From Protula sp. h YS-2021 (taxonomy: Eukaryota > Annelida > Polychaeta > Sabellida > Serpulidae): a DNA stretch of 64,000 bases. Below, piece after piece: positions 1-64,000 of the stretch (positions are counted from its first letter, which is position 1; each line of letters opens with the position of its first letter). The stretch spans positions 12,379,593 through 12,443,592 of the forward strand of contig OX457027.1 in the NCBI GenBank assembly GCA_949752745.1. Reading direction: 5' to 3'. The position numbers and the translations under genes were made by a program. The notes beneath the pieces are model-generated. The model was not told the DNA's origin. It did not search any database and was given only the letters and a program-made list of their open reading frames with translations.

Positions 1-80
1 ACATGTGGATGTAGTGATTGAGTAACAGTCGGGAGTTCACGTTTTGCACAAGCCTAGGCTGCTAATTGCCTTTCAAACAG

Positions 81-161
81 ACACCGGACTTGAAACAATT
101 GATTGCTGCCAAAGAACTGAAGACTAAATTAGAGAAAATAACTTCCAAAGGTCGCCAGTAA
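81..161 (+). CDS. possible exon, coiled-coil-like, ending in a stop
   Basis: A good acceptor (tttcaaacag, 71-80) is followed by 26 open codons reading TPDLKQLIAAKELKTK and onward, rich in Lys, Glu and Leu, then TAA at 159-161. The composition resembles the coiled-coil exons further right. It could be the last exon of a gene entering from the left. It could also be an internal exon using a weak donor (AAAG/gtcgcc at 150), but that leaves phase 1, which does not join the phase-0 exon at 3735 without another exon between. Function is unknown. Confidence 0.3.
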   Translation, partial: TPDLKQLIAAKELKTKLEKITSKGRQ

Positions 162-1126
162 AAGCTTGTCAAAGCTATTTCATTGCCTGCGCACTTTACT
201 AAATGAAAACTGATGACCAGTGGCATCGTAATTTTATGACCTGTCTTAATGGTCCCCCCCTCTTGCTGACTGTGAAAACGCTTCCGCACTTGTTCTTTGC
301 TTTAATTATTATTTGCGTCATTGTGGCTCCAGGTAATAATATAGAAAAATAATTAGGTCGGAAGACCTGTAGTTGTTGTGTGGATAATTTGGTGGTAAAT
401 GCCTGTGGTACCTGCAGGGAAAAAAGAAGGCACGTGGATGCCTCGTTCGCATGCGCACGACAGCAAGAATGTGGCACGTGTACCACGTGTTATCGCACGC
501 CTAAATATGTAAATTTGCACCAGTTGACGCTAAGTAAAGTGCACATGTGTGGAGTGGCCTGAATTGCGCGTGGGTGCCCCTGCCGAGGGCGGATCTGTTC
601 AGAGAACGGGGGGGGGGGGGGTACTTGGAGCAGACCAGGTAAGCTACGTGTGGATGGCCTTTGTGGACTCGGGTGATTTGCTCCTTGGAGCCATGTTCCG
701 TTTTCTGGTGGTTTGCCATGGCTGTGGCTCCATCACTCAATCGTCCCTCTGTTTCTGCTCAGCTACGTGAATAATTTATATACAAACTCGCCCGTGAGTC
801 AATAACCAATGTCGGCATGGTAATGGTGCAATATATATCTGTATAACTTTGTGAACAAAGAAACAGTGACGTGAAAAATTATTTGTTATGCTTGCGAGGT
901 TATTTTTTCTTCTCTATATATGAACAGTGGACATTAAAGTACGGGACATTTTTGCTTGGCGTGTTTAATGAATGAGTAATTTTTTTTTCACTGGACTTTC
1001 AGAAGAACAATGGGATCACTGCGCCATCTGGTGAAACAAGCGAATGCAAGTATCTCACAGTTAGCGCACTCTCCAGGCTTGTTCGTGCATGCTGTTTATT
1101 TCGTGTTATGTGACACAGGGGCATAG
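162..1126. other. non-coding, nothing recognised
   Basis: No exon with good splice signals and coding character was seen. A run of G lies at about 610-621. The short open frames here lack family resemblance. Confidence 0.5.
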
Positions 1127-1790
1127 CATAAGTACACACGGTATAGAATAAGTACACACGGTATAGAATAAGTACACACGGTATAGAATAAGTACACAGG
1201 ATATAGAATAAGTACACAGGGTATAGAATAAGTACACACGGTATAGAATAAGTACACACGGTATAGAATAAGTACACACGGTATAGAATAAGTACACATG
1301 GTATAGAATAAGTACACACGGTATAGAATAAGTACACAGGATATAGAATAAGTACACAGGGTATAGAATAAGTACACACGGTATAGCATAAGTACACAGG
1401 GTATAGAATAAGTACACACGGTATAGAATAAGTACACATGGTATAGAATAAGTACACACGGTATAGAATAAGTACACAGGATATAGAATAAGTACACATG
1501 GTATAGAATAAGTACACACGGTATAGCATAAGTACACACAGTACAAGTATATAGAATAAGTAAACACGGTATAGAATAAGTACACACGGTATAGAATAAG
1601 TACACACGGTATAGAATAAGTACACATGGCATAGAATAAGTACACACGGTATAGCATAAGTACACACAGTACAAGTATATAGAATAAGTAAACACGGTAT
1701 AGAAAAAATACACACGGTATAGAATAAGTGCACACGGTATAAAATAAGTACACACTGGCTTGGAATAAGTACACACGGTATCTATCTGTT
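1127..1790. repeat. 20 bp minisatellite
   Basis: About 33 head-to-tail copies of a 20 bp unit (acacacggtatagaataagt) with few substitutions (cacgg, cagga, catgg). Two copies near 1535-1555 and 1666-1682 share the same variant, a pattern of unequal exchange within the array. Long open frames on the minus strand rich in YLFYTVCTYSIPC are a by-product of a stop-free unit and are not a gene. Confidence 0.95.
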
Positions 1791-2011
1791 ACGTTACACG
1801 TAAGCTGGGGTATACCAGGCGGTTTACAGGCAGCGTCCGTTAGTTAGTTGGTTGTTTATTTAGTAAACTTTTGTTTCAAAATACGTCTCCTCCTACAATT
1901 TTGATGCGATGTCCTTTATTTTTGGTATGAGGCATCTCTAGAGGGTCATGCATACGGCTTGTGTTTTTTTAGTCGATCAGGTGATTTCATTCTTTTTTCG
2001 GAATTTTTTAA

Positions 2012-2420
2012 TAAACATGCGCACATGCGAAATAAGAACCGCGCAACGACAGAAGTTAAATAAACATGCGCGCTGGTCCGAAATGCGAAACGCGCTTCGA
2101 CGCAAGTTAAATAAATATGCGCACTGGTCTAAAATGTAAACCGCGCATCAGTGCAATTTAAATAAAAATGCACAATGCTCCGAATGCAACTTGCGCTTCA
2201 ACGCACGTTAACCAGACATGCGCACTGGTCCAAAATAAAAACCGCGCCTGAACGCAAGTTAAATACACATGCGCAGATCACGTCGTTTTGGGGCCATCTG
2301 TAGCAGCAGATCACGTTGTTTTGGGACCATCTGTACCAGCAGAGCATGGTGTTTTTGGACCATCTGTACCAGCAGAGCATAATGTTTTGGGACCATCTGT
2401 ACCAGCAGATGCATGGTGTT
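2012..2420. repeat. two adjacent short arrays (~60 bp and 33 bp units)
   Basis: The first part (about 2012-2276) has five degenerate copies of a ~60 bp unit containing atgcgcactggtccaaaat and gcaagttaaata. The second (2281-2420) has four copies of a 33 bp unit with ttttgggaccatctgt and accagcagatca. No gene was seen. Confidence 0.8.
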
Positions 2421-3734
2421 TTAGTTCCAGATGTAATAGCCCCTTACAGTACCTAAAAAAATACTGCTCGTTTAGGCATGATTCAATGGCAATTGTGACG
2501 TCACACCGTTATAGTGATGACCGTAGCGTAGCTGAAATAATTCTTGAAAAGAGAGCCTCCAGTATAATGCTGTTTACTTTAGGATCTTGTTTCAAGAAGA
2601 AGTAGCGTAAACATAATTACTATGTGTAAATATGACGCTTTCCACCGCCAGGGTTTTCCTTATGAACTGGTGTTACTGCATTTACTGAAATGTCTCACTT
2701 CTGCCTTCTAATTAAGGCATGGCGCTGATAAAATCAGGGGCTTTTGATTAATTCTCGCAGAATGGCGTGGCATACGAGATCTCATTCTATCTCAGAGCAA
2801 CTACCTAATTGGAAGCGAAAATTATGAAAGAAATAGCGACGCGTGCATGACATCAAGTGTTCTCCCGAACTGGCCTTTTCCTTCTTGCCCTTCTTTGGTT
2901 TACCTTGACTTCACAGCGCCATCTTGTGGCTGGGGTGTGAGGGCGGGGTGGGGGGAGGGGGGAGGGGGTGGAGGGGGGAGGCGACAAGCAGGCCACGGCC
3001 CTCTGGGTTATTATTACACGATAAGAGCGCAACAGCCGACACTGATCATAAAGATAAGAATGACTTCCCGTCTTGCATGTCATTTACAGGGAGAGAAGAA
3101 TGGTGCTTGGTTGCTTTCATTCCGTTTGATTGTGGTCTTTGAGCCATGTGTTGTTTGTGCGTGTTATTAGCTTGTGTCTCATACAGCCTGAGATGTAAGA
3201 GCATCATTCTATCCAATCACAATCAGCCGTACTGAGTTGGGCGATATTTGATTTTTTTTTGTGGTAGCGGAGTTTTTGTCTAAGGCTGAAACCGAATAGT
3301 CTAAGGCTGAAATCGAATAGTCTAAAAATAGAACCATTTTGAGATATTGAAGAAATTGAAAAGGCAAATTATTTTTAATTTATAAATACTTGCTATCTAG
3401 AATCAGATTTGCACTTCTAGACTTTTTTTATTTTAAACCAAAGTTATTTCTCCACTAAAACTTTTAAAAAGCCCCAAGTTTACATACATTTTAAGGGTTT
3501 TTTTTGCCGAACCATTGTAAAATGAAATAAAATGAAAAAAGTCTCATGTAAAGATGATGCTGAAATAAGCAAAGTTAACAGTCAGATGAGAACTGTTGGG
3601 TTGCTAGTGGCGGTTGCCAGGGTCGGTTGCTAGGGCTGGTTTTTTATTCCGCTGACGCTAAGGCCAGCACCGATATCCTGGGATCTGGGAATGTCAGGAA
3701 TATTACGAGTGTGTGTCTTTTTCTTCTGTTGCAG
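2421..3734. other. non-coding upstream or intron sequence
   Basis: AT-rich sequence with a G-rich stretch at 2940-2985 and a 21 bp duplication (tctaaggctgaaaccgaa) at about 3279-3325. It ends in a polypyrimidine tract and acceptor ctgttgcag at 3726-3734. No coding exon was recognised. Confidence 0.5.
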
Positions 3735-3797
3735 TTGATGAAAAAAGTGGAAGAAAATGTTGAAGCCGAAAAGCGATGGCAGGAGGAAAAGCGACAG
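3735..3797 (+). CDS. coiled-coil gene, exon a
   Basis: Acceptor ctgttgcag, donor cgacag/gtgaca. The 21 codons in phase 0 begin LMKKVEENVEAEKRWQEEK. The other two frames contain stops. All residues suit an amphipathic helix. Confidence 0.75.
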
Positions 3798-6700
3798 GTG
3801 ACATCTAATCTACTCCTACAACCCGTTTTTTTTCTCGAAAGATAAGCCGTATTATAATTTGACTTATTATATATAAATCCTATGGAATTACATGAAATTC
3901 TTTTCTGCTTTATAGATTGCCAACCGTAATTGTGGCAACAAAACTGATTGAAATTAGTTAATCCCAGTGGAGCAACTTCTGCATAATTAGAAATCGGGGT
4001 GAATTGTTGATCGGGGGTAGGTGATAGTCTGGTCACCATCCCGGGGTGAATTGTTCAGTTGTTGATCGGGGGTGGGAGATAGTCTAGGCACCATCTAGCC
4101 GGGGACAAATTATTGGCGGGGTGGGGGGGGGGGGGAAGGTGGCAACGGAACAAACTCTCCGGATACCGTGCCGAACAGTTTATAGATGTGTATTAAAAAA
4201 AAACATAGGGGACGAGACTTCCAGTAATGTCAGTGCGATGTAGATTCCACTTCCGGTAATGTCAATGCGATGTGGATTCCACTTCCGGTAATGTCAGTGC
4301 GATGTAGATTCCACTTCCGGTAATGTCAGAGCGATGTGGATGCCACTTCCGGTAATGTCAGTGCGATGTAGATTCCACTTCCGGTAATGTCAGAGCGATC
4401 GCTGTGGATGCCACTTCCGGTAATGTCAGAGCGATCGATGTGGATGCCACTTCCGGTAATGTCAGAGCGATCGATGTGGATGCCACTTCCGGTAATGCCA
4501 GAGTGATGTGGATGCCACTTCCGGTAATGTCAGTGTGATGTAGATTCCACTTCCGGTAATGTCAGTGCGATGTAGATTCCACTTCCGGTAATGCCAGTGC
4601 GATGTAGATTCCACTTCATGTAATGTCAGTGCGATGTGGATGCCACTTCCGGTAATGTCAGTGCGATGTGGATGCCACTTCCGGTAATGTCAGAGCGATG
4701 TAGATGCCACTTCCGGTTATGTCAGAGCGATGCAGATTCCACTTCCGGTAATGTCAGTGCGATGTGGATGCCACTTCATGTAATGTCAGTGCGATGTGGA
4801 TGCCACTTCCGGTAATGTCAGTGCGATGTGGATGCCACTTCCGGTAATGTCAGAGCGATGTAGGTTCCACTTCCGGTTATGTCAGTGCGATGTGGATTCC
4901 ACTTCCGGTAATGTCAGTGCGATGTAGATTCCACTTCGGGTAATGTCAGTGCGATGTGGATGCCACTTCCGGTAATGTCAGTGCGATGTAGATTCCACTT
5001 CGGGTAATGTCAGTGCGATGTAGATTCCACTTCCGGTAATGCCAGTGCGATGTAGATTCCACTTCATGTAATGTCAGTGCGATGTGGATGCCACTTCCGG
5101 TAATGTCAGTGCGATGTGGATGCCACTTCCGGTAATGTCAGAGCGATGTAGATGCCACTTCCGGTTATGTCAGAGCGATGCAGATTCCACTTCCGGTAAT
5201 GTCAGTGCGATGTGGATGCCAATTCATGTAATGTCAGTGCGATGTGGATGCCACTTCCGGTAATGTCAGTGCGATGTGGATGCCACTTCCGGTAATGTAA
5301 GCGCGATGTAAGTTCCACTTCCGGTTATGTCAGTGCGATGTAGATTCCACTTCCGGTAATGCCAGTGCGATGTAGATTCCACTTCATGTAATGTCAGTGC
5401 GATGTGGATGCCACTTCCGGTAATGTCAGTGCGATGTGGATGCCACTTCCGGTAATGTCAGAGCGATGTAGATGCCACTTCCGGTTATGTCAGAGCGATG
5501 CAGATTCCACTTCCGGTAATGTCAGTGCGATGTAAACACTTCATTTTTCCGTAGCTTGTTTTCTCGTTTTCAGTTGACAGGCGCATTTAATGCAACACAC
5601 GAAAGCTAAAAATCCGTATTTTGGCTTCCGTTGTTGTTTTCTGGGCTTTGATTAAATTTTCATGTTTAGACATGTTGTTTACACACGTTTACGCGTGTTG
5701 TTTACACGTGTTGTTTGAACATGTTCATACATGTTTACACATGTTGTTTACACATGTTTATACATGTTTACATGTTGTTTACACAATCCCACTGATCGGC
5801 GGGAATCGCATTANNNNNNNNNNNNNNNNNNNNNNNNNNNNNNNNNNNNNNNNNNNNNNNNNNNNNNNNNNNNNNNNNNNNNNNNNNNNNNNNNNNNNNN
5901 NNNNNNNNNNNNNNNNNNNNNNNNNNNNNNNNNNNNNNNNNNNNNNNNNNNNNNNNNNNNNNNNNNNNNNNNNNNNNNNNNNNNNNNNNNNNNNNNNNNN
6001 NNNNNNNNNNNNNGAATCGCATTACGTCCTTGCCAAATCACATCGCACTCCAAGGTGCAACTGTTTTTGGCTGTAACCGCTTTACAGTTGCTTGGAAACG
6101 GGTACAGAGCGACGTTGATTTTCTTACATCTGAATCAGCTTTCTTTTGGGGTGTAGCTTGCTGTTATCACCCCTTCCCCTCCACCCCCTAATTTAGGGCG
6201 TGGGGTGGGAAGCATTACCGATAATGACGCCCTTTTATCCAAAGAATCGCCTACAAACCAATCACCAATCACTTTGCGTTATGTTACTCCCACACTCAGA
6301 TGTTAGTCACGCAAACCGGTAAAAATGACAGAAATGTTACTTTTTTAGCAACGTGAGAGCGAAAAAGTCTCAGTCGGAGTGTTTTTTTTTTTTCAAATGT
6401 TTTTGTGCGTGTGTGTAATCTGCCCGGCGCATGCTAAAAGAGTTGATTTATGGTATTGCTACATGACTTGGGTAAAGGCTGTAATCTGATTGGTCGATTC
6501 CCAGGATAGTGATTTTTCAGTGTTGGGTTGGGTAAATGCTTTATTCTGATTGGTCGATTCCAGGACAACAATTTTTCAATGTTGACCGGAACGCGAAAGT
6601 TGATATTTATTGCTGTTGTTTGCAAGCAAAGCGCCCATTAGATCATGTGACAAAGCATATACCAGCATTGACTGCATAGTCAACAGGAAGTTATTTTTGA

Positions 6701-7202
6701 CCAGCCATGACAATGTTGACCCTGAAAGAAAGTTCGTTGTTGTCGCGGCCGTTGCTGTCTTTGTCGATGTTTTTGTCGTCATTATTGTCGCCGCCGCTAC
6801 TGTTGTTGTAGTCATTGTTGTCGTCGCCGTTACCGTTGTCGTCGTTGTCGTCGTCATTGTCGTCTCCAACGTTGTCGTCGTTGTCGCCGCCGTTGCTGTC
6901 GTTGTCGATGTTTTGTCGTCATTGTTGTCGTCGCCGTTGCTGTTGTTGTCGTCATTGTCGGCGCCACCGTTGTCGTCATTGTCGCCTTGTTTGCTGTCAA
7001 CAAATTTGCATGTTTTAACTGTTGCAGTTGCTTGAACAGCTGCAGCAAGAGAGGAACAGACAGGCGCAGCAGCAGGAGCAGCTCGCCGCGCATGCGTGCA
7101 AGGAACATGAGGAACAAATCAAGGTGGTAACATTTCAAGCTGCAACACGCATAGGCAATAGTCGTATGTAGAAAACCAGTGCGAAAGTATTAACATCGCT
7201 TC

Positions 7203-7261
<59 letters not shown>

Positions 7262-9652
7262 GATTATTATTATTATTATCTCAACTCTTATATAGCGCTT
7301 CTGTAATGTATACATCGTTTCTGTGATGTATATATCGCCTCTGTAATCTATACATAACTTCTGTAATGTGTACGTCGCTTCTGTAATGTGTACGTAGTCT
7401 GTGTGATATATAAATCGCTTCTGTGATGTGTATATCGCTTCTGTAATGTACACATCACTTCTGCAATGTGTACATCACTTCTGTAATGTATAATCGCCTC
7501 TGTAATGTATACATCGCTTCTTAAATGGGCTTGCGGCTTTTTTGGGTAAAAAAACCTAAAAGAACATTTCAAAGCATGATTTTTAGAATCGTGACGATCC
7601 AAGGCTTTCAGTCATGTTGCTCATTGCTTTTGTGCAAGCATGTACCTGTTTCTTTGCAAGGCACCACTTGCGTTTTGTTTGTTTGTGTTTGTTTTTGTTT
7701 TTTTGGAGATGGGACAAAAATGTTGAAATGCGAATTTTAGCATTTATCTTTTTTGATGAGAAAACTAAGCCTTTTGATTTGTCTATTTTAACAATATTTA
7801 ATTTGCTGTTCATTGTCGTAAACTACTATCTGGAGCGCAACAGTAAGGCCTTTTCAGCTGGGTGCAGGGTCCCTGTGCATTCTTTTTGTAAAGCCAACGC
7901 TGAGATTTAAAAAGAATTCTCATTTCTTAAGGCCTGTTGTCAAGATGTGGGTTGATGTTGAAATAAAAAAAAGCCTGGAGTCGCAACAAACTAAAGGTTT
8001 GTAGAAATCGTGTTACTTTCTAGAAATCATGTTACCTTCTAGAAATCGTGTTACCTTCTTTCCGTGCTAGACAGTCGTTGGCGCCCGCGAGGGGACCATG
8101 GCCTATGTGGGTGTCTGTTCCCTTAAGGGTACTCCCAGTCCGTTAGCTTTCTTTCCACCACCCAGAGCATATACGCCGTGTACTCCGATTGTCTCTAAAT
8201 TAACCTTGTGTTTTGCCAAATGTAAGGACTGGGTACTTGCTTCAGTGCCGTGACTACGGCGGAGTGACTTCACAGCCGTGCAGCGGAGGGGCTTTACAGC
8301 TTAACGGCAGTGACTTTGCAGCTGTTATACGGAGTGACTTTGCAGCTGTACGACGGAGAGACTTTGCAGCTGTACGACGGAGAGACTTTACAGCCGTACG
8401 GCGGAGGGACTTCACAGCCGTACGGCGGACTGACTTTACAGCCGTACGGTAGAGTGACTTTACAGCCGTACGGCGGAGTGACTTTACAGCCGTACGGCGG
8501 AGGGACTTCACAGCCGTACGGCGGACTGACTTTACAGCCGTACGGTAGAGTGACTTTACAGCCGTACGGTAGAGTGACTTTACAGCCGTACGGCGGAGTG
8601 ACTTTACAGCCGTACGGCGGAGTGACTTTACAGCCGTAGGTAGAGTGATTTGGTCAGAGCGTGTACAGAGTCCCCCCCCCCCCCCCCCCTCCCGTCCGGT
8701 AGGCTTTTGCTGTCCTTTCACTGGTTTACGCATGCCAGGCTCGTTGCTTCTAGTTTGTGTAGAAACAAAGGGATTAACGCCCAGGGATTGCGTTTGGACT
8801 GGAGGCGCTTAGATCACTGTGAAGAGCTTTGCTAGGGTATCCCTCACGAGCTATGAGCTTCTCATCCACCGATAAAATATCTGTTGTTGCAGGCCGAAAG
8901 AGCAAAAATGACTAATTTGTAATCAAGCTTAGTGAATATGACGAAACAGTGGCCCAACATTACTCACAAAAGCTACCGTTCACTTTTTTGTTTTTTGTTT
9001 TGTTTTTTGTTTTATTTTTTGTTTTTTGTTTTTGTTTTTGTTTGTTTTAATCGATGATGCATTGCATCAGCAAAGCACTGTTCTCAGAGGCCCGTGGATT
9101 TAAAATCCAAAACAAATGTCAGACCGTTAGGGTGTGGATCTTTGATGGGACTACATCTCTAGGTAGTCATCCTACGACACAGTCCTTGTTTGTGCTGGGA
9201 CCACATCTCCACGTAGTCATCCTACGACACAGTCCTTGTTTGTGCTGGGACCACATCTCCGTGTAGTCATCCTACGACACAGTCCTTGTTTGTGCTGGGA
9301 CCACATCTCCACGTAGTCATCCTACGACACAGTTCTTGTTTGTGCTGGGACCACATCTCCACGTAGTCATCCTACGACACAGTTCTTGTTTGTGCTGGGA
9401 CCACATCAACGGGTAGTCATCCTACGACACAGTCCTTGTTTGTGCTGGGACCACATCTCCGTGTAGTCATCCTACGACACAGTCCTTGTTTGTGCTGGGA
9501 CCACATCTCCACGTAGTCATCCTACGACACAGTTCTTGTTTGTGCTGGGACCACATCTCCACGTAGTCATCCTACGACACAGTTCTTGTTTGTGCTGGGA
9601 CCGCATCTCCGGGTAGTCATCCTACGACACAGTCCTTGTTTGTGCTAGGAGC

Positions 9653-9685
<33 letters not shown>

Positions 9686-12600
9686 AAAAAAAAACCGGAA
9701 GGGAAGGGGGTGCTGTAAAAACTTATTTCTTTATAATTATGGTGAGTAAAATGTTGCACCTTACTTAACGTGAGGTGACAGATGTGTGATATCGCTGTGA
9801 AGGCTTTCATCTGAAATAATTTCAGCTTTTTAATTTGGTCCCTCTCATATATCTTCCCTTATTCGAATAACACGGTAAGTTTCTCACAAAGCCATAATCT
9901 GACATTAATGTGAAGCCATTAAATGCGCTTTCCTTAAATCATGCAGCGCTTTTCTTTCAAGCAAAAAAAAAAAAAAAAAAAAGAGAGAAAGTACCATGTG
10001 GTTTTAGGACCATTGTCTGATGGTTCTGTTTTTACTGTTTTTAAAGTACCAGCTGTTGTCAGACTCGGACGCAAAAAATAAGGTTAAGCCTTGGGTAAGC
10101 TGTTTGTCGCTGAATAATGCAGAAGACAGTTTAATGGACAGAGCAATGCGATGAGCGATGAGCTGGTGTCTTGACCCCCCTCCCCCCGCCCCCCCCCCCC
10201 GCCTCTGTCTTCTCTGCGTAGGAAGTATATATGTAAAGCTTTTAGCGACTGGATCAGGGTCTGCGAGGGGAACGCTGGATGTAAAACTGGGGCTAGTGAT
10301 CGTATGAATTCATGGTGAGTAGGCCTCAATAGGGGGTGTCACGTATGTGGGATAACGTAAAACAAAGCTCAAACAACGCGGTTTTTTGTTTGTTACCTTT
10401 TGGCATCTTCTCTTCAAAGGCACCTTCAAAAAATAAATAAATAAAAATAAATAAATAGATAAATACATACCAAAATAAACTATTCTATAGCAGTATTTAT
10501 TTTCAGCATTTATCTGAGTTGCGCTGTTTCAGCATTTTGACACGTCTCGAGAAATTACAGTGTTGACACGGGGTGGTCGTAAAGTGCTGACACGTGTGGT
10601 CGTAAAGTGCTGACACGTGTGGTCGTTAAGTGCTGACACGTGTGGTCGTAAAGTGCTGACACGGGGTGGTCGTAAAGTGCTGACACGGGTGGTCGTAAAG
10701 TGCTGACACGGGGTGGTCGTAAAGTGCTGACACGGGTGGTCGTAAAGTGCTGACACGGGTGGTCGTAAAGTGCTGACACGTGTGGTCGTAAAGTGCTGAC
10801 ACGTGTGGTCGTAAAGTGCTGACACGTGTTGTCGTAAGGTGCTGACACGTGTGGTCGTAAAGTGCTGACACGGGGTGGTCGTAAAGTGCTGACACGGGTG
10901 GTCGTAAAGTCCACATCGCTGTCATTAGAACCGGGAGCGGACGTGAACTGTCTAATTGTCGTACGCGGTGACTGGGTGAAAGAAATAAGCAGCGGGTAGT
11001 GCGATACGGGGTCGGTGACGGAGCCAAGGGACAGCGGGGTGGGGGTGGGAGGGGGGGGGGCGGTCTGGGGTTACAACTTTGACTGGTAAGCTCGCGATTT
11101 TTTAAGGCTGAACCCCCCTTCCCCTCCCCCCACCCCGTTCTTGATCAGGTGGGGATAAAAAATGCGGCATTAATGACCACAAGTGTAGCCCTATGATTTA
11201 GTCTACTCCGACGGCTGTCGGCAAGCCTTAATGATTTCCCAGAACACGACTCGACATTGTTTTGGCTTCCACTCATTTCCCTTCTTGTTCTTGCTGCTCG
11301 GGCAGCCAAACCCCATCAAGGCTGTGTAGAATGAGATTTGGGTCGTAGCGTGTCGTTGACGGAAAGCCGAGCTGTCCTTTAATAGCTCACGGGTCTCAGG
11401 TGGCTGGCGAGAGTCCTCATTTTCTTGTTGTTAAGAAGCTGCTTTTATTTGGCCTCCAGCACCATACATTCCTTTGCACAACACAAGAGTAGGAAACGGA
11501 CGTCGGAGGGTTAAGAACTTCCTGGGAATTGATATATTTTGGTAAACTTCTCTAACCGGTATCGTTGTGGAGCATTCCTTGCTTTCACGTTTTATAGCAT
11601 TGACATATTGTAGAGCATTTACATGTTGTAGAGCATTGGCATGTTGTATGGCCTTGGCATGTTGTATAGCATTGCAATGTTGTAGAGCATTGGCATGTTG
11701 TATTGCATTTACATACTGTAGAGCATTCCATGCGTTCACATGTTGCAGAGCATTGATATGTTGTAGAGCATTGACATGTTGTGGAGTATTGACATGTTTA
11801 TAGCATTGACATGTTGTAGAGCATTCAAATGTTGTGGAGTATTGACATGTTTATAGCATTGATATGTTGTAGAGCATTGACATATTGTATGGCATTGACA
11901 TATTTATAGCATTGCCATGTTGTAGAGCATTCACATGTTGTAGAGCATTGACATGTTTTAGAGCATTGCCATGTTGTAGAGCATTCGCATGTTGGAGAGC
12001 ATTGACATGTTGTAGAGCATTGACATATTTCTAGCAGTGCCATGTTGTAGAGCATTGACATGTTGTAGAACATTCCATGCGTTCACGCGCAATCTCAGAC
12101 GATTTCCACATAAGACACGATCGTATTATTACGAATATTTTCGTACTTTTTTTCACTTAATACTGCATCTGAGCATGATTTTCCGAAGCGGGCACATAGA
12201 TACACGTGTTATGCAGGAGACTGTTTCCATAGATACACATGTTGTACAGGTATAGGGTGGCTGTTTCCATAGATACAAATGTTATACAGGTATAGGATGG
12301 CTGTTTCCATAGATACACATGGCTGTTTCCATAGATTGTTTTAACATTGTCAGAAGTGACTTGTTCGGCAACCGGCCTGCCTCTCCCCCTCCCCCTCACC
12401 TCTCCCCCTCACCTGTCCCCCTCCCGTCTCACCTCCCTCTCCCCCCTCCCCTCGCACCTCCCTCTCCCCTCTCACCTCCCTCTCCCCCTCCCCTCCCCTC
12501 TCACCTCCCTCTCACCCTCCCCACTCACCTCATTCTCCCCCTCACCTCTCACCTCCCTCTCCCCCTCACCTCTCCCCCTCCCCTCTCACCTCCCTCTCCC

Positions 12601-15600
12601 CCCTCTCATTTCCCCCTCCCCCTCTACTCGCAACCCCCTCTCCCCCTCACCTCTTCCCCCTCCCCTCTCCCCTCCCCTCTCACCTCCCCTGCAATCTGCC
12701 AAGAGATAGTAAATTGTTTTAAAAATGCACATTTCCAAAAAAAAAGAAGAAGAAGCAAAAACAAACAAACAAAACAAAAAAACAACGTCTTAAATGAAAC
12801 AGAACCGGAGTTTACCAAAAAAATGTCGAGCAGGTACCTGCAGATTTTCTGACACTAATCAACTGCGTATGGCAGAAATTAGAAGCGCCCACGTCTGATC
12901 GTTGTCTGGCTCAAATTGCTCAAAAAAAATCAAAACCAACAGCAATTGTTATTTTGGGTTGTAGTAAGAGAACGCTGCAGGGGAGGAAGGATTTTAAAGA
13001 ACTTAATCCGTTGCAGATTTTTTGTAAACTTTTTTTTTTAACCGCCAAGGAGTAAATAGCCGTCATAAAGTGCGTGCGAAATTGAGGGAGAGGACGGAGG
13101 GGGCGGGGGGGGATGCGGAGGCGGGGGGTTCTGGAGCTGTGTACAATCAGTGGGTGACGCCACATGTTTTGCGTACAGAGATAGGTAAAAAAAAAAGCGG
13201 TCGCAGTTTTTACGGACGTATCTTATGGATGGCTTCTGAGCGTGTACTGGCACACAGATTCACCTTTTCTTGGAAGAAGCGTGTCCAATCAAGTGCCGAC
13301 TCGAGCGCCTTCCTATTTGTGTCGGCGAATGGGGCGAAGCTCCGACTGTTCGTCGTCTTTCGTCTTCTCATAGAAACCCATAGTTCCATAGGTCGGCGGA
13401 GAAAACGTCACAACTGCCAAAACGTCGATGAACAAAACGTCAAAACTGCCTAAAGGTCGACGGACAAAAACATCAAAACTGCCTAAAGGTCGGCGGACAA
13501 AACGTCAAAACTGCCTAAAGTTCGGCGGATAAAACGGCACATCTGCAAAACGGTTGGCGGCCAAAACGTCACATCTGCAAAAAGGTCGGCGGACAAAACA
13601 TCAAAAGTGCCTAAAGGTCGGCGGATAAAACGTCACATCTGGAAAAAGGTCGGCGGACAAAACGTCACAGCTGACACAGGTCGACGAACGAAACATCAAA
13701 ACTGCCTAAAGTTCGACGGACAAAACATCAAAACTGCCAAAAGGTCGGCGGACAAAACGTCACAACTGCCACAGGTCGATGGATAAAACGTCGACAGTGA
13801 AAATGACGATGGTCAGAACGGGGTAAAATGTAAACCTCGGCTAACTAAATGTTGGCTGAGGCAGGCACATCTTCTGATAAACGTAACTAAGTGAACTTAA
13901 TCAGTTCTAACTTCTGACAGTCGGCGTTTTATTCCTCAACACTTTGACCGTCGACATTTTGTTACGATAACGTATTTTATTGGAAAAAAGTGGCAGGGCC
14001 ACCAGTGGTTGCACTTAGTATGCCTATATCAACCTTAAAACTGCGTGTCCACTGGTTAGGCTTGAAAATTTGATAATTGCTTATACATATGTATATATGT
14101 ATGTCTACAGTATAGTATGTCTACAGTATGGATATAATATATATAATATAAATAAGATATCAAACATTTTTTGTTAGGCTTTCCCGGAATAGACTACCAA
14201 TGATCAAAATCTCACAGAAATCAATAATGCTTCATTTTTCTTATAAAGGTGAAAGTAAGTTAAACAATGTAAATTCTTGTTTTTTGTCGAAAGGAAAATA
14301 AAAATATTGAAAATTTGGATTTGCATTTGGTTGTTTATTAAAATGTCGGTAGTTTCATTTGTATTTTCAATTTTTTACATTTTTACGATTTATAAGGCAA
14401 GAAAATAAGTTGTTTATATAGCATGCAACATAAAGTGATGAAGTAATGAAAAAATATCGATTTCTGTGACATTCGATTTATCGGTAGTCTATTCCGGAAT
14501 AGCCTACCAGAAAATATCTGGTTTCTTATTTGCTTCAGAGTTCTTATTTGAAATAATACGGTGTTATATATATATATATATATAACACCGTATAGATATA
14601 TTCTGTTGCAGATTTTACAGCTCAAGGTGGATGCTTTACAACAAGAAATCGACCGCCTTAAGGAGAAAAATGATATTCTCACAGAGTCAACTAAAAACCA
14701 AATGGCAGGTATAGAACTACACTTAAGGTAGAATGATCATAAAAGTGTTCATAAACAAAAATATCCGATATATAGGAAGATTAAAAAATTAGTGGTCGGA
14801 CCAGTCTCTGATTAGTCGATCAATTAATCGATTTGGGCATAATCGATTATCTTTCTGCGCAATCGATTCATTCGAAATTCTGAATTGATGGCAATTCAAA
14901 ACTGGAATTATTTTCATAAACTTCTTAAAACTAGAATAATCGATTAACTGATCGATTGTCGTTTATTTTTATTTCCATTAATCGATTGCCGTTTTATGTC
15001 GATTCCAACCACTATTCAAAATCATTTAAACTAAATGGGATCATAGCAGGATTTCAGTGATTTTAAAATTAAATAATACACAGTGCGTGACGTAAAATAT
15101 TGTACAGCCTAACCGTCATTTCTATGACAGGCCGTATTTTCCTTGTCTCTTGATTGGCTGGATGTCTGGACGCAGTTTGTTCGTCTGTCAACTTGGACTT
15201 ATGGACAATTTAATTGACCAAAAGTTACTCTAGTTTGCTGAGGGGTTCTCTGGACCACCACCCCTTCCGACTCGCCACCCCAACCCCTTCCACGCCACCC
15301 ACCTCAGGCCATTTCTCTTAAAACTATTTAGCGTGAGATTTGCCACCTTGTGCATTGAAAATCTGTGTAAAGGAGGTGTACGATATCGCATTTTTTCTTA
15401 AGCAGGCCGAGAATTTGCCAAAATATGTGTAAAATTTGCACACTTAACAAACTGTAAGGCCCAGCCAATTATCGACATCGCAAGAAATAAACAAGACAGC
15501 CTACACAGAAATAAACACGACAGCCTACACAGAAATAAACACGACAGCCTTTCCAGAAAAAATAAGCCCGACAACCTACACAGAAATCAAAACGACAGCC

Positions 15601-18600
15601 AACGCCGAAATAAACACGACAGCCTACATAGAAATAAAAACGACAGCCTACACAGAAATAAACGCGACAGCCTACACAGAAATAAACACGACAGCCTACA
15701 CAGAAATATACACTACAGCCTACACAGAAATATACACTACAGGCTACACAAAAATAAACACGACAGCCTACACAGAAATAAACACGACAGCCTTTCCAGA
15801 AAAAATAAGCCCGACAACCTACACAGAAATCAAAACGACAGCCAACGCCGAAATAAACACGACAGCCTACATAGAAATAAAAACGACAGCCTACACAGAA
15901 ATAAACGCGACAGCCTACACAGAAATAAACACGACAGCCTACACAGAAATATACACTACAGCCTACACAGAAATATACACTACAGGCTACACAAAAATAA
16001 ACACGACAGCCTACACAGAAATAAACACGACAGCCTGCACAGAAATAAACATGACAGCCTTTCCAGAAAAAATAAGCACGACAACCTACACAGAAATAAA
16101 AACGACAGCGAACGCAGAAATAAACACGACAGCCTACACAGAAATAAACACGACAGCCAACACAGAAATAAACACAACCTACATAGAAATAAACACGACA
16201 GCCTACATAGAAATAAAAACGACAGCCTACACAGAAATAAATACGACAGCCTACACAGAAATAAACACGACAGCCAACACAGAAATAAACACAACCTACA
16301 CATAAATAAACACGACAGCATACACAGAAATAAACACGACAGCCAACACAGAAAAAACAAAAACGACAACCAACACAGAAATAAACACGACACCCTACAC
16401 AGAAATAAACACGGCAGCCCACAAAAAAATAAACACGATAGCCAACAGAAATAAACAAGACAGCCTACACAAAAATAAACACGACAGCCTACACAAAAAT
16501 AAACACGACAGCCTACACAGAAATAAACACGACAGCTCACACAAAAAGAAACAAGACAGCCTACAAAGAAATAAACACGACAGCCTACACAGAAATAAAC
16601 ATGACAGCCTACACAGAAATAAACACGACAGCCTACACAGAAATATACACTACAGCCTACACAGAAATATACACTACAGCCTACACAGAAATAAACACGA
16701 CAGCCTACACAGAAATAAACACGACAGCCTACACCTTGCCGAAATTTTATAGTTAAACTATTTTCTGACTGCCGATTCTTCGCTTTATCGATTTCTTTGC
16801 CCAAATTTGTACACGCAGGTTCGCACCCAAAGCCTGGGGCTGCAGGTCATCACACCCTGTTTCGCGTATGAAATGCTGGTGCATCAAATAAGACAGCTAA
16901 AAATGATCCATTTCAGGCCCTTTTCTTCTGCGATGCTTTTGCCAGAGAAAAAAAGGTGCATGTTATTTCGAAATGTCAGCTTACTTAGGAGCTATCTAAA
17001 CTCCTGGAGAAAATACGTAAATTAAATTGTCGTGAAGAAAAGTCTCAGTTCCTTTCATGAATAATTGTATTTTAAGGCCAAATTCGATAAGAATGGAAGA
17101 GTGGTAGAATTCTATTTTGTTGTTGCCAGGTCTGAAGTGAATTCTTTTGTGCTGAAAACAAATGTCACACATTTACATCAGGCAAATGAAAGGAAGTAAG
17201 AGAGTATAAATAGCACGCGGTTTGTGCGTTTATTTTGGCCTGCAGGAAGTTTCTATTAATGGTGTTAATAGTCACAGACATCGAGGGTGGGGGTGAGGGG
17301 GGTTGGGGTGAGGGGGATTGGGATGTAGGGATATGTCTTTTCTTATAGTTTGAGGCCATTCGAAATGAGAGAAAAAAAAGTAGGAATGACGTCATTAGCT
17401 TTTATTCTTGTTTAATTTTCCCTTTGACCTTTATTGGCCAATTTCTAGATTTCAAGGGTCTCCCCTAAGTGGCATAAAAGTCTGCTTTTGGGCTGGAGGC
17501 TTAGAGGCAAAATAGACGCGGATTAGACATCAAATAAAAGCCCCGGCTCTTAAAAGGCTGTTTTTCACTTGATTCTGTTAGGGGGGTACTTTGAGCGTGG
17601 TGTATCAGGGGGCGACTTGAAAGTCGGGGTGGGGTGGGGTGGGGGGGGGGGGGGAGCTTGTAAGAAAGGGCGAGGGCTGTGCGTGATAGACACTGGCTCT
17701 GACGCAAGTCCTGCATGTGTCATGTGCGTGCGAAAGCCGATTTTCTTTCGCTCCTTTTCTCCCAAAAGGCCAATCTTGTTAATTCTGGCGAATTTTGGGT
17801 GGGCGAGTTGAGGAAGGGGGAGGGGGGTGGGTAGGACTCTTTTTGTCTCCAGTTACTTTTAAAATCAGAGGCAAATAGTTCGCGAAGTGCGTAAAACATT
17901 ACGCCGAACTGGGCGGAAGTTGTCCCTAATTCCCGCGAAGCTCCGCAGTGGCCAAAGAACGTCCAGAGAAGAGCAATGCTTCAACTCTTATTATTGTTAT
18001 TTTTACTTGGCCTTGACCTTTGAAGGCAGATGTTTTGTTGTGCTAAATTAGGGCTGATTCCTAGACTGAAGATGAGAAAAGGTATATTTCCCGTGACTGC
18101 CTTATCACCATGCTGACAACCAACCGCTTCTAACGTACAGGCGTAGTGATTTCGGCGTCCTGCTGTCGTCAGAGGGTTAAAAATAGGTCGGTAGGAGAAA
18201 ATGAAAAGACATGTTGTCCTCAGCAAATAATGGGACCGCTTCATCTACTTTGTATTCTTCATGAATTTTTGCTCCAACTTTCAATAGATTACGTTTTAAA
18301 ATGTAGAAAAATCTTAAATATATAATATAGTTATTCCGTTTTTTTCTCTATTTTTAGAACTACAGCGTTTGCAGTATGTTGATGACAAAGGACAGAACTT
18401 GACGGAAGAAGTGAAAGCCTTAGAGCAGCACAACAAAGAATTGCAATTCAAAATCGCCAAAATGAACGAAGAGGCCGCACAAAATGGCGCGAAAGAGCAA
18501 GCAGACGTTCTCGAGGTACTCCGCGCCAAATTGACTAAACTGCTTGGTGAGAAATCCGCGTGGGAGGCGCGAGAATCGGAATATTTCCAAACCATGGACG

Positions 18601-18971
18601 ATCTACGAAGTGAGAATCTGCGGCTAAAACGCGCGCTTACAGACTCGGAGCGCATGCGCACGGAGATGCACGAGCAACTAGACGAAGTCCTTCTGGAGCT
18701 GCTCAAGCTGAAGAAACAGCTAGCCAGCCGGGACAAGGAGAAGGAGAACTTCAAGGAATTTATCCAAATGAAACGTGAGTTGAATCTACTGCAAGAAGAG
18801 AATGAAATGCTAAAAGCAAAGACACAAAAGGGATCGGGAAAGAAGCAGAAGAGTGGTCAGTTGCCGAGTTTGACGTCAGATGGCGGCACCACGTACAAGA
18901 GACTGGATTCCGGCGGCAAGGACAAAATCAAACAGCCTCCCTCCTATGCCAACCTGTTTGGGAAATCTTAA
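3735..18971 (+). CDS. coiled-coil protein gene, 3' part (five exons)
   Basis: Exons at 3735-3797, 7028-7123, 10047-10082 (less certain), 14612-14708 and 18358-18971 join in one frame. Junction phases are 0, 0, 0 and 1, and all introns are GT-AG. Together they encode about 301 C-terminal residues. The product is highly charged with Leu, Ile and Met at heptad-like spacing, as expected of a long alpha-helical coiled coil. There is no signal peptide or membrane segment in this part. The last about 50 residues lose coiled-coil character and become basic and Ser/Gly-rich (GSGKKQKSG, then PPSYANLFGKS and the stop). The 5' end is not seen, so full length and start are unknown. I do not recognise the family. 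A structural or ciliary coiled-coil protein is possible but unproven. Introns of 2.9-4.5 kb are filled with satellites. Confidence 0.75.
3798..4207. repeat. intron start with ~80 bp duplication
   Basis: Two diverged copies of a segment containing gaattgttgatcggggg and gatagtct are at about 3999-4040 and 4047-4100. A G-run follows at 4119-4136. Confidence 0.6.
4208..5535. repeat. 32 bp satellite carrying an ETS-type motif
   Basis: About 40 copies of a 32 bp unit that reads ccacttccggtaatgtca then gtgcgatgtggatg. Variants (tagatt/ggatg, cttcatg, gcgatcgatg) recur in blocks, so larger segments of several units have also been duplicated (for example 4600-4790, 5060-5240 and 5360-5520). Most copies contain cttccggt, whose complement ACCGGAAG is the core of the ETS-family binding consensus. 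The array lies in an intron of the coiled-coil gene. Confidence 0.95.
5645..5790. repeat. acatgttgtttac short tandem repeat
   Basis: Irregular copies of a 12-20 bp unit (acatgttgtttacac). It ends a few bases before the assembly gap. Confidence 0.8.
5814..6013. other. assembly gap (200 N)
   Basis: Exactly 200 N, the usual placeholder for a gap of unknown size. The last 11 bases before the gap (gaatcgcatta) are also the first 11 bases after it, so the two contigs may overlap and the real missing length may be zero or small. Confidence 0.95.
6455..6585. repeat. tandem duplication with CCAAT boxes
   Basis: Two copies of a ~70 bp segment, each with gggtaaa.gct, ctgattggtcgattcc and atttttca.tgttg. 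ATTGG is an inverted CCAAT box. Nothing shows that it is used. Confidence 0.7.
6730..7000. repeat. GTT/GTC trinucleotide microsatellite
   Basis: A degenerate run of gttgtcgtc triplets with a longer internal duplication. It ends just before the acceptor of the next exon. The Val-rich open frame is an artefact of the repeat. Confidence 0.9.
7028..7123 (+). CDS. coiled-coil gene, exon b
   Basis: Acceptor actgttgcag, donor atcaag/gtggta, 32 codons, phase 0 at both ends. The peptide starts LLEQLQQERNRQAQQQEQLA and ends HEEQIK. It is Gln- and Glu-rich with leucines at helical spacing and continues the coil from the exon at 3735. Confidence 0.75.
7204..7280. repeat. (TTA)n microsatellite
   Basis: About 25 tta triplets with one gat interruption. 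Confidence 0.95.
7285..7525. repeat. 20 bp minisatellite
   Basis: About 12 degenerate copies of cgcttctgtaatgtatacat. The array is intronic. Confidence 0.85.
7526..8250. other. intron sequence, little structure
   Basis: AT-rich, with three copies of a 20 bp motif (tagaaatcgtgttacctt) at about 8000-8060. No exon was seen. Confidence 0.5.
8251..8646. repeat. 24 bp minisatellite
   Basis: About 16 copies of a 24 bp unit (gtgactttacagccgtac then ggcgga). Because 24 is a multiple of three, long repetitive frames appear on both strands (TLQPYGGV, AVKSLRRT). A C-run follows at 8672-8689. Confidence 0.95.
9141..9650. repeat. 50 bp minisatellite
   Basis: Ten copies with an exact 50 bp period, containing ctgggaccacatctcc, gtagtcatcctacgacac and agtccttgtttgtg. 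Copies differ at only a few positions, mainly the 4 bases before gtagtcat. A (GA)n run follows at 9655-9682. Confidence 0.95.
9683..10046. other. intron sequence
   Basis: AT-rich with a poly-A run at 9963-9981. It ends in a T-rich tract before the possible acceptor at 10046. Confidence 0.5.
10047..10082 (+). CDS. coiled-coil gene, possible micro-exon
   Basis: The acceptor tgtttttaaag is followed by 12 codons (YQLLSDSDAKNK) and the donor AAG/gttaag. Both ends are phase 0, so it fits between the neighbouring exons without breaking the frame. It is short and has a T-rich rather than classical acceptor, so it may be fortuitous. Skipping it would also leave the frame intact. Confidence 0.4.
10083..10554. 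other. intron sequence with C-run
   Basis: A C-rich stretch at 10176-10202 and an (aaat)n run at 10427-10470. No exon was seen. Confidence 0.5.
10555..10912. repeat. 23 bp minisatellite
   Basis: About 15 copies of a 22-24 bp unit (gtgctgacacgtgtgg then tcgtaaa), alternating between cgtgtgg, cgggtgg and cggggtgg versions. Confidence 0.95.
10913..11580. other. intron sequence
   Basis: G-rich at 11037-11060 and C-rich at 11106-11138, otherwise unremarkable. Confidence 0.5.
11581..12078. repeat. 18 bp minisatellite
   Basis: About 25 copies of tagagcattgacatgttg with substitutions and small deletions. Its complement gives Cys- and Thr-rich frames that are not genes. Confidence 0.9.
12185..12340. 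repeat. short array, ~40 bp unit
   Basis: Four partial copies containing ctgtttccatagatacac and gttatacaggtatag. Confidence 0.8.
12373..12692. repeat. 320 bp polypyrimidine tract
   Basis: Almost only C and T, made of ctctccccctcacctc-like units with isolated A. Long homopyrimidine mirror-like DNA of this kind can adopt triplex structures (known chemistry). An A-rich stretch follows at 12720-12785. Confidence 0.9.
12693..13384. other. intron sequence
   Basis: Contains an A-rich run and a G-rich stretch at 13093-13130. No exon was recognised. Confidence 0.5.
13385..13800. repeat. ~31 bp minisatellite
   Basis: About 13 degenerate copies containing ggtcggcggacaaaacgtc and a variable aactgcc or catctgc part. 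Confidence 0.9.
14180..14515. mobile_element. MITE-like inverted repeat element
   Basis: The segment ggaatagactaccaatg through tcacagaaatc (about 14184-14222) is repeated inverted at about 14453-14497. The outer right end is itself a near-palindrome built around attccggaat. Size and lack of coding fit a small non-autonomous DNA transposon. Exact ends and target duplication are unclear. Confidence 0.5.
14556..14593. repeat. perfect 38 bp palindrome
   Basis: Every base pairs around the centre between 14574 and 14575. The arms read atacggtgttatatatata and its complement. It lies 18 bases before an exon start, so in RNA it would form a hairpin over the branch point and pyrimidine tract region. 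Confidence 0.95.
14612..14708 (+). CDS. coiled-coil gene, exon d
   Basis: Acceptor ttctgttgcag, donor ggcag/gtatag. There are 32 codons plus one base (phase 0 in, phase 1 out). The peptide begins ILQLKVDALQQEIDRLKEKN, a clear heptad pattern with Leu/Val/Ile at core positions. Confidence 0.8.
14791..15014. mobile_element. hAT-like MITE
   Basis: Ends agtggtcgga and its near-complement tccaaccact. The interior is rich in aatcgatta motifs in both orientations. The length of about 224 bp and these termini resemble small hAT-derived MITEs. A flanking AT-rich duplication (ttaaaaaat/attcaaaat) is imperfect. Confidence 0.5.
15015..15474. other. intron sequence
   Basis: AT-rich with a C-rich patch at 15255-15305. 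No exon was recognised. Confidence 0.5.
15475..16735. repeat. 24 bp satellite with higher-order duplication
   Basis: About 52 copies of a 24 bp unit (acagcctacacagaaata then aacacg). A block holding the unusual unit cctttccagaaaaaataag is present three times (about 15548, 15789 and 16058), showing duplication of ~240-270 bp segments on top of the basic unit. The Cys/Val/Tyr-rich minus-strand frames are by-products of a stop-free unit. Confidence 0.95.
16736..18357. other. last intron, remaining part
   Basis: G-rich patches at 17286-17325, 17610-17656 and 17812-17835. It ends in a T-rich tract and acceptor tatttttag at 18357. No further exon was seen. Confidence 0.5.
18358..18971 (+). CDS. 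coiled-coil gene, last exon
   Basis: Acceptor ctatttttag. The first two bases complete a split Glu codon from the previous exon. There are 203 residues and then TAA. Residues from LQRLQYVDDKGQNL to about EENEMLKAKTQ are strongly coiled-coil (EVKALEQHNKELQFKIAK, LLELLKLKKQL). After that come a Lys/Gly/Ser-rich linker and the tail ending YANLFGKS. This is the best-supported exon of the gene, being long, GC-richer than its surroundings and free of stops. Confidence 0.85.
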
Positions 18972-20402
18972 CACAGTGAGAAGAGCTAAGAGAGCAGATT
19001 TCTCTGTGTATGTGTGACGGCGACACGCAGTCGATTGCGGCCAGTCGCTTTTCGGTACCGGATGGCGAATGGGTTTGGGGGAGGGGGAGGGGGGGAGGAG
19101 GAGGGGGGCGGAATGCTTGTTGTACGTCTTGTCGCGAGGGCGTCGAGGACAATTCGTGCGCCACCGACGCATGCGCAGATGACGCGACTCGGCGGATGTC
19201 ACGTGACGTGGTTGACGTCACATGACCCGGTTGACGTCTCGTGACCCGGTTGACGTTTGTTTTACGTACAATTATTCACAGATGAACCCAAGTGGATTTT
19301 GACAGTTTTTTAATGGCTTAATTTGTTTCAAGCCTCGGTAGTAACCACAAGGCATCTTCCGAAATATTTTGATTTTCCAAGAATTCCTCACTTAATATTA
19401 CAGATGCTTTATTTATTTATTTTTATTACTTTCGAATTTTGTTTACATTTGCATGATGAATTGAGTAATTGCTAAAACGAGTAATGTTTTTAATCCCACC
19501 CTCTATCTCGAATCCCCCTCCCCCTTCCCGCCCGTCCCCCCTCCCCCCTCCCACACCCCCCTCTGATTCTATGCGTGTGTTCATAGTGAGTGTGCGATGT
19601 TCCGTTGTGTGTACATAAGCGAAATCCACATCCGGTGATGTCAACTGGGACACAGAGCGAACTGTTGTGCCGGTGTAACCTGTGTGTACACGTGTCAGAA
19701 CCTGAACTTTGCAAAAATACTCACTGAAAGTATTTCATATTTATTTTATTTATAAAATCGTTTGTCTTCCCATCACGCGGGCCAGCGCAGTGGCCGAATG
19801 TCACCTTTTTTCCTGTGCAAAGTATGCGAAGTTACCCCCAATTCTCATGTACTACTTAGCCCCATATAGGGACTCCTAGACCTGGCCGACATCAACTCGT
19901 GTTTTGATTGGTTGACACAGACGAGATTATCGCGCAGTACGGGACTGTGATTAGGGTTATGATTGGTTGATACCTACGGGATTATCGGGCAGCACGGGAG
20001 TGAAATTAAGCTTTGTACTGACCGTAGAACTGGTATTACTGTGTCACCTTAAAAGACTTATGATGGGGAATGGGTGCGTATTTGTAGGAACCTTGCACGG
20101 GCGCATGTTTTGTCTTCTGTGTTATTGTCTGCCAGTTGTTCCTGTCCGCTTCGTGAAAGGATGGTTCCAGCAAAATTGTCGAAATTATGGCCCTCTGAAA
20201 TTTTAATCTATCAGGCCTTTCTTTACAACAGATGTCACAAAGAATCGAGTGACGTGCCATCCCAGAACTGCATATCATTTTCAATTCCGAATGCTTGAAC
20301 GTATAGGCGCTGGCTGAGGGCATTGCATCTCTGATGCCTATGTTTTTTTTTTCTTGGAAGGGCAGTTGTAAGCAGTCAACTCTTCACAGTCACAGGCTGC
20401 AT
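18972..20402. other. 3' flank of the coiled-coil gene
   Basis: Presumed 3' untranslated and intergenic DNA. It contains a G-rich run (19079-19110), three ~21 bp copies of ggttgacgtcacatgaccc (19190-19255), a C-rich run (19512-19562) and a ~60 bp tandem duplication with tgattggttga and gagattatcg (about 19900-19995). No clear polyadenylation site could be assigned. Confidence 0.45.
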
Positions 20403-20492
20403 GTGCGCGCGTGTGTGTGTGTGCGCGCGTGTGTGTGTGCGCGTGTGTGTGTGTGCGCGCGCGTGTGTGTGTACGCGCGCGCGTGTGTGTCA
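20403..20492. repeat. alternating GT/GC microsatellite
   Basis: Strict purine-pyrimidine alternation (gtgtgcgcgcgtgtg and similar) for about 90 bases, the classic Z-DNA-prone composition. Confidence 0.9.
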
Positions 20493-21290
20493 GTTTTTAC
20501 AGTTTATGGGCTGCGTGTGTGTGTATGGGGTGGAGGTGGGGTTAGGGAGGCATGGTTAGAAAAAAAAGACCCCTCCTTCCTTAGTCCATGCAGAATTCTT
20601 GTAGCCAACAATATGGCGTTGTGACGGAATGAAAAAGGTAACTGTAGTTGTTTTATTTTCAAATATGCAATAAAGAAGACCGTCAAGTGACGGTGCCCAG
20701 ATGCCGTCAGAGTAAAAATAGACGAACTGGCACTGCGATTTTAGCAAATAAACCCGGCGAACATTTGGTGAAAATTTTAATTCTGTTATTAAATATTCAT
20801 TTCGTTCTGGGCTGTAAATTCTAGTTTGTGTTCATTCCGCCAACGGCATCACATCTGAATGAGATGAGAAGGTACCTTAATGACGTGCAGCTTGCTCAAG
20901 TCGACGTGAAGGCAAACTATCCACACTGACAAGATTGTCGATGGACAATGACCAAGCTCACGAATGCTGATGTCAAAATTTATGACATATGAGTATAACC
21001 TGTAACCACAGTATAACCTTAACCACAACATCAAGACAGTAAGGCTGTGTAACTTAGCATCACTCCAGATTGTAATACAAAAAGAGTTTACCGCCAATAT
21101 ATCCGCCACTTTTTGTCCGATGTTTGATTCTCTTCGCTGGACTATTTGAACACAGCAAATACAGTTGTATGGTCGGAATAGTTGTAGGTGCACTACTACA
21201 ATATGTGAGGAGAAAATCTGTATAGGATTTGAAATGTGTGTGCTTACCTGTTCGTCGGAGTTGTGCATACAAGACTTAGATCATATAGCC
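20493..21290. other. intergenic, nothing recognised
   Basis: No exon or repeat family was recognised. Confidence 0.45.
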
Positions 21291-23830
21291 TATATAATCG
21301 AAAAATACGGTACAAATTTCGCCAATATTTCCGATAAATTGGTGAAGTACCACCAGAAGCATGATAGCCTGGTAAGTATTACTGTCCGCTTCCGCTCTTA
21401 AAAATTGTTGGCAGTAAGATTATATCCCTAGCGTTTGTTAAGAAATTGGGTTTTGATAAATATTTCTACTATTTTTTTTCTGAATCACGAAAGAAAAATA
21501 ATGGCAATTTTATTACTGTCTCAACTATCTTGACCAAAATTTTGTTTCCTGGTGTCGGTTAAGATTTAACTAAAAGTTGTTTTGTCACCAGATATTTGCA
21601 AATAAAAACAGCCACAGTCAAGAAGGCAGTAATACAGTCACAGTCAAGAAGGCAGTAAGAGAGTCCAGCAATTTTTTTTGAGTTAGTTAAATTTTACGAA
21701 AATAATTTGGGTTTTTATTCAAATTTCCACCAATGTTTTCCCAGTCACCAGAAATAGTTTTAGGACGTTTGCATGTGTTAGTAGGCGATACGTTTTCATG
21801 AAAATTGGGTTTTGGGCTAATATTTCCTGTACTTTTATTTGAATCACGAAAAAAAAAACGTAATGGCCAGGTGGATACCAATGACGAACACCTTTAATCT
21901 AAATTTCACTTCAGGTGAAGACCATATATCTTGAGCCAGCTGCGCTTTCAATAATGTTTTTGGCGAATCGCCAAAAAAGTTCTAGCCAGATAGGTACTAA
22001 TGTCCGCTTCCTTCATTTAAATTTTTAATAAGGTAAGATCTCATCCCTAGCGTAAGTTTTTTGCCAATATTTCCTCCATTGTTTTCCGAATTGCGCAAAA
22101 ACAGCAGTAACCAGATAAGTACTAATGACCATTATCTTGAACCAAAATTTCAGGAAAGTAGGCAATGGTACGAGTTAAGATTTTACTGAATTTTGTTGGT
22201 TTTCCGCCAATATTTCCGCAAAATTTTTGCCAATCACAAAAAAGTAATAGCGAGTTAGGTAGTAATGCCTGCTACCTTTACTTAAAATTTTAAGACAGTA
22301 AAGCTTTTTTCATGGAGTTCGAATTCTGCTAAAACATGATTTTTTCACCGATATTTCCGCCAATTTTTGGCGAATCATCGAAAAAGTGGCCAGGTGGACA
22401 CTTACATCGCCCACGTTCCACCAGAATTTTAGAACGTTTCTCTGAAAAGCCTACGTTTTAAAGAAAACTGTGTTTGGGGCAATATTTCCACCAATTTTTG
22501 GTGCATTACTGAAAAAGTAATTACCAGGTAGACAGTAATGTGTGCTAACATTACTTAAATTACATTTTTAAGACGGTAAGATTATATAACACGTTACTTA
22601 AGATTTTAGTAAGAAATTTGTTTTTCGCCAATATTTCTCCCAATATTTTTTCGAATGACGAAAAGCAGTAATAGCCAAGTAAATGCAAATGTCCACTGTC
22701 TTTAACTCGGATTTCTAGATTGTAAGGCTATTTCTTCAATGTGAGTTAAGATTTTACTGAAAATTTGGTTTTTCGCCAAAATCTCCACCACTTTTTGGCC
22801 AATCATAAAAATGTATTAGTTTTGGGGGCAGTAATGTTTGCTGTCTATACTTCAAATTTCAAAATAATAACGCCGTTTTTCTGGAGTTAGTCAAGATTCT
22901 ACGCAAAAATCGTTTTATCGCCACTATTTCCAGCAATATTTGGCGGATTACCAAATGAAGCAATAGTCAGGTGGACACCTGTGCCTTCTACCTTTCGCCA
23001 GGTTTGCAGAATGTTTCCATCAATACAGGAGGAGGAAATACATTTTAAAGAATTTTGGCCATTATTTCCATCAATTTTTGGCGAATCGCCAAAGTAGTAA
23101 CTGCCAAGTAGGTAGTAGTGTTTGCTACTTTAACCAACATTCCTTTCAATGAAGCATTTTCCTGGCATTAGTTAAGATTTTCGAAAAAAATTTTGCCGCG
23201 AATCAGAAAAAAAGAGAAAAAATAGCGAAGTAGGTACGAATTTCCGATTACTTCATTCAAAAGTTTGAGACAGTAAGATGATATAATTAGCCTTACTTAA
23301 GATTTTAATAAGAAATTGGTTTTTCACCAATAATTTCACCAATTTTTCGGAATTACGAAAAAGAGTAGCAGCCAGGTGAGTATCAATGACCGCCATCGTT
23401 AACAAGAATTCCAAGACAGGCCATTCCTATGGCGTGAGTCGAGATTTTACTGAAAATTGTTTGCATTTTCGCCAATTTACCACATTTTTGGGCAATAACC
23501 AAAAAAAGTAATAGCCAGGCAGGTAGCTTTATTTGCTTAAAATATCAAGGAAGTATTGCTATTTTCCTAGGGATAGTTAAGATTTTACGACAGAATTTGG
23601 TATTTCGCTAATATTTTCGCGATTTTTTTTTTGCGAACCCCCAAAATAAGTTACAACCAGGTGGATACTTATGACCCCTACCTTCAACCAAAATTCTAGA
23701 AGGTTTCCATGAAAACTCTAGGATAAGATACGTTTTAAAGAAAATTGTTTTTTGGTCAATATCAATACTTCAGCCACTTTTTGGCGAATTGCCGAGCAAG
23801 TAATAGCCAAGTAGGTACGTAGCAGGAAAT
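21291..23830. repeat. ancient ~145 bp degenerate satellite
   Basis: The motifs cgccaatatttccgcc, tttttggcgaatc.ccaaaaa, agtaatagccaggtagg, tttaagacagtaag and gttaagattttac recur in this order roughly every 140-150 bp, about 17 times. Copies are strongly diverged (my estimate 60-75 percent identical). The piece ttggcgaatcgccaa is itself almost palindromic. No coding potential. Confidence 0.75.
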
Positions 23831-24159
23831 ACGCCTTTTCAACTTAAAAGTGAAATGGTACATAATTTCAACCACTGTAAAAAACTGGAGCTAAAATCGC
23901 ATAACCGTATCCAATTATTGATACCAACGCTCTTTAGCCAGTCTATCGTGTATTGACTGTGTTGACAGTGTGACAATTGAGACATAACAAATTTAACTCG
24001 CACATATAAAACACAAGAATTACTATATAGTTGAACTTATTGAGGTTATCACTGTTCAAGTGCCATACCCATTTTATTTGGTGTTTATTACGGCTTTAAA
24101 TGGCGGTATCACTGCAAAAGACTGGTTTAAAATCCGATACTCTTTCTGAGAACCAAAGC

Positions 24160-24660
24160 ACCTGGTTTGGCTGAGTGGACAGCAGTGCACTATCGGTTCT
24201 CCCAGCATCCGCCTGATTGCAACTTCTCACCAGTGAGGTTATTTTGTGGAGAAGTCAGCATTGTAATTGTAGGAAAACATCGTCATAGGGACAAAGCGGC
24301 AACTTGATCCCTCGTTACACATTCCACTTATGCTTCGTGTGGGGATCTACAAATGTGCATAGTCTGCCTCTCCAGTGATATTTACAGCCAGGGAGACCCA
24401 AAGTCATAGCAAAGCCACTTAAGTGCTGTAATCTCGGGCTCTCCAAATGCCCCACTGTGAGTGTCGATGCATAACTAAACACATAAGCCTAAAACTAAGG
24501 ATACAGGGTCAAAGGAGACTAATCGGAAGTTCTTTCTAGTTGTTCCCTTACTATTTCATCATTCTTCCTTACTCCCCCACCTGTTCTTAAGCAAGTAGTC
24601 TTAATAATAGTCTTAATAGTTGCTGAATGGGACGTCAAACACCAAACAAACAAACCGCAG
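24160..24660 (+). mobile_element. probable degenerate tRNA-derived SINE
   Basis: The 5' part holds tggctgagtgg (24168-24178), which fits the Pol III A box of tRNA genes. A weaker B-box-like ggttctccc follows closely. The 3' end is gggacgtcaaacacc followed by (caaa)n, a tail type common in invertebrate SINEs. The A-to-B spacing is shorter than canonical, so the head is doubtful. Confidence 0.4.
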
Positions 24661-26300
24661 ACGATATTCGGAACCAAGAGAACACTCCTGAGTTGACTGC
24701 AGTGGCAAAGATTTGCTACGTGAATCCATGAAAAGGTCTCCGTAATCTTACACAAGCACATCGCTGGTCAGAAACGAGGTAACCGAACCAGTATCTTATA
24801 AAGGATTGATAGTATTCACTGAATGGGTGCTCTTTCCCGAAGCATTGCAACGGATAAGCTATCGATCTGCCGTTGGCCAACAACCTGATATCTCTCCGAC
24901 CATGATAGTGTCTCCGTGGCCACAACAGATTCTGTGCACCTTTCCTCTGACAGCCATTTTCCCACAGGTTTTACGGAATATAAGTGGGACTAGATGCCGG
25001 CGGTTCCTGCTAATTGTTTCTGTCCAGCAAGAGGCCAGTTGGCTGCTCATCAGGTCAGCATATCTTTCTAATATAGCTGCACGGGTTTAGGCTACTCCAC
25101 TTAACTTCATCCAAATTCACATCTGTTGCATACCCAACTGTGGGCGATCACCTTCCTCTCGTATTAGTGAAGCGGCTTGGTGTTGGTTTACTCAAAAATT
25201 TAATTCTCACCATCCGGTGATCTACAGCAGAACTGGACACGCAAATGGTTCATTCTTTGTTGGCATTCTGATGCAGTTTCGTTTTCTAGTTATTTTCAAT
25301 AATGATAAAGTGATGAGTTAAATAAAATTTTGGGATGAACTCATCAGTTTTGAGACAAAACCCAAGGACTGCACGAACCAGATGTTTGATTAGCATACAA
25401 AGGGTGACTTAATTTAAAACATCTGTTCAAAGATCTAAATATTTTTAATTCATTGAGCTTTATTTTAAAGTAGTTCTGTGCTTCTAAAACTGATTTTGAA
25501 GACTTATATTTTAGCACAGGGGCCATTGGCAAATTGACAAAATTCAAAATTTTCTGTATATTTTTGTGTTTCTCTTTGAAATTTGGCGCGACTTTTTGCT
25601 TTAGATTGTAAGAAGGCATACCATTGTCTTAACACAGGCGCATTTTGCATGGATACCCGAAACATTCAGTTCCTACCCTTTCCTCTGTAAAATAAATAAA
25701 TAAAATAATGATAATCATAATAATAATAACAATAATAATAATGCTTATTAAATCGCTATTGCAATAAAAAAATACATAAGAAATATATAGACGAATTCTT
25801 TGAAATTGTGCAAGTCTGAAAATGAAAAAAAAACTTCGCATCTAAACGATCTTGTCTAACAATTTCTAAAAACCCGTAAGCCGCAGCCATAAAAACTTCA
25901 CACGGTTCGGTGCGGATGATGGGTTTGTCCAGATAAGTTTTCAGAAACTATAAAGCCCAGCTTTTTTGGCTTGACACAGTGAAAATATAAATCTATTGCA
26001 GATGTAACGTCGTGCTATTTTTCCAACTGGCCAAAAATGGACGCCGTTGCAATTTATCAAGATAAAATTTTACCATGATAAAAGTTTAGACATTTTGTAT
26101 CGAATCTTGGAGTCTGGTCCGTGCAAATTCTCGGACACTATTACGCCCAGCCTTTTGAAACTTAACACAGTGAAAATATTTGTAATGCAGGTATCCAATG
26201 TTGTCGTTTTGCCATCAAGCAAACGAAACAACCTGGCACATTAGAGTGCATAAAATAGAAGACGAATTATCAGAATTTCTTTTTTCTAGCTCTCCTAGTA
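24661..26300. other. intergenic, AT-rich
   Basis: Small open frames at 24806-25090 and 25344-25619 have no recognisable family or splice context. An (aat)n-like patch lies at 25688-25745. Confidence 0.45.
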
Positions 26301-27350
26301 CCATTTCGTCATTCTTCCTTTTTTCCAGTTGATCCGTTTGCAAGGGTGTTCCATTATTGTCTTCCTAGTTGTGAATAAATACGCAAACTTTTCTAGCTTT
26401 ACGCATTTAAAATACATCTATTGCAGATTGGCCAAACAATTACCACTTGACGGTCTTGTTTCATACTTTTTCGATGTCTTGATACTTTTTTCGGATGTAA
26501 AAGATACTTTTTGTTTGGAAACTTCCTCTAGCAAAACTGAATCCATGTTTTCATCAATATTTCAGCCAATTCTCGTCGAGTTGCAAATAAGTACTACTCA
26601 AAAAGAGATGGAAGAGGCGCTCTTGCACTCTCTCACCGATCATAATTTTAAGCGGTTTCCATAAAGATGCTAGGAGATTTTCAAAAGGAAAAATAGTTTT
26701 AGGCCAATGTTTCCGCTAGTTTTGATAAATCGTGAAGAAAAGTAAAGGTCGGGCAGGTTCTAATGTCTACTATCTTTAACCAACGTTTCAAGACAGTCAG
26801 ACTAATGTTCGTTTCTCTGATTCAAAATTTTAAGATGGAAAGATGGCATTCCTGGGGTTAGCGAAGATGTTATTAAGAAACACGGTTTCATCAATATTTC
26901 AGTCACTTTTTTCGAATTACAGAAAACAGGTAGGTACTAGGGACCGATAACATTAAGTGGAATTTTAAGACAGCGAGGCTATTTCTGTGGCATCATTTAG
27001 GATCTTATTGAACTGTTTTTTTTCTCAAATATATCCGCAAATTTGTGGCGATTCTCCAACCAAAAAGGGTGTAGCTAAGTTCGTAATTTCATTTTACGAA
27101 AATTGTTTTTTCTCCAATATTTCTGCCAAACGTTGGCGAATCACCAAAAAACAGCGACAGTAAGGTGGACATGAATGCCCTGCTCCATGCTTCAGAATTT
27201 TAGGACCTGTCCGTAAAAATTCGAGCAGATACTGTTTTTTAAAGATTGGTTTCCAGCCAATATTTCGGCCAATTCTTTCCGAATTGCTAAAGTAACAGCG
27301 AGGAAGGTACTAATGTCCTTCAACTAAAATTTCAAGACATTCAGATTAAA
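26301..27350. repeat. second block of the ~145 bp degenerate satellite
   Basis: The same motif set as at 21.3-23.8 kb (atttcagccaatt, ttggcgaatcaccaaaaa, tttaagacagt). It is more diverged and separated from the first block by about 2.5 kb of other sequence. An open frame of 111 codons at 26329-26664 is made of this repeat. Confidence 0.6.
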
Positions 27351-28384
27351 CCCTATGAGGAAACCACTATAATCCCCGCTTCTGTAGAAACTGAGGCTAA
27401 AAAGAAAATGATTATAAACAAAATGACCACCAAATCAAATTTTGTAACAATTAAATAGACAAAAATAAGGATAAAATATTTTCCTCGAGCTGATCAGAGA
27501 AAAAAGTGTAAAACAATTGTTGAAGAGAAAAATGTATGGTAGTGGAAATTTAAAAAAGTATAGTAGTGTTTAAAAAGATGTGGCAACACTGCAATAATCG
27601 CTGATAATAGTTTTTCGTGCTATTTTTGTTATATATCTTAAAGGAATGGAGAGATATATATCTAAATATTATTATTGCTGCTGTTATAGTTATTTTTGCA
27701 ATAGTAATGTAACAAGCACTATTATTAATATTACCATTATTATTATTATTATTATTATTATTTTATTAATATTATTTAATTTATTATTATTTTACTTTGA
27801 AACTGCGATGACCATGTAATTACGCATTGATATCGCCCCCAACATTATTTTTGTCATCTCATTACAGTATATTTTATAGGATATATTTATATACGTATGC
27901 ATACACATACATATAAAACCTAAGCAATCAAGTCAAGTGGCTATGCGCCCCACATGAATTCAATTTACCATTAATAGTTTAAGTCAAGACGTGACCCTGA
28001 ATCGCTTTCTTGAATGGCCATTTTGGTTGTTTTAATCGTGCTTTAATTTGGCGACCAAACCACCAAAATTTTGAGAACCGCCAAAAAAGTACAGAATTCA
28101 ATTCAGTCGCACAGTAGGCCCCAATTTTAAAAAAATCATACAGAATACTAAAATTATAGAGCAATTATATTTATGATTAAATATGACGAATTTTGGAATT
28201 TGGCAAATTGGCAAAATCCATGAGGCCAATGGCTTACATTGTTTCTTCCTCAGTTTTATTAGGAACAAACAAATCAATAAAGTCAAATTCATTTTTCAAT
28301 AGATATAAAAATGTATTGGGAAAAGTCACTTATTTTCTCACAATGAAAGTAAGGCTAAAAAAGTGTTTTTGTATGACACTCCCT
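27351..28384. other. intergenic, AT-rich
   Basis: Contains an (att)n microsatellite at 27733-27765. No exon was recognised. Confidence 0.5.
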
Positions 28385-29075
28385 GACTGGGTGAATACTG
28401 CCATGGAGTGCATTGTACTGTGTTAGAGCACGGCTTGCAGAATAATGACGTGGAGTGCATTGTGCGGTGTTAGAGCACGGCTTGCAGAATAATGACGTGG
28501 AGCGCATTGTACGGTGTTAGAGCACGACTTGCAGAATAATTATGTAGAGTGCATTGTACGGTGTTAGAGCACGGATCGCAGAATAGTGACCCGGAGTGCA
28601 TTGTACGGTGTTAGAGCACGGGTCGCAGAATAATGGAGGGGAGTGCATTGTACGGCGTTACAGCACGGCGTGCAGAATAATGACGTCTAGTGCATTGTAC
28701 GGCGTTAGAGCACGGCTTGCAGAATAAGGACGTAGAGTGCAGTGCACAGCGTTAGAACACGGATCGCAGAATAGTGACGTAGAGTGTCTTGTACGGTGTT
28801 AGAGTACAGCTCGCAGAATAATGACGTAGAGTGCCTTGTACGGTGTTAGAGTACGGCCCGCAGAATAATGACGTGGAGTGCAGTGTACGGTGTTAGGGCA
28901 CGGCTCGCAGAATAATGACGCGGAGTGCATTGTACGGTGTTAGAGCAATGATCGCAGAATAATGGAGGGGAGGGCATTGTACGGTGTTAGAGCACGGATC
29001 GCAGAATAATGGAGGGGAGTGCATTGTACGGTGTCAGAGCACGGATTGCATAATAATGGCGGGGAGTGCATTTCA
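28385..29075. repeat. 47 bp minisatellite
   Basis: About 15 copies containing gagtgcattgtacggtgt, tagagcacgg and cgcagaataatgac, with moderate divergence. Confidence 0.95.
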
Positions 29076-29159
29076 TACTAATTTTTGGGATGTTGACCCG
29101 TAAGCCAGTGCATTTTCTGGCTAAATAAAAAATTGACAAGTCGAGGACGCAAAGCAAAA

Positions 29160-29425
29160 CCCGATCATTAACACCTGACAAGCCTTTGGCTTGCAAGAGT
29201 TATATGAATTTGTGCGAGCAGCCGTTCGTCCTTTTTTTCTTCTTGACACTTTTTCCGATTTTTTTGTGTCTTCTTCTTCTCTGACACTATGGGCCCTAGG
29301 GCCATGAAACTTGGGACTTATGAAGAGCTTGATCTGAACAAGTGCATGTTACTTTTTATTTTCGTTTTCGATTTTGTTTTCTTTGCTAAAACACCATGTG
29401 AAAAGAGTGTATTTTTGCAAGTAAA
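29160..29425 (+). repeat. dispersed repeat, copy 1
   Basis: Shares an ordered set of segments (tatatgaatttgtgcg, gccgtt, cttgaca, gggccctaggg, actttttattttcg, gtgaaaagagtgta) with 62235-62465 in the same orientation. This is an unclassified interspersed element. Confidence 0.65.
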
Positions 29426-29634
29426 TGCGATGCATTTAATGTACAGCACAGAACATCACACAGTTGCTAAGCTTTGTGCGAGCTCTCACTGCGTAAACAG
29501 ATAACACGGCGTATGCCTGATCAGTCAATCAAACCTTAAGTCAACAAAAAGCAAACACTACTCGGCTTATAAGGCGTATTCAAGCTGTGTTGTTTGCTAA
29601 TATATTTAGCTGGTATTAAGTTATCAAGAATCCC

Positions 29635-29752
29635 GGACAAAACGGCGACGGCCAGAACGGCGACGGACAAAACGGAGAAGACCAAAACGGCGACGGCTAA
29701 AACGGCGATGGCCAAAACGGCGACAAGTGCAACCCCGGACAAAACGGCGACA
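29635..29752. repeat. aaaacggcgacggc short array
   Basis: About seven copies of a 15-18 bp unit. It gives a KTATAKTAMAKTAT frame that is not a gene. Confidence 0.85.
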
Positions 29753-31474
29753 GAGTTTTTTTTAAGTTTATGCTTTAAAACGCTTATTAAAAAAACACAA
29801 AAAGCAACAACGTTGCCAACACAGTTTATTTAACCATCAGAGATAAATAAATCTGAACACGGTGCAGCATTTCTCCCAACGTGCCCTTCCTGCCCTCCCT
29901 AACCACCTCCTTCCTGTCACCAGTCACTGTCTCAGTAATCTGCTCAAGGAATGATTTACTCACATAACCGATACAGATAAGTATTAGCTCATTAAGGCGA
30001 TTAAAACATCAGTCTTTCATTGCTGATAATTCCGAAGTCCTTTTAGCGGCGTATTAATTTTGCCTTTTATTGATGTATATTCACGTGCAATAAAGGATTA
30101 GTGGGCACAGTCGCTAAATACAATAATGTCTTTCAAAATGTTCTTATTTACAGCCCCCCACCCCACCCCACACACACACGATGGATTATCGTATAATTGT
30201 AATTAGGAATATATGAGAAAATGGTGTTAAATTATCCATTTTATTTTGCCCTTAAAATTTAAATATTGGTTCAAATTATACTCATCTTCAAGTAGAAATG
30301 AATTGATTTATCTGGCAACACTATTCTTTGTATTTTGATTTTCAACATTAAATTATTAATCTTATCTTATTAATCTTATCTGGCTAAATCTTTTGATTTT
30401 CAGTTATCAACCTATGGAGTTTTTTTCTTGACAATGGTCCGATTTTTTAGAATATTATAAGCCGCATACATGTTGTGTCATAAGCTCTGTACAAAGTTGT
30501 ATAACACACTGTATGCATGTTGTAAAATACTTTATATTATTCGAGAAAAAACCCATTGAAGGAAGTATTTTTGCGTTTTAATTTTTGTCAAGTGTTTAAC
30601 ATTTCGCTAGCGAAATAGGGTTCTAGTTTTTTATCTAGAAATGCAACGCTAAGGGCTGCAGCAGCATTCACACAAGCCTCTCGCATCTACCAACAGCCAC
30701 ACTGTGCATTGCGTGATGTCTGCTTAATTTGCATAGGCTCAATACGCTGATCGTAGTAAAACGCTTGCATTGGTTTTGTAAGAACGACGCGTGGATACAA
30801 AGTCTTACCTGGCCATTCGAAGTATGCTGAATTTGCATGCAAATTATCAGCTTCAGTTACACAGTGTACTTGGGAGGGGGGATGCCTCACAGAGAAAGTA
30901 GCAAAGTTATGTTTTGTTTCTAGAAAGGTTTTTCAAACTGGCAAAAAGTTCCTTACAAAGGAATATATATATAAAAAAGAACAAAATCAGGCTGAAAAGT
31001 TGTACTCGAAAGCAGAAACTGATTTTTTAAATATATTTTTTTTGTTTTTGGCTAATTGTTTAATATTTTCCCTTTGAGAAATAGGGTCTCACTTGTACTG
31101 TCTTCAAACACTTTTTTTAACTTTTAATAACCTCAATGACAAAATTTTTTGTTTCATAACTTGATTGGGTGATTTGGGCTACACCTGAGTATGAAAGAGT
31201 GCGTTTTAGCAAAACACGCAGCGGCATTTTATCTAATTTGTGAAAGGAAGAAATAGGGCACGCATATATAAGACTTGATGAAAAGATATTCACGAACTGC
31301 TCTAACAATTTTTTTATTTTTAACAAATACATCGAAAATGAACGAAAAGCGTTTCACAAACTGATCGCTTCTTCTACCTTTACAACAGGAGGCATTAAGC
31401 TACCATTTCAATTATTACAATAAAAACACTAGAGCAGTGTGCATCGCCCACATATTCCCCACAGGCCCTCTATC
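29753..31474. other. intergenic, AT-rich
   Basis: No exon with family support. A strong donor-like cag/gtaaga on the minus strand at 30808 has no convincing exon attached. Confidence 0.4.
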
Positions 31475-32225
31475 AGTTAAACACGGCCATCTATAGTCAA
31501 TCAAGAGCTGAAATTTTCCAAGTCCAGTTGGTGCATTTTCCTTGGACGAACCTGGCCCATTTACAATAACGATCTGTGTTTGTTCCCATAAAAGCTACAT
31601 ACCAAGTTTAATTAAAACCCCTGCAGTTGTTCTTGAGATATCGTGTTAACAAACTCATTCCGATGCTGAATAATTTCCAGGATTTGGTAAATTTTAAAGT
31701 GCATTTGGCTCATTTTTCTTGAGCCAACCTAACCCATTGACAATACCGATCCTTGTTAGTGCCCACAGAAGATACACACCATTAAAATCCTTGCAGTTGT
31801 TCTTGAAATATCGTGTTAACAATAGTCAATCAAGAGCTGAAATTTTCCAAGTCCAGCTGGTCCATTCTCCTTGGACGAACCTGGCCCATTTACAATACCG
31901 ATCTGTGTTTGCTCCCATAGCAACTACATACCAAGTTTCCCGAAATCCTTACAGGAACTTTTAAGTTATCGTGTTAACAAGCTGACACAATAGTCAATCA
32001 AGAGCTGAAATTTTCCAAGTCCAGCTGGTCCATTTTCTTTGGACGAACCTGGTACATTTACAATACAGATCTGTGTTTGTTCTTATAGAAGCTACATACA
32101 AAGTCTCATGAAAATACTTGCAGGAGTTTTTAAGTTATCGTGTTAACAAGCTCTTGATGACAGACTGACCGACCGACAGATCGACACGCGGTCGATCGTA
32201 TATATTCCCCCTGTGGGGAATAATA
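31475..32225. mobile_element. interspersed element with ~167 bp internal tandem repeat
   Basis: Four copies, one strongly diverged, of a ~167 bp unit containing gtcaatcaagagctgaaa, ttttccaagtccag, ggacgaacctgg and aagttatcgtgttaaca. The array is followed by gactgaccgaccgacaga and ttccccctgtggggaa, a short palindrome. A related attccccacagg lies just left of the array, so the unit may be bounded by inverted ends. No coding sequence. Confidence 0.6.
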
Positions 32226-33023
32226 ATAAATAATGGAGCAAAACAGAACATAACAGAACATAATATCACGATTTCAGGTGTTCTTTAGTTGATATACAGT
32301 GTCACTTTATCACATCTATAAAAGACATTAAGGATTATAAAAGAATAGTTCATCTTGAATGGTATATGCTTTGGTGGATGAATCCACTATCCAACGCGAC
32401 TGCAATTGTTTGAACACTTATTAATAAAATTAATGTTTCTTCTGATCACTTCGTTCACAATGACGCAGTTCAAAATTTAATATTAAGTGTCCTTGGCGTA
32501 GTTATCCCTTTGGGCGGTGATATAATATCCTCTAATAATGATATAATGATATAAGATCTTCTAATAGTGGCAGTGATATAATATCCTCAAAACATATGGC
32601 GAGCAATGGATTGGTCTAAGTCGGGTGTGCGATCGCCGCAAAATCGCATTTATTTCAGCTTGGCGATTAATCGATTTTTTTTTCAGGGATATTTTTTTCA
32701 TTGGTGATTTGCTGCATAATTGACATTTCTAGTCTATAAGAAATAAATCAACAATTAAAATTATATAATTATATAAAAATCACACTCCTATAAATTACAT
32801 TAAAAAGCCACAAAACTACAACACAAAACAAGGTCACACTGAATGTCGGTTGGAAGATTAAAATTTGACCAAAAACAAACAAACAAACAAACACAGGAGT
32901 GGCTCGTTTGTTTGTTTTTCTCCGATCATTAAAAATATATATTTTTTAAGTATACATATAAAAATGATGTTAATATTTGACGGTTTTTAGATGAAGGGGT
33001 TATGTTATTAGAGACTGACTTAC
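32226..33023. other. 3' side of the receptor gene, no exon found
   Basis: AT-rich sequence immediately downstream of the last recognised receptor exon. It must be intron or 3' flank. The cytoplasmic tail exons expected for this family were not recognised here. Confidence 0.45.
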
Positions 33024-33152
33024 CGTGAGTATTTCCACCTGCACAGCCTTTGAGCAGACGTCACTTTCCGGGTAAGCGCTCACGATGTTTGTCTTCGGGC
33101 CCATCGTTGTGTCGGGCCCGCTCTCTCCCGCGCCTTTAAAGATCGCGTAAAA
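33024..33152 (-). CDS. receptor exon J (after TM7)
   Basis: Acceptor ttgcttgcag, donor ctcacg/gtaagt, 43 codons, phase 0. It starts FYAIFKGAGESGPDTT directly after the TM7 peptide and is polar, so it is the start of the cytoplasmic tail. More exons must follow, because the frame leaves through a strong donor. Confidence 0.8.
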
Positions 33153-36100
33153 CTGCAAGCAAATAAATCGATAAGTAGACCATAAGAATAGAAATAGTTA
33201 TCGACTAAACGGGCACAATTCGATCATAAATGTCTTTTTATTCGACTGTTTGAACCCATACTCAGTGTATATTTTAATATGTATCTTAAGGGTGCATTAT
33301 TACTCGTCTTCAATCGTCAATTACCGGCTATTTTCGAATTATGACTGCTAAAAAACATGAAAGCAAGGAAGCTGAGGAAGATTTTAAATCTCGAAAAAAT
33401 TTAATGACGCCACTTTATTATTTAAAAACTGCAAGATATTCTTCAATTTGTTTGACCAAAATTTGGAGAACACCTGCTGTGTGACAGTGTATCTTCAGGG
33501 GAAAGATGACCGGGGATAACATCCCTTGAGTTAGGTTAAACCTCCCCTCCCCCCATCAGTTAAATACCCCGTGCTCTATATATGTTATAAGATAAGAAAT
33601 ACTGGGAATGGGTCAGTTGTTAAGAGTCAAGCGTTGAGCGGTTGAAAGTCGGAAAGTTGGCTGAAATTAACAGGAAGGGGGCGGAGTATTGCGGGACACT
33701 TGTTCAATTTTAGTGGATTATTGTCAACGTATAAATGCACAATCCACACATGTTCATAAGATTACCTTTGGCATATAAATGAAGCACAGCATTTCTGTAA
33801 CGACCACCTGTAGATAGACGAAGTTGGCGATGTATATGGCGTCAGGCCCCATGCTTCGGGCCACTGTTTCCCTGCACAATCGCAAAACGATGCACACTTT
33901 TATTGTGTCATTTTTGTTTGATTTTACATCCGTGTGACTTTGCATCGATTTTTACCGTATGGTGAATAGTGGCCATAATGGCAGCACTCGGTCACCATAT
34001 GGCGAATATTTATAACGCAAATAACCCAATTTTCTAATTATTTTGATATATGCGGAGAGTTTGTACCATTATGTTTACTATTAAACAAATGAGAGCTTTG
34101 AGAGACCATATGGTGAATATAATAGTGGACGATATGGTGAACATGATACTACACCATATGGTGCACTTGACAATGCACTGTATGATGAACATAATAGTAC
34201 ACCATATGATGAACATGATAGTGCACCAAATGGTGGACATGACAGTGCATCATATGGTGAATGTGATAGTGCACAATGTGATGAACATGATAGTGCACTA
34301 TATGGTGAACATAAAAGTGCACCATATGGCGAACATAATAGTGCACCATATGTATGGCTAATGTGAAGAATTCCATACTTATACACATATTGATATATTG
34401 GCCACTGCAAGGAAAACCATATGGTTGTTATATGACAAAAATGTTTGAGTTCAAAACTATTTTAGGCATAGTATAATACAGTAAAACCTCATTCTGGACA
34501 AACCCTGAAATACCGGACAACTGCCAATACCGGACAAGAATTCTCAGTCCCGTTTTTCCCCATTGGTTTACATGACCCCTGAAATACAGGACACATCTAT
34601 ATACCGGACAAAATACGCCAGTCCCCAGTTGTCCAGTGTAGGCAGGTTTTACTGTAATTACCACCATAAAGCCAACAAGTGTAGTTAGCTTGAGTTGTTT
34701 GCTTACTGAAGATTAAAAATTTCATACCACTTGCCTTTCCATACAAAACTTACTAACCAGCTGTCAAAAAAAAAATTGATGAAATTTATTCTACTATTCA
34801 CCAAATATCTCCTTTGAAATGAAAAATAAAAAAATGAAGAAAAAAAAGAGAGAAATATCCACAAAAAGGTTACCTGAGAATGATGATGACCCCTCCGAGG
34901 AGAATTGCGTTGTAAATAGACCAAGTTATATATTTGCTCTCATTGAAATTACTCGGCGCTTTCCTGACAACAAAACTTAAATACGCGCCCCAGAGAAGAA
35001 AGCACATTTCCCCTAAAAGAAAAGCAGGTAACAGAATAAGCCTGAGATATATCATTTCTATTTTTATTTCAATATTTATGGTGTTTTATAGATTATGGAA
35101 GCGATATTTGGCATCCATCAGAGTAATGGCATAACAGCTGGTTCTTCAGATAGTCCCAACACGGTCACTGTTACCTCTGCCCACTGACGGTCTGCATGTG
35201 TGTTTGTTTGTGTGCCTCCTCGCTGTCATCTCTGTCCACAGACGGTCTGTATGTGTGTTTGTTTGTGTGCCTTGTCACTGTCATCTGTGTCCTTTAACGG
35301 TCTGTATGTATGTTTGTTTGTGTGCCTTCTCGCTGTCATCTCTGTCCATGTGGGTCTGTGTGTGTTTGTTTGTGCGCCTCCTCGCTGTCATCTCTGTCCA
35401 CAGACGGTCTGTATGTGTCTTTGTTTGTGTGCCTTGTCACTGTCATCTGTGTCCTTTAACGGTCTGTATGTATGTTTGTTTGTGCGCCTCCTCGCTGTCA
35501 TCTCTGTCTTTTGACGGTCTGTATGTGTGTTTGTTTGTGTGCCTTCTCACTGCCATCTATGTCCTTTAACGGTCTGTATGTGTGTTTGTTTGTGCGCCTC
35601 CTCGCTGTCATCTCTGTCCATGTGGGTCTGTATGTGTGTATGTTTGTTTGTGTGCCTTCTCACTGCCATATATGTCCTTTAACGGTCTGTATGTATGTTT
35701 GCTTGTGCGCCTCCACGCTGTCATCTCTGTCCATGTGGGTCTGTATGTGTGTTTGTTTGTGCGCCTTCTCGCTGTCATCTCTGTCCATGTGGGTCTGTGT
35801 GTGTTTGTTTGTGCGCCTCCTCGCCGTCATCTCTGTCCACAGACGGTCTGTATGTGTGTTTGTTTGTGTGCCTTCTCGCTGTCATCTCTGTCCATGTGGG
35901 TCTGTGTGTGTTTGTTTGTGCGCCTCCTCGCTGCCATCTCTGTCCACAGACGGTCTATATGTGTGTTTGTTTGTGTGTCTTGTCACTGTCATCTGTGTCC
36001 TTTAACGGTCTGTATGTATGTTTGTTTGTGCGCCTCCTCGCTGTCATCTCTGTCTTTTGACGGTCTGTATGTGTGTTTGTTTGTGTGCCTTCTCACTGCC

Positions 36101-39100
36101 ATCTATGTCCTTTAACGGTCTGTATGTGTGTTTGTTTGTGCGCCTCCTCGCTGTCATCTCTGTCCATGTGGGTCTGTATGTGTGTATGTTTGTTTGTGTG
36201 CCTTCTCACTGCCATATATGTCCTTTAACGGTCTGTATGTATGTTTGCTTGTGCGCCTCCACGCTGTCATCTCTGTCCATGTGGGTCTGTATGTGTGTTT
36301 GTTTGTGCGCCTCCACGCTGTCATCTTTGTCAACTGATGGTCTGTATGTGTGTTTGTTTGTGTGCCTTGTCACTGTCATCTGTGTCCTTTATCGGTCTGT
36401 ATGTATGTTTGTTTGTGCGCCTCCTCGCTGTCATCTCTGTCTTTTGACGGTCTGTATGTGTGTTTGTTTGTGTGCCTTCTCACTGCCATCTATGTCCTTT
36501 AACGGTCTGTATGTGTGCTTGTTTGTGCGCCTCCACGCTGTCATCTCTGCCCATTAACGGTCTGTATGTGTGTTTGTTTGTGCGCCTCCTCGCTGTCATC
36601 TCTGTCCATGTGGGTCTGTATGTGTGTTTGTTTGTGCGCCTCCACGCTGTCATCTTTGTCAACTGATGGTCTGTATGTGTGTTTGTTTGTGCGCCTTCAC
36701 ACGGTCATCTCTGTCCATGTGGGTCTGTATGTGTGTTTGTTTGTGCGCCTTCACGCGGTCATCTCTTTCAATGTGGGTCTGTATGTGTGTTTGTTTGTGC
36801 GCCTCCACGCTGTCATCTCAGTCCATGTGGGTCTGTATGTGTGTTTGTGCGCCTCCACGCTGTCATCTCTGTCCGTGTGGGTCTGTACGTGTGTTTGCTT
36901 GTGCGCCTCCACGCTGTCATCTTTGTCCATGTGAGTCTGTATGTGTGTTTGTTTGTGCGCCTTCTCGCGGTCATCTCTGTCCATGTGGGTCTGTATGTGT
37001 GTTTGTTTGTGCGCCTCCACGCTGTCATCTTTGTCAACTGATGGTCTGTATGTGTGTTTGTTTGTGTGCCTTGTCACTGTCATCTGTGTCCTTTATCGGT
37101 CTGTATGTATGTTTGTTTGTGCGCCTCCTCGCTGTCATCTCTGTCTTTTGACGGTCTGTATGTGTGTTTGTTTGTGTGCCTTCTCACTGCCATCTATGTC
37201 CTTTAACGGTCTGTATGTGTGCTTGTTTGTGCGCCTCCACGCTGTCATCTCTGCCCATTAACGGTCTGTATGTGTGTTTGTTTGTGCGCCTCCTCGCTGT
37301 CATCTCTGTCCATGTGGGTCTGTATGTGTGTATGTTTATTTGTGTGCCTTCTCACTGCCATTTATGTTCTTTAACGGTCTGTATGTATGTTTGTTTGTGC
37401 GCCTCCACGCTGTCATCTCTGTCCATGTGGGTCTGTATGTGTGTTTGTTTGTGCGCCTCCACGCTGTCATCTTTGTCAACTGATGGTCTGTATGTGTGTT
37501 TGTTTGTGCGCCTTCACACGGTCATCTCTGTCCATGTGGGTCTGTATGTGTGTTTGTTTGTGCGCCTTCACGCGGTCATCTCTTTCAATGTGGGTCTGTA
37601 TGTGTGTTTGTTTGTGCGCCTCCACGCTGTCATCTCAGTCCATGTGGGTCTGTATGTGTGTTTGTGCGCCTCCACGCTGTCATCTCTGTCCGTGTGGGTC
37701 TGTACGTGTGTTTGCTTGTGCGCCTCCACGCTGTCATCTTTGTCCATGTGAGTCTGTATGTGTGTTTGTTTGTGCGCCTTCACGCGGTCATCTCTGTCCA
37801 TGTGGGTCTGTATGTGTGTTTCTTTGTGCGCCTCCTCGCTGTCATCTCTGTCCACAGACGGTCTGTATGTGTGTTTGTTTGTGTGCCTTGTCACTGTCAT
37901 CTGTGTCCTTTAATGGTCTGTATGTATGTTTGTTTGTGCGCCTCCTCGCTGTCATCTCTGTCCTTTGGCGGTCTGTATGTGTGTTTGTTTGTGCGCCTTC
38001 ACGCGGTCATCTCTGTCCATGTGGGTCTGTATATGTGTTTGTTTGTGCCCCTCCACGCTGTCATCTCTGTCCATGTGGGTCTCTATGTGTGTTTGTTCGT
38101 GCAGCTCCTCGCTGTCATCTCTGTCCACTGATGGTCTGTGTGTGTGTTTGTTTGTGCGCCTCCACGCTGTCATCTTTGTCCATGTGGGTCTGTAGGTGTG
38201 TTTGTTTGTGCCCCTCCACGCTGTCATCTCTGTCCATGTGGGTCTGTATGTGTGTTTGTTTGTGCGCCTCCTCGCTCTTAGCTATGTCCTTGACGGTCTG
38301 TATGTGCCGTATTACTCCATTACAATAAAATCTTTCCAAATGTAACCAAAAGGGACACCTTAAAGGGGACACCTCAAAGGGGACACCTCAAAGGGGACAC
38401 CTCAAAGGGGACACACCATTGTCGGAAATTTTGCTGGCAAAGAACGTGTAAAGAGATTTCAAGTGGGTAAAAAAATCAGAAACAACGGTCAAACTCAGAA
38501 AATGCACTTTGATTCATAAATAGATCTACAGATGTATATGTACACTTGAAGCTTGGTTTGGGCTCAGATGAAAGGTCTGCTGCCGCGCCTGTATACTGCT
38601 TGTTTTAGACAAAAGTGTAAAAAAAGAAAAAAAACCCGGAAACGTACCAATACTAGCACCGTGATCCCACCATCCAATCGAGCACTCCTGAAACTTGAGA
38701 TCTGATTCATTTTTGTGCCATTCTACCTGTCAAATTAAACTTTGTCGTATATAAATGTGAAACAGCGTGAAAGTACGGGTGTATCCACCTGTCAAATTAA
38801 ACAGCATGGTATATAAATGCAAAACAATGAAAGCATGGGTGTATCCCCCCCTCCGGCCCCGTCCCCGCCCCGTCCCCGCCCCTTCCCCCGCCTTCGACCC
38901 CCCCCCCCCCCCCCCGCAATTCCACCTTTCAAATTAAACAGCATTGTATATAAATGTGAAATAACTTGAAAGTATGCGTGTACCCCCCCCCCCCCCCGTC
39001 GTCACCGCCCCTCCCCCTGTGGCAGTCTTACTTGGTTAGCGTACGCCATGTACCTAGTTCGGGGGTTCATACGGCGCCCATACATGATGGAAATACACCT

Positions 39101-42100
39101 CATTATGGAACTATACCGTTATGTACGAAAGACCAGAAAGCTCATTTCCTTCCAAGAAATTTCCACATCACTTCGATGGAAATTCCAGGAACTTCCAAGA
39201 AGTTCTCACCTCATTTCCGAAGAACTTCCGAGAACTTCCAAGAATTTCCATGGAAATTCCAAGAAGTTCTCACCTTAGTACGGAAGAACTTCTGAGAATC
39301 TCCAAGGAAATTCTTGCAACTTCCAAGAAGTTCTCACCTTCGAAATTGGCTAGAAAAATTTAAAAGCGGCGCCATTTATCCAATTCCTGTGAATCACCAC
39401 ATGAAATCAATTTCCTAAGTTGAGAACTTCTTGGAATTTCCATGGAAATTCTTGGAAGTTGTCGAAAGTTCTTCCGAAGTGAGGTGAGAACTTCTTGGAA
39501 GTTCCAAGAATTTCCTTGGAAATTCTCAGAAGTTCTTCCGTACTAAGGTGAGAACTTCTTGGAATTTCCATGGAAATTCTTGGAAGTTCTCGGAAGTTCG
39601 TCCGAAGTGAGGTGAGAACTTCTTGGAAGTTCCAAGAATTTCCTTGGAAATTCTCAGAAGTTCTTCCGTACTAAGGTGAGAACTTCTTGGAATTTCCATG
39701 GAATTTCTTTGAAGTTCTCGGAAGTTCTTCCGGAGTGAGGTGAGAACTTCTTGGAAGTTCCAAGAATTTCCTTGGAAATTCTCAGAAGTTCTTCCGTGCT
39801 AAGGTGAGAACTTCTTGGAATTTCCATGGAAATTCTTGGAAGTTCTCGAAAGTTCTTCCGAAGTGAGGTGAGAACTTCTTGGAAGTTCCAAGAATTTCCT
39901 TGGAAATTCTCAGAAGTTCTTCCGTACTAAGGTGAGAACTTCTTGGAATTTCCATGGAAATTCTTGGAAGTTCTCGGAAGTTCTTCCGAAGTGAGGTGAG
40001 AACTTGGAAGTTTCAGGAATTTCCATCGAAGTGATGTGGAAATTTCTTGGAAGGAAATGAGCTTTCTGGTCTTTCGTAGTTATGGCATAATTGCACACTG
40101 TGGCGTATACACCCTGTGTTTTCACGAGCGTTAGTTGCATCTGGCGGTATATTTAAAAAAAATCAAAACGTGCGTATCGGATATTTTATTTTTTTCTAGC
40201 GTTTAAATGGCCTCGCGGCAATTTCCTCAGCCCTGCAACATTTAAATGTGACGAATTATATTACTATTTATTACGCTCTCTTTAACTTGGTCATGATTTC
40301 TTTCGCGTATTTATTTAAAAATAATCACCCTTCTTCTTTCACACCTGTGTTTGTAAGAACGTTTGTTTGAGCGTGCGTTTTATCACGAGTTGGTAAAATA
40401 TGGGGGTACGTTTTGATTTTTTTGGTACAAATATACCGCCCATAGTAAAAACTCGTCTGATATGTTGTTTGATATAACATGCGTTCGAATCATATCTCTG
40501 AATTTTAGAACGCGAAAAAATTGGTTATAGAGCGCGTTGAATTTAATTCATGTCAATAAAATTTTATAATTTATTTTGAGAATGATGAAAACCACGTGCA
40601 GAAATCAGTAGTGAGTTGGAAAACAGAAAAAGTGCTTCGCGAAAGAATTAAATATTTTCTGGTGTATTAATTGTACATAAATACCACAGCGATACAAAAT
40701 AGCTGTTGTTGCGCAAGCGTCGTGAAAAATTTTGCACAATTATACAGTCATAATTGCAAGTCTGTGCATCGATGCTTACGAAGATCTTTACAAAACGTTT
40801 GTTAATTCAAAAGCTAATATTTTCTCGTGACCTAAATCAAATAAAACTGCACGCTTCGTTTCATTAAACCAGTTGATTTCGTCCGGCTGGTCCAGTTACA
40901 TCAGTGAGGGAGGGGCATCCGTTGCCTGTAAGTATATATGTATGTAAATATGTATATATGTATGTACGTATGTATGTATGCATGTATATACGTATGTATG
41001 TTTATGCGTAACATTTATTTTTTATTCAAAATGCATCTTCGCCTACGGTTTTAATCGGATTGCTTTCAAATTTTTCTTAACTGTTCCCTAAATATTTATC
41101 TCTTGAAAATTACGCTTTTTTCTGGCAATGCATCGTAAATTGGCCAAATTGTGCCCTTTAAAATTTTGGTAGCCAGTTTTCAAAATACTTCTCCCATAAT
41201 TTTGATTCTTTGCTTTCAAATTTTCAGTGATGTTTTCTGTGAGTGTTTTTAATTTGTTGTTTTTTGTTGTTTGTCTGGTTTTTTTGGTTTTTTTAGCAAG
41301 AGTACTTTTTTGCAATCCGCATAAAAATGATGAAAATAATGATTTAAAATGGCAAAATGACAGAATTTTAAAACTTGCAGGAGCAGTTTTCTAAGCTGGA
41401 TCCTCCGCTAGAGATTGTGAAATGAAATGCCTGCTTTTGGTAAAAATTTCAGTAACGAACTTCTGAAATGCTTCTACCATCGTTTGATCGATGTGCTTTC
41501 CGATTTATATAGATAATCCCTATGAAGTTCTCGCTTTAAGAAAACATTTTAGGGGGATTCTACACGCGTTTCGATATTTGATTAAATAGATTTCAGCTGG
41601 TCAAAATGTCCCTTGACATTTTTATTTGTCTGGTGGTAATTTATCTGGTAAGTCATTTCACATTGAAGGGATACTGATTTTTGCACCAAGAACCGTGAAA
41701 ATATTGTTGCGATTTCTCACTGCCAGTGGTGGCAGAAGAGTGGAATGTTCAATGGGCGATATTGTGGGATGTTGTTAAGAGAAAAGTGAACCATGTTCTC
41801 TGAAGTAACCAGAAAAAGAATTCATTAGCAAATGCGCACAGACTAATAGTGATATAAGTGCTTTTCAGTCATGCCCCTGCTATTGCTAATGATAGTGATG
41901 AAAAAGAAAAATAGCCGCCTCTCTTAAGTGAGGAAACACTATAATACTTACTTGTGGCGTTCCTATTATCGCCCAAGCTGTTAAGTATACGATGGTCACG
42001 ATAACACAAGGGTAGAAACGGTTCAGAACCGCGCGATCAGTCAACTGCAGTCGTTTAGCTGACTTAACGTTGAAAATGGCAGATATTCTGAAAATAACAC

Positions 42101-45100
42101 AAGGGGTTTCTTGCGCACGGCAACCTACTTGTATGTAAGTAGGTTGACTTTGTTTCCATTTGCCTGTATTCTTTATAGCTGGCAGATGTATGATGTATCA
42201 TAATTTCGATTAGGAGGGGAGGGTCAGGGGTGGTGTAGGGGGTTCAGGGAGGGTTAGGTGGTGGTGTACGGGGTGATGTAGAGGGTGTAGGGGTGGTGCA
42301 GGGAGGTGTAGGGGTGGTGTAGGGGAAGGGGTGGTGTAGGGGGTGTAGGGGTGGTGCAGGGAGGTGTAGGGGGGTACTGTAGGGGAGGGGTGGTGTAGGA
42401 GTGTATGGGTGATGTAGGGGGGGGGGGCATGGGAAATGGAGGGACGGGGAGGGGAAGACGAGGGGCTGGCAGGAATATTTTATGTTCCCACCTCCATTTT
42501 TTGATGAGCAGATGGGAAGGGAGAGGGGGAGGAGGTCAGGAGGGGGAGGGGAGTTGGGAGTATGTTGTGGGACATGCTCTCACCGCCATGTTTTGATGAG
42601 CAGAGCGCCGTACGACAGCACAAATCCCAGATGTTGTGACCACACGCGGAACCCACACAGAATGGCATTTACTTTGGGAAAATCAACAAAAATCTGGAAA
42701 CGATGTTTCACATTACAAACACCAGACCATCCGTTAATTTGAAATATTTGCCATTTTGTAATAACATTAATTTAAAGAGATTTAATTTATCTTAATCACA
42801 CAAAAATTTACGAGATCTAATTTTATTATAAAGGAAACCTTTATTAACTGTTTGCTATTGGGTCAATTAATAAAATCTGATAATTACTTATTCCTACTGG
42901 CACTCCCGACTTCAGCATGCTGCTTTGTTGCGTTCAACAGAAACAGGTTGTTTTCCTTTTTAAAGCTCTATCGTTGTTATTATTGTTTGACCCACAAGAT
43001 GGCGCCGTGATTGCCGGAAAACGGTTCGATGTTGAAAGGACGTGGCACCAGGAAAAGCATAGTAGGGCACAAATAAGCCCCGGGAGGGGGGGGGGGCACT
43101 TGGTATCTAATGTGTTACAATGCTTGTCAAAAAAAAAAAAACGCGGAGAAAGGGGGGGGGGTAAATTTGGGGACAGACGTGGTCCGTCAAATGCCAATTT
43201 CGTTAAAAAGGGGGGTGCATTTAGTATTCCGCGTTTCCCACAAAATGGGGGCTCTTTCGGAACTGTGGTGTGCGTTTAGTTATAAAGGGGGTATTATTCG
43301 AAACAAAAGGACTTCGTGTTTATGGATCGTTTTAAAAGGTCATGGGCACCGGCTGGTACGTGTTGTTACGTGAGTGCCCCTCCCCCCTGGGATATAAACA
43401 TTGTAAAGTGAATTGTAAAGCGAACATGTTGTATAACTTTATTACAAATGTGCAATACTGTGCAGTATTGTGCAGTATAGAAGTACTTACTCGTATGTAC
43501 ATGAGTCCCGCTCCTGCGTTCATAATGTGAAGAAATATTGGACTCGCTGACTTAATAACCTTGGACAGAATGGACATTAAAAAGAAATAACATCATTTAA
43601 TAAAACATGTCTGTATAATCTGAACGTGCCTTGGATCCCAGCAGCCGCGCTTAGAATGGAACTGAGACATGGTGATTTTCCAACATAGGTTTTTTTTGTT
43701 AAAAAATTATCGTATTCCAGAGAGTATTATTTTTGAATTCTGAAATGAACCGTCGTGAATACTTTATTGAGCTAAATTCATGAATTATGTACTTGACGTT
43801 GAAATCTACTTGACGAAGGGAATGGATGACGAAAGTACCTAAGTATTTGACAAAAATACCTTTTTCTGCCTGAACAAGAAAACGCTGACAGAGGCAGTCC
43901 CCACCAAAGAAACCAGCGCGATGTTCAGGAACAACAGTATTGAGCTGATAAAGACGTTCTTTTCATACAAGCAAGGCGAATCATCGACACAGGAGTCACA
44001 GCCTTCGGCGCATTTCAGGCACGTGAAGGCATACTCTTTGCCGTGAAATCCGCTATTATCGCCACCAGTAGTGTTCCCTATAGTGACCCCGGCGTAGAAC
44101 GCTTCCAGGACTTTGCCACTGAAGGCTCGAGTTGTATCTTCCAAATAAGGAAAGTAGAAACCGGGCACACACTCGCACGAGTACGAACCTCTCACAAATC
44201 CTTCCCCTTTGATGGGCACGCACTGAAATATCGAAATAACATCCAGAACCCCCTGTCTACCCCCTACTCAACTTTCTGAAGATTAAAACTACAACTTGCA
44301 ATAACTGCATCTATAGATTCTTACTCACTTTTCAATATTTTGCATCAGAAACCCTAATAGTTACTCGGCATAACTACATCAATTTTTCCTCTATTTGTGC
44401 ACGTTTAATTTATCTGCAAAAATTGGAGATTAAGAAAAATATTTATTTGAAAATGAAAGCAATATTTGACAATAATTTCTGAATAAATTATATGTGTATG
44501 GGTGACTATATTTGTGAAGCGACACTGGTACCCGTACCCTAGTGGTGGGCTGGCAATTGTGAGAACCACGAAACACATCCACAGTTGAAACGGCGTTTGT
44601 GACGTCATCTTCCAAGTCACATTGATTAATATCAATATCCGTAAGCTCAATATCGATCGTTCCAATACCTCTGTTGGCGTGTGAAAACATGGCATATACA
44701 GTGTTGGAAAGAGAGGACTCTTTTTGTGTATAAAATGACAACATCTAATCTCATTCTATAAAATCTTCATATTTTATTGTCTTTCAAATTTAAATTATAA
44801 TGTTGTGCATATATTTACAAAACATTTTGTCTGATTCTCGTGAACTGCTAGCAAAATGTAACTTTATAATGTTTTAGAGGGCAAAAGCAGTATCTTTGAA
44901 GCTTAACTTTAATTAATTTATTTTATTTAATTTGAGAGTTAAATTCAATTGTTGCCCAAGCTCAGTACGCCGTCAAATTACCTAAAGATTGGTTCTTGAT
45001 TTTGATTGACACCAAAAATGGGTGCTGAGTATGTGACCATCCACACATCCCCGCCTCCGCAGTCATAATACGGGGATGTCCAGTGACCGTCGGACAGCTG

Positions 45101-45152
45101 AGCCAGCGGCGCGTACCTCTCGAATACGTCATTGTGATGTGTGTCGTTAACC
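33024..45152 (-). CDS. class C G-protein-coupled receptor, GPR158/GPR179-like (10 exons seen)
   Basis: Ten minus-strand exons (45152-44982, 44670-44538, 44222-43860, 43559-43491, 42693-42584, 42087-41952, 38726-38648, 35012-34874, 33871-33766, 33152-33024) join without a phase conflict into 478 residues. In order they encode the end of an extracellular cache domain (YYDCGGGDVWMVTYSAPIF), a Cys-rich EGF-like stalk (CVPGFYFP, AEGCDSCVDDSPC) and seven membrane helices. The second extracellular loop has the conserved Cys-Trp-Trp segment (QECSIGWWDHG). These features match the orphan class C receptors GPR158/GPR179 and insect CG31760. In mammals GPR158 is a plasma-membrane receptor described as binding glycine and regulating RGS7. 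That function is family knowledge and not shown here. The signal peptide, N-terminal cache half and cytoplasmic tail are outside the exons found. Confidence 0.88.
33766..33871 (-). CDS. receptor exon I (TM7)
   Basis: Acceptor gattgtgcag, donor ccaaag/gtaatc. It contains ETVARSMGPDAIYIANFVYL and ends CFIYMPK. The Pro-Lys ending of TM7 is typical of class C receptors. Confidence 0.87.
34095..34355. repeat. 24-25 bp minisatellite in receptor intron
   Basis: About 10 copies of a unit with gtgcaccatatggtgaacat. The core caccatatggtg is palindromic. It lies between receptor exons H and I. Confidence 0.9.
34479..34654. mobile_element. Tigger/pogo-type MITE
   Basis: A 176 bp element with inverted ends cagtaaaacct and aggttttactg, flanked on both sides by TA. 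It has internal repeats of taccggaca and no coding. The ends and TA target duplication fit the pogo branch of Tc1/mariner transposons. It lies in the intron between receptor exons H and I. Confidence 0.75.
34874..35012 (-). CDS. receptor exon H (TM5-TM6)
   Basis: Acceptor ttttcttttag, donor attctcag/gtaacc. It encodes EMCFLLWGAYLSFVVRKAPS, then NFNESKYITWSIYNA and LLGGVIIIL. The RKAPSNFNESKYI intracellular loop is highly characteristic of the GPR158-like group. Confidence 0.9.
35188..38305. repeat. 3.1 kb satellite of ~54 bp units in a receptor intron
   Basis: About 57 copies of a unit containing ggtctgtatgtgtgtttg, tttgtgcgcc and acgctgtcatctctgtcc. Larger segments are repeated: sequence at 35472 recurs at 36018 (546 bp), 36460 at 37164 (704 bp) and 36570 at 37387 (817 bp). 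These are multiples or near-multiples of the unit, indicating recent unequal exchange. Open frames run through in several phases because the unit has no stops. They are not genes. Confidence 0.95.
38355..38415. repeat. 14 bp tandem repeat
   Basis: Four to five copies of aaaggggacacctc. Confidence 0.9.
38648..38726 (-). CDS. receptor exon G (second extracellular loop)
   Basis: Acceptor aatttgacag, donor tattg/gtacgt. There are 26 codons plus one base beginning VEWHKNESDLKFQECSIGWW. The Cys is the expected partner of the disulphide to TM3, and the WWD motif matches GPR158-like receptors. Confidence 0.85.
38840..39000. repeat. C-runs and short duplication
   Basis: Homopolymer C runs at about 38898-38917 and 38982-38997 separate two copies of a segment with caaattaaacagcat.gtatataaatg, a third copy of which is at 38730-38760. 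Confidence 0.8.
39122..40080. mobile_element. foldback element in receptor intron
   Basis: A left arm (39122-39352) and a longer right arm (39423-40080) are inverted copies. The outer ends tacgaaagaccagaaagc and its complement at 40061-40078 delimit it. Both arms are filled with tandem repeats of gaacttcttggaagttcc and aatttccatggaaattc, units that are themselves palindromic. A ~70 bp unique spacer is in the middle. No coding sequence. It sits in the intron between receptor exons F and G. Confidence 0.85.
40081..41951. other. receptor intron F-G, remaining part
   Basis: AT-rich. A tatgtatg microsatellite lies at 40933-41005. No exon was recognised. Confidence 0.55.
41952..42087 (-). CDS. receptor exon F (intracellular loop 2, TM4)
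   Basis: Acceptor gttattttcag, donor ccacaa/gtaagt. It encodes ISAIFNVKSAKRLQLTD, then RFYPCVIVTIVYLTAWAIIG. The basic SAKRLQLTD segment is the second intracellular loop. Confidence 0.88.
42215..42560. repeat. G-rich minisatellite next to receptor exon E
   Basis: Irregular repeats of tgtaggggtggtgcaggg, then ggagggg runs, up to about 25 bases from the exon E donor. On this strand it has many G-runs able to form quadruplexes. In the transcript of the receptor gene (minus strand) the tract is C-rich. Confidence 0.85.
42584..42693 (-). CDS. receptor exon E (TM2 end, TM3)
   Basis: Acceptor tcgtttccag, donor tggcg/gtgaga. It starts IFVDFPKVNAILCGFRVW and continues HLGFVLSYGALLIKTW. The Cys before TM3 is the conserved disulphide Cys. 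Confidence 0.88.
43491..43559 (-). CDS. receptor exon D (intracellular loop 1, TM2)
   Basis: Acceptor ctgtccaag, donor atacga/gtaagt, 23 codons in phase 0 starting VIKSASPIFLHIMNAGAG. It joins the preceding RQKK to give the KxxKxASP loop common in class C receptors. Confidence 0.82.
43860..44222 (-). CDS. receptor exon C (Cys-rich stalk and TM1)
   Basis: Acceptor cgatatttcag, donor aaaaag/gtattt, 121 codons in phase 0. It opens CVPIKGEGFVRGSYSCECVP (EGF-like), then CLKCAEGCDSCVDDSPC, then TM1 FISSILLFLNIALVSLVGTA and FLFRQKK. One possible N-glycosylation site, NTT, lies between. Confidence 0.92.
44538..44670 (-). CDS. receptor exon B (cache to stalk linker)
   Basis: Acceptor cacgccaacag, donor actagg/gtacgg. 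One base plus 44 codons: GIGTIDIELTDIDINQC, then VFRGSHNCQPTTR. This acceptor, not the further upstream open frame, is required by the phase of exon A. The joined IFRGIGTIDIEL reads as a continuous cache strand. Confidence 0.82.
44982..45152 (-). CDS. receptor exon A (end of cache domain)
   Basis: Acceptor ctgttgccag, donor ctttag/gtaatt. One base, 56 codons and two bases. It contains HWTSPYYDCGGGDVWMVT and YSAPIFGVNQ, the conserved second half of an extracellular cache-type ligand domain. Its phase-1 entry shows that further 5' exons exist. None was recognised to the right. Confidence 0.85.
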
Positions 45153-45489
45153 CTGGCAACAGATACGCCGCTAGAGATGTGGAGATGTCACGATTAAGGA
45201 TGGAAAGGTCTAGAAATTGAATGTATGTGAAATTTACTCAAGTCTCCATTTTTTTCTGTAATGTGTAGTAATTCAGTATATGCCATATATATGCCATATA
45301 TTTTCGCTACCTTCCGTCGTCAGGAAAGTGTGGGCCTGAGGGAGACGGGATGAGACACGATGTGTCTGGCTTCCCAACGGCACGTGCGCGTTATCGTTCA
45401 GTCCAATATCACGGAAAATGGTGTAAGCTCACCTAATTCTCACCCCTCTCCTCCGATAAAAAGCCCCGAACTGGTGCAGCTTTGTCCAT

Positions 45490-45757
45490 ACCTTGTATAT
45501 TTGTGCATACTGTTGCATACCTGTGCATAATTTGCATACTTGTGCATACTTTGCGTACTTGTATATACTTTACATACTTTGCATACTTTACATGCTTTGC
45601 ATACTTTACATACTTTGCATACTTGTTCAAACTTTGTATACTTGTACATACTTTGAATACTTGTGCATATTTGTACATACGTTGCATACTTGTGCATACT
45701 TTAATACCTATTTATGCATATTTTACATACTTTGCATACTTGTGCATACCTCCCTAC
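45490..45757. repeat. 13 bp-based minisatellite
   Basis: About 20 copies of tgcatactttgca and gcatacttgtaca variants. Confidence 0.9.
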
Positions 45758-46079
45758 ACATTTCAGAGTTTCTAAGTGCTTCAGAACTTTTAATGTTCTT
45801 ACATCTTTTTAAAATGTTTAGTAATCAATTACTTTTATTTTCTAACAAGTTTGTTTCGATTGCATTTTCTTAAGAACCAGTTGACAATGAAATAATGAAA
45901 ACTGTCAACTACTTAACTGCACTTTAGTCTAATTGCAATTAGCTAAGTATGATATGACAAGAGTATGTTTCTTGAGGCCCTAGACTTCCAATCACCTGCA
46001 CATCCCACCAGTCCTTCCTCAGAACACATAAAAGTGAATATAGAAAAAGAGGGTCGAGCTTTTAACCGCGTTTGCAAAA

Positions 46080-46292
46080 TTGGGGAGGGGGACTTATACC
46101 TGGGGTAGAGGGGGCTTATTACCGGGGGCGGAGGAGGGCCTATTACTGGGGGTGGGGGCAGCTTATTTTGGAGGCTGGAGGGGGCCTTACTATCAGGGAT
46201 AAAGGAGGCTTATTACCGGGAGCTGCGGAGGGTGGTGGGGGGGGGGAGGGTTACTACCGAGAGTGTGTGTGTTGGGGGGGGGGGGGAGGCAC
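46080..46292. repeat. G-rich ~30 bp array
   Basis: Seven irregular copies containing gggcttattaccggggg and G-runs. Confidence 0.8.
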
Positions 46293-46544
46293 ATACAAAA
46301 TGACCAAACATAAAGGGCGCAGAATTCAGGAACAGCCGCTTGACTTCCCGCCAAGGTGTTCTCAAAGGGGCTAATATCAGCTGTTTGGCACTCTGGATCA
46401 CGATTCACGATTTAAAATTGAATATGTACAAAATCTGAGGTTGACTGTGGGTATACATGGTTTGCATGTCACAAAGGATTGCTAACTCTAAACTAAAGAC
46501 CGATGACATTGAGTATTACTTAAAATATGAAGACTAGATGAGAA

Positions 46545-46785
46545 TGGTTTTACACCGACTACATGAAGCTAGTCGTACACTGGCTACATGGGACTAGTGT
46601 TACACTGACTATATCAAACTAATGTTACACTGACTACAAGAAACGAATGTTACCCTGACTACACGAGACCAGTGTTACACTGACTATGTGAAAATTATGT
46701 TACACTGAATACTTGAGACAAGTGTAACATTGACTATATGAAACTAATGTTACATTGACTACATGAGACTAGTGTTACACTGAGC
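46545..46785. repeat. ~25 bp minisatellite
   Basis: Ten copies of a unit with gttacactgactacatgaa. Confidence 0.85.
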
Positions 46786-47539
46786 ACCCTACATCGACAT
46801 GGCTTACTTTATAACCCAAACTAAAAAGAATTGTTTTCGGATGCAAAGGCGAAGAAAACAAGTAAAGAGGGTGTTGTCCGACAGAGGAAGTGCGAAAACA
46901 ATTACGTCTGTTCTGATTTCATTTTCGCGTGTGTTTTTCTAAAAATATTACAACGTCTTTGTTCCTCGTATAATGGGTATGAGTGCACTTGGAGACATGT
47001 AAACTGAGCTTCCTTCAACAACACTGCTCTCGCTATCGACATTTCAACGCACATTAAATTTACCACGGATTTTCACAGATGTTGCTTCAATTTTCAATCT
47101 TTTCCCTGGCAGATTCCCACATTATATTAACAGTTTAAGGTTTGAGCTATGAGAAGATTTCATACATGTTTCAAGGCAACGCCCAAGTAGAAAGTGTTAA
47201 GCTGCGAGTCACCACTGGGCTTCTGTATTATTTTGTTCCAAGAAACAAAATGCAGTTGCAATGCCATTGTGCTATTCTTAAAATAAAGTGCACGGTAAAA
47301 GTTCTTCTGTAGAATTGAGGTTTATTTCCAATACAGCCACGGGTAGTGTGAAGAATTGTGCATGCTGAGAAAATCCCCCACAAAATGGTTTGCTCACACC
47401 ATAAGCCTTCATTTTTCTCAAAGGTCCTGAGTTGATTAACAGTATTTTTGTGTGGTTTTGAAGACATGTAGATGACGGCCGAATCAAGGCGTCTACTTCA
47501 CAATGAATATACACTTGAGTATCAGAGCATATATTGTGT
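46786..47539. other. intergenic or 5' intron of the receptor gene
   Basis: No exon was recognised on either strand. Upstream receptor exons would be expected in this direction. Confidence 0.45.
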
Positions 47540-47783
47540 GAATGGCAGTAAATTACAACCAGTCACATGTCATGAATCTCAATAAATAACAACCAGTCAC
47601 ACATCACAAATAGCAGTAAATCACAACCAGTCACATGCCATGAATGGCAGTACATTCACAACTAGTCACATGTCATGAATGGCAGGAAATCACAATAGTT
47701 ACACGTCATGAATGACAGTAAATCGCAATAAGTCATACGTCATGAATGGCAGTACATCACAGCCAGTCATATATCATGGATGG
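47540..47783 (+). repeat. 34 bp minisatellite, left part
   Basis: About seven copies of cagtaaatcacaaccagt followed by cacatgtcatgaatgg. The same unit in the same orientation resumes at 55240, on the other side of the palindromic element, so this is one array split by an insertion. Confidence 0.9.
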
Positions 47784-47799
47784 CAGTAGGGTGAAAAGG

Positions 47800-47930
47800 A
47801 CAGTTCTGCGTCACTTGACAGTTCTGCGCCACTTGACAGTTCTGCGCCACTTGACAGTTCTGCGCCACTTGACAGTTCTGCGCCACTTGACAGTTCTGCG
47901 CCACTTGACAGTTCTGCGCCACTTGATGAC
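47800..47930. repeat. 18 bp array, left arm end
   Basis: Seven copies of cagttctgcgccacttga. The mirrored array is at 55093-55224. Confidence 0.95.
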
Positions 47931-48198
47931 GTCATACTGTCTGGAAGTGACGTCATACTGTCTGGAAGTGACGTCATCATGTCTGGACCGGAAGTGTTGT
48001 CTGGACCGGAAGTGTTGTCTGGACCGGAAGTGTTGTCTGGAGCGGAAGTCATGATAAGCGTTAGGATAAGCGCGGCCATCCATGACGTGATAATGACGTC
48101 ATGATGACGTCATACTGTCTGGAAGTGCTGTCATACTGTCTGGACCGGAAGTGTTGTATGGACCGGAAGTGTTGTCTGGACCGGAAGTGACGTCATAG
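47925..48198. repeat. CRE and ETS motif cluster, left arm
   Basis: Repeats of gtctggaccggaagtgtt and gtctggaagtgacgtcat. ACCGGAAGTG is an exact ETS-family consensus and TGACGTCA an exact CREB/ATF consensus. The right-arm counterpart is 54825-55100. Confidence 0.9.
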
Positions 48199-48217
48199 GC
48201 GTTGTCATGGTAACGAA

Positions 48218-48862
48218 TTGAAACTTTGTAAACAAAAGTGAACTTTGTAAACAAACTGTGTAAACAAACTTTATAAACAAAATTTGTAAATAAACTTTAT
48301 AAACAAAATTTGTAAACAAACTTTGTAAACAAACTTTGTAAATAACATTTGTAAACAAAATTTGTAAACAAACTTTGGTTATTTACATAATTGAAACTCA
48401 TTGAAACTTTGTAGACAAACTTTGTAAACAAACTTTGTAAACAAACTTTGTAAACACAATTTGTAAACAAACTTTGTAAACAAAATTTGTAAACAAACTT
48501 TGTAAGCAAAATTTGTAAACAAACTTTGGTTATTTGCATAATTGAAACTTTGTAAACAAACTTTGTAAACAAACTTTGTAAACAAACTTTGGTTATTTGC
48601 ATAATTGAAACTCATTGAAACTTTGTAAACAAACTTTGTAAACACAATTTGTAAACAAACTTTATAAACAAACTTTGTAAACAAACTTTGTAAACAAACT
48701 TTGGTTATTTGCATAATTGAAACTCATTGAAACTTTGTAAACAAACTTTGTAAACACAATTTGTAAACAAACTTTATAAACAAACTTTGTAAACAAACTT
48801 TGTAAACAAACTTTGGTTATTTGCATAATTGAAACTCATTGAAACTTTGTAAACAAACTTTT
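48218..48862. repeat. gtaaacaa array, left arm
   Basis: About 45 copies of a 13-15 bp unit, caaactttgtaaa, interrupted by a longer unit with ggttatttgcataattg. Each GTAAACAA is the complement of TTGTTTAC, the forkhead (FOXO) consensus. The right-arm counterpart is 54272-54808. Confidence 0.9.
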
Positions 48863-48995
48863 TTTTTCCCCTCACACACTCTCTCTCTCCACACACACAC
48901 ACACCACGACTGAGCGTTTCATTTCGTAAGTAGCATAGGCATTTCAACCTTCTGATGGCAACTTTTTTTTTTCCCCTCACACACTCTCTCTCTCT

Positions 48996-49030
<35 letters not shown>

Positions 49031-49230
49031 ACGACTGAGCATTTCATTTCATAAGCCGCGTAGGTATTTTAACCTTCTGATGGCAACTTTTTCCCCCACA
49101 CTCTCTCTCCACACACACCAACACCACGACTGAGCGTTTCATAAGCCGTATAGGTATTTTAACCTTCTGATGGTAACTTTTTCCCCCCACACTCTCATGC
49201 ATACATACCAACACCATGATAAAATGTTTT
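48863..49230. repeat. CT/CA-rich ~110 bp repeats, left arm
   Basis: Four copies containing cctcacacactctctctc, caccacgactgagcgttt and aaccttctgatggcaact, with (ca)n runs of different length. The right-arm counterpart is 53940-54272. Confidence 0.85.
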
Positions 49231-49449
49231 GCTTATGTTGCTCTTTATACTCCATTATTTGTTTGTTTGTTTTTGTTTTTTTTTGTTTGAAATGCAGTGT
49301 TTACTTAGAGAAAAAATGGCGTCCTGCAATCTGCAATCATCAGCAGCAGCATTTCGTCATCAGTGTAATCAGACTGCGTCATCTATAGCCAGCGTAATCA
49401 GACTGCGTAATCAGACTTCGTCATAAACAACGTAGACAGCGGTGTCTGG

Positions 49450-49865
49450 CTTTATTGTTTTTCTGAGGCAGCAGTGTCTAGCTGCTTGGAGTTGCAGTGT
49501 GACCCTAAGTGTTATACTTAACCGACTTGTCTGAAAATTTCACTGTTTGATTCAGTTTTATATCTAGTTTTCACATAGTCATGGACTGGTTGCGTAGCTA
49601 GCTGTATGCATCATGAATTCACCTTAAAAATGACAAGTTAAAAGTGGAATAACTTTTGTTATGATTGACCGATTTACATGAAACTTTCACTGTTTAATTC
49701 AGTTTTATATCTAGTTTTAACATTAAGTGGTTATAGGCTATTTGCGCAGCTGGCTGTGTGCATATTTACCACCATTTTAATTTTGTAAAAAGTGAAAAAT
49801 TGTGATAACTTTCGCTATAGTTGACGGATTTGCATGAAAATTTCACCGTTTGGATTCAGTTTACA
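49450..49865. repeat. ~150 bp degenerate repeats, left arm
   Basis: Three diverged copies with gaccgatttacatgaaa, tttcactgtttaattcag and ttttatatctagtttt. Mirrored at 53277-53620. Confidence 0.75.
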
Positions 49866-49954
49866 GTAGTTTGCATAGGTGGGTTGTTGGAATGGCGCGC
49901 GCCCACCATTTAAACATGTGTTTGAATAAGTTTTACGTCAAACTATTGTTCAAC

Positions 49955-50290
49955 AAGTTGTTTAGCAATTGTACAACAATTGTTCAACAAGCTGTTGTTG
50001 AACATGTTCAACATGTTGTTGAACATGTTCAACATGTTCAACATGTTCAACATGTTCAACAACATATTCAACAAGTTGAACATGTTCAACATGTTCAACA
50101 TGTTCAACATGTTCAACAACATGTTCAACATGTTCAACAACATGTTCAACAAGTTGAACATGTTCAACATGTTCAACATGTTCAACAACATGTTCAACAT
50201 GTTCAACATGTTCAACAACATGTTCAACAAGTTGAACATGTTCAACATGTTCAACAACATGCTGTTTAACAAATTGTTCAACAAGTTGTA
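49955..50290. repeat. gttgaacat array downstream of left gene
   Basis: Dozens of 9-12 bp units (gttcaacat, gttgaacat). They often combine as GAACATGTTC, which matches the p53-family half-site RRRCWWGYYY. The right-arm counterpart is 52850-53190. Confidence 0.92.
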
Positions 50291-50401
50291 GTTCAAGCAA
50301 AGAAAAAACAAGACATATGTTGAATAGGTTTATTAATACATTTAAATACACTTAAATACACTTAAATATATACAGCTTAAATCTATAACAATATTATAAC
50401 A

Positions 50402-50426
50402 TTTATTGATTTACAAAGTCTTTATT
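50402..50426 (-). terminator. polyadenylation signals of left zinc-finger gene
   Basis: Two AATAAA hexamers on the minus strand, 22-48 bases after the stop codon. Identical signals follow the right copy. Confidence 0.7.
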
Positions 50427-50447
50427 ATAATGTTTAGTCAAATAAGT

Positions 50448-51185
50448 CTATTTTTCTTCATCTGCTTCACTCTGTTCACTGGCATCCATATCACTTTCTT
50501 CGTCACTGCTTTCATCTTCCTCCTCCACATCTAGAAGCTCTTCAAAGAATGCATCGTTTCTTCTTATAGCCGCCTTTAGTGCCTTTGAATACTCGTAATG
50601 TTTTTCATCAACAAAGTAATTGAAGTCTTCTAAAATGGTTTCATAATGTTCGTTTTGTTGTAGACGTTGGGCATATTTGAATAGTCTCATAAACAGTTGT
50701 TTAAGTCGACGCTTATAAATGGGTCGAAAGTCATCACTTGCTATTTCACGCGCATCTTCAAGCCCTTGTTCTTCATATTCTGAAACCTTTTCTTGAAATT
50801 TCTTATCATATTCATCGTAGACTTCTTGAACCATATCATACCAAACAGAGTCTGTTTCTGACTCACTTTCAGAGTCTGTTTCTGACTCACTTTCAGAGCT
50901 GCCGTCATCATCACCCTCAACACGATGTTCCATATGTTTGAACAAAGCTTCTTGACTGTTGTATAATGCACCACATTCTGTACAAGCATGTGCATTCTTT
51001 TCAGTCATGTTGACGCTTTGACTTTCCATAGAAGACTCATCTAAAGTTTCAGTGATAGGTGGTTTTACAGGGTTTTCCACATCTATCTCCAATTCTTCTT
51101 CTTCTGAAGTGTGAGCATTCTTTAAGTGCCTTTTAAGACTTTGTGGCCAATTGTAAGATTTCAAACAAATGTTGCATTTATACAT
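50448..51185 (-). CDS. zinc-finger protein, left-arm copy
   Basis: 245 residues, single exon. Finger 1 is C4-C7-H20-H25 (YKCNICLKSYNWPQSLKRH). Finger 2 is C68-C71-H84 followed by HMEHR. Here residue 88 is Arg, while the right copy has Cys. An acidic Ser/Glu/Asp linker (GSSESESETDSE) at about 91-113 is followed by a charged helical region (114-215) and an acidic tail ending ADEEK. The C-terminal part resembles uncharacterised zinc-finger proteins that I recall as multicopy in cnidarian and other marine genomes. This is a recollection, not a search. Probably nuclear and DNA-binding. The function is unknown. Confidence 0.85.
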   Translation of the reverse strand: MYKCNICLKSYNWPQSLKRHLKNAHTSEEEELEIDVENPVKPPITETLDESSMESQSVNMTEKNAHACTECGALYNSQEALFKHMEHRVEGDDDGSSESESETDSESESETDSVWYDMVQEVYDEYDKKFQEKVSEYEEQGLEDAREIASDDFRPIYKRRLKQLFMRLFKYAQRLQQNEHYETILEDFNYFVDEKHYEYSKALKAAIRRNDAFFEELLDVEEEDESSDEESDMDASEQSEADEEK

Positions 51186-51239
51186 CCTTTCGGTTCAACA
51201 TGCACTTTTCAAATGATGAAAAAGCCTTTAAACATAGCC

Positions 51240-51246
51240 TTATATA
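51240..51246 (-). promoter_or_regulatory. TATA box of left zinc-finger gene
   Basis: TATATAA on the minus strand, 55 bases before the ATG at 51185, in an arrangement identical to the right copy. Confidence 0.7.
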
Positions 51247-51325
51247 CAACTTGTTGAACAACATGTTGAACATGTTCAACATGTTGTTGAACATGTTGTT
51301 GAACATGTTGTTGAACATGTTGTCT
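51246..51325. repeat. gttgaacat array upstream of left gene
   Basis: Seven or so units of ttgttgaacatg, directly upstream of the TATA box. Mirrored at 51805-51884. Confidence 0.9.
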
Positions 51326-51341
51326 ATGCCTAGGGGAGTTT

Positions 51342-51419
51342 AACGTCATGACGTCATTATGACGTCATCATTATGACGTCATTATTACGTCATCATTATG
51401 ACGTCATAATGACGTCATT
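51342..51419. promoter_or_regulatory. cluster of CRE sites, left arm
   Basis: About six TGACGTCA or ACGTCAT sites at ~12 bp spacing (gacgtcatcattatgacg), about 100-180 bases upstream of the TATA box. TGACGTCA is the CREB/ATF consensus. Use in vivo is inferred. Confidence 0.6.
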
Positions 51420-51446
51420 GGAACAGGCGCATGCTTTATCAAAAAC

Positions 51447-51456
51447 TGACTCAGCA
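51447..51456. promoter_or_regulatory. NF-E2/AP-1-type site, left arm
   Basis: TGACTCAGCA is an exact match to the NF-E2/Nrf antioxidant-response type of AP-1 site. The mirrored copy is at 51674-51683. Confidence 0.45.
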
Positions 51457-51552
51457 GAATTTATTGCTGTTTGATATGGATGAAATGCATGTCTCACTCT
51501 TCCTTTTATGCTACTTAGATGTAATCAAAATATGGTGTGTAACTCGTCAAAA

Positions 51553-51577
51553 ATGCCAAACTTGTAAAAATTGCTGA
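51553..51577. other. central spacer of the palindrome
   Basis: The only unpaired part between the arms (tgccaaacttgtaaaaattg and a few bases). Short enough for the strands to fold back. Confidence 0.85.
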
Positions 51578-51673
51578 TTTTGACGAGTTCCACACCATAT
51601 TTTGATTACATCTAAGTAGCATAAAAGGAAGAGTGAGACATGCATTTCATCCATATCAAACAGCAATAAATTC

Positions 51674-51683
51674 TGCTGAGTCA
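51674..51683. promoter_or_regulatory. NF-E2/AP-1-type site, right arm
   Basis: TGCTGAGTCA, the mirror image of the site at 51447. Confidence 0.45.
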
Positions 51684-51710
51684 GTTTTTGATAAAGCATG
51701 CGCCTGTTCC

Positions 51711-51788
51711 AATGACGTCATTATGACGTCATAATGATGACGTAATAATGACGTCATAATGATGACGTCATAATGACGTCATGACGTT
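51711..51788. promoter_or_regulatory. cluster of CRE sites, right arm
   Basis: The mirror copy of the 51342-51419 cluster, about 100-175 bases upstream of the right TATA box. Confidence 0.6.
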
Positions 51789-51804
51789 AAACTCCCCTAG
51801 GCAT

Positions 51805-51884
51805 AGACAACATGTTCAACAACATGTTCAACAACATGTTCAACAACATGTTGAACATGTTCAACATGTTGTTCAACAAGTTGT
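51805..51884. repeat. gttgaacat array upstream of right gene
   Basis: The mirror copy of 51246-51325. It contains gttgaacatgttcaac. Confidence 0.9.
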
Positions 51885-51890
51885 ATATAA
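51884..51890 (+). promoter_or_regulatory. TATA box of right zinc-finger gene
   Basis: TATATAA, 55 bases before the ATG at 51945, leaving room for a 5' leader of about 30 bases. Confidence 0.7.
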
Positions 51891-51944
51891 GGCTATGTTT
51901 AAAGGCTTTTTCATCATTTGAAAAGTGCATGTTGAACCGAAAGG

Positions 51945-52682
51945 ATGTATAAATGCAACATTTGTTTGAAATCTTACAATTGGCCACAAAGTCTTAAAAG
52001 GCACTTAAAGAATGCTCACACTTCAGAAGAAGAAGAATTGGAGATAGATGTGGAAAACCCTGTAAAACCACCTATCACTGAAACTTTAGATGAGTCTTCT
52101 ATGGAAAGTCAAAGCGTCAACATGACTGAAAAGAATGCACATGCTTGTACAGAATGTGGTGCATTATACAACAGTCAAGAAGCTTTGTTCAAACATATGG
52201 AACATTGTGTTGAGGGTGATGATGACGGCAGCTCTGAAAGTGAGTCAGAAACAGACTCTGAAAGTGAGTCAGAAACAGACTCTGTTTGGTATGATATGGT
52301 TCAAGAAGTCTACGATGAATATGATAAGAAATTTCAAGAAAAGGTTTCAGAATATGAAGAACAAGGGCTTGAAGATGCGCGTGAAATAGCAAGTGATGAC
52401 TTTCGACCCATTTATAAGCGTCGACTTAAACAACTGTTTATGAGACTATTCAAATATGCCCAACGTCTACAACAAAACGAACATTATGAAACCATTTTAG
52501 AAGACTTCAATTACTTTGTTGATGAAAAACATTACGAGTATTCAAAGGCACTAAAGGCGGCTATAAGAAGAAACGATGCATTCTTTGAAGAGCTTCTAGA
52601 TGTGGAGGAGGAAGATGAAAGCAGTGACGAAGAAAGTGATATGGATGCCAGTGAACAGAGTGAAGCAGATGAAGAAAAATAG
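51945..52682 (+). CDS. zinc-finger protein, right-arm copy
   Basis: 245 residues, identical to the left copy except Cys88 for Arg88. Finger 2 here can be read as C68-C71-H84-C88, a C2HC finger. With H87 alone the last spacing would be an unusual two residues. The ATG is the first after the TATA box, and two AATAAA signals follow the stop. Both copies remain open and almost identical, so either both are functional or gene conversion keeps the arms alike. The function is not known. Confidence 0.87.
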   Translation: MYKCNICLKSYNWPQSLKRHLKNAHTSEEEELEIDVENPVKPPITETLDESSMESQSVNMTEKNAHACTECGALYNSQEALFKHMEHCVEGDDDGSSESESETDSESESETDSVWYDMVQEVYDEYDKKFQEKVSEYEEQGLEDAREIASDDFRPIYKRRLKQLFMRLFKYAQRLQQNEHYETILEDFNYFVDEKHYEYSKALKAAIRRNDAFFEELLDVEEEDESSDEESDMDASEQSEADEEK

Positions 52683-52703
52683 ACTTATTTGACTAAACAT
52701 TAT

Positions 52704-52728
52704 AATAAAGACTTTGTAAATCAATAAA
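52704..52728 (+). terminator. polyadenylation signals of right zinc-finger gene
   Basis: AATAAA at 52704 and 52723, 22-46 bases after the stop. Confidence 0.7.
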
Positions 52729-52849
52729 TGTTATAATATTGTTATAGATTTAAGCTGTATATATTTAAGTGTATTTAAGTGTATTTAAATGTATTAATAA
52801 ACCTATTCAACATATGTCTTGTTTTTTCTTTGCTTGAACTACAACTTGT

Positions 52850-53190
52850 TGAACAATTTGTTAAACAGCATGTTGTTGAACATGTTGAACATGTTCAACT
52901 TGTTGAACATGTTGTTGAACATGTTGAATATGTTGAACATGTTGAACATGTTGTTGAACATGTTGAACATGTTGAACATGTTCAACTTGTTGAACATGTT
53001 GTTGAACATGTTGAACATGTTGAACATGTTGTTGAACATGTTGAACATGTTGAACATGTTGAACATGTTCAACTTGTTGAACATGTTGTTGAACATGTTG
53101 AACATGTTGAACATGTTCAACAACATGTTGAACATGTTCAACAACAGCTTGTTGAACAATTGTTGTACAATTGCTAAACAACTTGTTGAA
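52850..53190. repeat. gttgaacat array downstream of right gene
   Basis: The mirror of 49955-50290 with a slightly different number of units (for example an added gaatatgttgaacatgtt). Confidence 0.92.
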
Positions 53191-53276
53191 CAATAGTTTG
53201 ACGTAAAACTTATTCAAACACATGTTTAAATGGTGGGCGCGCGCCATTCCAACAACCCACCTATGCAAACTACTGT

Positions 53277-53620
53277 AAACTGAATCCAAACGGTGAAATT
53301 TTCATGCAAATCCGTCAACTATAGCGAAAGTTATCACAATTTTTCACTTTTTACAAAATTAAAATGGTGGTAAATATGCACACAGCCAGCTGCGCAAATA
53401 GCCTATAACCACTTAATGTTAAAACTAGATATAAAACTGAATTAAACAGTGAAAGTTTCATGTAAATCGGTCAATCATAACAAAAGTTATTCCACTTTTA
53501 ACTTGTCATTTTTAAGGTGAATTCATGATGCATACAGCTAGCTACGCAACCAGTCCATGACTATGTGAAAACTAGATATAAAACTGAATCAAACAGTGAA
53601 ATTTTCAGACAAGTCGGTTA
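53277..53620. repeat. ~150 bp degenerate repeats, right arm
   Basis: The mirror of 49450-49865. Confidence 0.75.
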
Positions 53621-53939
53621 AGTATAACACTTTGGGTCACACTGCAACTCCAAGCAGCTAGACACTGCTGCCTCAGAAAAACAATAAAGCCAGACACCGC
53701 TGTCTACGTTGTTTATGACGAAGTCTGATTACGCAGTCTGATTACGCTGGCTATAGATGACGCAGTCTGATTACACTGATGACGAAATGCTGCTGCTGAT
53801 GATTGCAGATTGCAGGACGCCATTTTTTCTCTAAGTAAACTCTGCATTTCAAACAAAAAAAAACAAACAAACAAATAATGGAGTATAAAGAGCAACATAA
53901 GCAAAACATTTTATCATGGTGTTGGTATGTATGCATGAG

Positions 53940-54272
53940 AGTGTGGGGGGGGGGGGAAAGTTACCATCAGAAGGTTAAAATACCTATACGGCTTATGAAA
54001 CGATCAGTCGTGGTGTTGGTGTGTGTGGAGAGAGAGTGTGGGGGAAAAAGTTGCCATCAGAAGGTTAAAATACCTATGCGGCTTATGAAATGAAATGCTC
54101 AGTCGTGGTGTGTGTGTGTGTGTGTTGTGTGGAGAGAGAGAGAGTGTGTGAGGGGAAAAAAAAAAAGTTGCCATCAGAAGGTTGAAATACCTATGCTACT
54201 TACGAAATGAAACGCTCAGTCGTGGTGTGTGTGTGTGTGGAGAGAGAGAGTGTGTGAGGGGAAAAAAAAAAA
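53940..54272. repeat. CT/CA-rich repeats, right arm
   Basis: The mirror of 48863-49230. The (gt)n runs are shorter and the g-run at 53943-53956 longer than in the left arm. Confidence 0.85.
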
Positions 54273-54808
54273 GTTTGTTTACAAAGTTTCAATGAGTTTC
54301 AATTATGCAAATAACCAAAGTTTGTTTACAAAGTTTGTTTACAAAGTTTGTTTATAAAGTTTGTTTACAAATTGTGTTTACAAAGTTTCTCTACAAAGTT
54401 TGTTTACAAAGTTTGTTTACAAAGTTTGTTAACAAATTGTGTTTACAAAGTTTGTTTACAAAGTTTGTTTACAAAGTTTCAATTATGCAAATAACCAAAG
54501 TTTGTTTACAAATTTTGTTTACAAAGTTTGTTTACAAATTTTGTTTACAAAGTTTGTTTACAAATTGTGTTTACAAAGTTTGTTTACAAAGTTTGTTACA
54601 AAGTTTGTCTACAAAGTTTCAATGAGTTTCAATTATGTAAATAACCAAAGTTTGTTTACAAATTTTGTTTACAAATGTTGTTTACAAAGTTTGTTTACAA
54701 AGTTTGTTTACAAATTTTGTTTATAAAGTTTATTTACAAATTTTGTTTATAAAGTTTGTTTACACAGTTTGTTTACAAAGTTCACTTTTGTTTACAAAGT
54801 TTCAATTC
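54272..54808. repeat. ttgtttac array, right arm
   Basis: The mirror of the left forkhead-like array, about 100 bp shorter because one block of units present on the left is missing. Confidence 0.9.
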
Positions 54809-54824
54809 GTTACCATGACAACGC

Positions 54825-55100
54825 CTATGACGTCACTTCCGGTCCAGACAACACTTCCGGTCCAGACAACACTTCCGGTCCAGACAGTATGACAGCACTT
54901 CCAGACAGTATGACGTCATCATGACGTCATTATCACGTCATGGATGGCCGCGCTTATCCTAACGCTTATCATGACTTCCGCTCCAGACAACACTTCCGGT
55001 CCAGACAACACTTCCGGTCCAGACAACACTTCCGGTCCAGACATGATGACGTCACTTCCAGACAGTATGACGTCACTTCCAGACAGTATGACGTCATCAA
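54825..55100. repeat. CRE and ETS motif cluster, right arm
   Basis: The mirror of 47925-48198 (cacttccggtccagacaa units and gtatgacgtcatc units). Confidence 0.9.
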
Positions 55101-55224
55101 GTGGCGCAGAACTGTCAAGTGGCGCAGAACTGTCAAGTGGCGCAGAACTGTCAAGTGGCGCAGAACTGTCAAGTGGCGCAGAACTGTCAAGTGGCGCAGA
55201 ACTGTCAAGTGGCGCAGAACTGTC
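55093..55224. repeat. 18 bp array, right arm end
   Basis: Seven copies of tcaagtggcgcagaactg, ending just before the right terminus. Confidence 0.95.
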
Positions 55225-55239
55225 CTTTTCACCCTACTG

Positions 55240-55545
55240 ATGGCAGTAAATCACAACCAGTCACACGTCTTAAATGGCAGTAAATCGCAACCAGTCACAC
55301 GTCTTGAATAGCATTAAAATCACAGCCAGTCACATGCCATGACTGACAGTAAATCGCAACCAGTCACATGTCATGAATGGCAGCGAATCACAACTAGTCA
55401 CATGTCATGAATGGCAGTGAATCACAACCAGTCACAGCCATGAATGGCAGTAAATCACAACTAGTCATACGTCTTGAATAGTAGTAAATCACAGCCAGTC
55501 ACATGTCATGAATGGTAGTAAATCACAACCAGTCGCACGCCATTA
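55240..55545 (+). repeat. 34 bp minisatellite, right part
   Basis: About nine copies of the unit seen at 47540-47783, in the same and not the inverted orientation. Confidence 0.9.
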
Positions 55546-55789
55546 CAGATTGGTCACTAGCATTTGAAAGGTTCCTGAACAATCACAATAAATACACAAG
55601 TCGCGAGATTGGCTGCTTTGGAGAAAAGCCCCTCTGTTTTGACAGACGTGGAGAATATCCCCTTCATGGGGCGGAGAAGATCCCCTTCGGTGAAAACTCC
55701 TAAACGTTACTTCTGTTTCAAGCGGCCTGTTAATCGTATTGGCTTAAACAAGCTATCACAAGTGCGTAAGCAATCCTCATTTACGCCAA

Positions 55790-55873
55790 CATGCACCCAC
55801 TATCAGCATGCACCCACTATTATCATGCACTCACTGTGAACATGCACCCACTATCAACACGCACCCACTATAA
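55790..55873. repeat. ~18 bp short array
   Basis: Five copies of catgcacccactatcaa. Confidence 0.85.
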
Positions 55874-55877
55874 ACGT

Positions 55878-57311
55878 TCGGAGAAAATTCTGATGTCGCA
55901 ATTACACAAGCTGTCCTGTCCGAAAGAGAGATCCGTGTTCTGGAGCGTCCGACGGGATGGTTGACAGACATCCATATACGTCTCGCAAACCAGTTGTTGC
56001 ATAAGGACCATCCTGTTGTCGATGGCTTGCAAGACACCGCTCTTCAGCAGAACGCTTCCAACGGCAGCAACGACCACAAGCTCAATTTGTTCAAATCCTC
56101 CATGTGAACAGAAGCCACTGGATTTTGATTTCCAACATTGGTCAAAAGAAAAATGTTGTGGAGGTTTATGATTCCCTGTGTCGAAAGCCGGTGTTGGGTT
56201 TCGGAAATTCCCCCCATGCCAGAAAACCCCCCGGGTTTTCCAGCATGCATATGCTGCGTACTGGAAAACCTGGCGTGACAGAAATTCCCCCCCCCCCCAT
56301 CCCTAATTTTACACACCATATTTCTGCGTATTGTCAAGGCCTGGTTTTCGATATCCCCCTAATTTTACACACCGTATTTTTCTTGATTTTGAAAAGATAA
56401 AAAAAGACATTTGAAACATAAACATTTTTTCTCGGTTCCAAGTACAGGTACAGTTTTCCCACAAAAACTATTTGGGAAAAAATTCTACAGTTTGCTTTGT
56501 TTTTGAATATACACTTGCAAAGGCTTCAAACCTGTTACTTCAGAGGCAAATGAAAAATGCACTGAAACACTTGACTTGGCCAAACAGATGAGATGTGGTT
56601 TCATCTAAAAATTCCCCGGTTCTGAAAGTGTTTCATATTAACAAATGCTCCTTTTAGAGATTAAGATCTTAAGTGAAAATTAAACCGACTATCGACAGCA
56701 CCGATTTGAATTTTTTTAAAAATCCCCGGTGTCGAAAAAGTTTCGTGAATAGATAAATGCTTTTATGTGAATCAAAGTGTTCAATGGCGTAAAGTACAGA
56801 TGTGGATTCGTTTAAAAATCTCCGGTATCTGAAGTCCTGTGTTTAGGATAACAATTACTAACATTCCCCTGGCAAACCAATGCGCATTACACCTCAGTTT
56901 GGATATTTATCTATAAATTTCCTTGGAATATATAACGTGGCAAAAAAACATGAAATATGGTGTGTAAAGTTTGCCGACTAACGTCTTGCGGGATGCTGCA
57001 TGAATTGTTTACATAAGATATTAGCACCTCGCATATTTGTTTACCTTTTGGCCGTGCTGAGAACCCCCCAAACACCTCAGGGATTACATACCAATATAAT
57101 GTGTTAAATAGGCAAGGGGGTTTTTCAGACGGGGGAATTGTCGTCACGATGCACTGGCTGCAGAAACAAGGGTTTGGGTTTTCAGATTTTTGTGCACCGA
57201 TGCGAAGAAATTAAGTTGTTGATTATGAGCGTCCACCGTCAGACAAATGGTAGCGACTGCGGTGTGTTCGTCTTAGCATGCGCGAAAAGCCGCTTGAGTG
57301 GTCGGAATATT
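55878..57311 (+). pseudogene. broken Ulp1/SENP-like (C48) cysteine protease
   Basis: An open stretch from about 55878 reads LSEREIRVLERPTGWLTD, IHIRLANQLL and GLQDTALQQN, the usual start of an Ulp1-type catalytic domain. It hits a stop at 56104-56106. A frame change near 56090 restores ILHVNRSHWILIS (catalytic His codon 56116-56118) and VVEVYDSL (Asp codon 56170-56172). After about 1 kb of unrelated repetitive sequence the nucleophile motif RQTNGSDCGVFVLACA appears (Cys codon 57258-57260). The His-Asp-Cys order is conserved, but the frameshift and the ~1 kb insertion indicate a dead copy, unless the insertion is an intron. Many invertebrate copies of this family are carried by transposons. 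Which one this came from is not visible. Confidence 0.75.
56200..57130. repeat. repetitive insertion inside the protease remnant
   Basis: Contains two copies of aattttacacaccatattt (56306-56380) and three degenerate ~105 bp copies with aaaaatccccggt and gaaagtgtttc (about 56590-56840). No splice signals strong enough to call it an intron. Confidence 0.5.
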
Positions 57312-57595
57312 CCAAAGAATAATAGATGATGAAAAAATAATGTCGGTAAATAGATACCATAAAAAATATAACCCATTTAAGAACTTAGTTGAACAAAGTA
57401 GAAAAGTACTCGCGAACAGCAGTTAAACAGTGGATAAGAGAGGTGGCAGAAGGAGAATAAATAAAATTGTGTACTTTAATGTGTACTGGCGTTCCGTTTA
57501 CGTTATATGTATGTCGTTGTCCTGTAATCAAGAAATAAAAAAAATTAGTATTAGCGGAGCGAAGGGGATATTATCCAGGTTCAACAATATGAACT

Positions 57596-59730
57596 GAAAC
57601 GAGTAGTCTATGTGATTTAATTTAGGCGACCCAACTCTGGGAGAAACCATATAAAACAAACCCGGCTCGAAGACTAATCAGGAACCATATGACACAAAAC
57701 TGAGGGTTGGCATCGAACGTTCTCTTCCAGCATTCTCTCCCAACGCTCTCTCCCAGCGTTCTCTCCCAGCTTCTACCAAAATTAATGGGATTTTATCCGA
57801 AGGGAATACTTTCCGGGGTGTTTTTCAATAGAGTGTAACCCACGAAACTACTGTACAAGATGGTAACAATAGATCACAAAAATAATCCACTGTGACCTAC
57901 ATCTGGTAGCAGCACAGTGAGTCTGAAAAAGTAATCGCCCCATAAAGACATTTTTTCCGTTTCTTTCTTTTGTTGTAATTTAAGCCCATTTTAAAATACA
58001 GAATCAAAACCTCCTCTGTAGAACAACTAAAAAGCACCACCTCGTGTAACATAAGCCTAAGACGACTGGAGTGCCTCTGAAACTTTCGCATTTAAAATCT
58101 ATCAGTAATACCGAGAGCATTCTGCTTTCCATGTATGTCGTTGTCCTGTAATTAATTGGTTTAAAACGTGTCTCCTTCTCTGAAAGCCTCAGCATAGCTG
58201 GTTACAGCTGGGAGAGGATGCGGGGAGACAACGCTGGGAGAGAACGTTGGAAGAGAACGCTGGGATAGATCGCTGGGAGAGAACGTTAGGAGAGACCGCT
58301 GGAAGAGGACGCTGGGAGAAAAAGCTGGGAGAGAACGCTGGAAGAGAATGTTAGGAGAGAACGCTTGGAGAGAACGTTGGGAGAGACCGCTGGGAGAGAA
58401 CGCTGGGAGAGAACATTGGGAGAGAACGCTGGGAGAGAACGCTGGGAGAGGACGCTGGGAGAGAACGCTTGGAGATAACGTTGGGAGAGAACGCTGGGAG
58501 AGAACGCTGGGAGAGAATGTTATGAGAGACCGTTGGGAGGGAAAGTTGGGAGAGAACGCTGGGAGAGAATGTTGGGAGAGAATGTTGGGAGAGAACGTTG
58601 AGAGAGAACGCTGGGAGAGAACGTTGGGAGAGAACGCTGGGAGAGAACGCTGGGAGAGAACGTTAGCAGAGAACGCTGGGAGAGAAGGTTGGAAGAGAAC
58701 GTTGGGAAAGAACGTTGGGAGAGAACGTTAAGAGATAACGCTGAGAGAGAACGTTGGGAGAGAACGCTGGGAGAAAACGTTGGGAGAGAACGCTGGGAGA
58801 GAACGTTGGGAGGGAAAATTGGGAGAGAACGCTGGGAGAGAATGTTGGGAGAGAATGTTGGGAGAGAACGTTAAGAGAGAACGCTGGGAGAGAACGTTGG
58901 GAGAGAACGCTGGGAGAGAACGCTGGGAGAGAACGTTAGGAGAGAACGCTGGGGGAGAAGGTTGGAAGAGAACGTTGGGAAAGAACGTTGGAAGAGAACG
59001 TTAAGAGATAACGCTGAGAGAGAACGTTGGGAGAGAACGCTGGGAGAGACCGTTGGGAGAGAACGCTGGGAGAGAACGTTGGGAGATAACGCTGGCAGAG
59101 AACATTGGGAGAGAACGTTGGCAGAGAACGCTGGGAGAGACCGCTGGGAGAGAACGTTGGGAGAGAACGCTGGGAGAGAACGTTGGGAGAGAACGCTGGG
59201 AGAGAACGCTGGGAAAGAATGCTGGGAGAGAACGCTTGGAGAGAACTTTGGGAGAAAACGCTGGGAGAGAACGCTGGGAGAGAACGTTGGGAGAGAACAC
59301 TAGGAGAGAACGCTGGGAGAGAACGTTGGGAGAGAATGCTGGGAGAGAAGGTTGGGAGAGAACGCTGGTAGAGAACGTTAGGAGAGACCGCTGGGAGAAA
59401 ACGTTGGGAGAGAACGTTGGGAGAGAACGCTGGGAGAGAACGTTGGGAGAGAACGCTGGGAGAGAACGCTGGGAGAGAACGTTGGGAGAGAACGCTGGGA
59501 GAGAAGGTTGGGAGAGAACGCTGGGAGATAACGTTAAGAGAGACCGCTGGGAGAGAACGTTGGGAAAGAACGTTGGGAGAGAACGCTGGGAGAGAACAAT
59601 AGTATACGGGTCTGTTCTCAGTTGTGTGTCATAATGTGTGCCCCTGATTAGTCTTCGAACCGGGTTTGTTTTTGTATGGTTTCTCCCAGAGTTCGGTCAC
59701 CTAAATTAAATGAGATAGACTACTCGTTTC
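57596..59730. mobile_element. foldback element built on a 13 bp repeat
   Basis: The outer arms gaaacgagtagtcta through aagactaatcagg (57596-57680) recur inverted at about 59650-59730. Inside the left arm are four inverted copies of the 13 bp unit. Inside the right arm the same unit forms a 1.4 kb array. Between them (57771-58200) is unique AT-rich DNA. No coding sequence. Structure and size fit a foldback DNA element with one expanded arm. Confidence 0.8.
58205..59600. repeat. 13 bp satellite
   Basis: About 105 copies of gagagaacgctgg and gagagaacgttgg with occasional gaccgct and gaatgtt. The repetitive ERWERTLGENAGR frames are by-products of the unit. Confidence 0.95.
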
Positions 59731-60790
59731 CGTTTTTGGACACAAGTGATAATGAAGTTTGATTCAGTCACTTTTGTGATACGAACAGATTATTATGTGA
59801 CCCAAAAATTAAAAAATGTAGTTTATCTGTAAGTTATAACGCCTTTTTGTTCGCATTTGCAGTCCAAGACGCGATGCTTGTGTTGAATAGCTCTTCTCAC
59901 CTTTCACCTTTATGCAGCACTGACGAGTGTCAATCTGCATATAAATACATGCCTCATTATTTTGATTGGCTGTTCTAAAAAGACGCTTATGACCAATGTT
60001 CTTCTGGTGTTTCTGAAATCTTAATTCGCACTCAGAACTGGTCAAGTATCCGTGTTAATCATGACAGTCCCCATTAGTGTCCCAATCAGCATTTTGTTTG
60101 GTCAACTGACTTAATTGTTTTTATGACAAAAAAAAAAAGAACGTTTTGATTTTAATTAGATCAGTGAATTAGTTTTATATGATTGCACTTTGATGCTAAT
60201 TTCTTAAGGTTAACTGTGTTACTTTAATTCGCATTTTTAATGGTCGCTGGCCGAAAAGATAGACCGAAACGTCATCTATGGCAATCAAAATAAAGTCACA
60301 TAAGATTTCTCCTGGGTTAGGGCTGGATTCTTATATTTATCTATTTTGAAGATTTGCGATTAATTTGAGCTATGTCAGGCATCACAGTGACGTCATTGTT
60401 CGCCAGGATGTTTCACCTTTAAACCTGATGAAAGCCCTTTTTCCGACAAACCGACATTGATTCTTCTCTGTTTAGAATTCCCAGTCAGTAAGTACTTAAA
60501 AGCAGTGCACCGTCTGATTCTTCTTTCCGTATCCCGACATATAAGTATCTTAAATTAGCTCTGAAAGCATATCAAGTTTCACTAGAATCCCTTTCACCAA
60601 AGCTAAACAAAACCATAGCATATACACCAGTGCTGCACAAAAAATGATAAAATGTCTTATTTCTTTTCGTACTTATGCCAATTATTTTGCAGGACATGAT
60701 CTAAAAATAGATTTCGCAATACCCCCGTCTGGAACGCTGAAGGGTATTTATCTTACGAGGGCTGTTCTCTCATTGGTCAATATGTTGGAC
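59731..60790. other. intergenic, nothing recognised
   Basis: AT-rich sequence. No exon or repeat family was recognised. Confidence 0.45.
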
Positions 60791-60794
60791 CCGA

Positions 60795-61200
60795 TCTGCT
60801 GATCAGTCCCATCTGCAGATGGGCCTGTCCCGTTTACGGATCACCAAACGGGAGGTCCATCTGCAGATCGGCCTCCCCTTTGGCGATCCACAGATGGGAC
60901 AGTTCCGTTTGCGGATTTTTAGCTGCTTCCCATCTGCAGCTCGGCCTCCCCTTTGGCGATCACAGATGGGACAGTCCCGTTTGCGGATTTTTAGCTGCTT
61001 CCCATCTGCAGATCGGCCTCCCGTTTGGCGATCCACAGATGGGACAGTCCCGTTTGCGGATTTTTAGCTGCTTCCCATCTGCAGATCGGCCTCCCGTTTT
61101 GCGATCCACAGATGGGACAGTCCCGTTTGCGGATTTTTAGCTGCTTCCCATCTGCAGATCGGCCTCCCGTTTGGCGATCCACAGATGGGACAGTCCCGGA
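60795..61200. repeat. 73 bp satellite
   Basis: Five to six copies containing gatccacagatgggacag, tcccgtttgcggattttt, agctgcttcccatctgca and gatcggcctcccgtttgg. Each unit holds cccatctgcagat, palindromic with cagatggga, so each can fold. Confidence 0.95.
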
Positions 61201-61344
61201 ATACATTGCTCTCATGGTATCAAGGTTTCTCGCAGGACCAACAGCTGTCAGCACGTTGTTCACTTATATAGCTCTGTACTGACGTTTATCCATAAATTTA
61301 GAACAGAAAGATAACTCCCAGCATCATCTTGTTGGGAGATAGAT

Positions 61345-61668
61345 TGTAGGACCAAACCGCGCCAAGACCAAACCGCCCCCCCCCCCCCCCCCAATTTTGC
61401 AAAGTAGTACTAATAGCTTCATTGATGGTATTGATGTTTAACTATTGTCAAAAAGTGCAATCAGTTATCAAACGTAAATGCTAAGAATTGTACTCCGGTA
61501 CAAAATCATCAATGATCTCCGTTAAATGCTCATCAGTGATCTCCGTTAAATGCATTGGGCGGTTTAGTAATCGGCCGACTTGGTTCTAGGGGCGGTTTGG
61601 TCCTACTTTGCAAAATTGGAGGCAGTTTAGTCCTGGGGCGGTTTGGTCCTGATGCGGTTTAGTCACTA
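61345..61668. mobile_element. small inverted-repeat element
   Basis: The segment taggaccaaaccgc through ccaattttgcaaagta (61347-61407) recurs inverted at about 61594-61665. The spacer contains a 22 bp duplication with tgatctccgttaaatgc. A MITE or foldback remnant without coding. Confidence 0.7.
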
Positions 61669-62234
61669 GGAGATCATTAGTCGGGGATAAAACACATGTC
61701 ATATATGCCATTTCTCTCAGTATGCTGCGCAACACATGCTTTAGATTAGATTCCATACTTAAGGATATCTATAGTATTATGTTGTTCAAGGTAATGTTTC
61801 TTCTATACGTTCAAACTCTGTTGTTCTTAATTCCAGTCAAAGTAACAAAGTTTGAAATAGCAAAATAAAACGATGTTACATCGTTTTCTTCAAAGTTTAA
61901 AAGCATAACGAAGGTCATCCCTTTACTTAATTTATTTTTGGTCAGTCTCGCCCTTTTTACCCTGCAGCAACCATGCGGAGTTATCTGACCTCACGCCCTG
62001 GGTCAGTCGCCCCTCTCCTTAGTTTTCTGGACATGTCCGGATAAACTCTTGCCTGGTAATTATTTGAAAACCATTTTAAAATCTGTTGTCGTTTTGTCGG
62101 TGGGAAGTTGACAGGTTGTATTTCAAATGGCCTGAGAATTTGTAGCTGGATGGGTGGGGGATTGTCTTATATCGTCCCCACCGACTCCCCTTTCCATTCA
62201 ATATTCTTGTTAAGCGTTAATTGATTTGATGATA

Positions 62235-62465
62235 TCTTTAACACTTGACAAGGGTTTGGCCTTCAAGGGTTATATGAATTTGTGCGGGCTGCCGTTGGTA
62301 TCTTTTTTTCTTGACAGTGATCGGATTTCCTGTGTCATCTCCTCCACTGGCACTACGGGCCCTAGGGTCACGAAACGTGAGACTTAGGTAGAACTTGATA
62401 TGAACGTGTGCATGACACTTTTTATTTTCGCCTTCAGTTTCGCAATGTGAAAAGAGTGTATCTTA
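62235..62465 (+). repeat. dispersed repeat, copy 2
   Basis: The direct-orientation relative of 29160-29425. Confidence 0.65.
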
Positions 62466-62599
62466 AGTTTATAAAAATATTTGTCAAACTCAGAAAATGT
62501 ATCGTTTTAATATTGCAATATTTATAAAGCCCTTTCTCAATGATAGCTCAAAGGGCCAGGGTTTTGATCCATAAAGAGATCTTACTTCTGTATTCTTCT

Positions 62600-62895
62600 G
62601 GATTCAGTTCTATATTCTACAGGTTTTGGTTCTATATACAGCAGGTTTTAGTTCTATATTCTGCAGGTTTCAGTTCCATATTCTACAGGTTTTAGTTCTA
62701 TATTCTGCAGGTTTCAGTTCTATATTCTGCAGGTTTTAGTTCTATATTCTGCAGATTTCAGTTCTATATTCTACAGGTTTTAGTTCTATATTCTACACGT
62801 TTCAGTTCTATATTCTGCAGGTGTCAGTTCCATATTCTACAGGATTCAGTTTATATTCTGCAGGTTTCAGTTTTATATTCTGCAGGTTTCAGTTC
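62600..62895. repeat. 22 bp minisatellite
   Basis: About 13 copies of ttctgcaggtttcagttc then tata. Confidence 0.95.
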
Positions 62896-63086
62896 TAACA
62901 CTGCAGACGCAGAGCAATTAAATCTTCTGTCAGGTGTTTCGTGATCAAAGTATCACGGCGTGCAGTTTTGCTAAAAATATAACTTACCAACATTTCGCTG
63001 GCAGAAAATGTGATGTACCGAATAAAATAAACATAAAACAAAGGCCAGTTGTAGTTCTTGCAGAAATCATTGCAAAAAAATATATA

Positions 63087-63816
63087 CAGTTGAACCTCGG
63101 CATCGGACCACCTCCCTCTTGGGACCACCTCTGAATTAGGGCACATTTTTTCGGTCCCGAATGCGCCCCATAGACTTTAATGATTAAGAAAACTCCCAAT
63201 TGGGACCACCTCGGATCGGACCACTTCGGGCCGCTTTTTTTTCGGTCCCGAGCCCCCAAAATGCCTGAGATCGGACCACTGTCAGTCAGTGGGAAAACAA
63301 CTGTATTTTTGCGGCACATTACTTACAACACTGAGCATGTTGCCGTCTTAGATATTGTTGCTAGGGATTATGGTAGCAAGTGTGTAACCAGACAGGGTTA
63401 GTTTTGTTATCAATACTTTTGTACCTTGTCTAATCTATAGCGGCTGACCACATACAGACCCGAGACATCTTAATTTATGTGATGGCTATTCTTTTAGTAT
63501 TTAAGACCACCCAAATGCCACCGAATTCAAAATGACAATTAAATGTGAATTTAAGCACTTAAAGGTAATTTAAATAAGAAAATAATTGTTAAACTTTCTC
63601 AAAATGGAAAGTAGAGAAAAAGTTAATAGAAAAGAAAAGACATAAGTCTCAAAGACAAAATTGAGATAATTAATGTGTTTGGACATCAAACTTGAATCTG
63701 CGGTCAACATGCAAAATTATACCCAAGTAGGATCAGGCCTCCCAAATGGGACCACCTCTGAAATAGCGCACATTTTATCCGGTCCCAAGGGTGGTCCGAT
63801 TTCAGAGGTTCCACTG
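63087..63816. mobile_element. Tigger/pogo-type MITE, 730 bp
   Basis: Inverted ends cagttgaacctc and gaggttccactg, flanked by TA on both sides. Subterminal repeats of gggaccacctctgaa and tcggtccc occur at both ends. No transposase frame, so non-autonomous. Confidence 0.8.
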
Positions 63817-64000
63817 TATATACACATATATTGCAACGGCAAAGATAGGTCGGTCTACAGAAGTAAAAAACAAACTTTCTAGGAAGTAAGCGATCGCCTG
63901 ACTGCTAGCCAATTAGCGCCTCTTATTCTGAAAAATCTATCTACGAGAGTGTTTTTGTATTCAGGGACTTGCGGCTCAGACTTACTGAGGGGGTGGGGGG
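63817..64000. other. end of window, nothing recognised
   Basis: Unremarkable sequence ending in a G-rich stretch. Confidence 0.5.

Follow-up and report, generated by a model that had tools for sequence, protein, structure and literature searches.

A palindrome with a zinc-finger gene in each arm, inserted into a satellite array of Protula sp. and possibly derived from a Maverick-type element

Elements of the Maverick, Polinton, and adintovirus type are thought to replicate as linear DNA with terminal proteins, copied from either end through strand displacement. The symmetric defective genomes of adenoviruses are also protein-primed linear DNA, in which one end is mirrored; to our knowledge, these are extrachromosomal and do not integrate, and no description of them was found in the literature among the matches listed. 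AAV relies on hairpin ends and Rep, not on terminal-protein priming. Foldback elements (Tetris, Galileo, and the sea urchin foldback named TU) are marked by long inverted arms, subterminal tandem repeats, and elements that consist of arms only. In vertebrate Mavericks, the ends are most often (AGT)2//(ACT)2, with (AG)3//(CT)3 and (AC)3A//T(GT)3 reported as further termini; intact copies have 6-bp target-site duplications, inverted repeats of 46 to 1,447 bp, and sizes of 12,723 to 24,620 bp, and accessory regions flank the core genes in most of these elements (PMC8097293; general Polinton background in PMC4028283 and PMC6431247). A preprint (PMC11071296) reports transcriptional regulators of the zinc-finger type from some adintoviruses, as well as from an adomavirus recovered from a clam dataset. 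The snapback subgenomes of AAV include a regulatory region, and regulation of the parent virus has been ascribed to them (PMC8235507).

The locus described here lies in a 64,000-nucleotide stretch of contig OX457027.1 of Protula sp. h YS-2021 (the window) and is a palindrome of 7.45 kb at 47785-55238 (Table 1). The sequence-only reading had placed this palindrome at 47784..55239, which is correct to within one base, with arms of about 3.7 kb separated by about 25 bases; both dimensions agree with the measured arms and loop. In a global alignment (47785-51552 versus 51578-55238), the arms are 99.5% identical, with 17 substitutions over 3,636 aligned bases and 12 gap events (157 bases altogether), 10 of which fall inside tandem arrays and the remaining two in T-rich runs. 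The longest ungapped inverted block spans 50117-51552 and 51578-53013, and an outer block (47784-48427 and 54596-55239) is 100% complementary as a rounded value, with three substitutions in the gapped alignment. A chance origin of the palindrome is excluded by the folding energy of its central 291 nt, −159.7 kcal/mol, compared with a mean for shuffled sequences of −28.5 (z = −34). Counted in both orders, inverted 20-mer matches inside the palindrome number 13,548; all remaining pairings within the window together yield 391, each pair being counted once. No long copy of the left arm occurs elsewhere in the window, where matches are short (at most 125 bp) and mostly of low complexity.

Table 1. 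Positions of the palindrome, its genes and repeats, and the flanking array (window coordinates)
Feature	Position	Strand	Description	Basis
Left arm	47785..51552	+	3,768 bp	Inverted-repeat search, arm alignment
Right arm	51578..55238	-	3,661 bp; inverted copy of left arm	Inverted-repeat search, arm alignment
Central loop	51553..51577	.	25 nt	Inverted-repeat search, folding
Zinc-finger gene, left copy	50448..51185	-	245 codons, transcribed away from centre	ORF list, C2H2 match
Zinc-finger gene, right copy	51945..52682	+	245 codons, outward	ORF list, C2H2 match
TATA box, left gene	51240..51246	-	Mirror of TATATAA at 51884	
TATA box, right gene	51884..51890	+	TATATAA	Sequence motif
Three AATAAA signals, 3' of right gene	52704..52801	+	At 52704, 52723, 52796	
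Subterminal minisatellites	47799..48205	+	18-bp GACAGTTCTGCGCCACTT x7, 21-bp with TGACGTCA x3, 18-bp TGTCTGGACCGGAAGTGT	
AACTTTGTAAACA array	48224..48861	+	13-bp / 112-bp repeats	
TGTTCAACA array	49947..50283	+	Downstream of left gene	Tandem-repeat list, motif count
TGTTGAACA array	51252..51317	-	Upstream of left gene	Tandem-repeat list, motif count
Promoter-side TGACGTCA cluster, left arm	51349..51417	.	5 exact sites	
Left flank, host 34-bp satellite array	47539..47784	+	Broken by element	
Right flank, same 34-bp satellite array	55239..55543	+	Strand and register as left flank	
Putative 6-bp target-site duplication, left copy	47779..47784	.	GATGGC	
Putative 6-bp target-site duplication, right copy	55239..55244	.	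GATGGC	
Left terminus	47785..47798	+	AGTAGGGTGAAAAG	Sequence

Each arm had also been credited with a complete 245-codon gene, transcribed away from the centre and equipped with its own TATA box, motif clusters, and polyadenylation signals, a description with which our results agree: both ORFs are intact, lie on opposite strands facing outward, and match C2H2 fingers (E = 2.4e-9 and 1.3e-8), the TATATAA and AATAAA motifs were located in the right arm, and the motif clusters were counted in the left. The two copies differ by a single base, CGT (left) to TGT (right) at codon 88. The gene is compact, consisting of one uninterrupted ORF with the TATA box 61 bp 5' of the ATG and an AATAAA 22 bp past the stop. 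Searching PDB sequences with the protein returned weak zinc-finger matches alone (best E = 0.017), NCBIfam and Rfam searches returned 0 families and 0 matches at the gathering threshold, respectively, and the AlphaFold single-sequence model has a mean pLDDT of 48.8. No match was found in the viral contigs scanned with the zinc-finger protein, the terminal 21-mer, or two repeat patterns, and a scan of bacterial and archaeal genomes gave 13 pattern matches, none of them a relative by tblastn.

Sixteen ORFs of at least 100 codons overlap the element, and the 14 that are not the gene appear by eye to be repeat-derived. The claim that no transposase is visible holds for the 102 ORFs scanned among the 195 others of the window. 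No protein-primed DNA polymerase or retrovirus-like integrase is evident in the element's ORFs or in those same 102, nor were capsid and packaging genes found in the former (by eye) or the latter. Iterated motifs, counted in the left arm as clusters of TGACGTCA, TGTTCAACA/TGTTGAACA, and TTGTAAACA, flank the gene on either side and occur near the termini, and TTGTAAACA has 27 sites in the left arm and 0 in the rest of the window. These motifs, both those next to the gene's promoter and those close to the termini, may be bound by the zinc-finger protein, which may in this way regulate itself or a helper.

Because both flanks are one array, on a single strand and in register (left-flank units start at 47539, 47573, 47607, 47641, 47676, 47709, 47743, and 47777), the palindrome was inserted as one unit into the 34-bp satellite. 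Removing the element and one 6-bp repeat leaves the flanks in register. Two symmetric solutions describe the ends: a 6-bp duplication, GATGGC, with AGTAGG...CCTACT termini, or a 4-bp duplication, ATGG, with CAGTAGG ends, in which case the element is one base longer at either end. Both junctions have G as the first base of GATGGC, where all other array units found (15 of 15) have A, as a duplication is expected to give. This pattern speaks for the 6-bp solution but is no proof of it, as under the 4-bp solution the G on the right is part of the element. When breakpoints were placed at random in the two flanking arrays, matches of 6 to 14 bp arose in 3.7% of 58,725 pairs. A MULE-like duplication of 9 to 10 bp was rejected: GATGGCAGTA (10 bp) is present on both sides and requires asymmetric ends, with four bases (TACT) separating the right inverted repeat from the duplication. 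The shared terminal sequence, the single array in register, and the short duplication together support a mobile or inserted element and not a local gene duplication.

We tentatively prefer, at a little under an even chance, to read this single copy as derived from a Maverick/adintovirus-type element and dependent on a helper; one end, together with a regulator gene, would have been duplicated by snap-back synthesis and the product integrated. Its AGTAGG//CCTACT ends agree inexactly with the (AGT)2 of vertebrate Mavericks, at 5 of 6 terminal bases, the 6-bp duplication is one of the two solutions, and accessory genes near the ends and, in some adintoviruses, zinc-finger regulators are on record (PMC8097293, PMC11071296). 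Unlike Mavericks, Polintons, and adintoviruses, the element is wholly inverted repeat, holds its gene in two copies, and shows no polymerase, integrase, ATPase, protease, or capsid gene; compared with vertebrate Mavericks, its 3.7-kb arms are longer and its overall size is smaller. Since polymerase and integrase are absent from the ORFs examined, it would be at most a non-autonomous derivative. The sequence-only reading had proposed a candidate undescribed class of element, which is not established: the type of gene and the ends suggest a Maverick/Polinton/adintovirus derivative instead, although on one copy.

Under the preferred derivation, a displaced strand would fold back near 51.56 kb and then copy itself, so that a single genome end (terminus, subterminal repeats, and accessory zinc-finger regulator gene) would become both ends of a 7.45-kb molecule, with two origins and two regulator copies and without a gene for polymerase, integrase, or capsid. 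Replication of this molecule would depend on helper proteins, and its insertion, with duplication of 6 bp, on an integrase of the helper. Symmetric arms joined by a short loop are what snap-back copying is expected to produce. The AAV 5' snapback subgenomes (defective or satellite particles) are comparable in being self-complementary, in deriving from one genome end that includes a regulatory region, and in their similar proposed fold-back form (PMC8235507), whereas those subgenomes are packaged and the present element is integrated in a chromosome. It is unlikely, if conceivable, that the element belongs to an independent lineage of palindromic satellites that accompany animal adintoviruses or Mavericks, in which chromosomal elements consist solely of one helper end present twice and are kept for their two origins and the double dose of a helper-controlling regulator.

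If a helper exists, an animal chromosome would here carry a Maverick-type satellite, or defective derivative, with no cargo other than a regulator gene, and the strand-displacement replication of such elements would be tied to a chromosomal footprint; the locus would also suggest a second route to foldbacks, by one-step mirror duplication as opposed to slow arm growth. No such element is announced in the titles and abstract openings of the Polinton/Maverick literature on palindromes, snap-back, foldback, and defective interference, among the matches listed.

The main rival, which we consider rather unlikely but more than marginal, is a non-autonomous foldback-type cut-and-paste transposon (Mutator, P/Galileo, hAT, or other) with a captured zinc-finger gene, moved through its subterminal repeats by a transposase encoded elsewhere. 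The element has long inverted arms with internal repeats; tandem-repeat-rich arms of this kind are a hallmark of Tetris and Galileo and can hold transposase binding sites, and Galileo copies made of two inverted repeats alone are known (PMC4079207, PMC3573991). The lack of a transposase match among the 102 scanned ORFs also fits this rival. Its difficulty lies in the duplications, which are 8 to 10 bp in Tetris and 7 bp in Galileo, whereas the symmetric ends here permit 4 or 6 bp and no solution above 6 bp, and in the intact gene in each arm, against three complete Tetris copies described as having no conserved ORFs (PMC4079207, PMC3573991).

Another possibility, which we regard as improbable, is that the satellite array broke and, with no integrase involved, end joining captured a linear palindrome from a different DNA virus or from a plasmid; a snap-back subgenome of a parvovirus- or adomavirus-like agent would be one example. 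At the left junction, host unit and element end have CAGTA in common, as microhomology joining could leave; the gene is compact and virus-like, and a zinc-finger regulator is reported for the clam-dataset adomavirus as well (preprint PMC11071296). Both ends, however, are preserved down to an identical base, and the empty site shows a duplication and keeps the register, an outcome that would be unusual for end joining. Less probable still is an artefact of assembly or sequencing, in the form of an unsplit hairpin read or the collapse of a larger element's unique middle. Missed adapters are a known source of palindromes, and the structure is known here from the assembly and not from reads. An unsplit read would nevertheless mirror the flank, whereas both flanks continue in the same direction and register, on which grounds the simple hairpin-read version was rejected, and the arms differ by the substitutions and gaps given above; a collapsed middle is possible. 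Very improbable, and rejected on the register of the flanks, is the idea that a zinc-finger gene of the host was duplicated in place in inverted orientation. This would account for near-identical arms with an intact gene in both but would not be expected to give outer ends that share one terminus within an array whose register is kept on either side of the element.

The Maverick reading is also weakened by the rate of 6- to 14-bp matches at random breakpoints given above and by the terminal hexamer, AGTAGG, of which the window has 18 occurrences over both strands. AGTA, the first four bases of the element, is found directly 3' of the target site in the host unit too, which likewise counts against this reading and is a coincidence for which we have no explanation.

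As the assembly stands, the element is near certainly a palindrome with a zinc-finger gene in each arm. The arms, of 3,768 and 3,661 bp, face each other across a 25-nt loop, which bears out the inverted arms of about 3.7 kb and the separation of about 25 bases proposed in the sequence-only reading. Aligned against each other, they differ by 17 substitutions (10 of them transitions) and 12 gaps over 3,636 aligned bases, with 10 of the gaps lying within listed tandem arrays and the other 2 within T-rich runs. In the inner stretch at 50117-51552, substitutions occur only at 50924 and 51540, and two gaps of 9 bases each fall in the array at its outer margin.

Each arm contains one intact 245-codon open reading frame (ORF) directed outward, with TATATAA 61 bases upstream of the ATG and AATAAA signals 22, 41, and 114 bases past the stop codon, so that the complete, outwardly transcribed gene with its own TATA box and polyadenylation signals, as first read from the sequence, is confirmed in both arms. 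G+C content by codon position (0.54, 0.29, and 0.29) differs as in a real gene. The protein has two C2H2 fingers (residues 2-25 and 65-85), a following region that is predicted to be mostly helical in a low-confidence model (mean pLDDT of 48.8), and an acidic tail, with D or E at 19 of the final 40 symbols (stop included). The sole base difference between the copies is CGT/TGT at codon 88 (position 50924 and its right-arm counterpart), the residue directly after the second finger, which is Arg in the left arm and Cys in the right. TGT may be the derived state, since the CGT copy has the higher finger-profile score (37.4 versus 35.1 bits), and the change fits CpG decay.

From the end inward, each arm runs through 18-bp and 21-bp minisatellites containing TGACGTCA, then a long array of AACTTTGTAAACA, 90-bp repeats rich in CA, a repeat-poor stretch, and a TGTTCAACA array. 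Next come the gene and its promoter, then a TGTTGAACA array, and last another cluster of TGACGTCA. The plus strand of the left arm has 11 TGACGTCA sites, 32 of TGTTCAACA or TGTTGAACA, and 27 of TTGTAAACA. Across both strands of the remaining 55,900 bases of the window, TGTTCAACA/TGTTGAACA and TTGTAAACA each have no occurrence, and TGACGTCA is counted 12 times, equal to 6 sites because it is its own complement. CCGGAAGT/ACTTCCGG is not specific to the element: the left arm has 6, and elsewhere in the window the count is 66 (33 sites).

The element has very likely been inserted as a single unit. Both flanks consist of one 34-bp satellite on the same strand, and the distance between the unit starts bordering the element (55237 - 47777 = 7,460) equals the element length of 7,454 plus 6; thus, the array, whose units are elsewhere spaced by 33 to 35, is in register once the element and one 6-bp repeat are removed. 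When symmetric ends were sought with 25 or more matching terminal bases and a duplication of 4 to 12 bp, two placements emerged: the element spans either 47785-55238, flanked by the 6-bp GATGGC, or 47784-55239, flanked by the 4-bp ATGG. At both junctions GATGGC starts with G, whereas all 15 other units found have A there, which favours the 6-bp duplication, although in the 4-bp placement the right-junction G is part of the element. As a control, 3.7% of 58,725 random breakpoint pairs in the two flanking arrays matched across 6 to 14 bases. AGTA is common to the element end and the host unit directly after the target, a coincidence that counts against a tidy account.

A Maverick-type origin is more probable than any single rival, but we put it at slightly under an even chance. 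Intact vertebrate Mavericks, in the cited excerpts, have 6-bp duplications, most commonly the end motif (AGT)2//(ACT)2, and in most cases accessory regions lying beyond the core gene set (PMC8097293). The element's AGTAGG agrees with (AGT)2 at five of six bases and is not rare, with 18 occurrences on both strands of the window. Zinc-finger transcriptional regulators are reported for some adintoviruses and an adomavirus from a clam data set (preprint PMC11071296). Ginger elements are described as having 4-bp duplications and TGTNR ends (PMC2836005), and ends of that type are absent from the element's termini. The foldbacks Tetris (8- to 10-bp duplications, without a conserved ORF; PMC4079207) and Galileo (7 bp; PMC3573991), as portrayed in the cited extracts, are unlike an element with a 6- or 4-bp duplication and, in the case of Tetris, an intact gene per arm.

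Under the Maverick-type reading, linear DNA undergoing strand-displacement copying would fold back and copy itself, to produce a mirror-image molecule that has the same sequence at either end and a short loop in between. Adenoviruses likewise make mirror-image genomes, via protein-primed copying. Adeno-associated virus (AAV) makes snapback genomes, described in the cited extract as regulators of the parent virus (PMC8235507). One end of a Maverick-type parent plus its regulator gene would thereby have become the entire element, and such a snap-back would account in one step for the mirrored arms and their matching ends as well as for the loop and the lack of core genes. The model predicts a parent bearing the element's end once. 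No parent was detected in the window among 102 ORFs searched against Pfam (E value of 0.001), the only match being the GPR158/179 domain (2 ORFs); these came from 148 listed of 195 ORFs of at least 58 codons outside the element, those with at least 35% tandem repeat or a run of N having been excluded beforehand. Searches of viral, bacterial, and archaeal sequence collections yielded no relative.

Coordinates of the element and of neighbouring features in the window
Feature	Position	Strand	Detail
Left arm	47785-51552
Right arm	51578-55238
Zinc-finger gene, left copy	50448-51185	minus
Zinc-finger gene, right copy	51945-52682	plus
Satellite unit starts, left	47743, 47777
Satellite unit starts, right	55237, 55271
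Minisatellite	4217-5534		32-bp unit x41
Minisatellite	15483-16734		24-bp unit x52
Minisatellite	35168-38306		55-bp unit x57
Minisatellite	58207-59597		26/39-bp unit
GPR158/179-matching ORF	43839-44267	minus	extracellular domain, E 1.1e-6
217-aa ORF	18318-18971	plus	CCDC92 below threshold, E 0.0084
Interspersed 200-bp repeat	29164-29364, 62234-62430		79% identity
Inverted repeat, ~190 bp	57592-57770, 59546-59734		82% identity

The window appears to be nuclear DNA from an animal, judging by its match to the GPR158/179 family, which we take to be animal specific; the matching ORF probably represents one exon of a receptor gene of the host. The 217-aa ORF, of coiled-coil appearance, may also be a host exon. 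Masking assigned 19,158 of the window's 64,000 bases (about 30%) to tandem repeats, and minisatellites are very dense across 1123-61198 (155 tandem-repeat rows, overlapping rows counted), many of them translating into long repetitive ORFs. The inverted repeat adjoins and overlaps the end of the 26/39-bp minisatellite.
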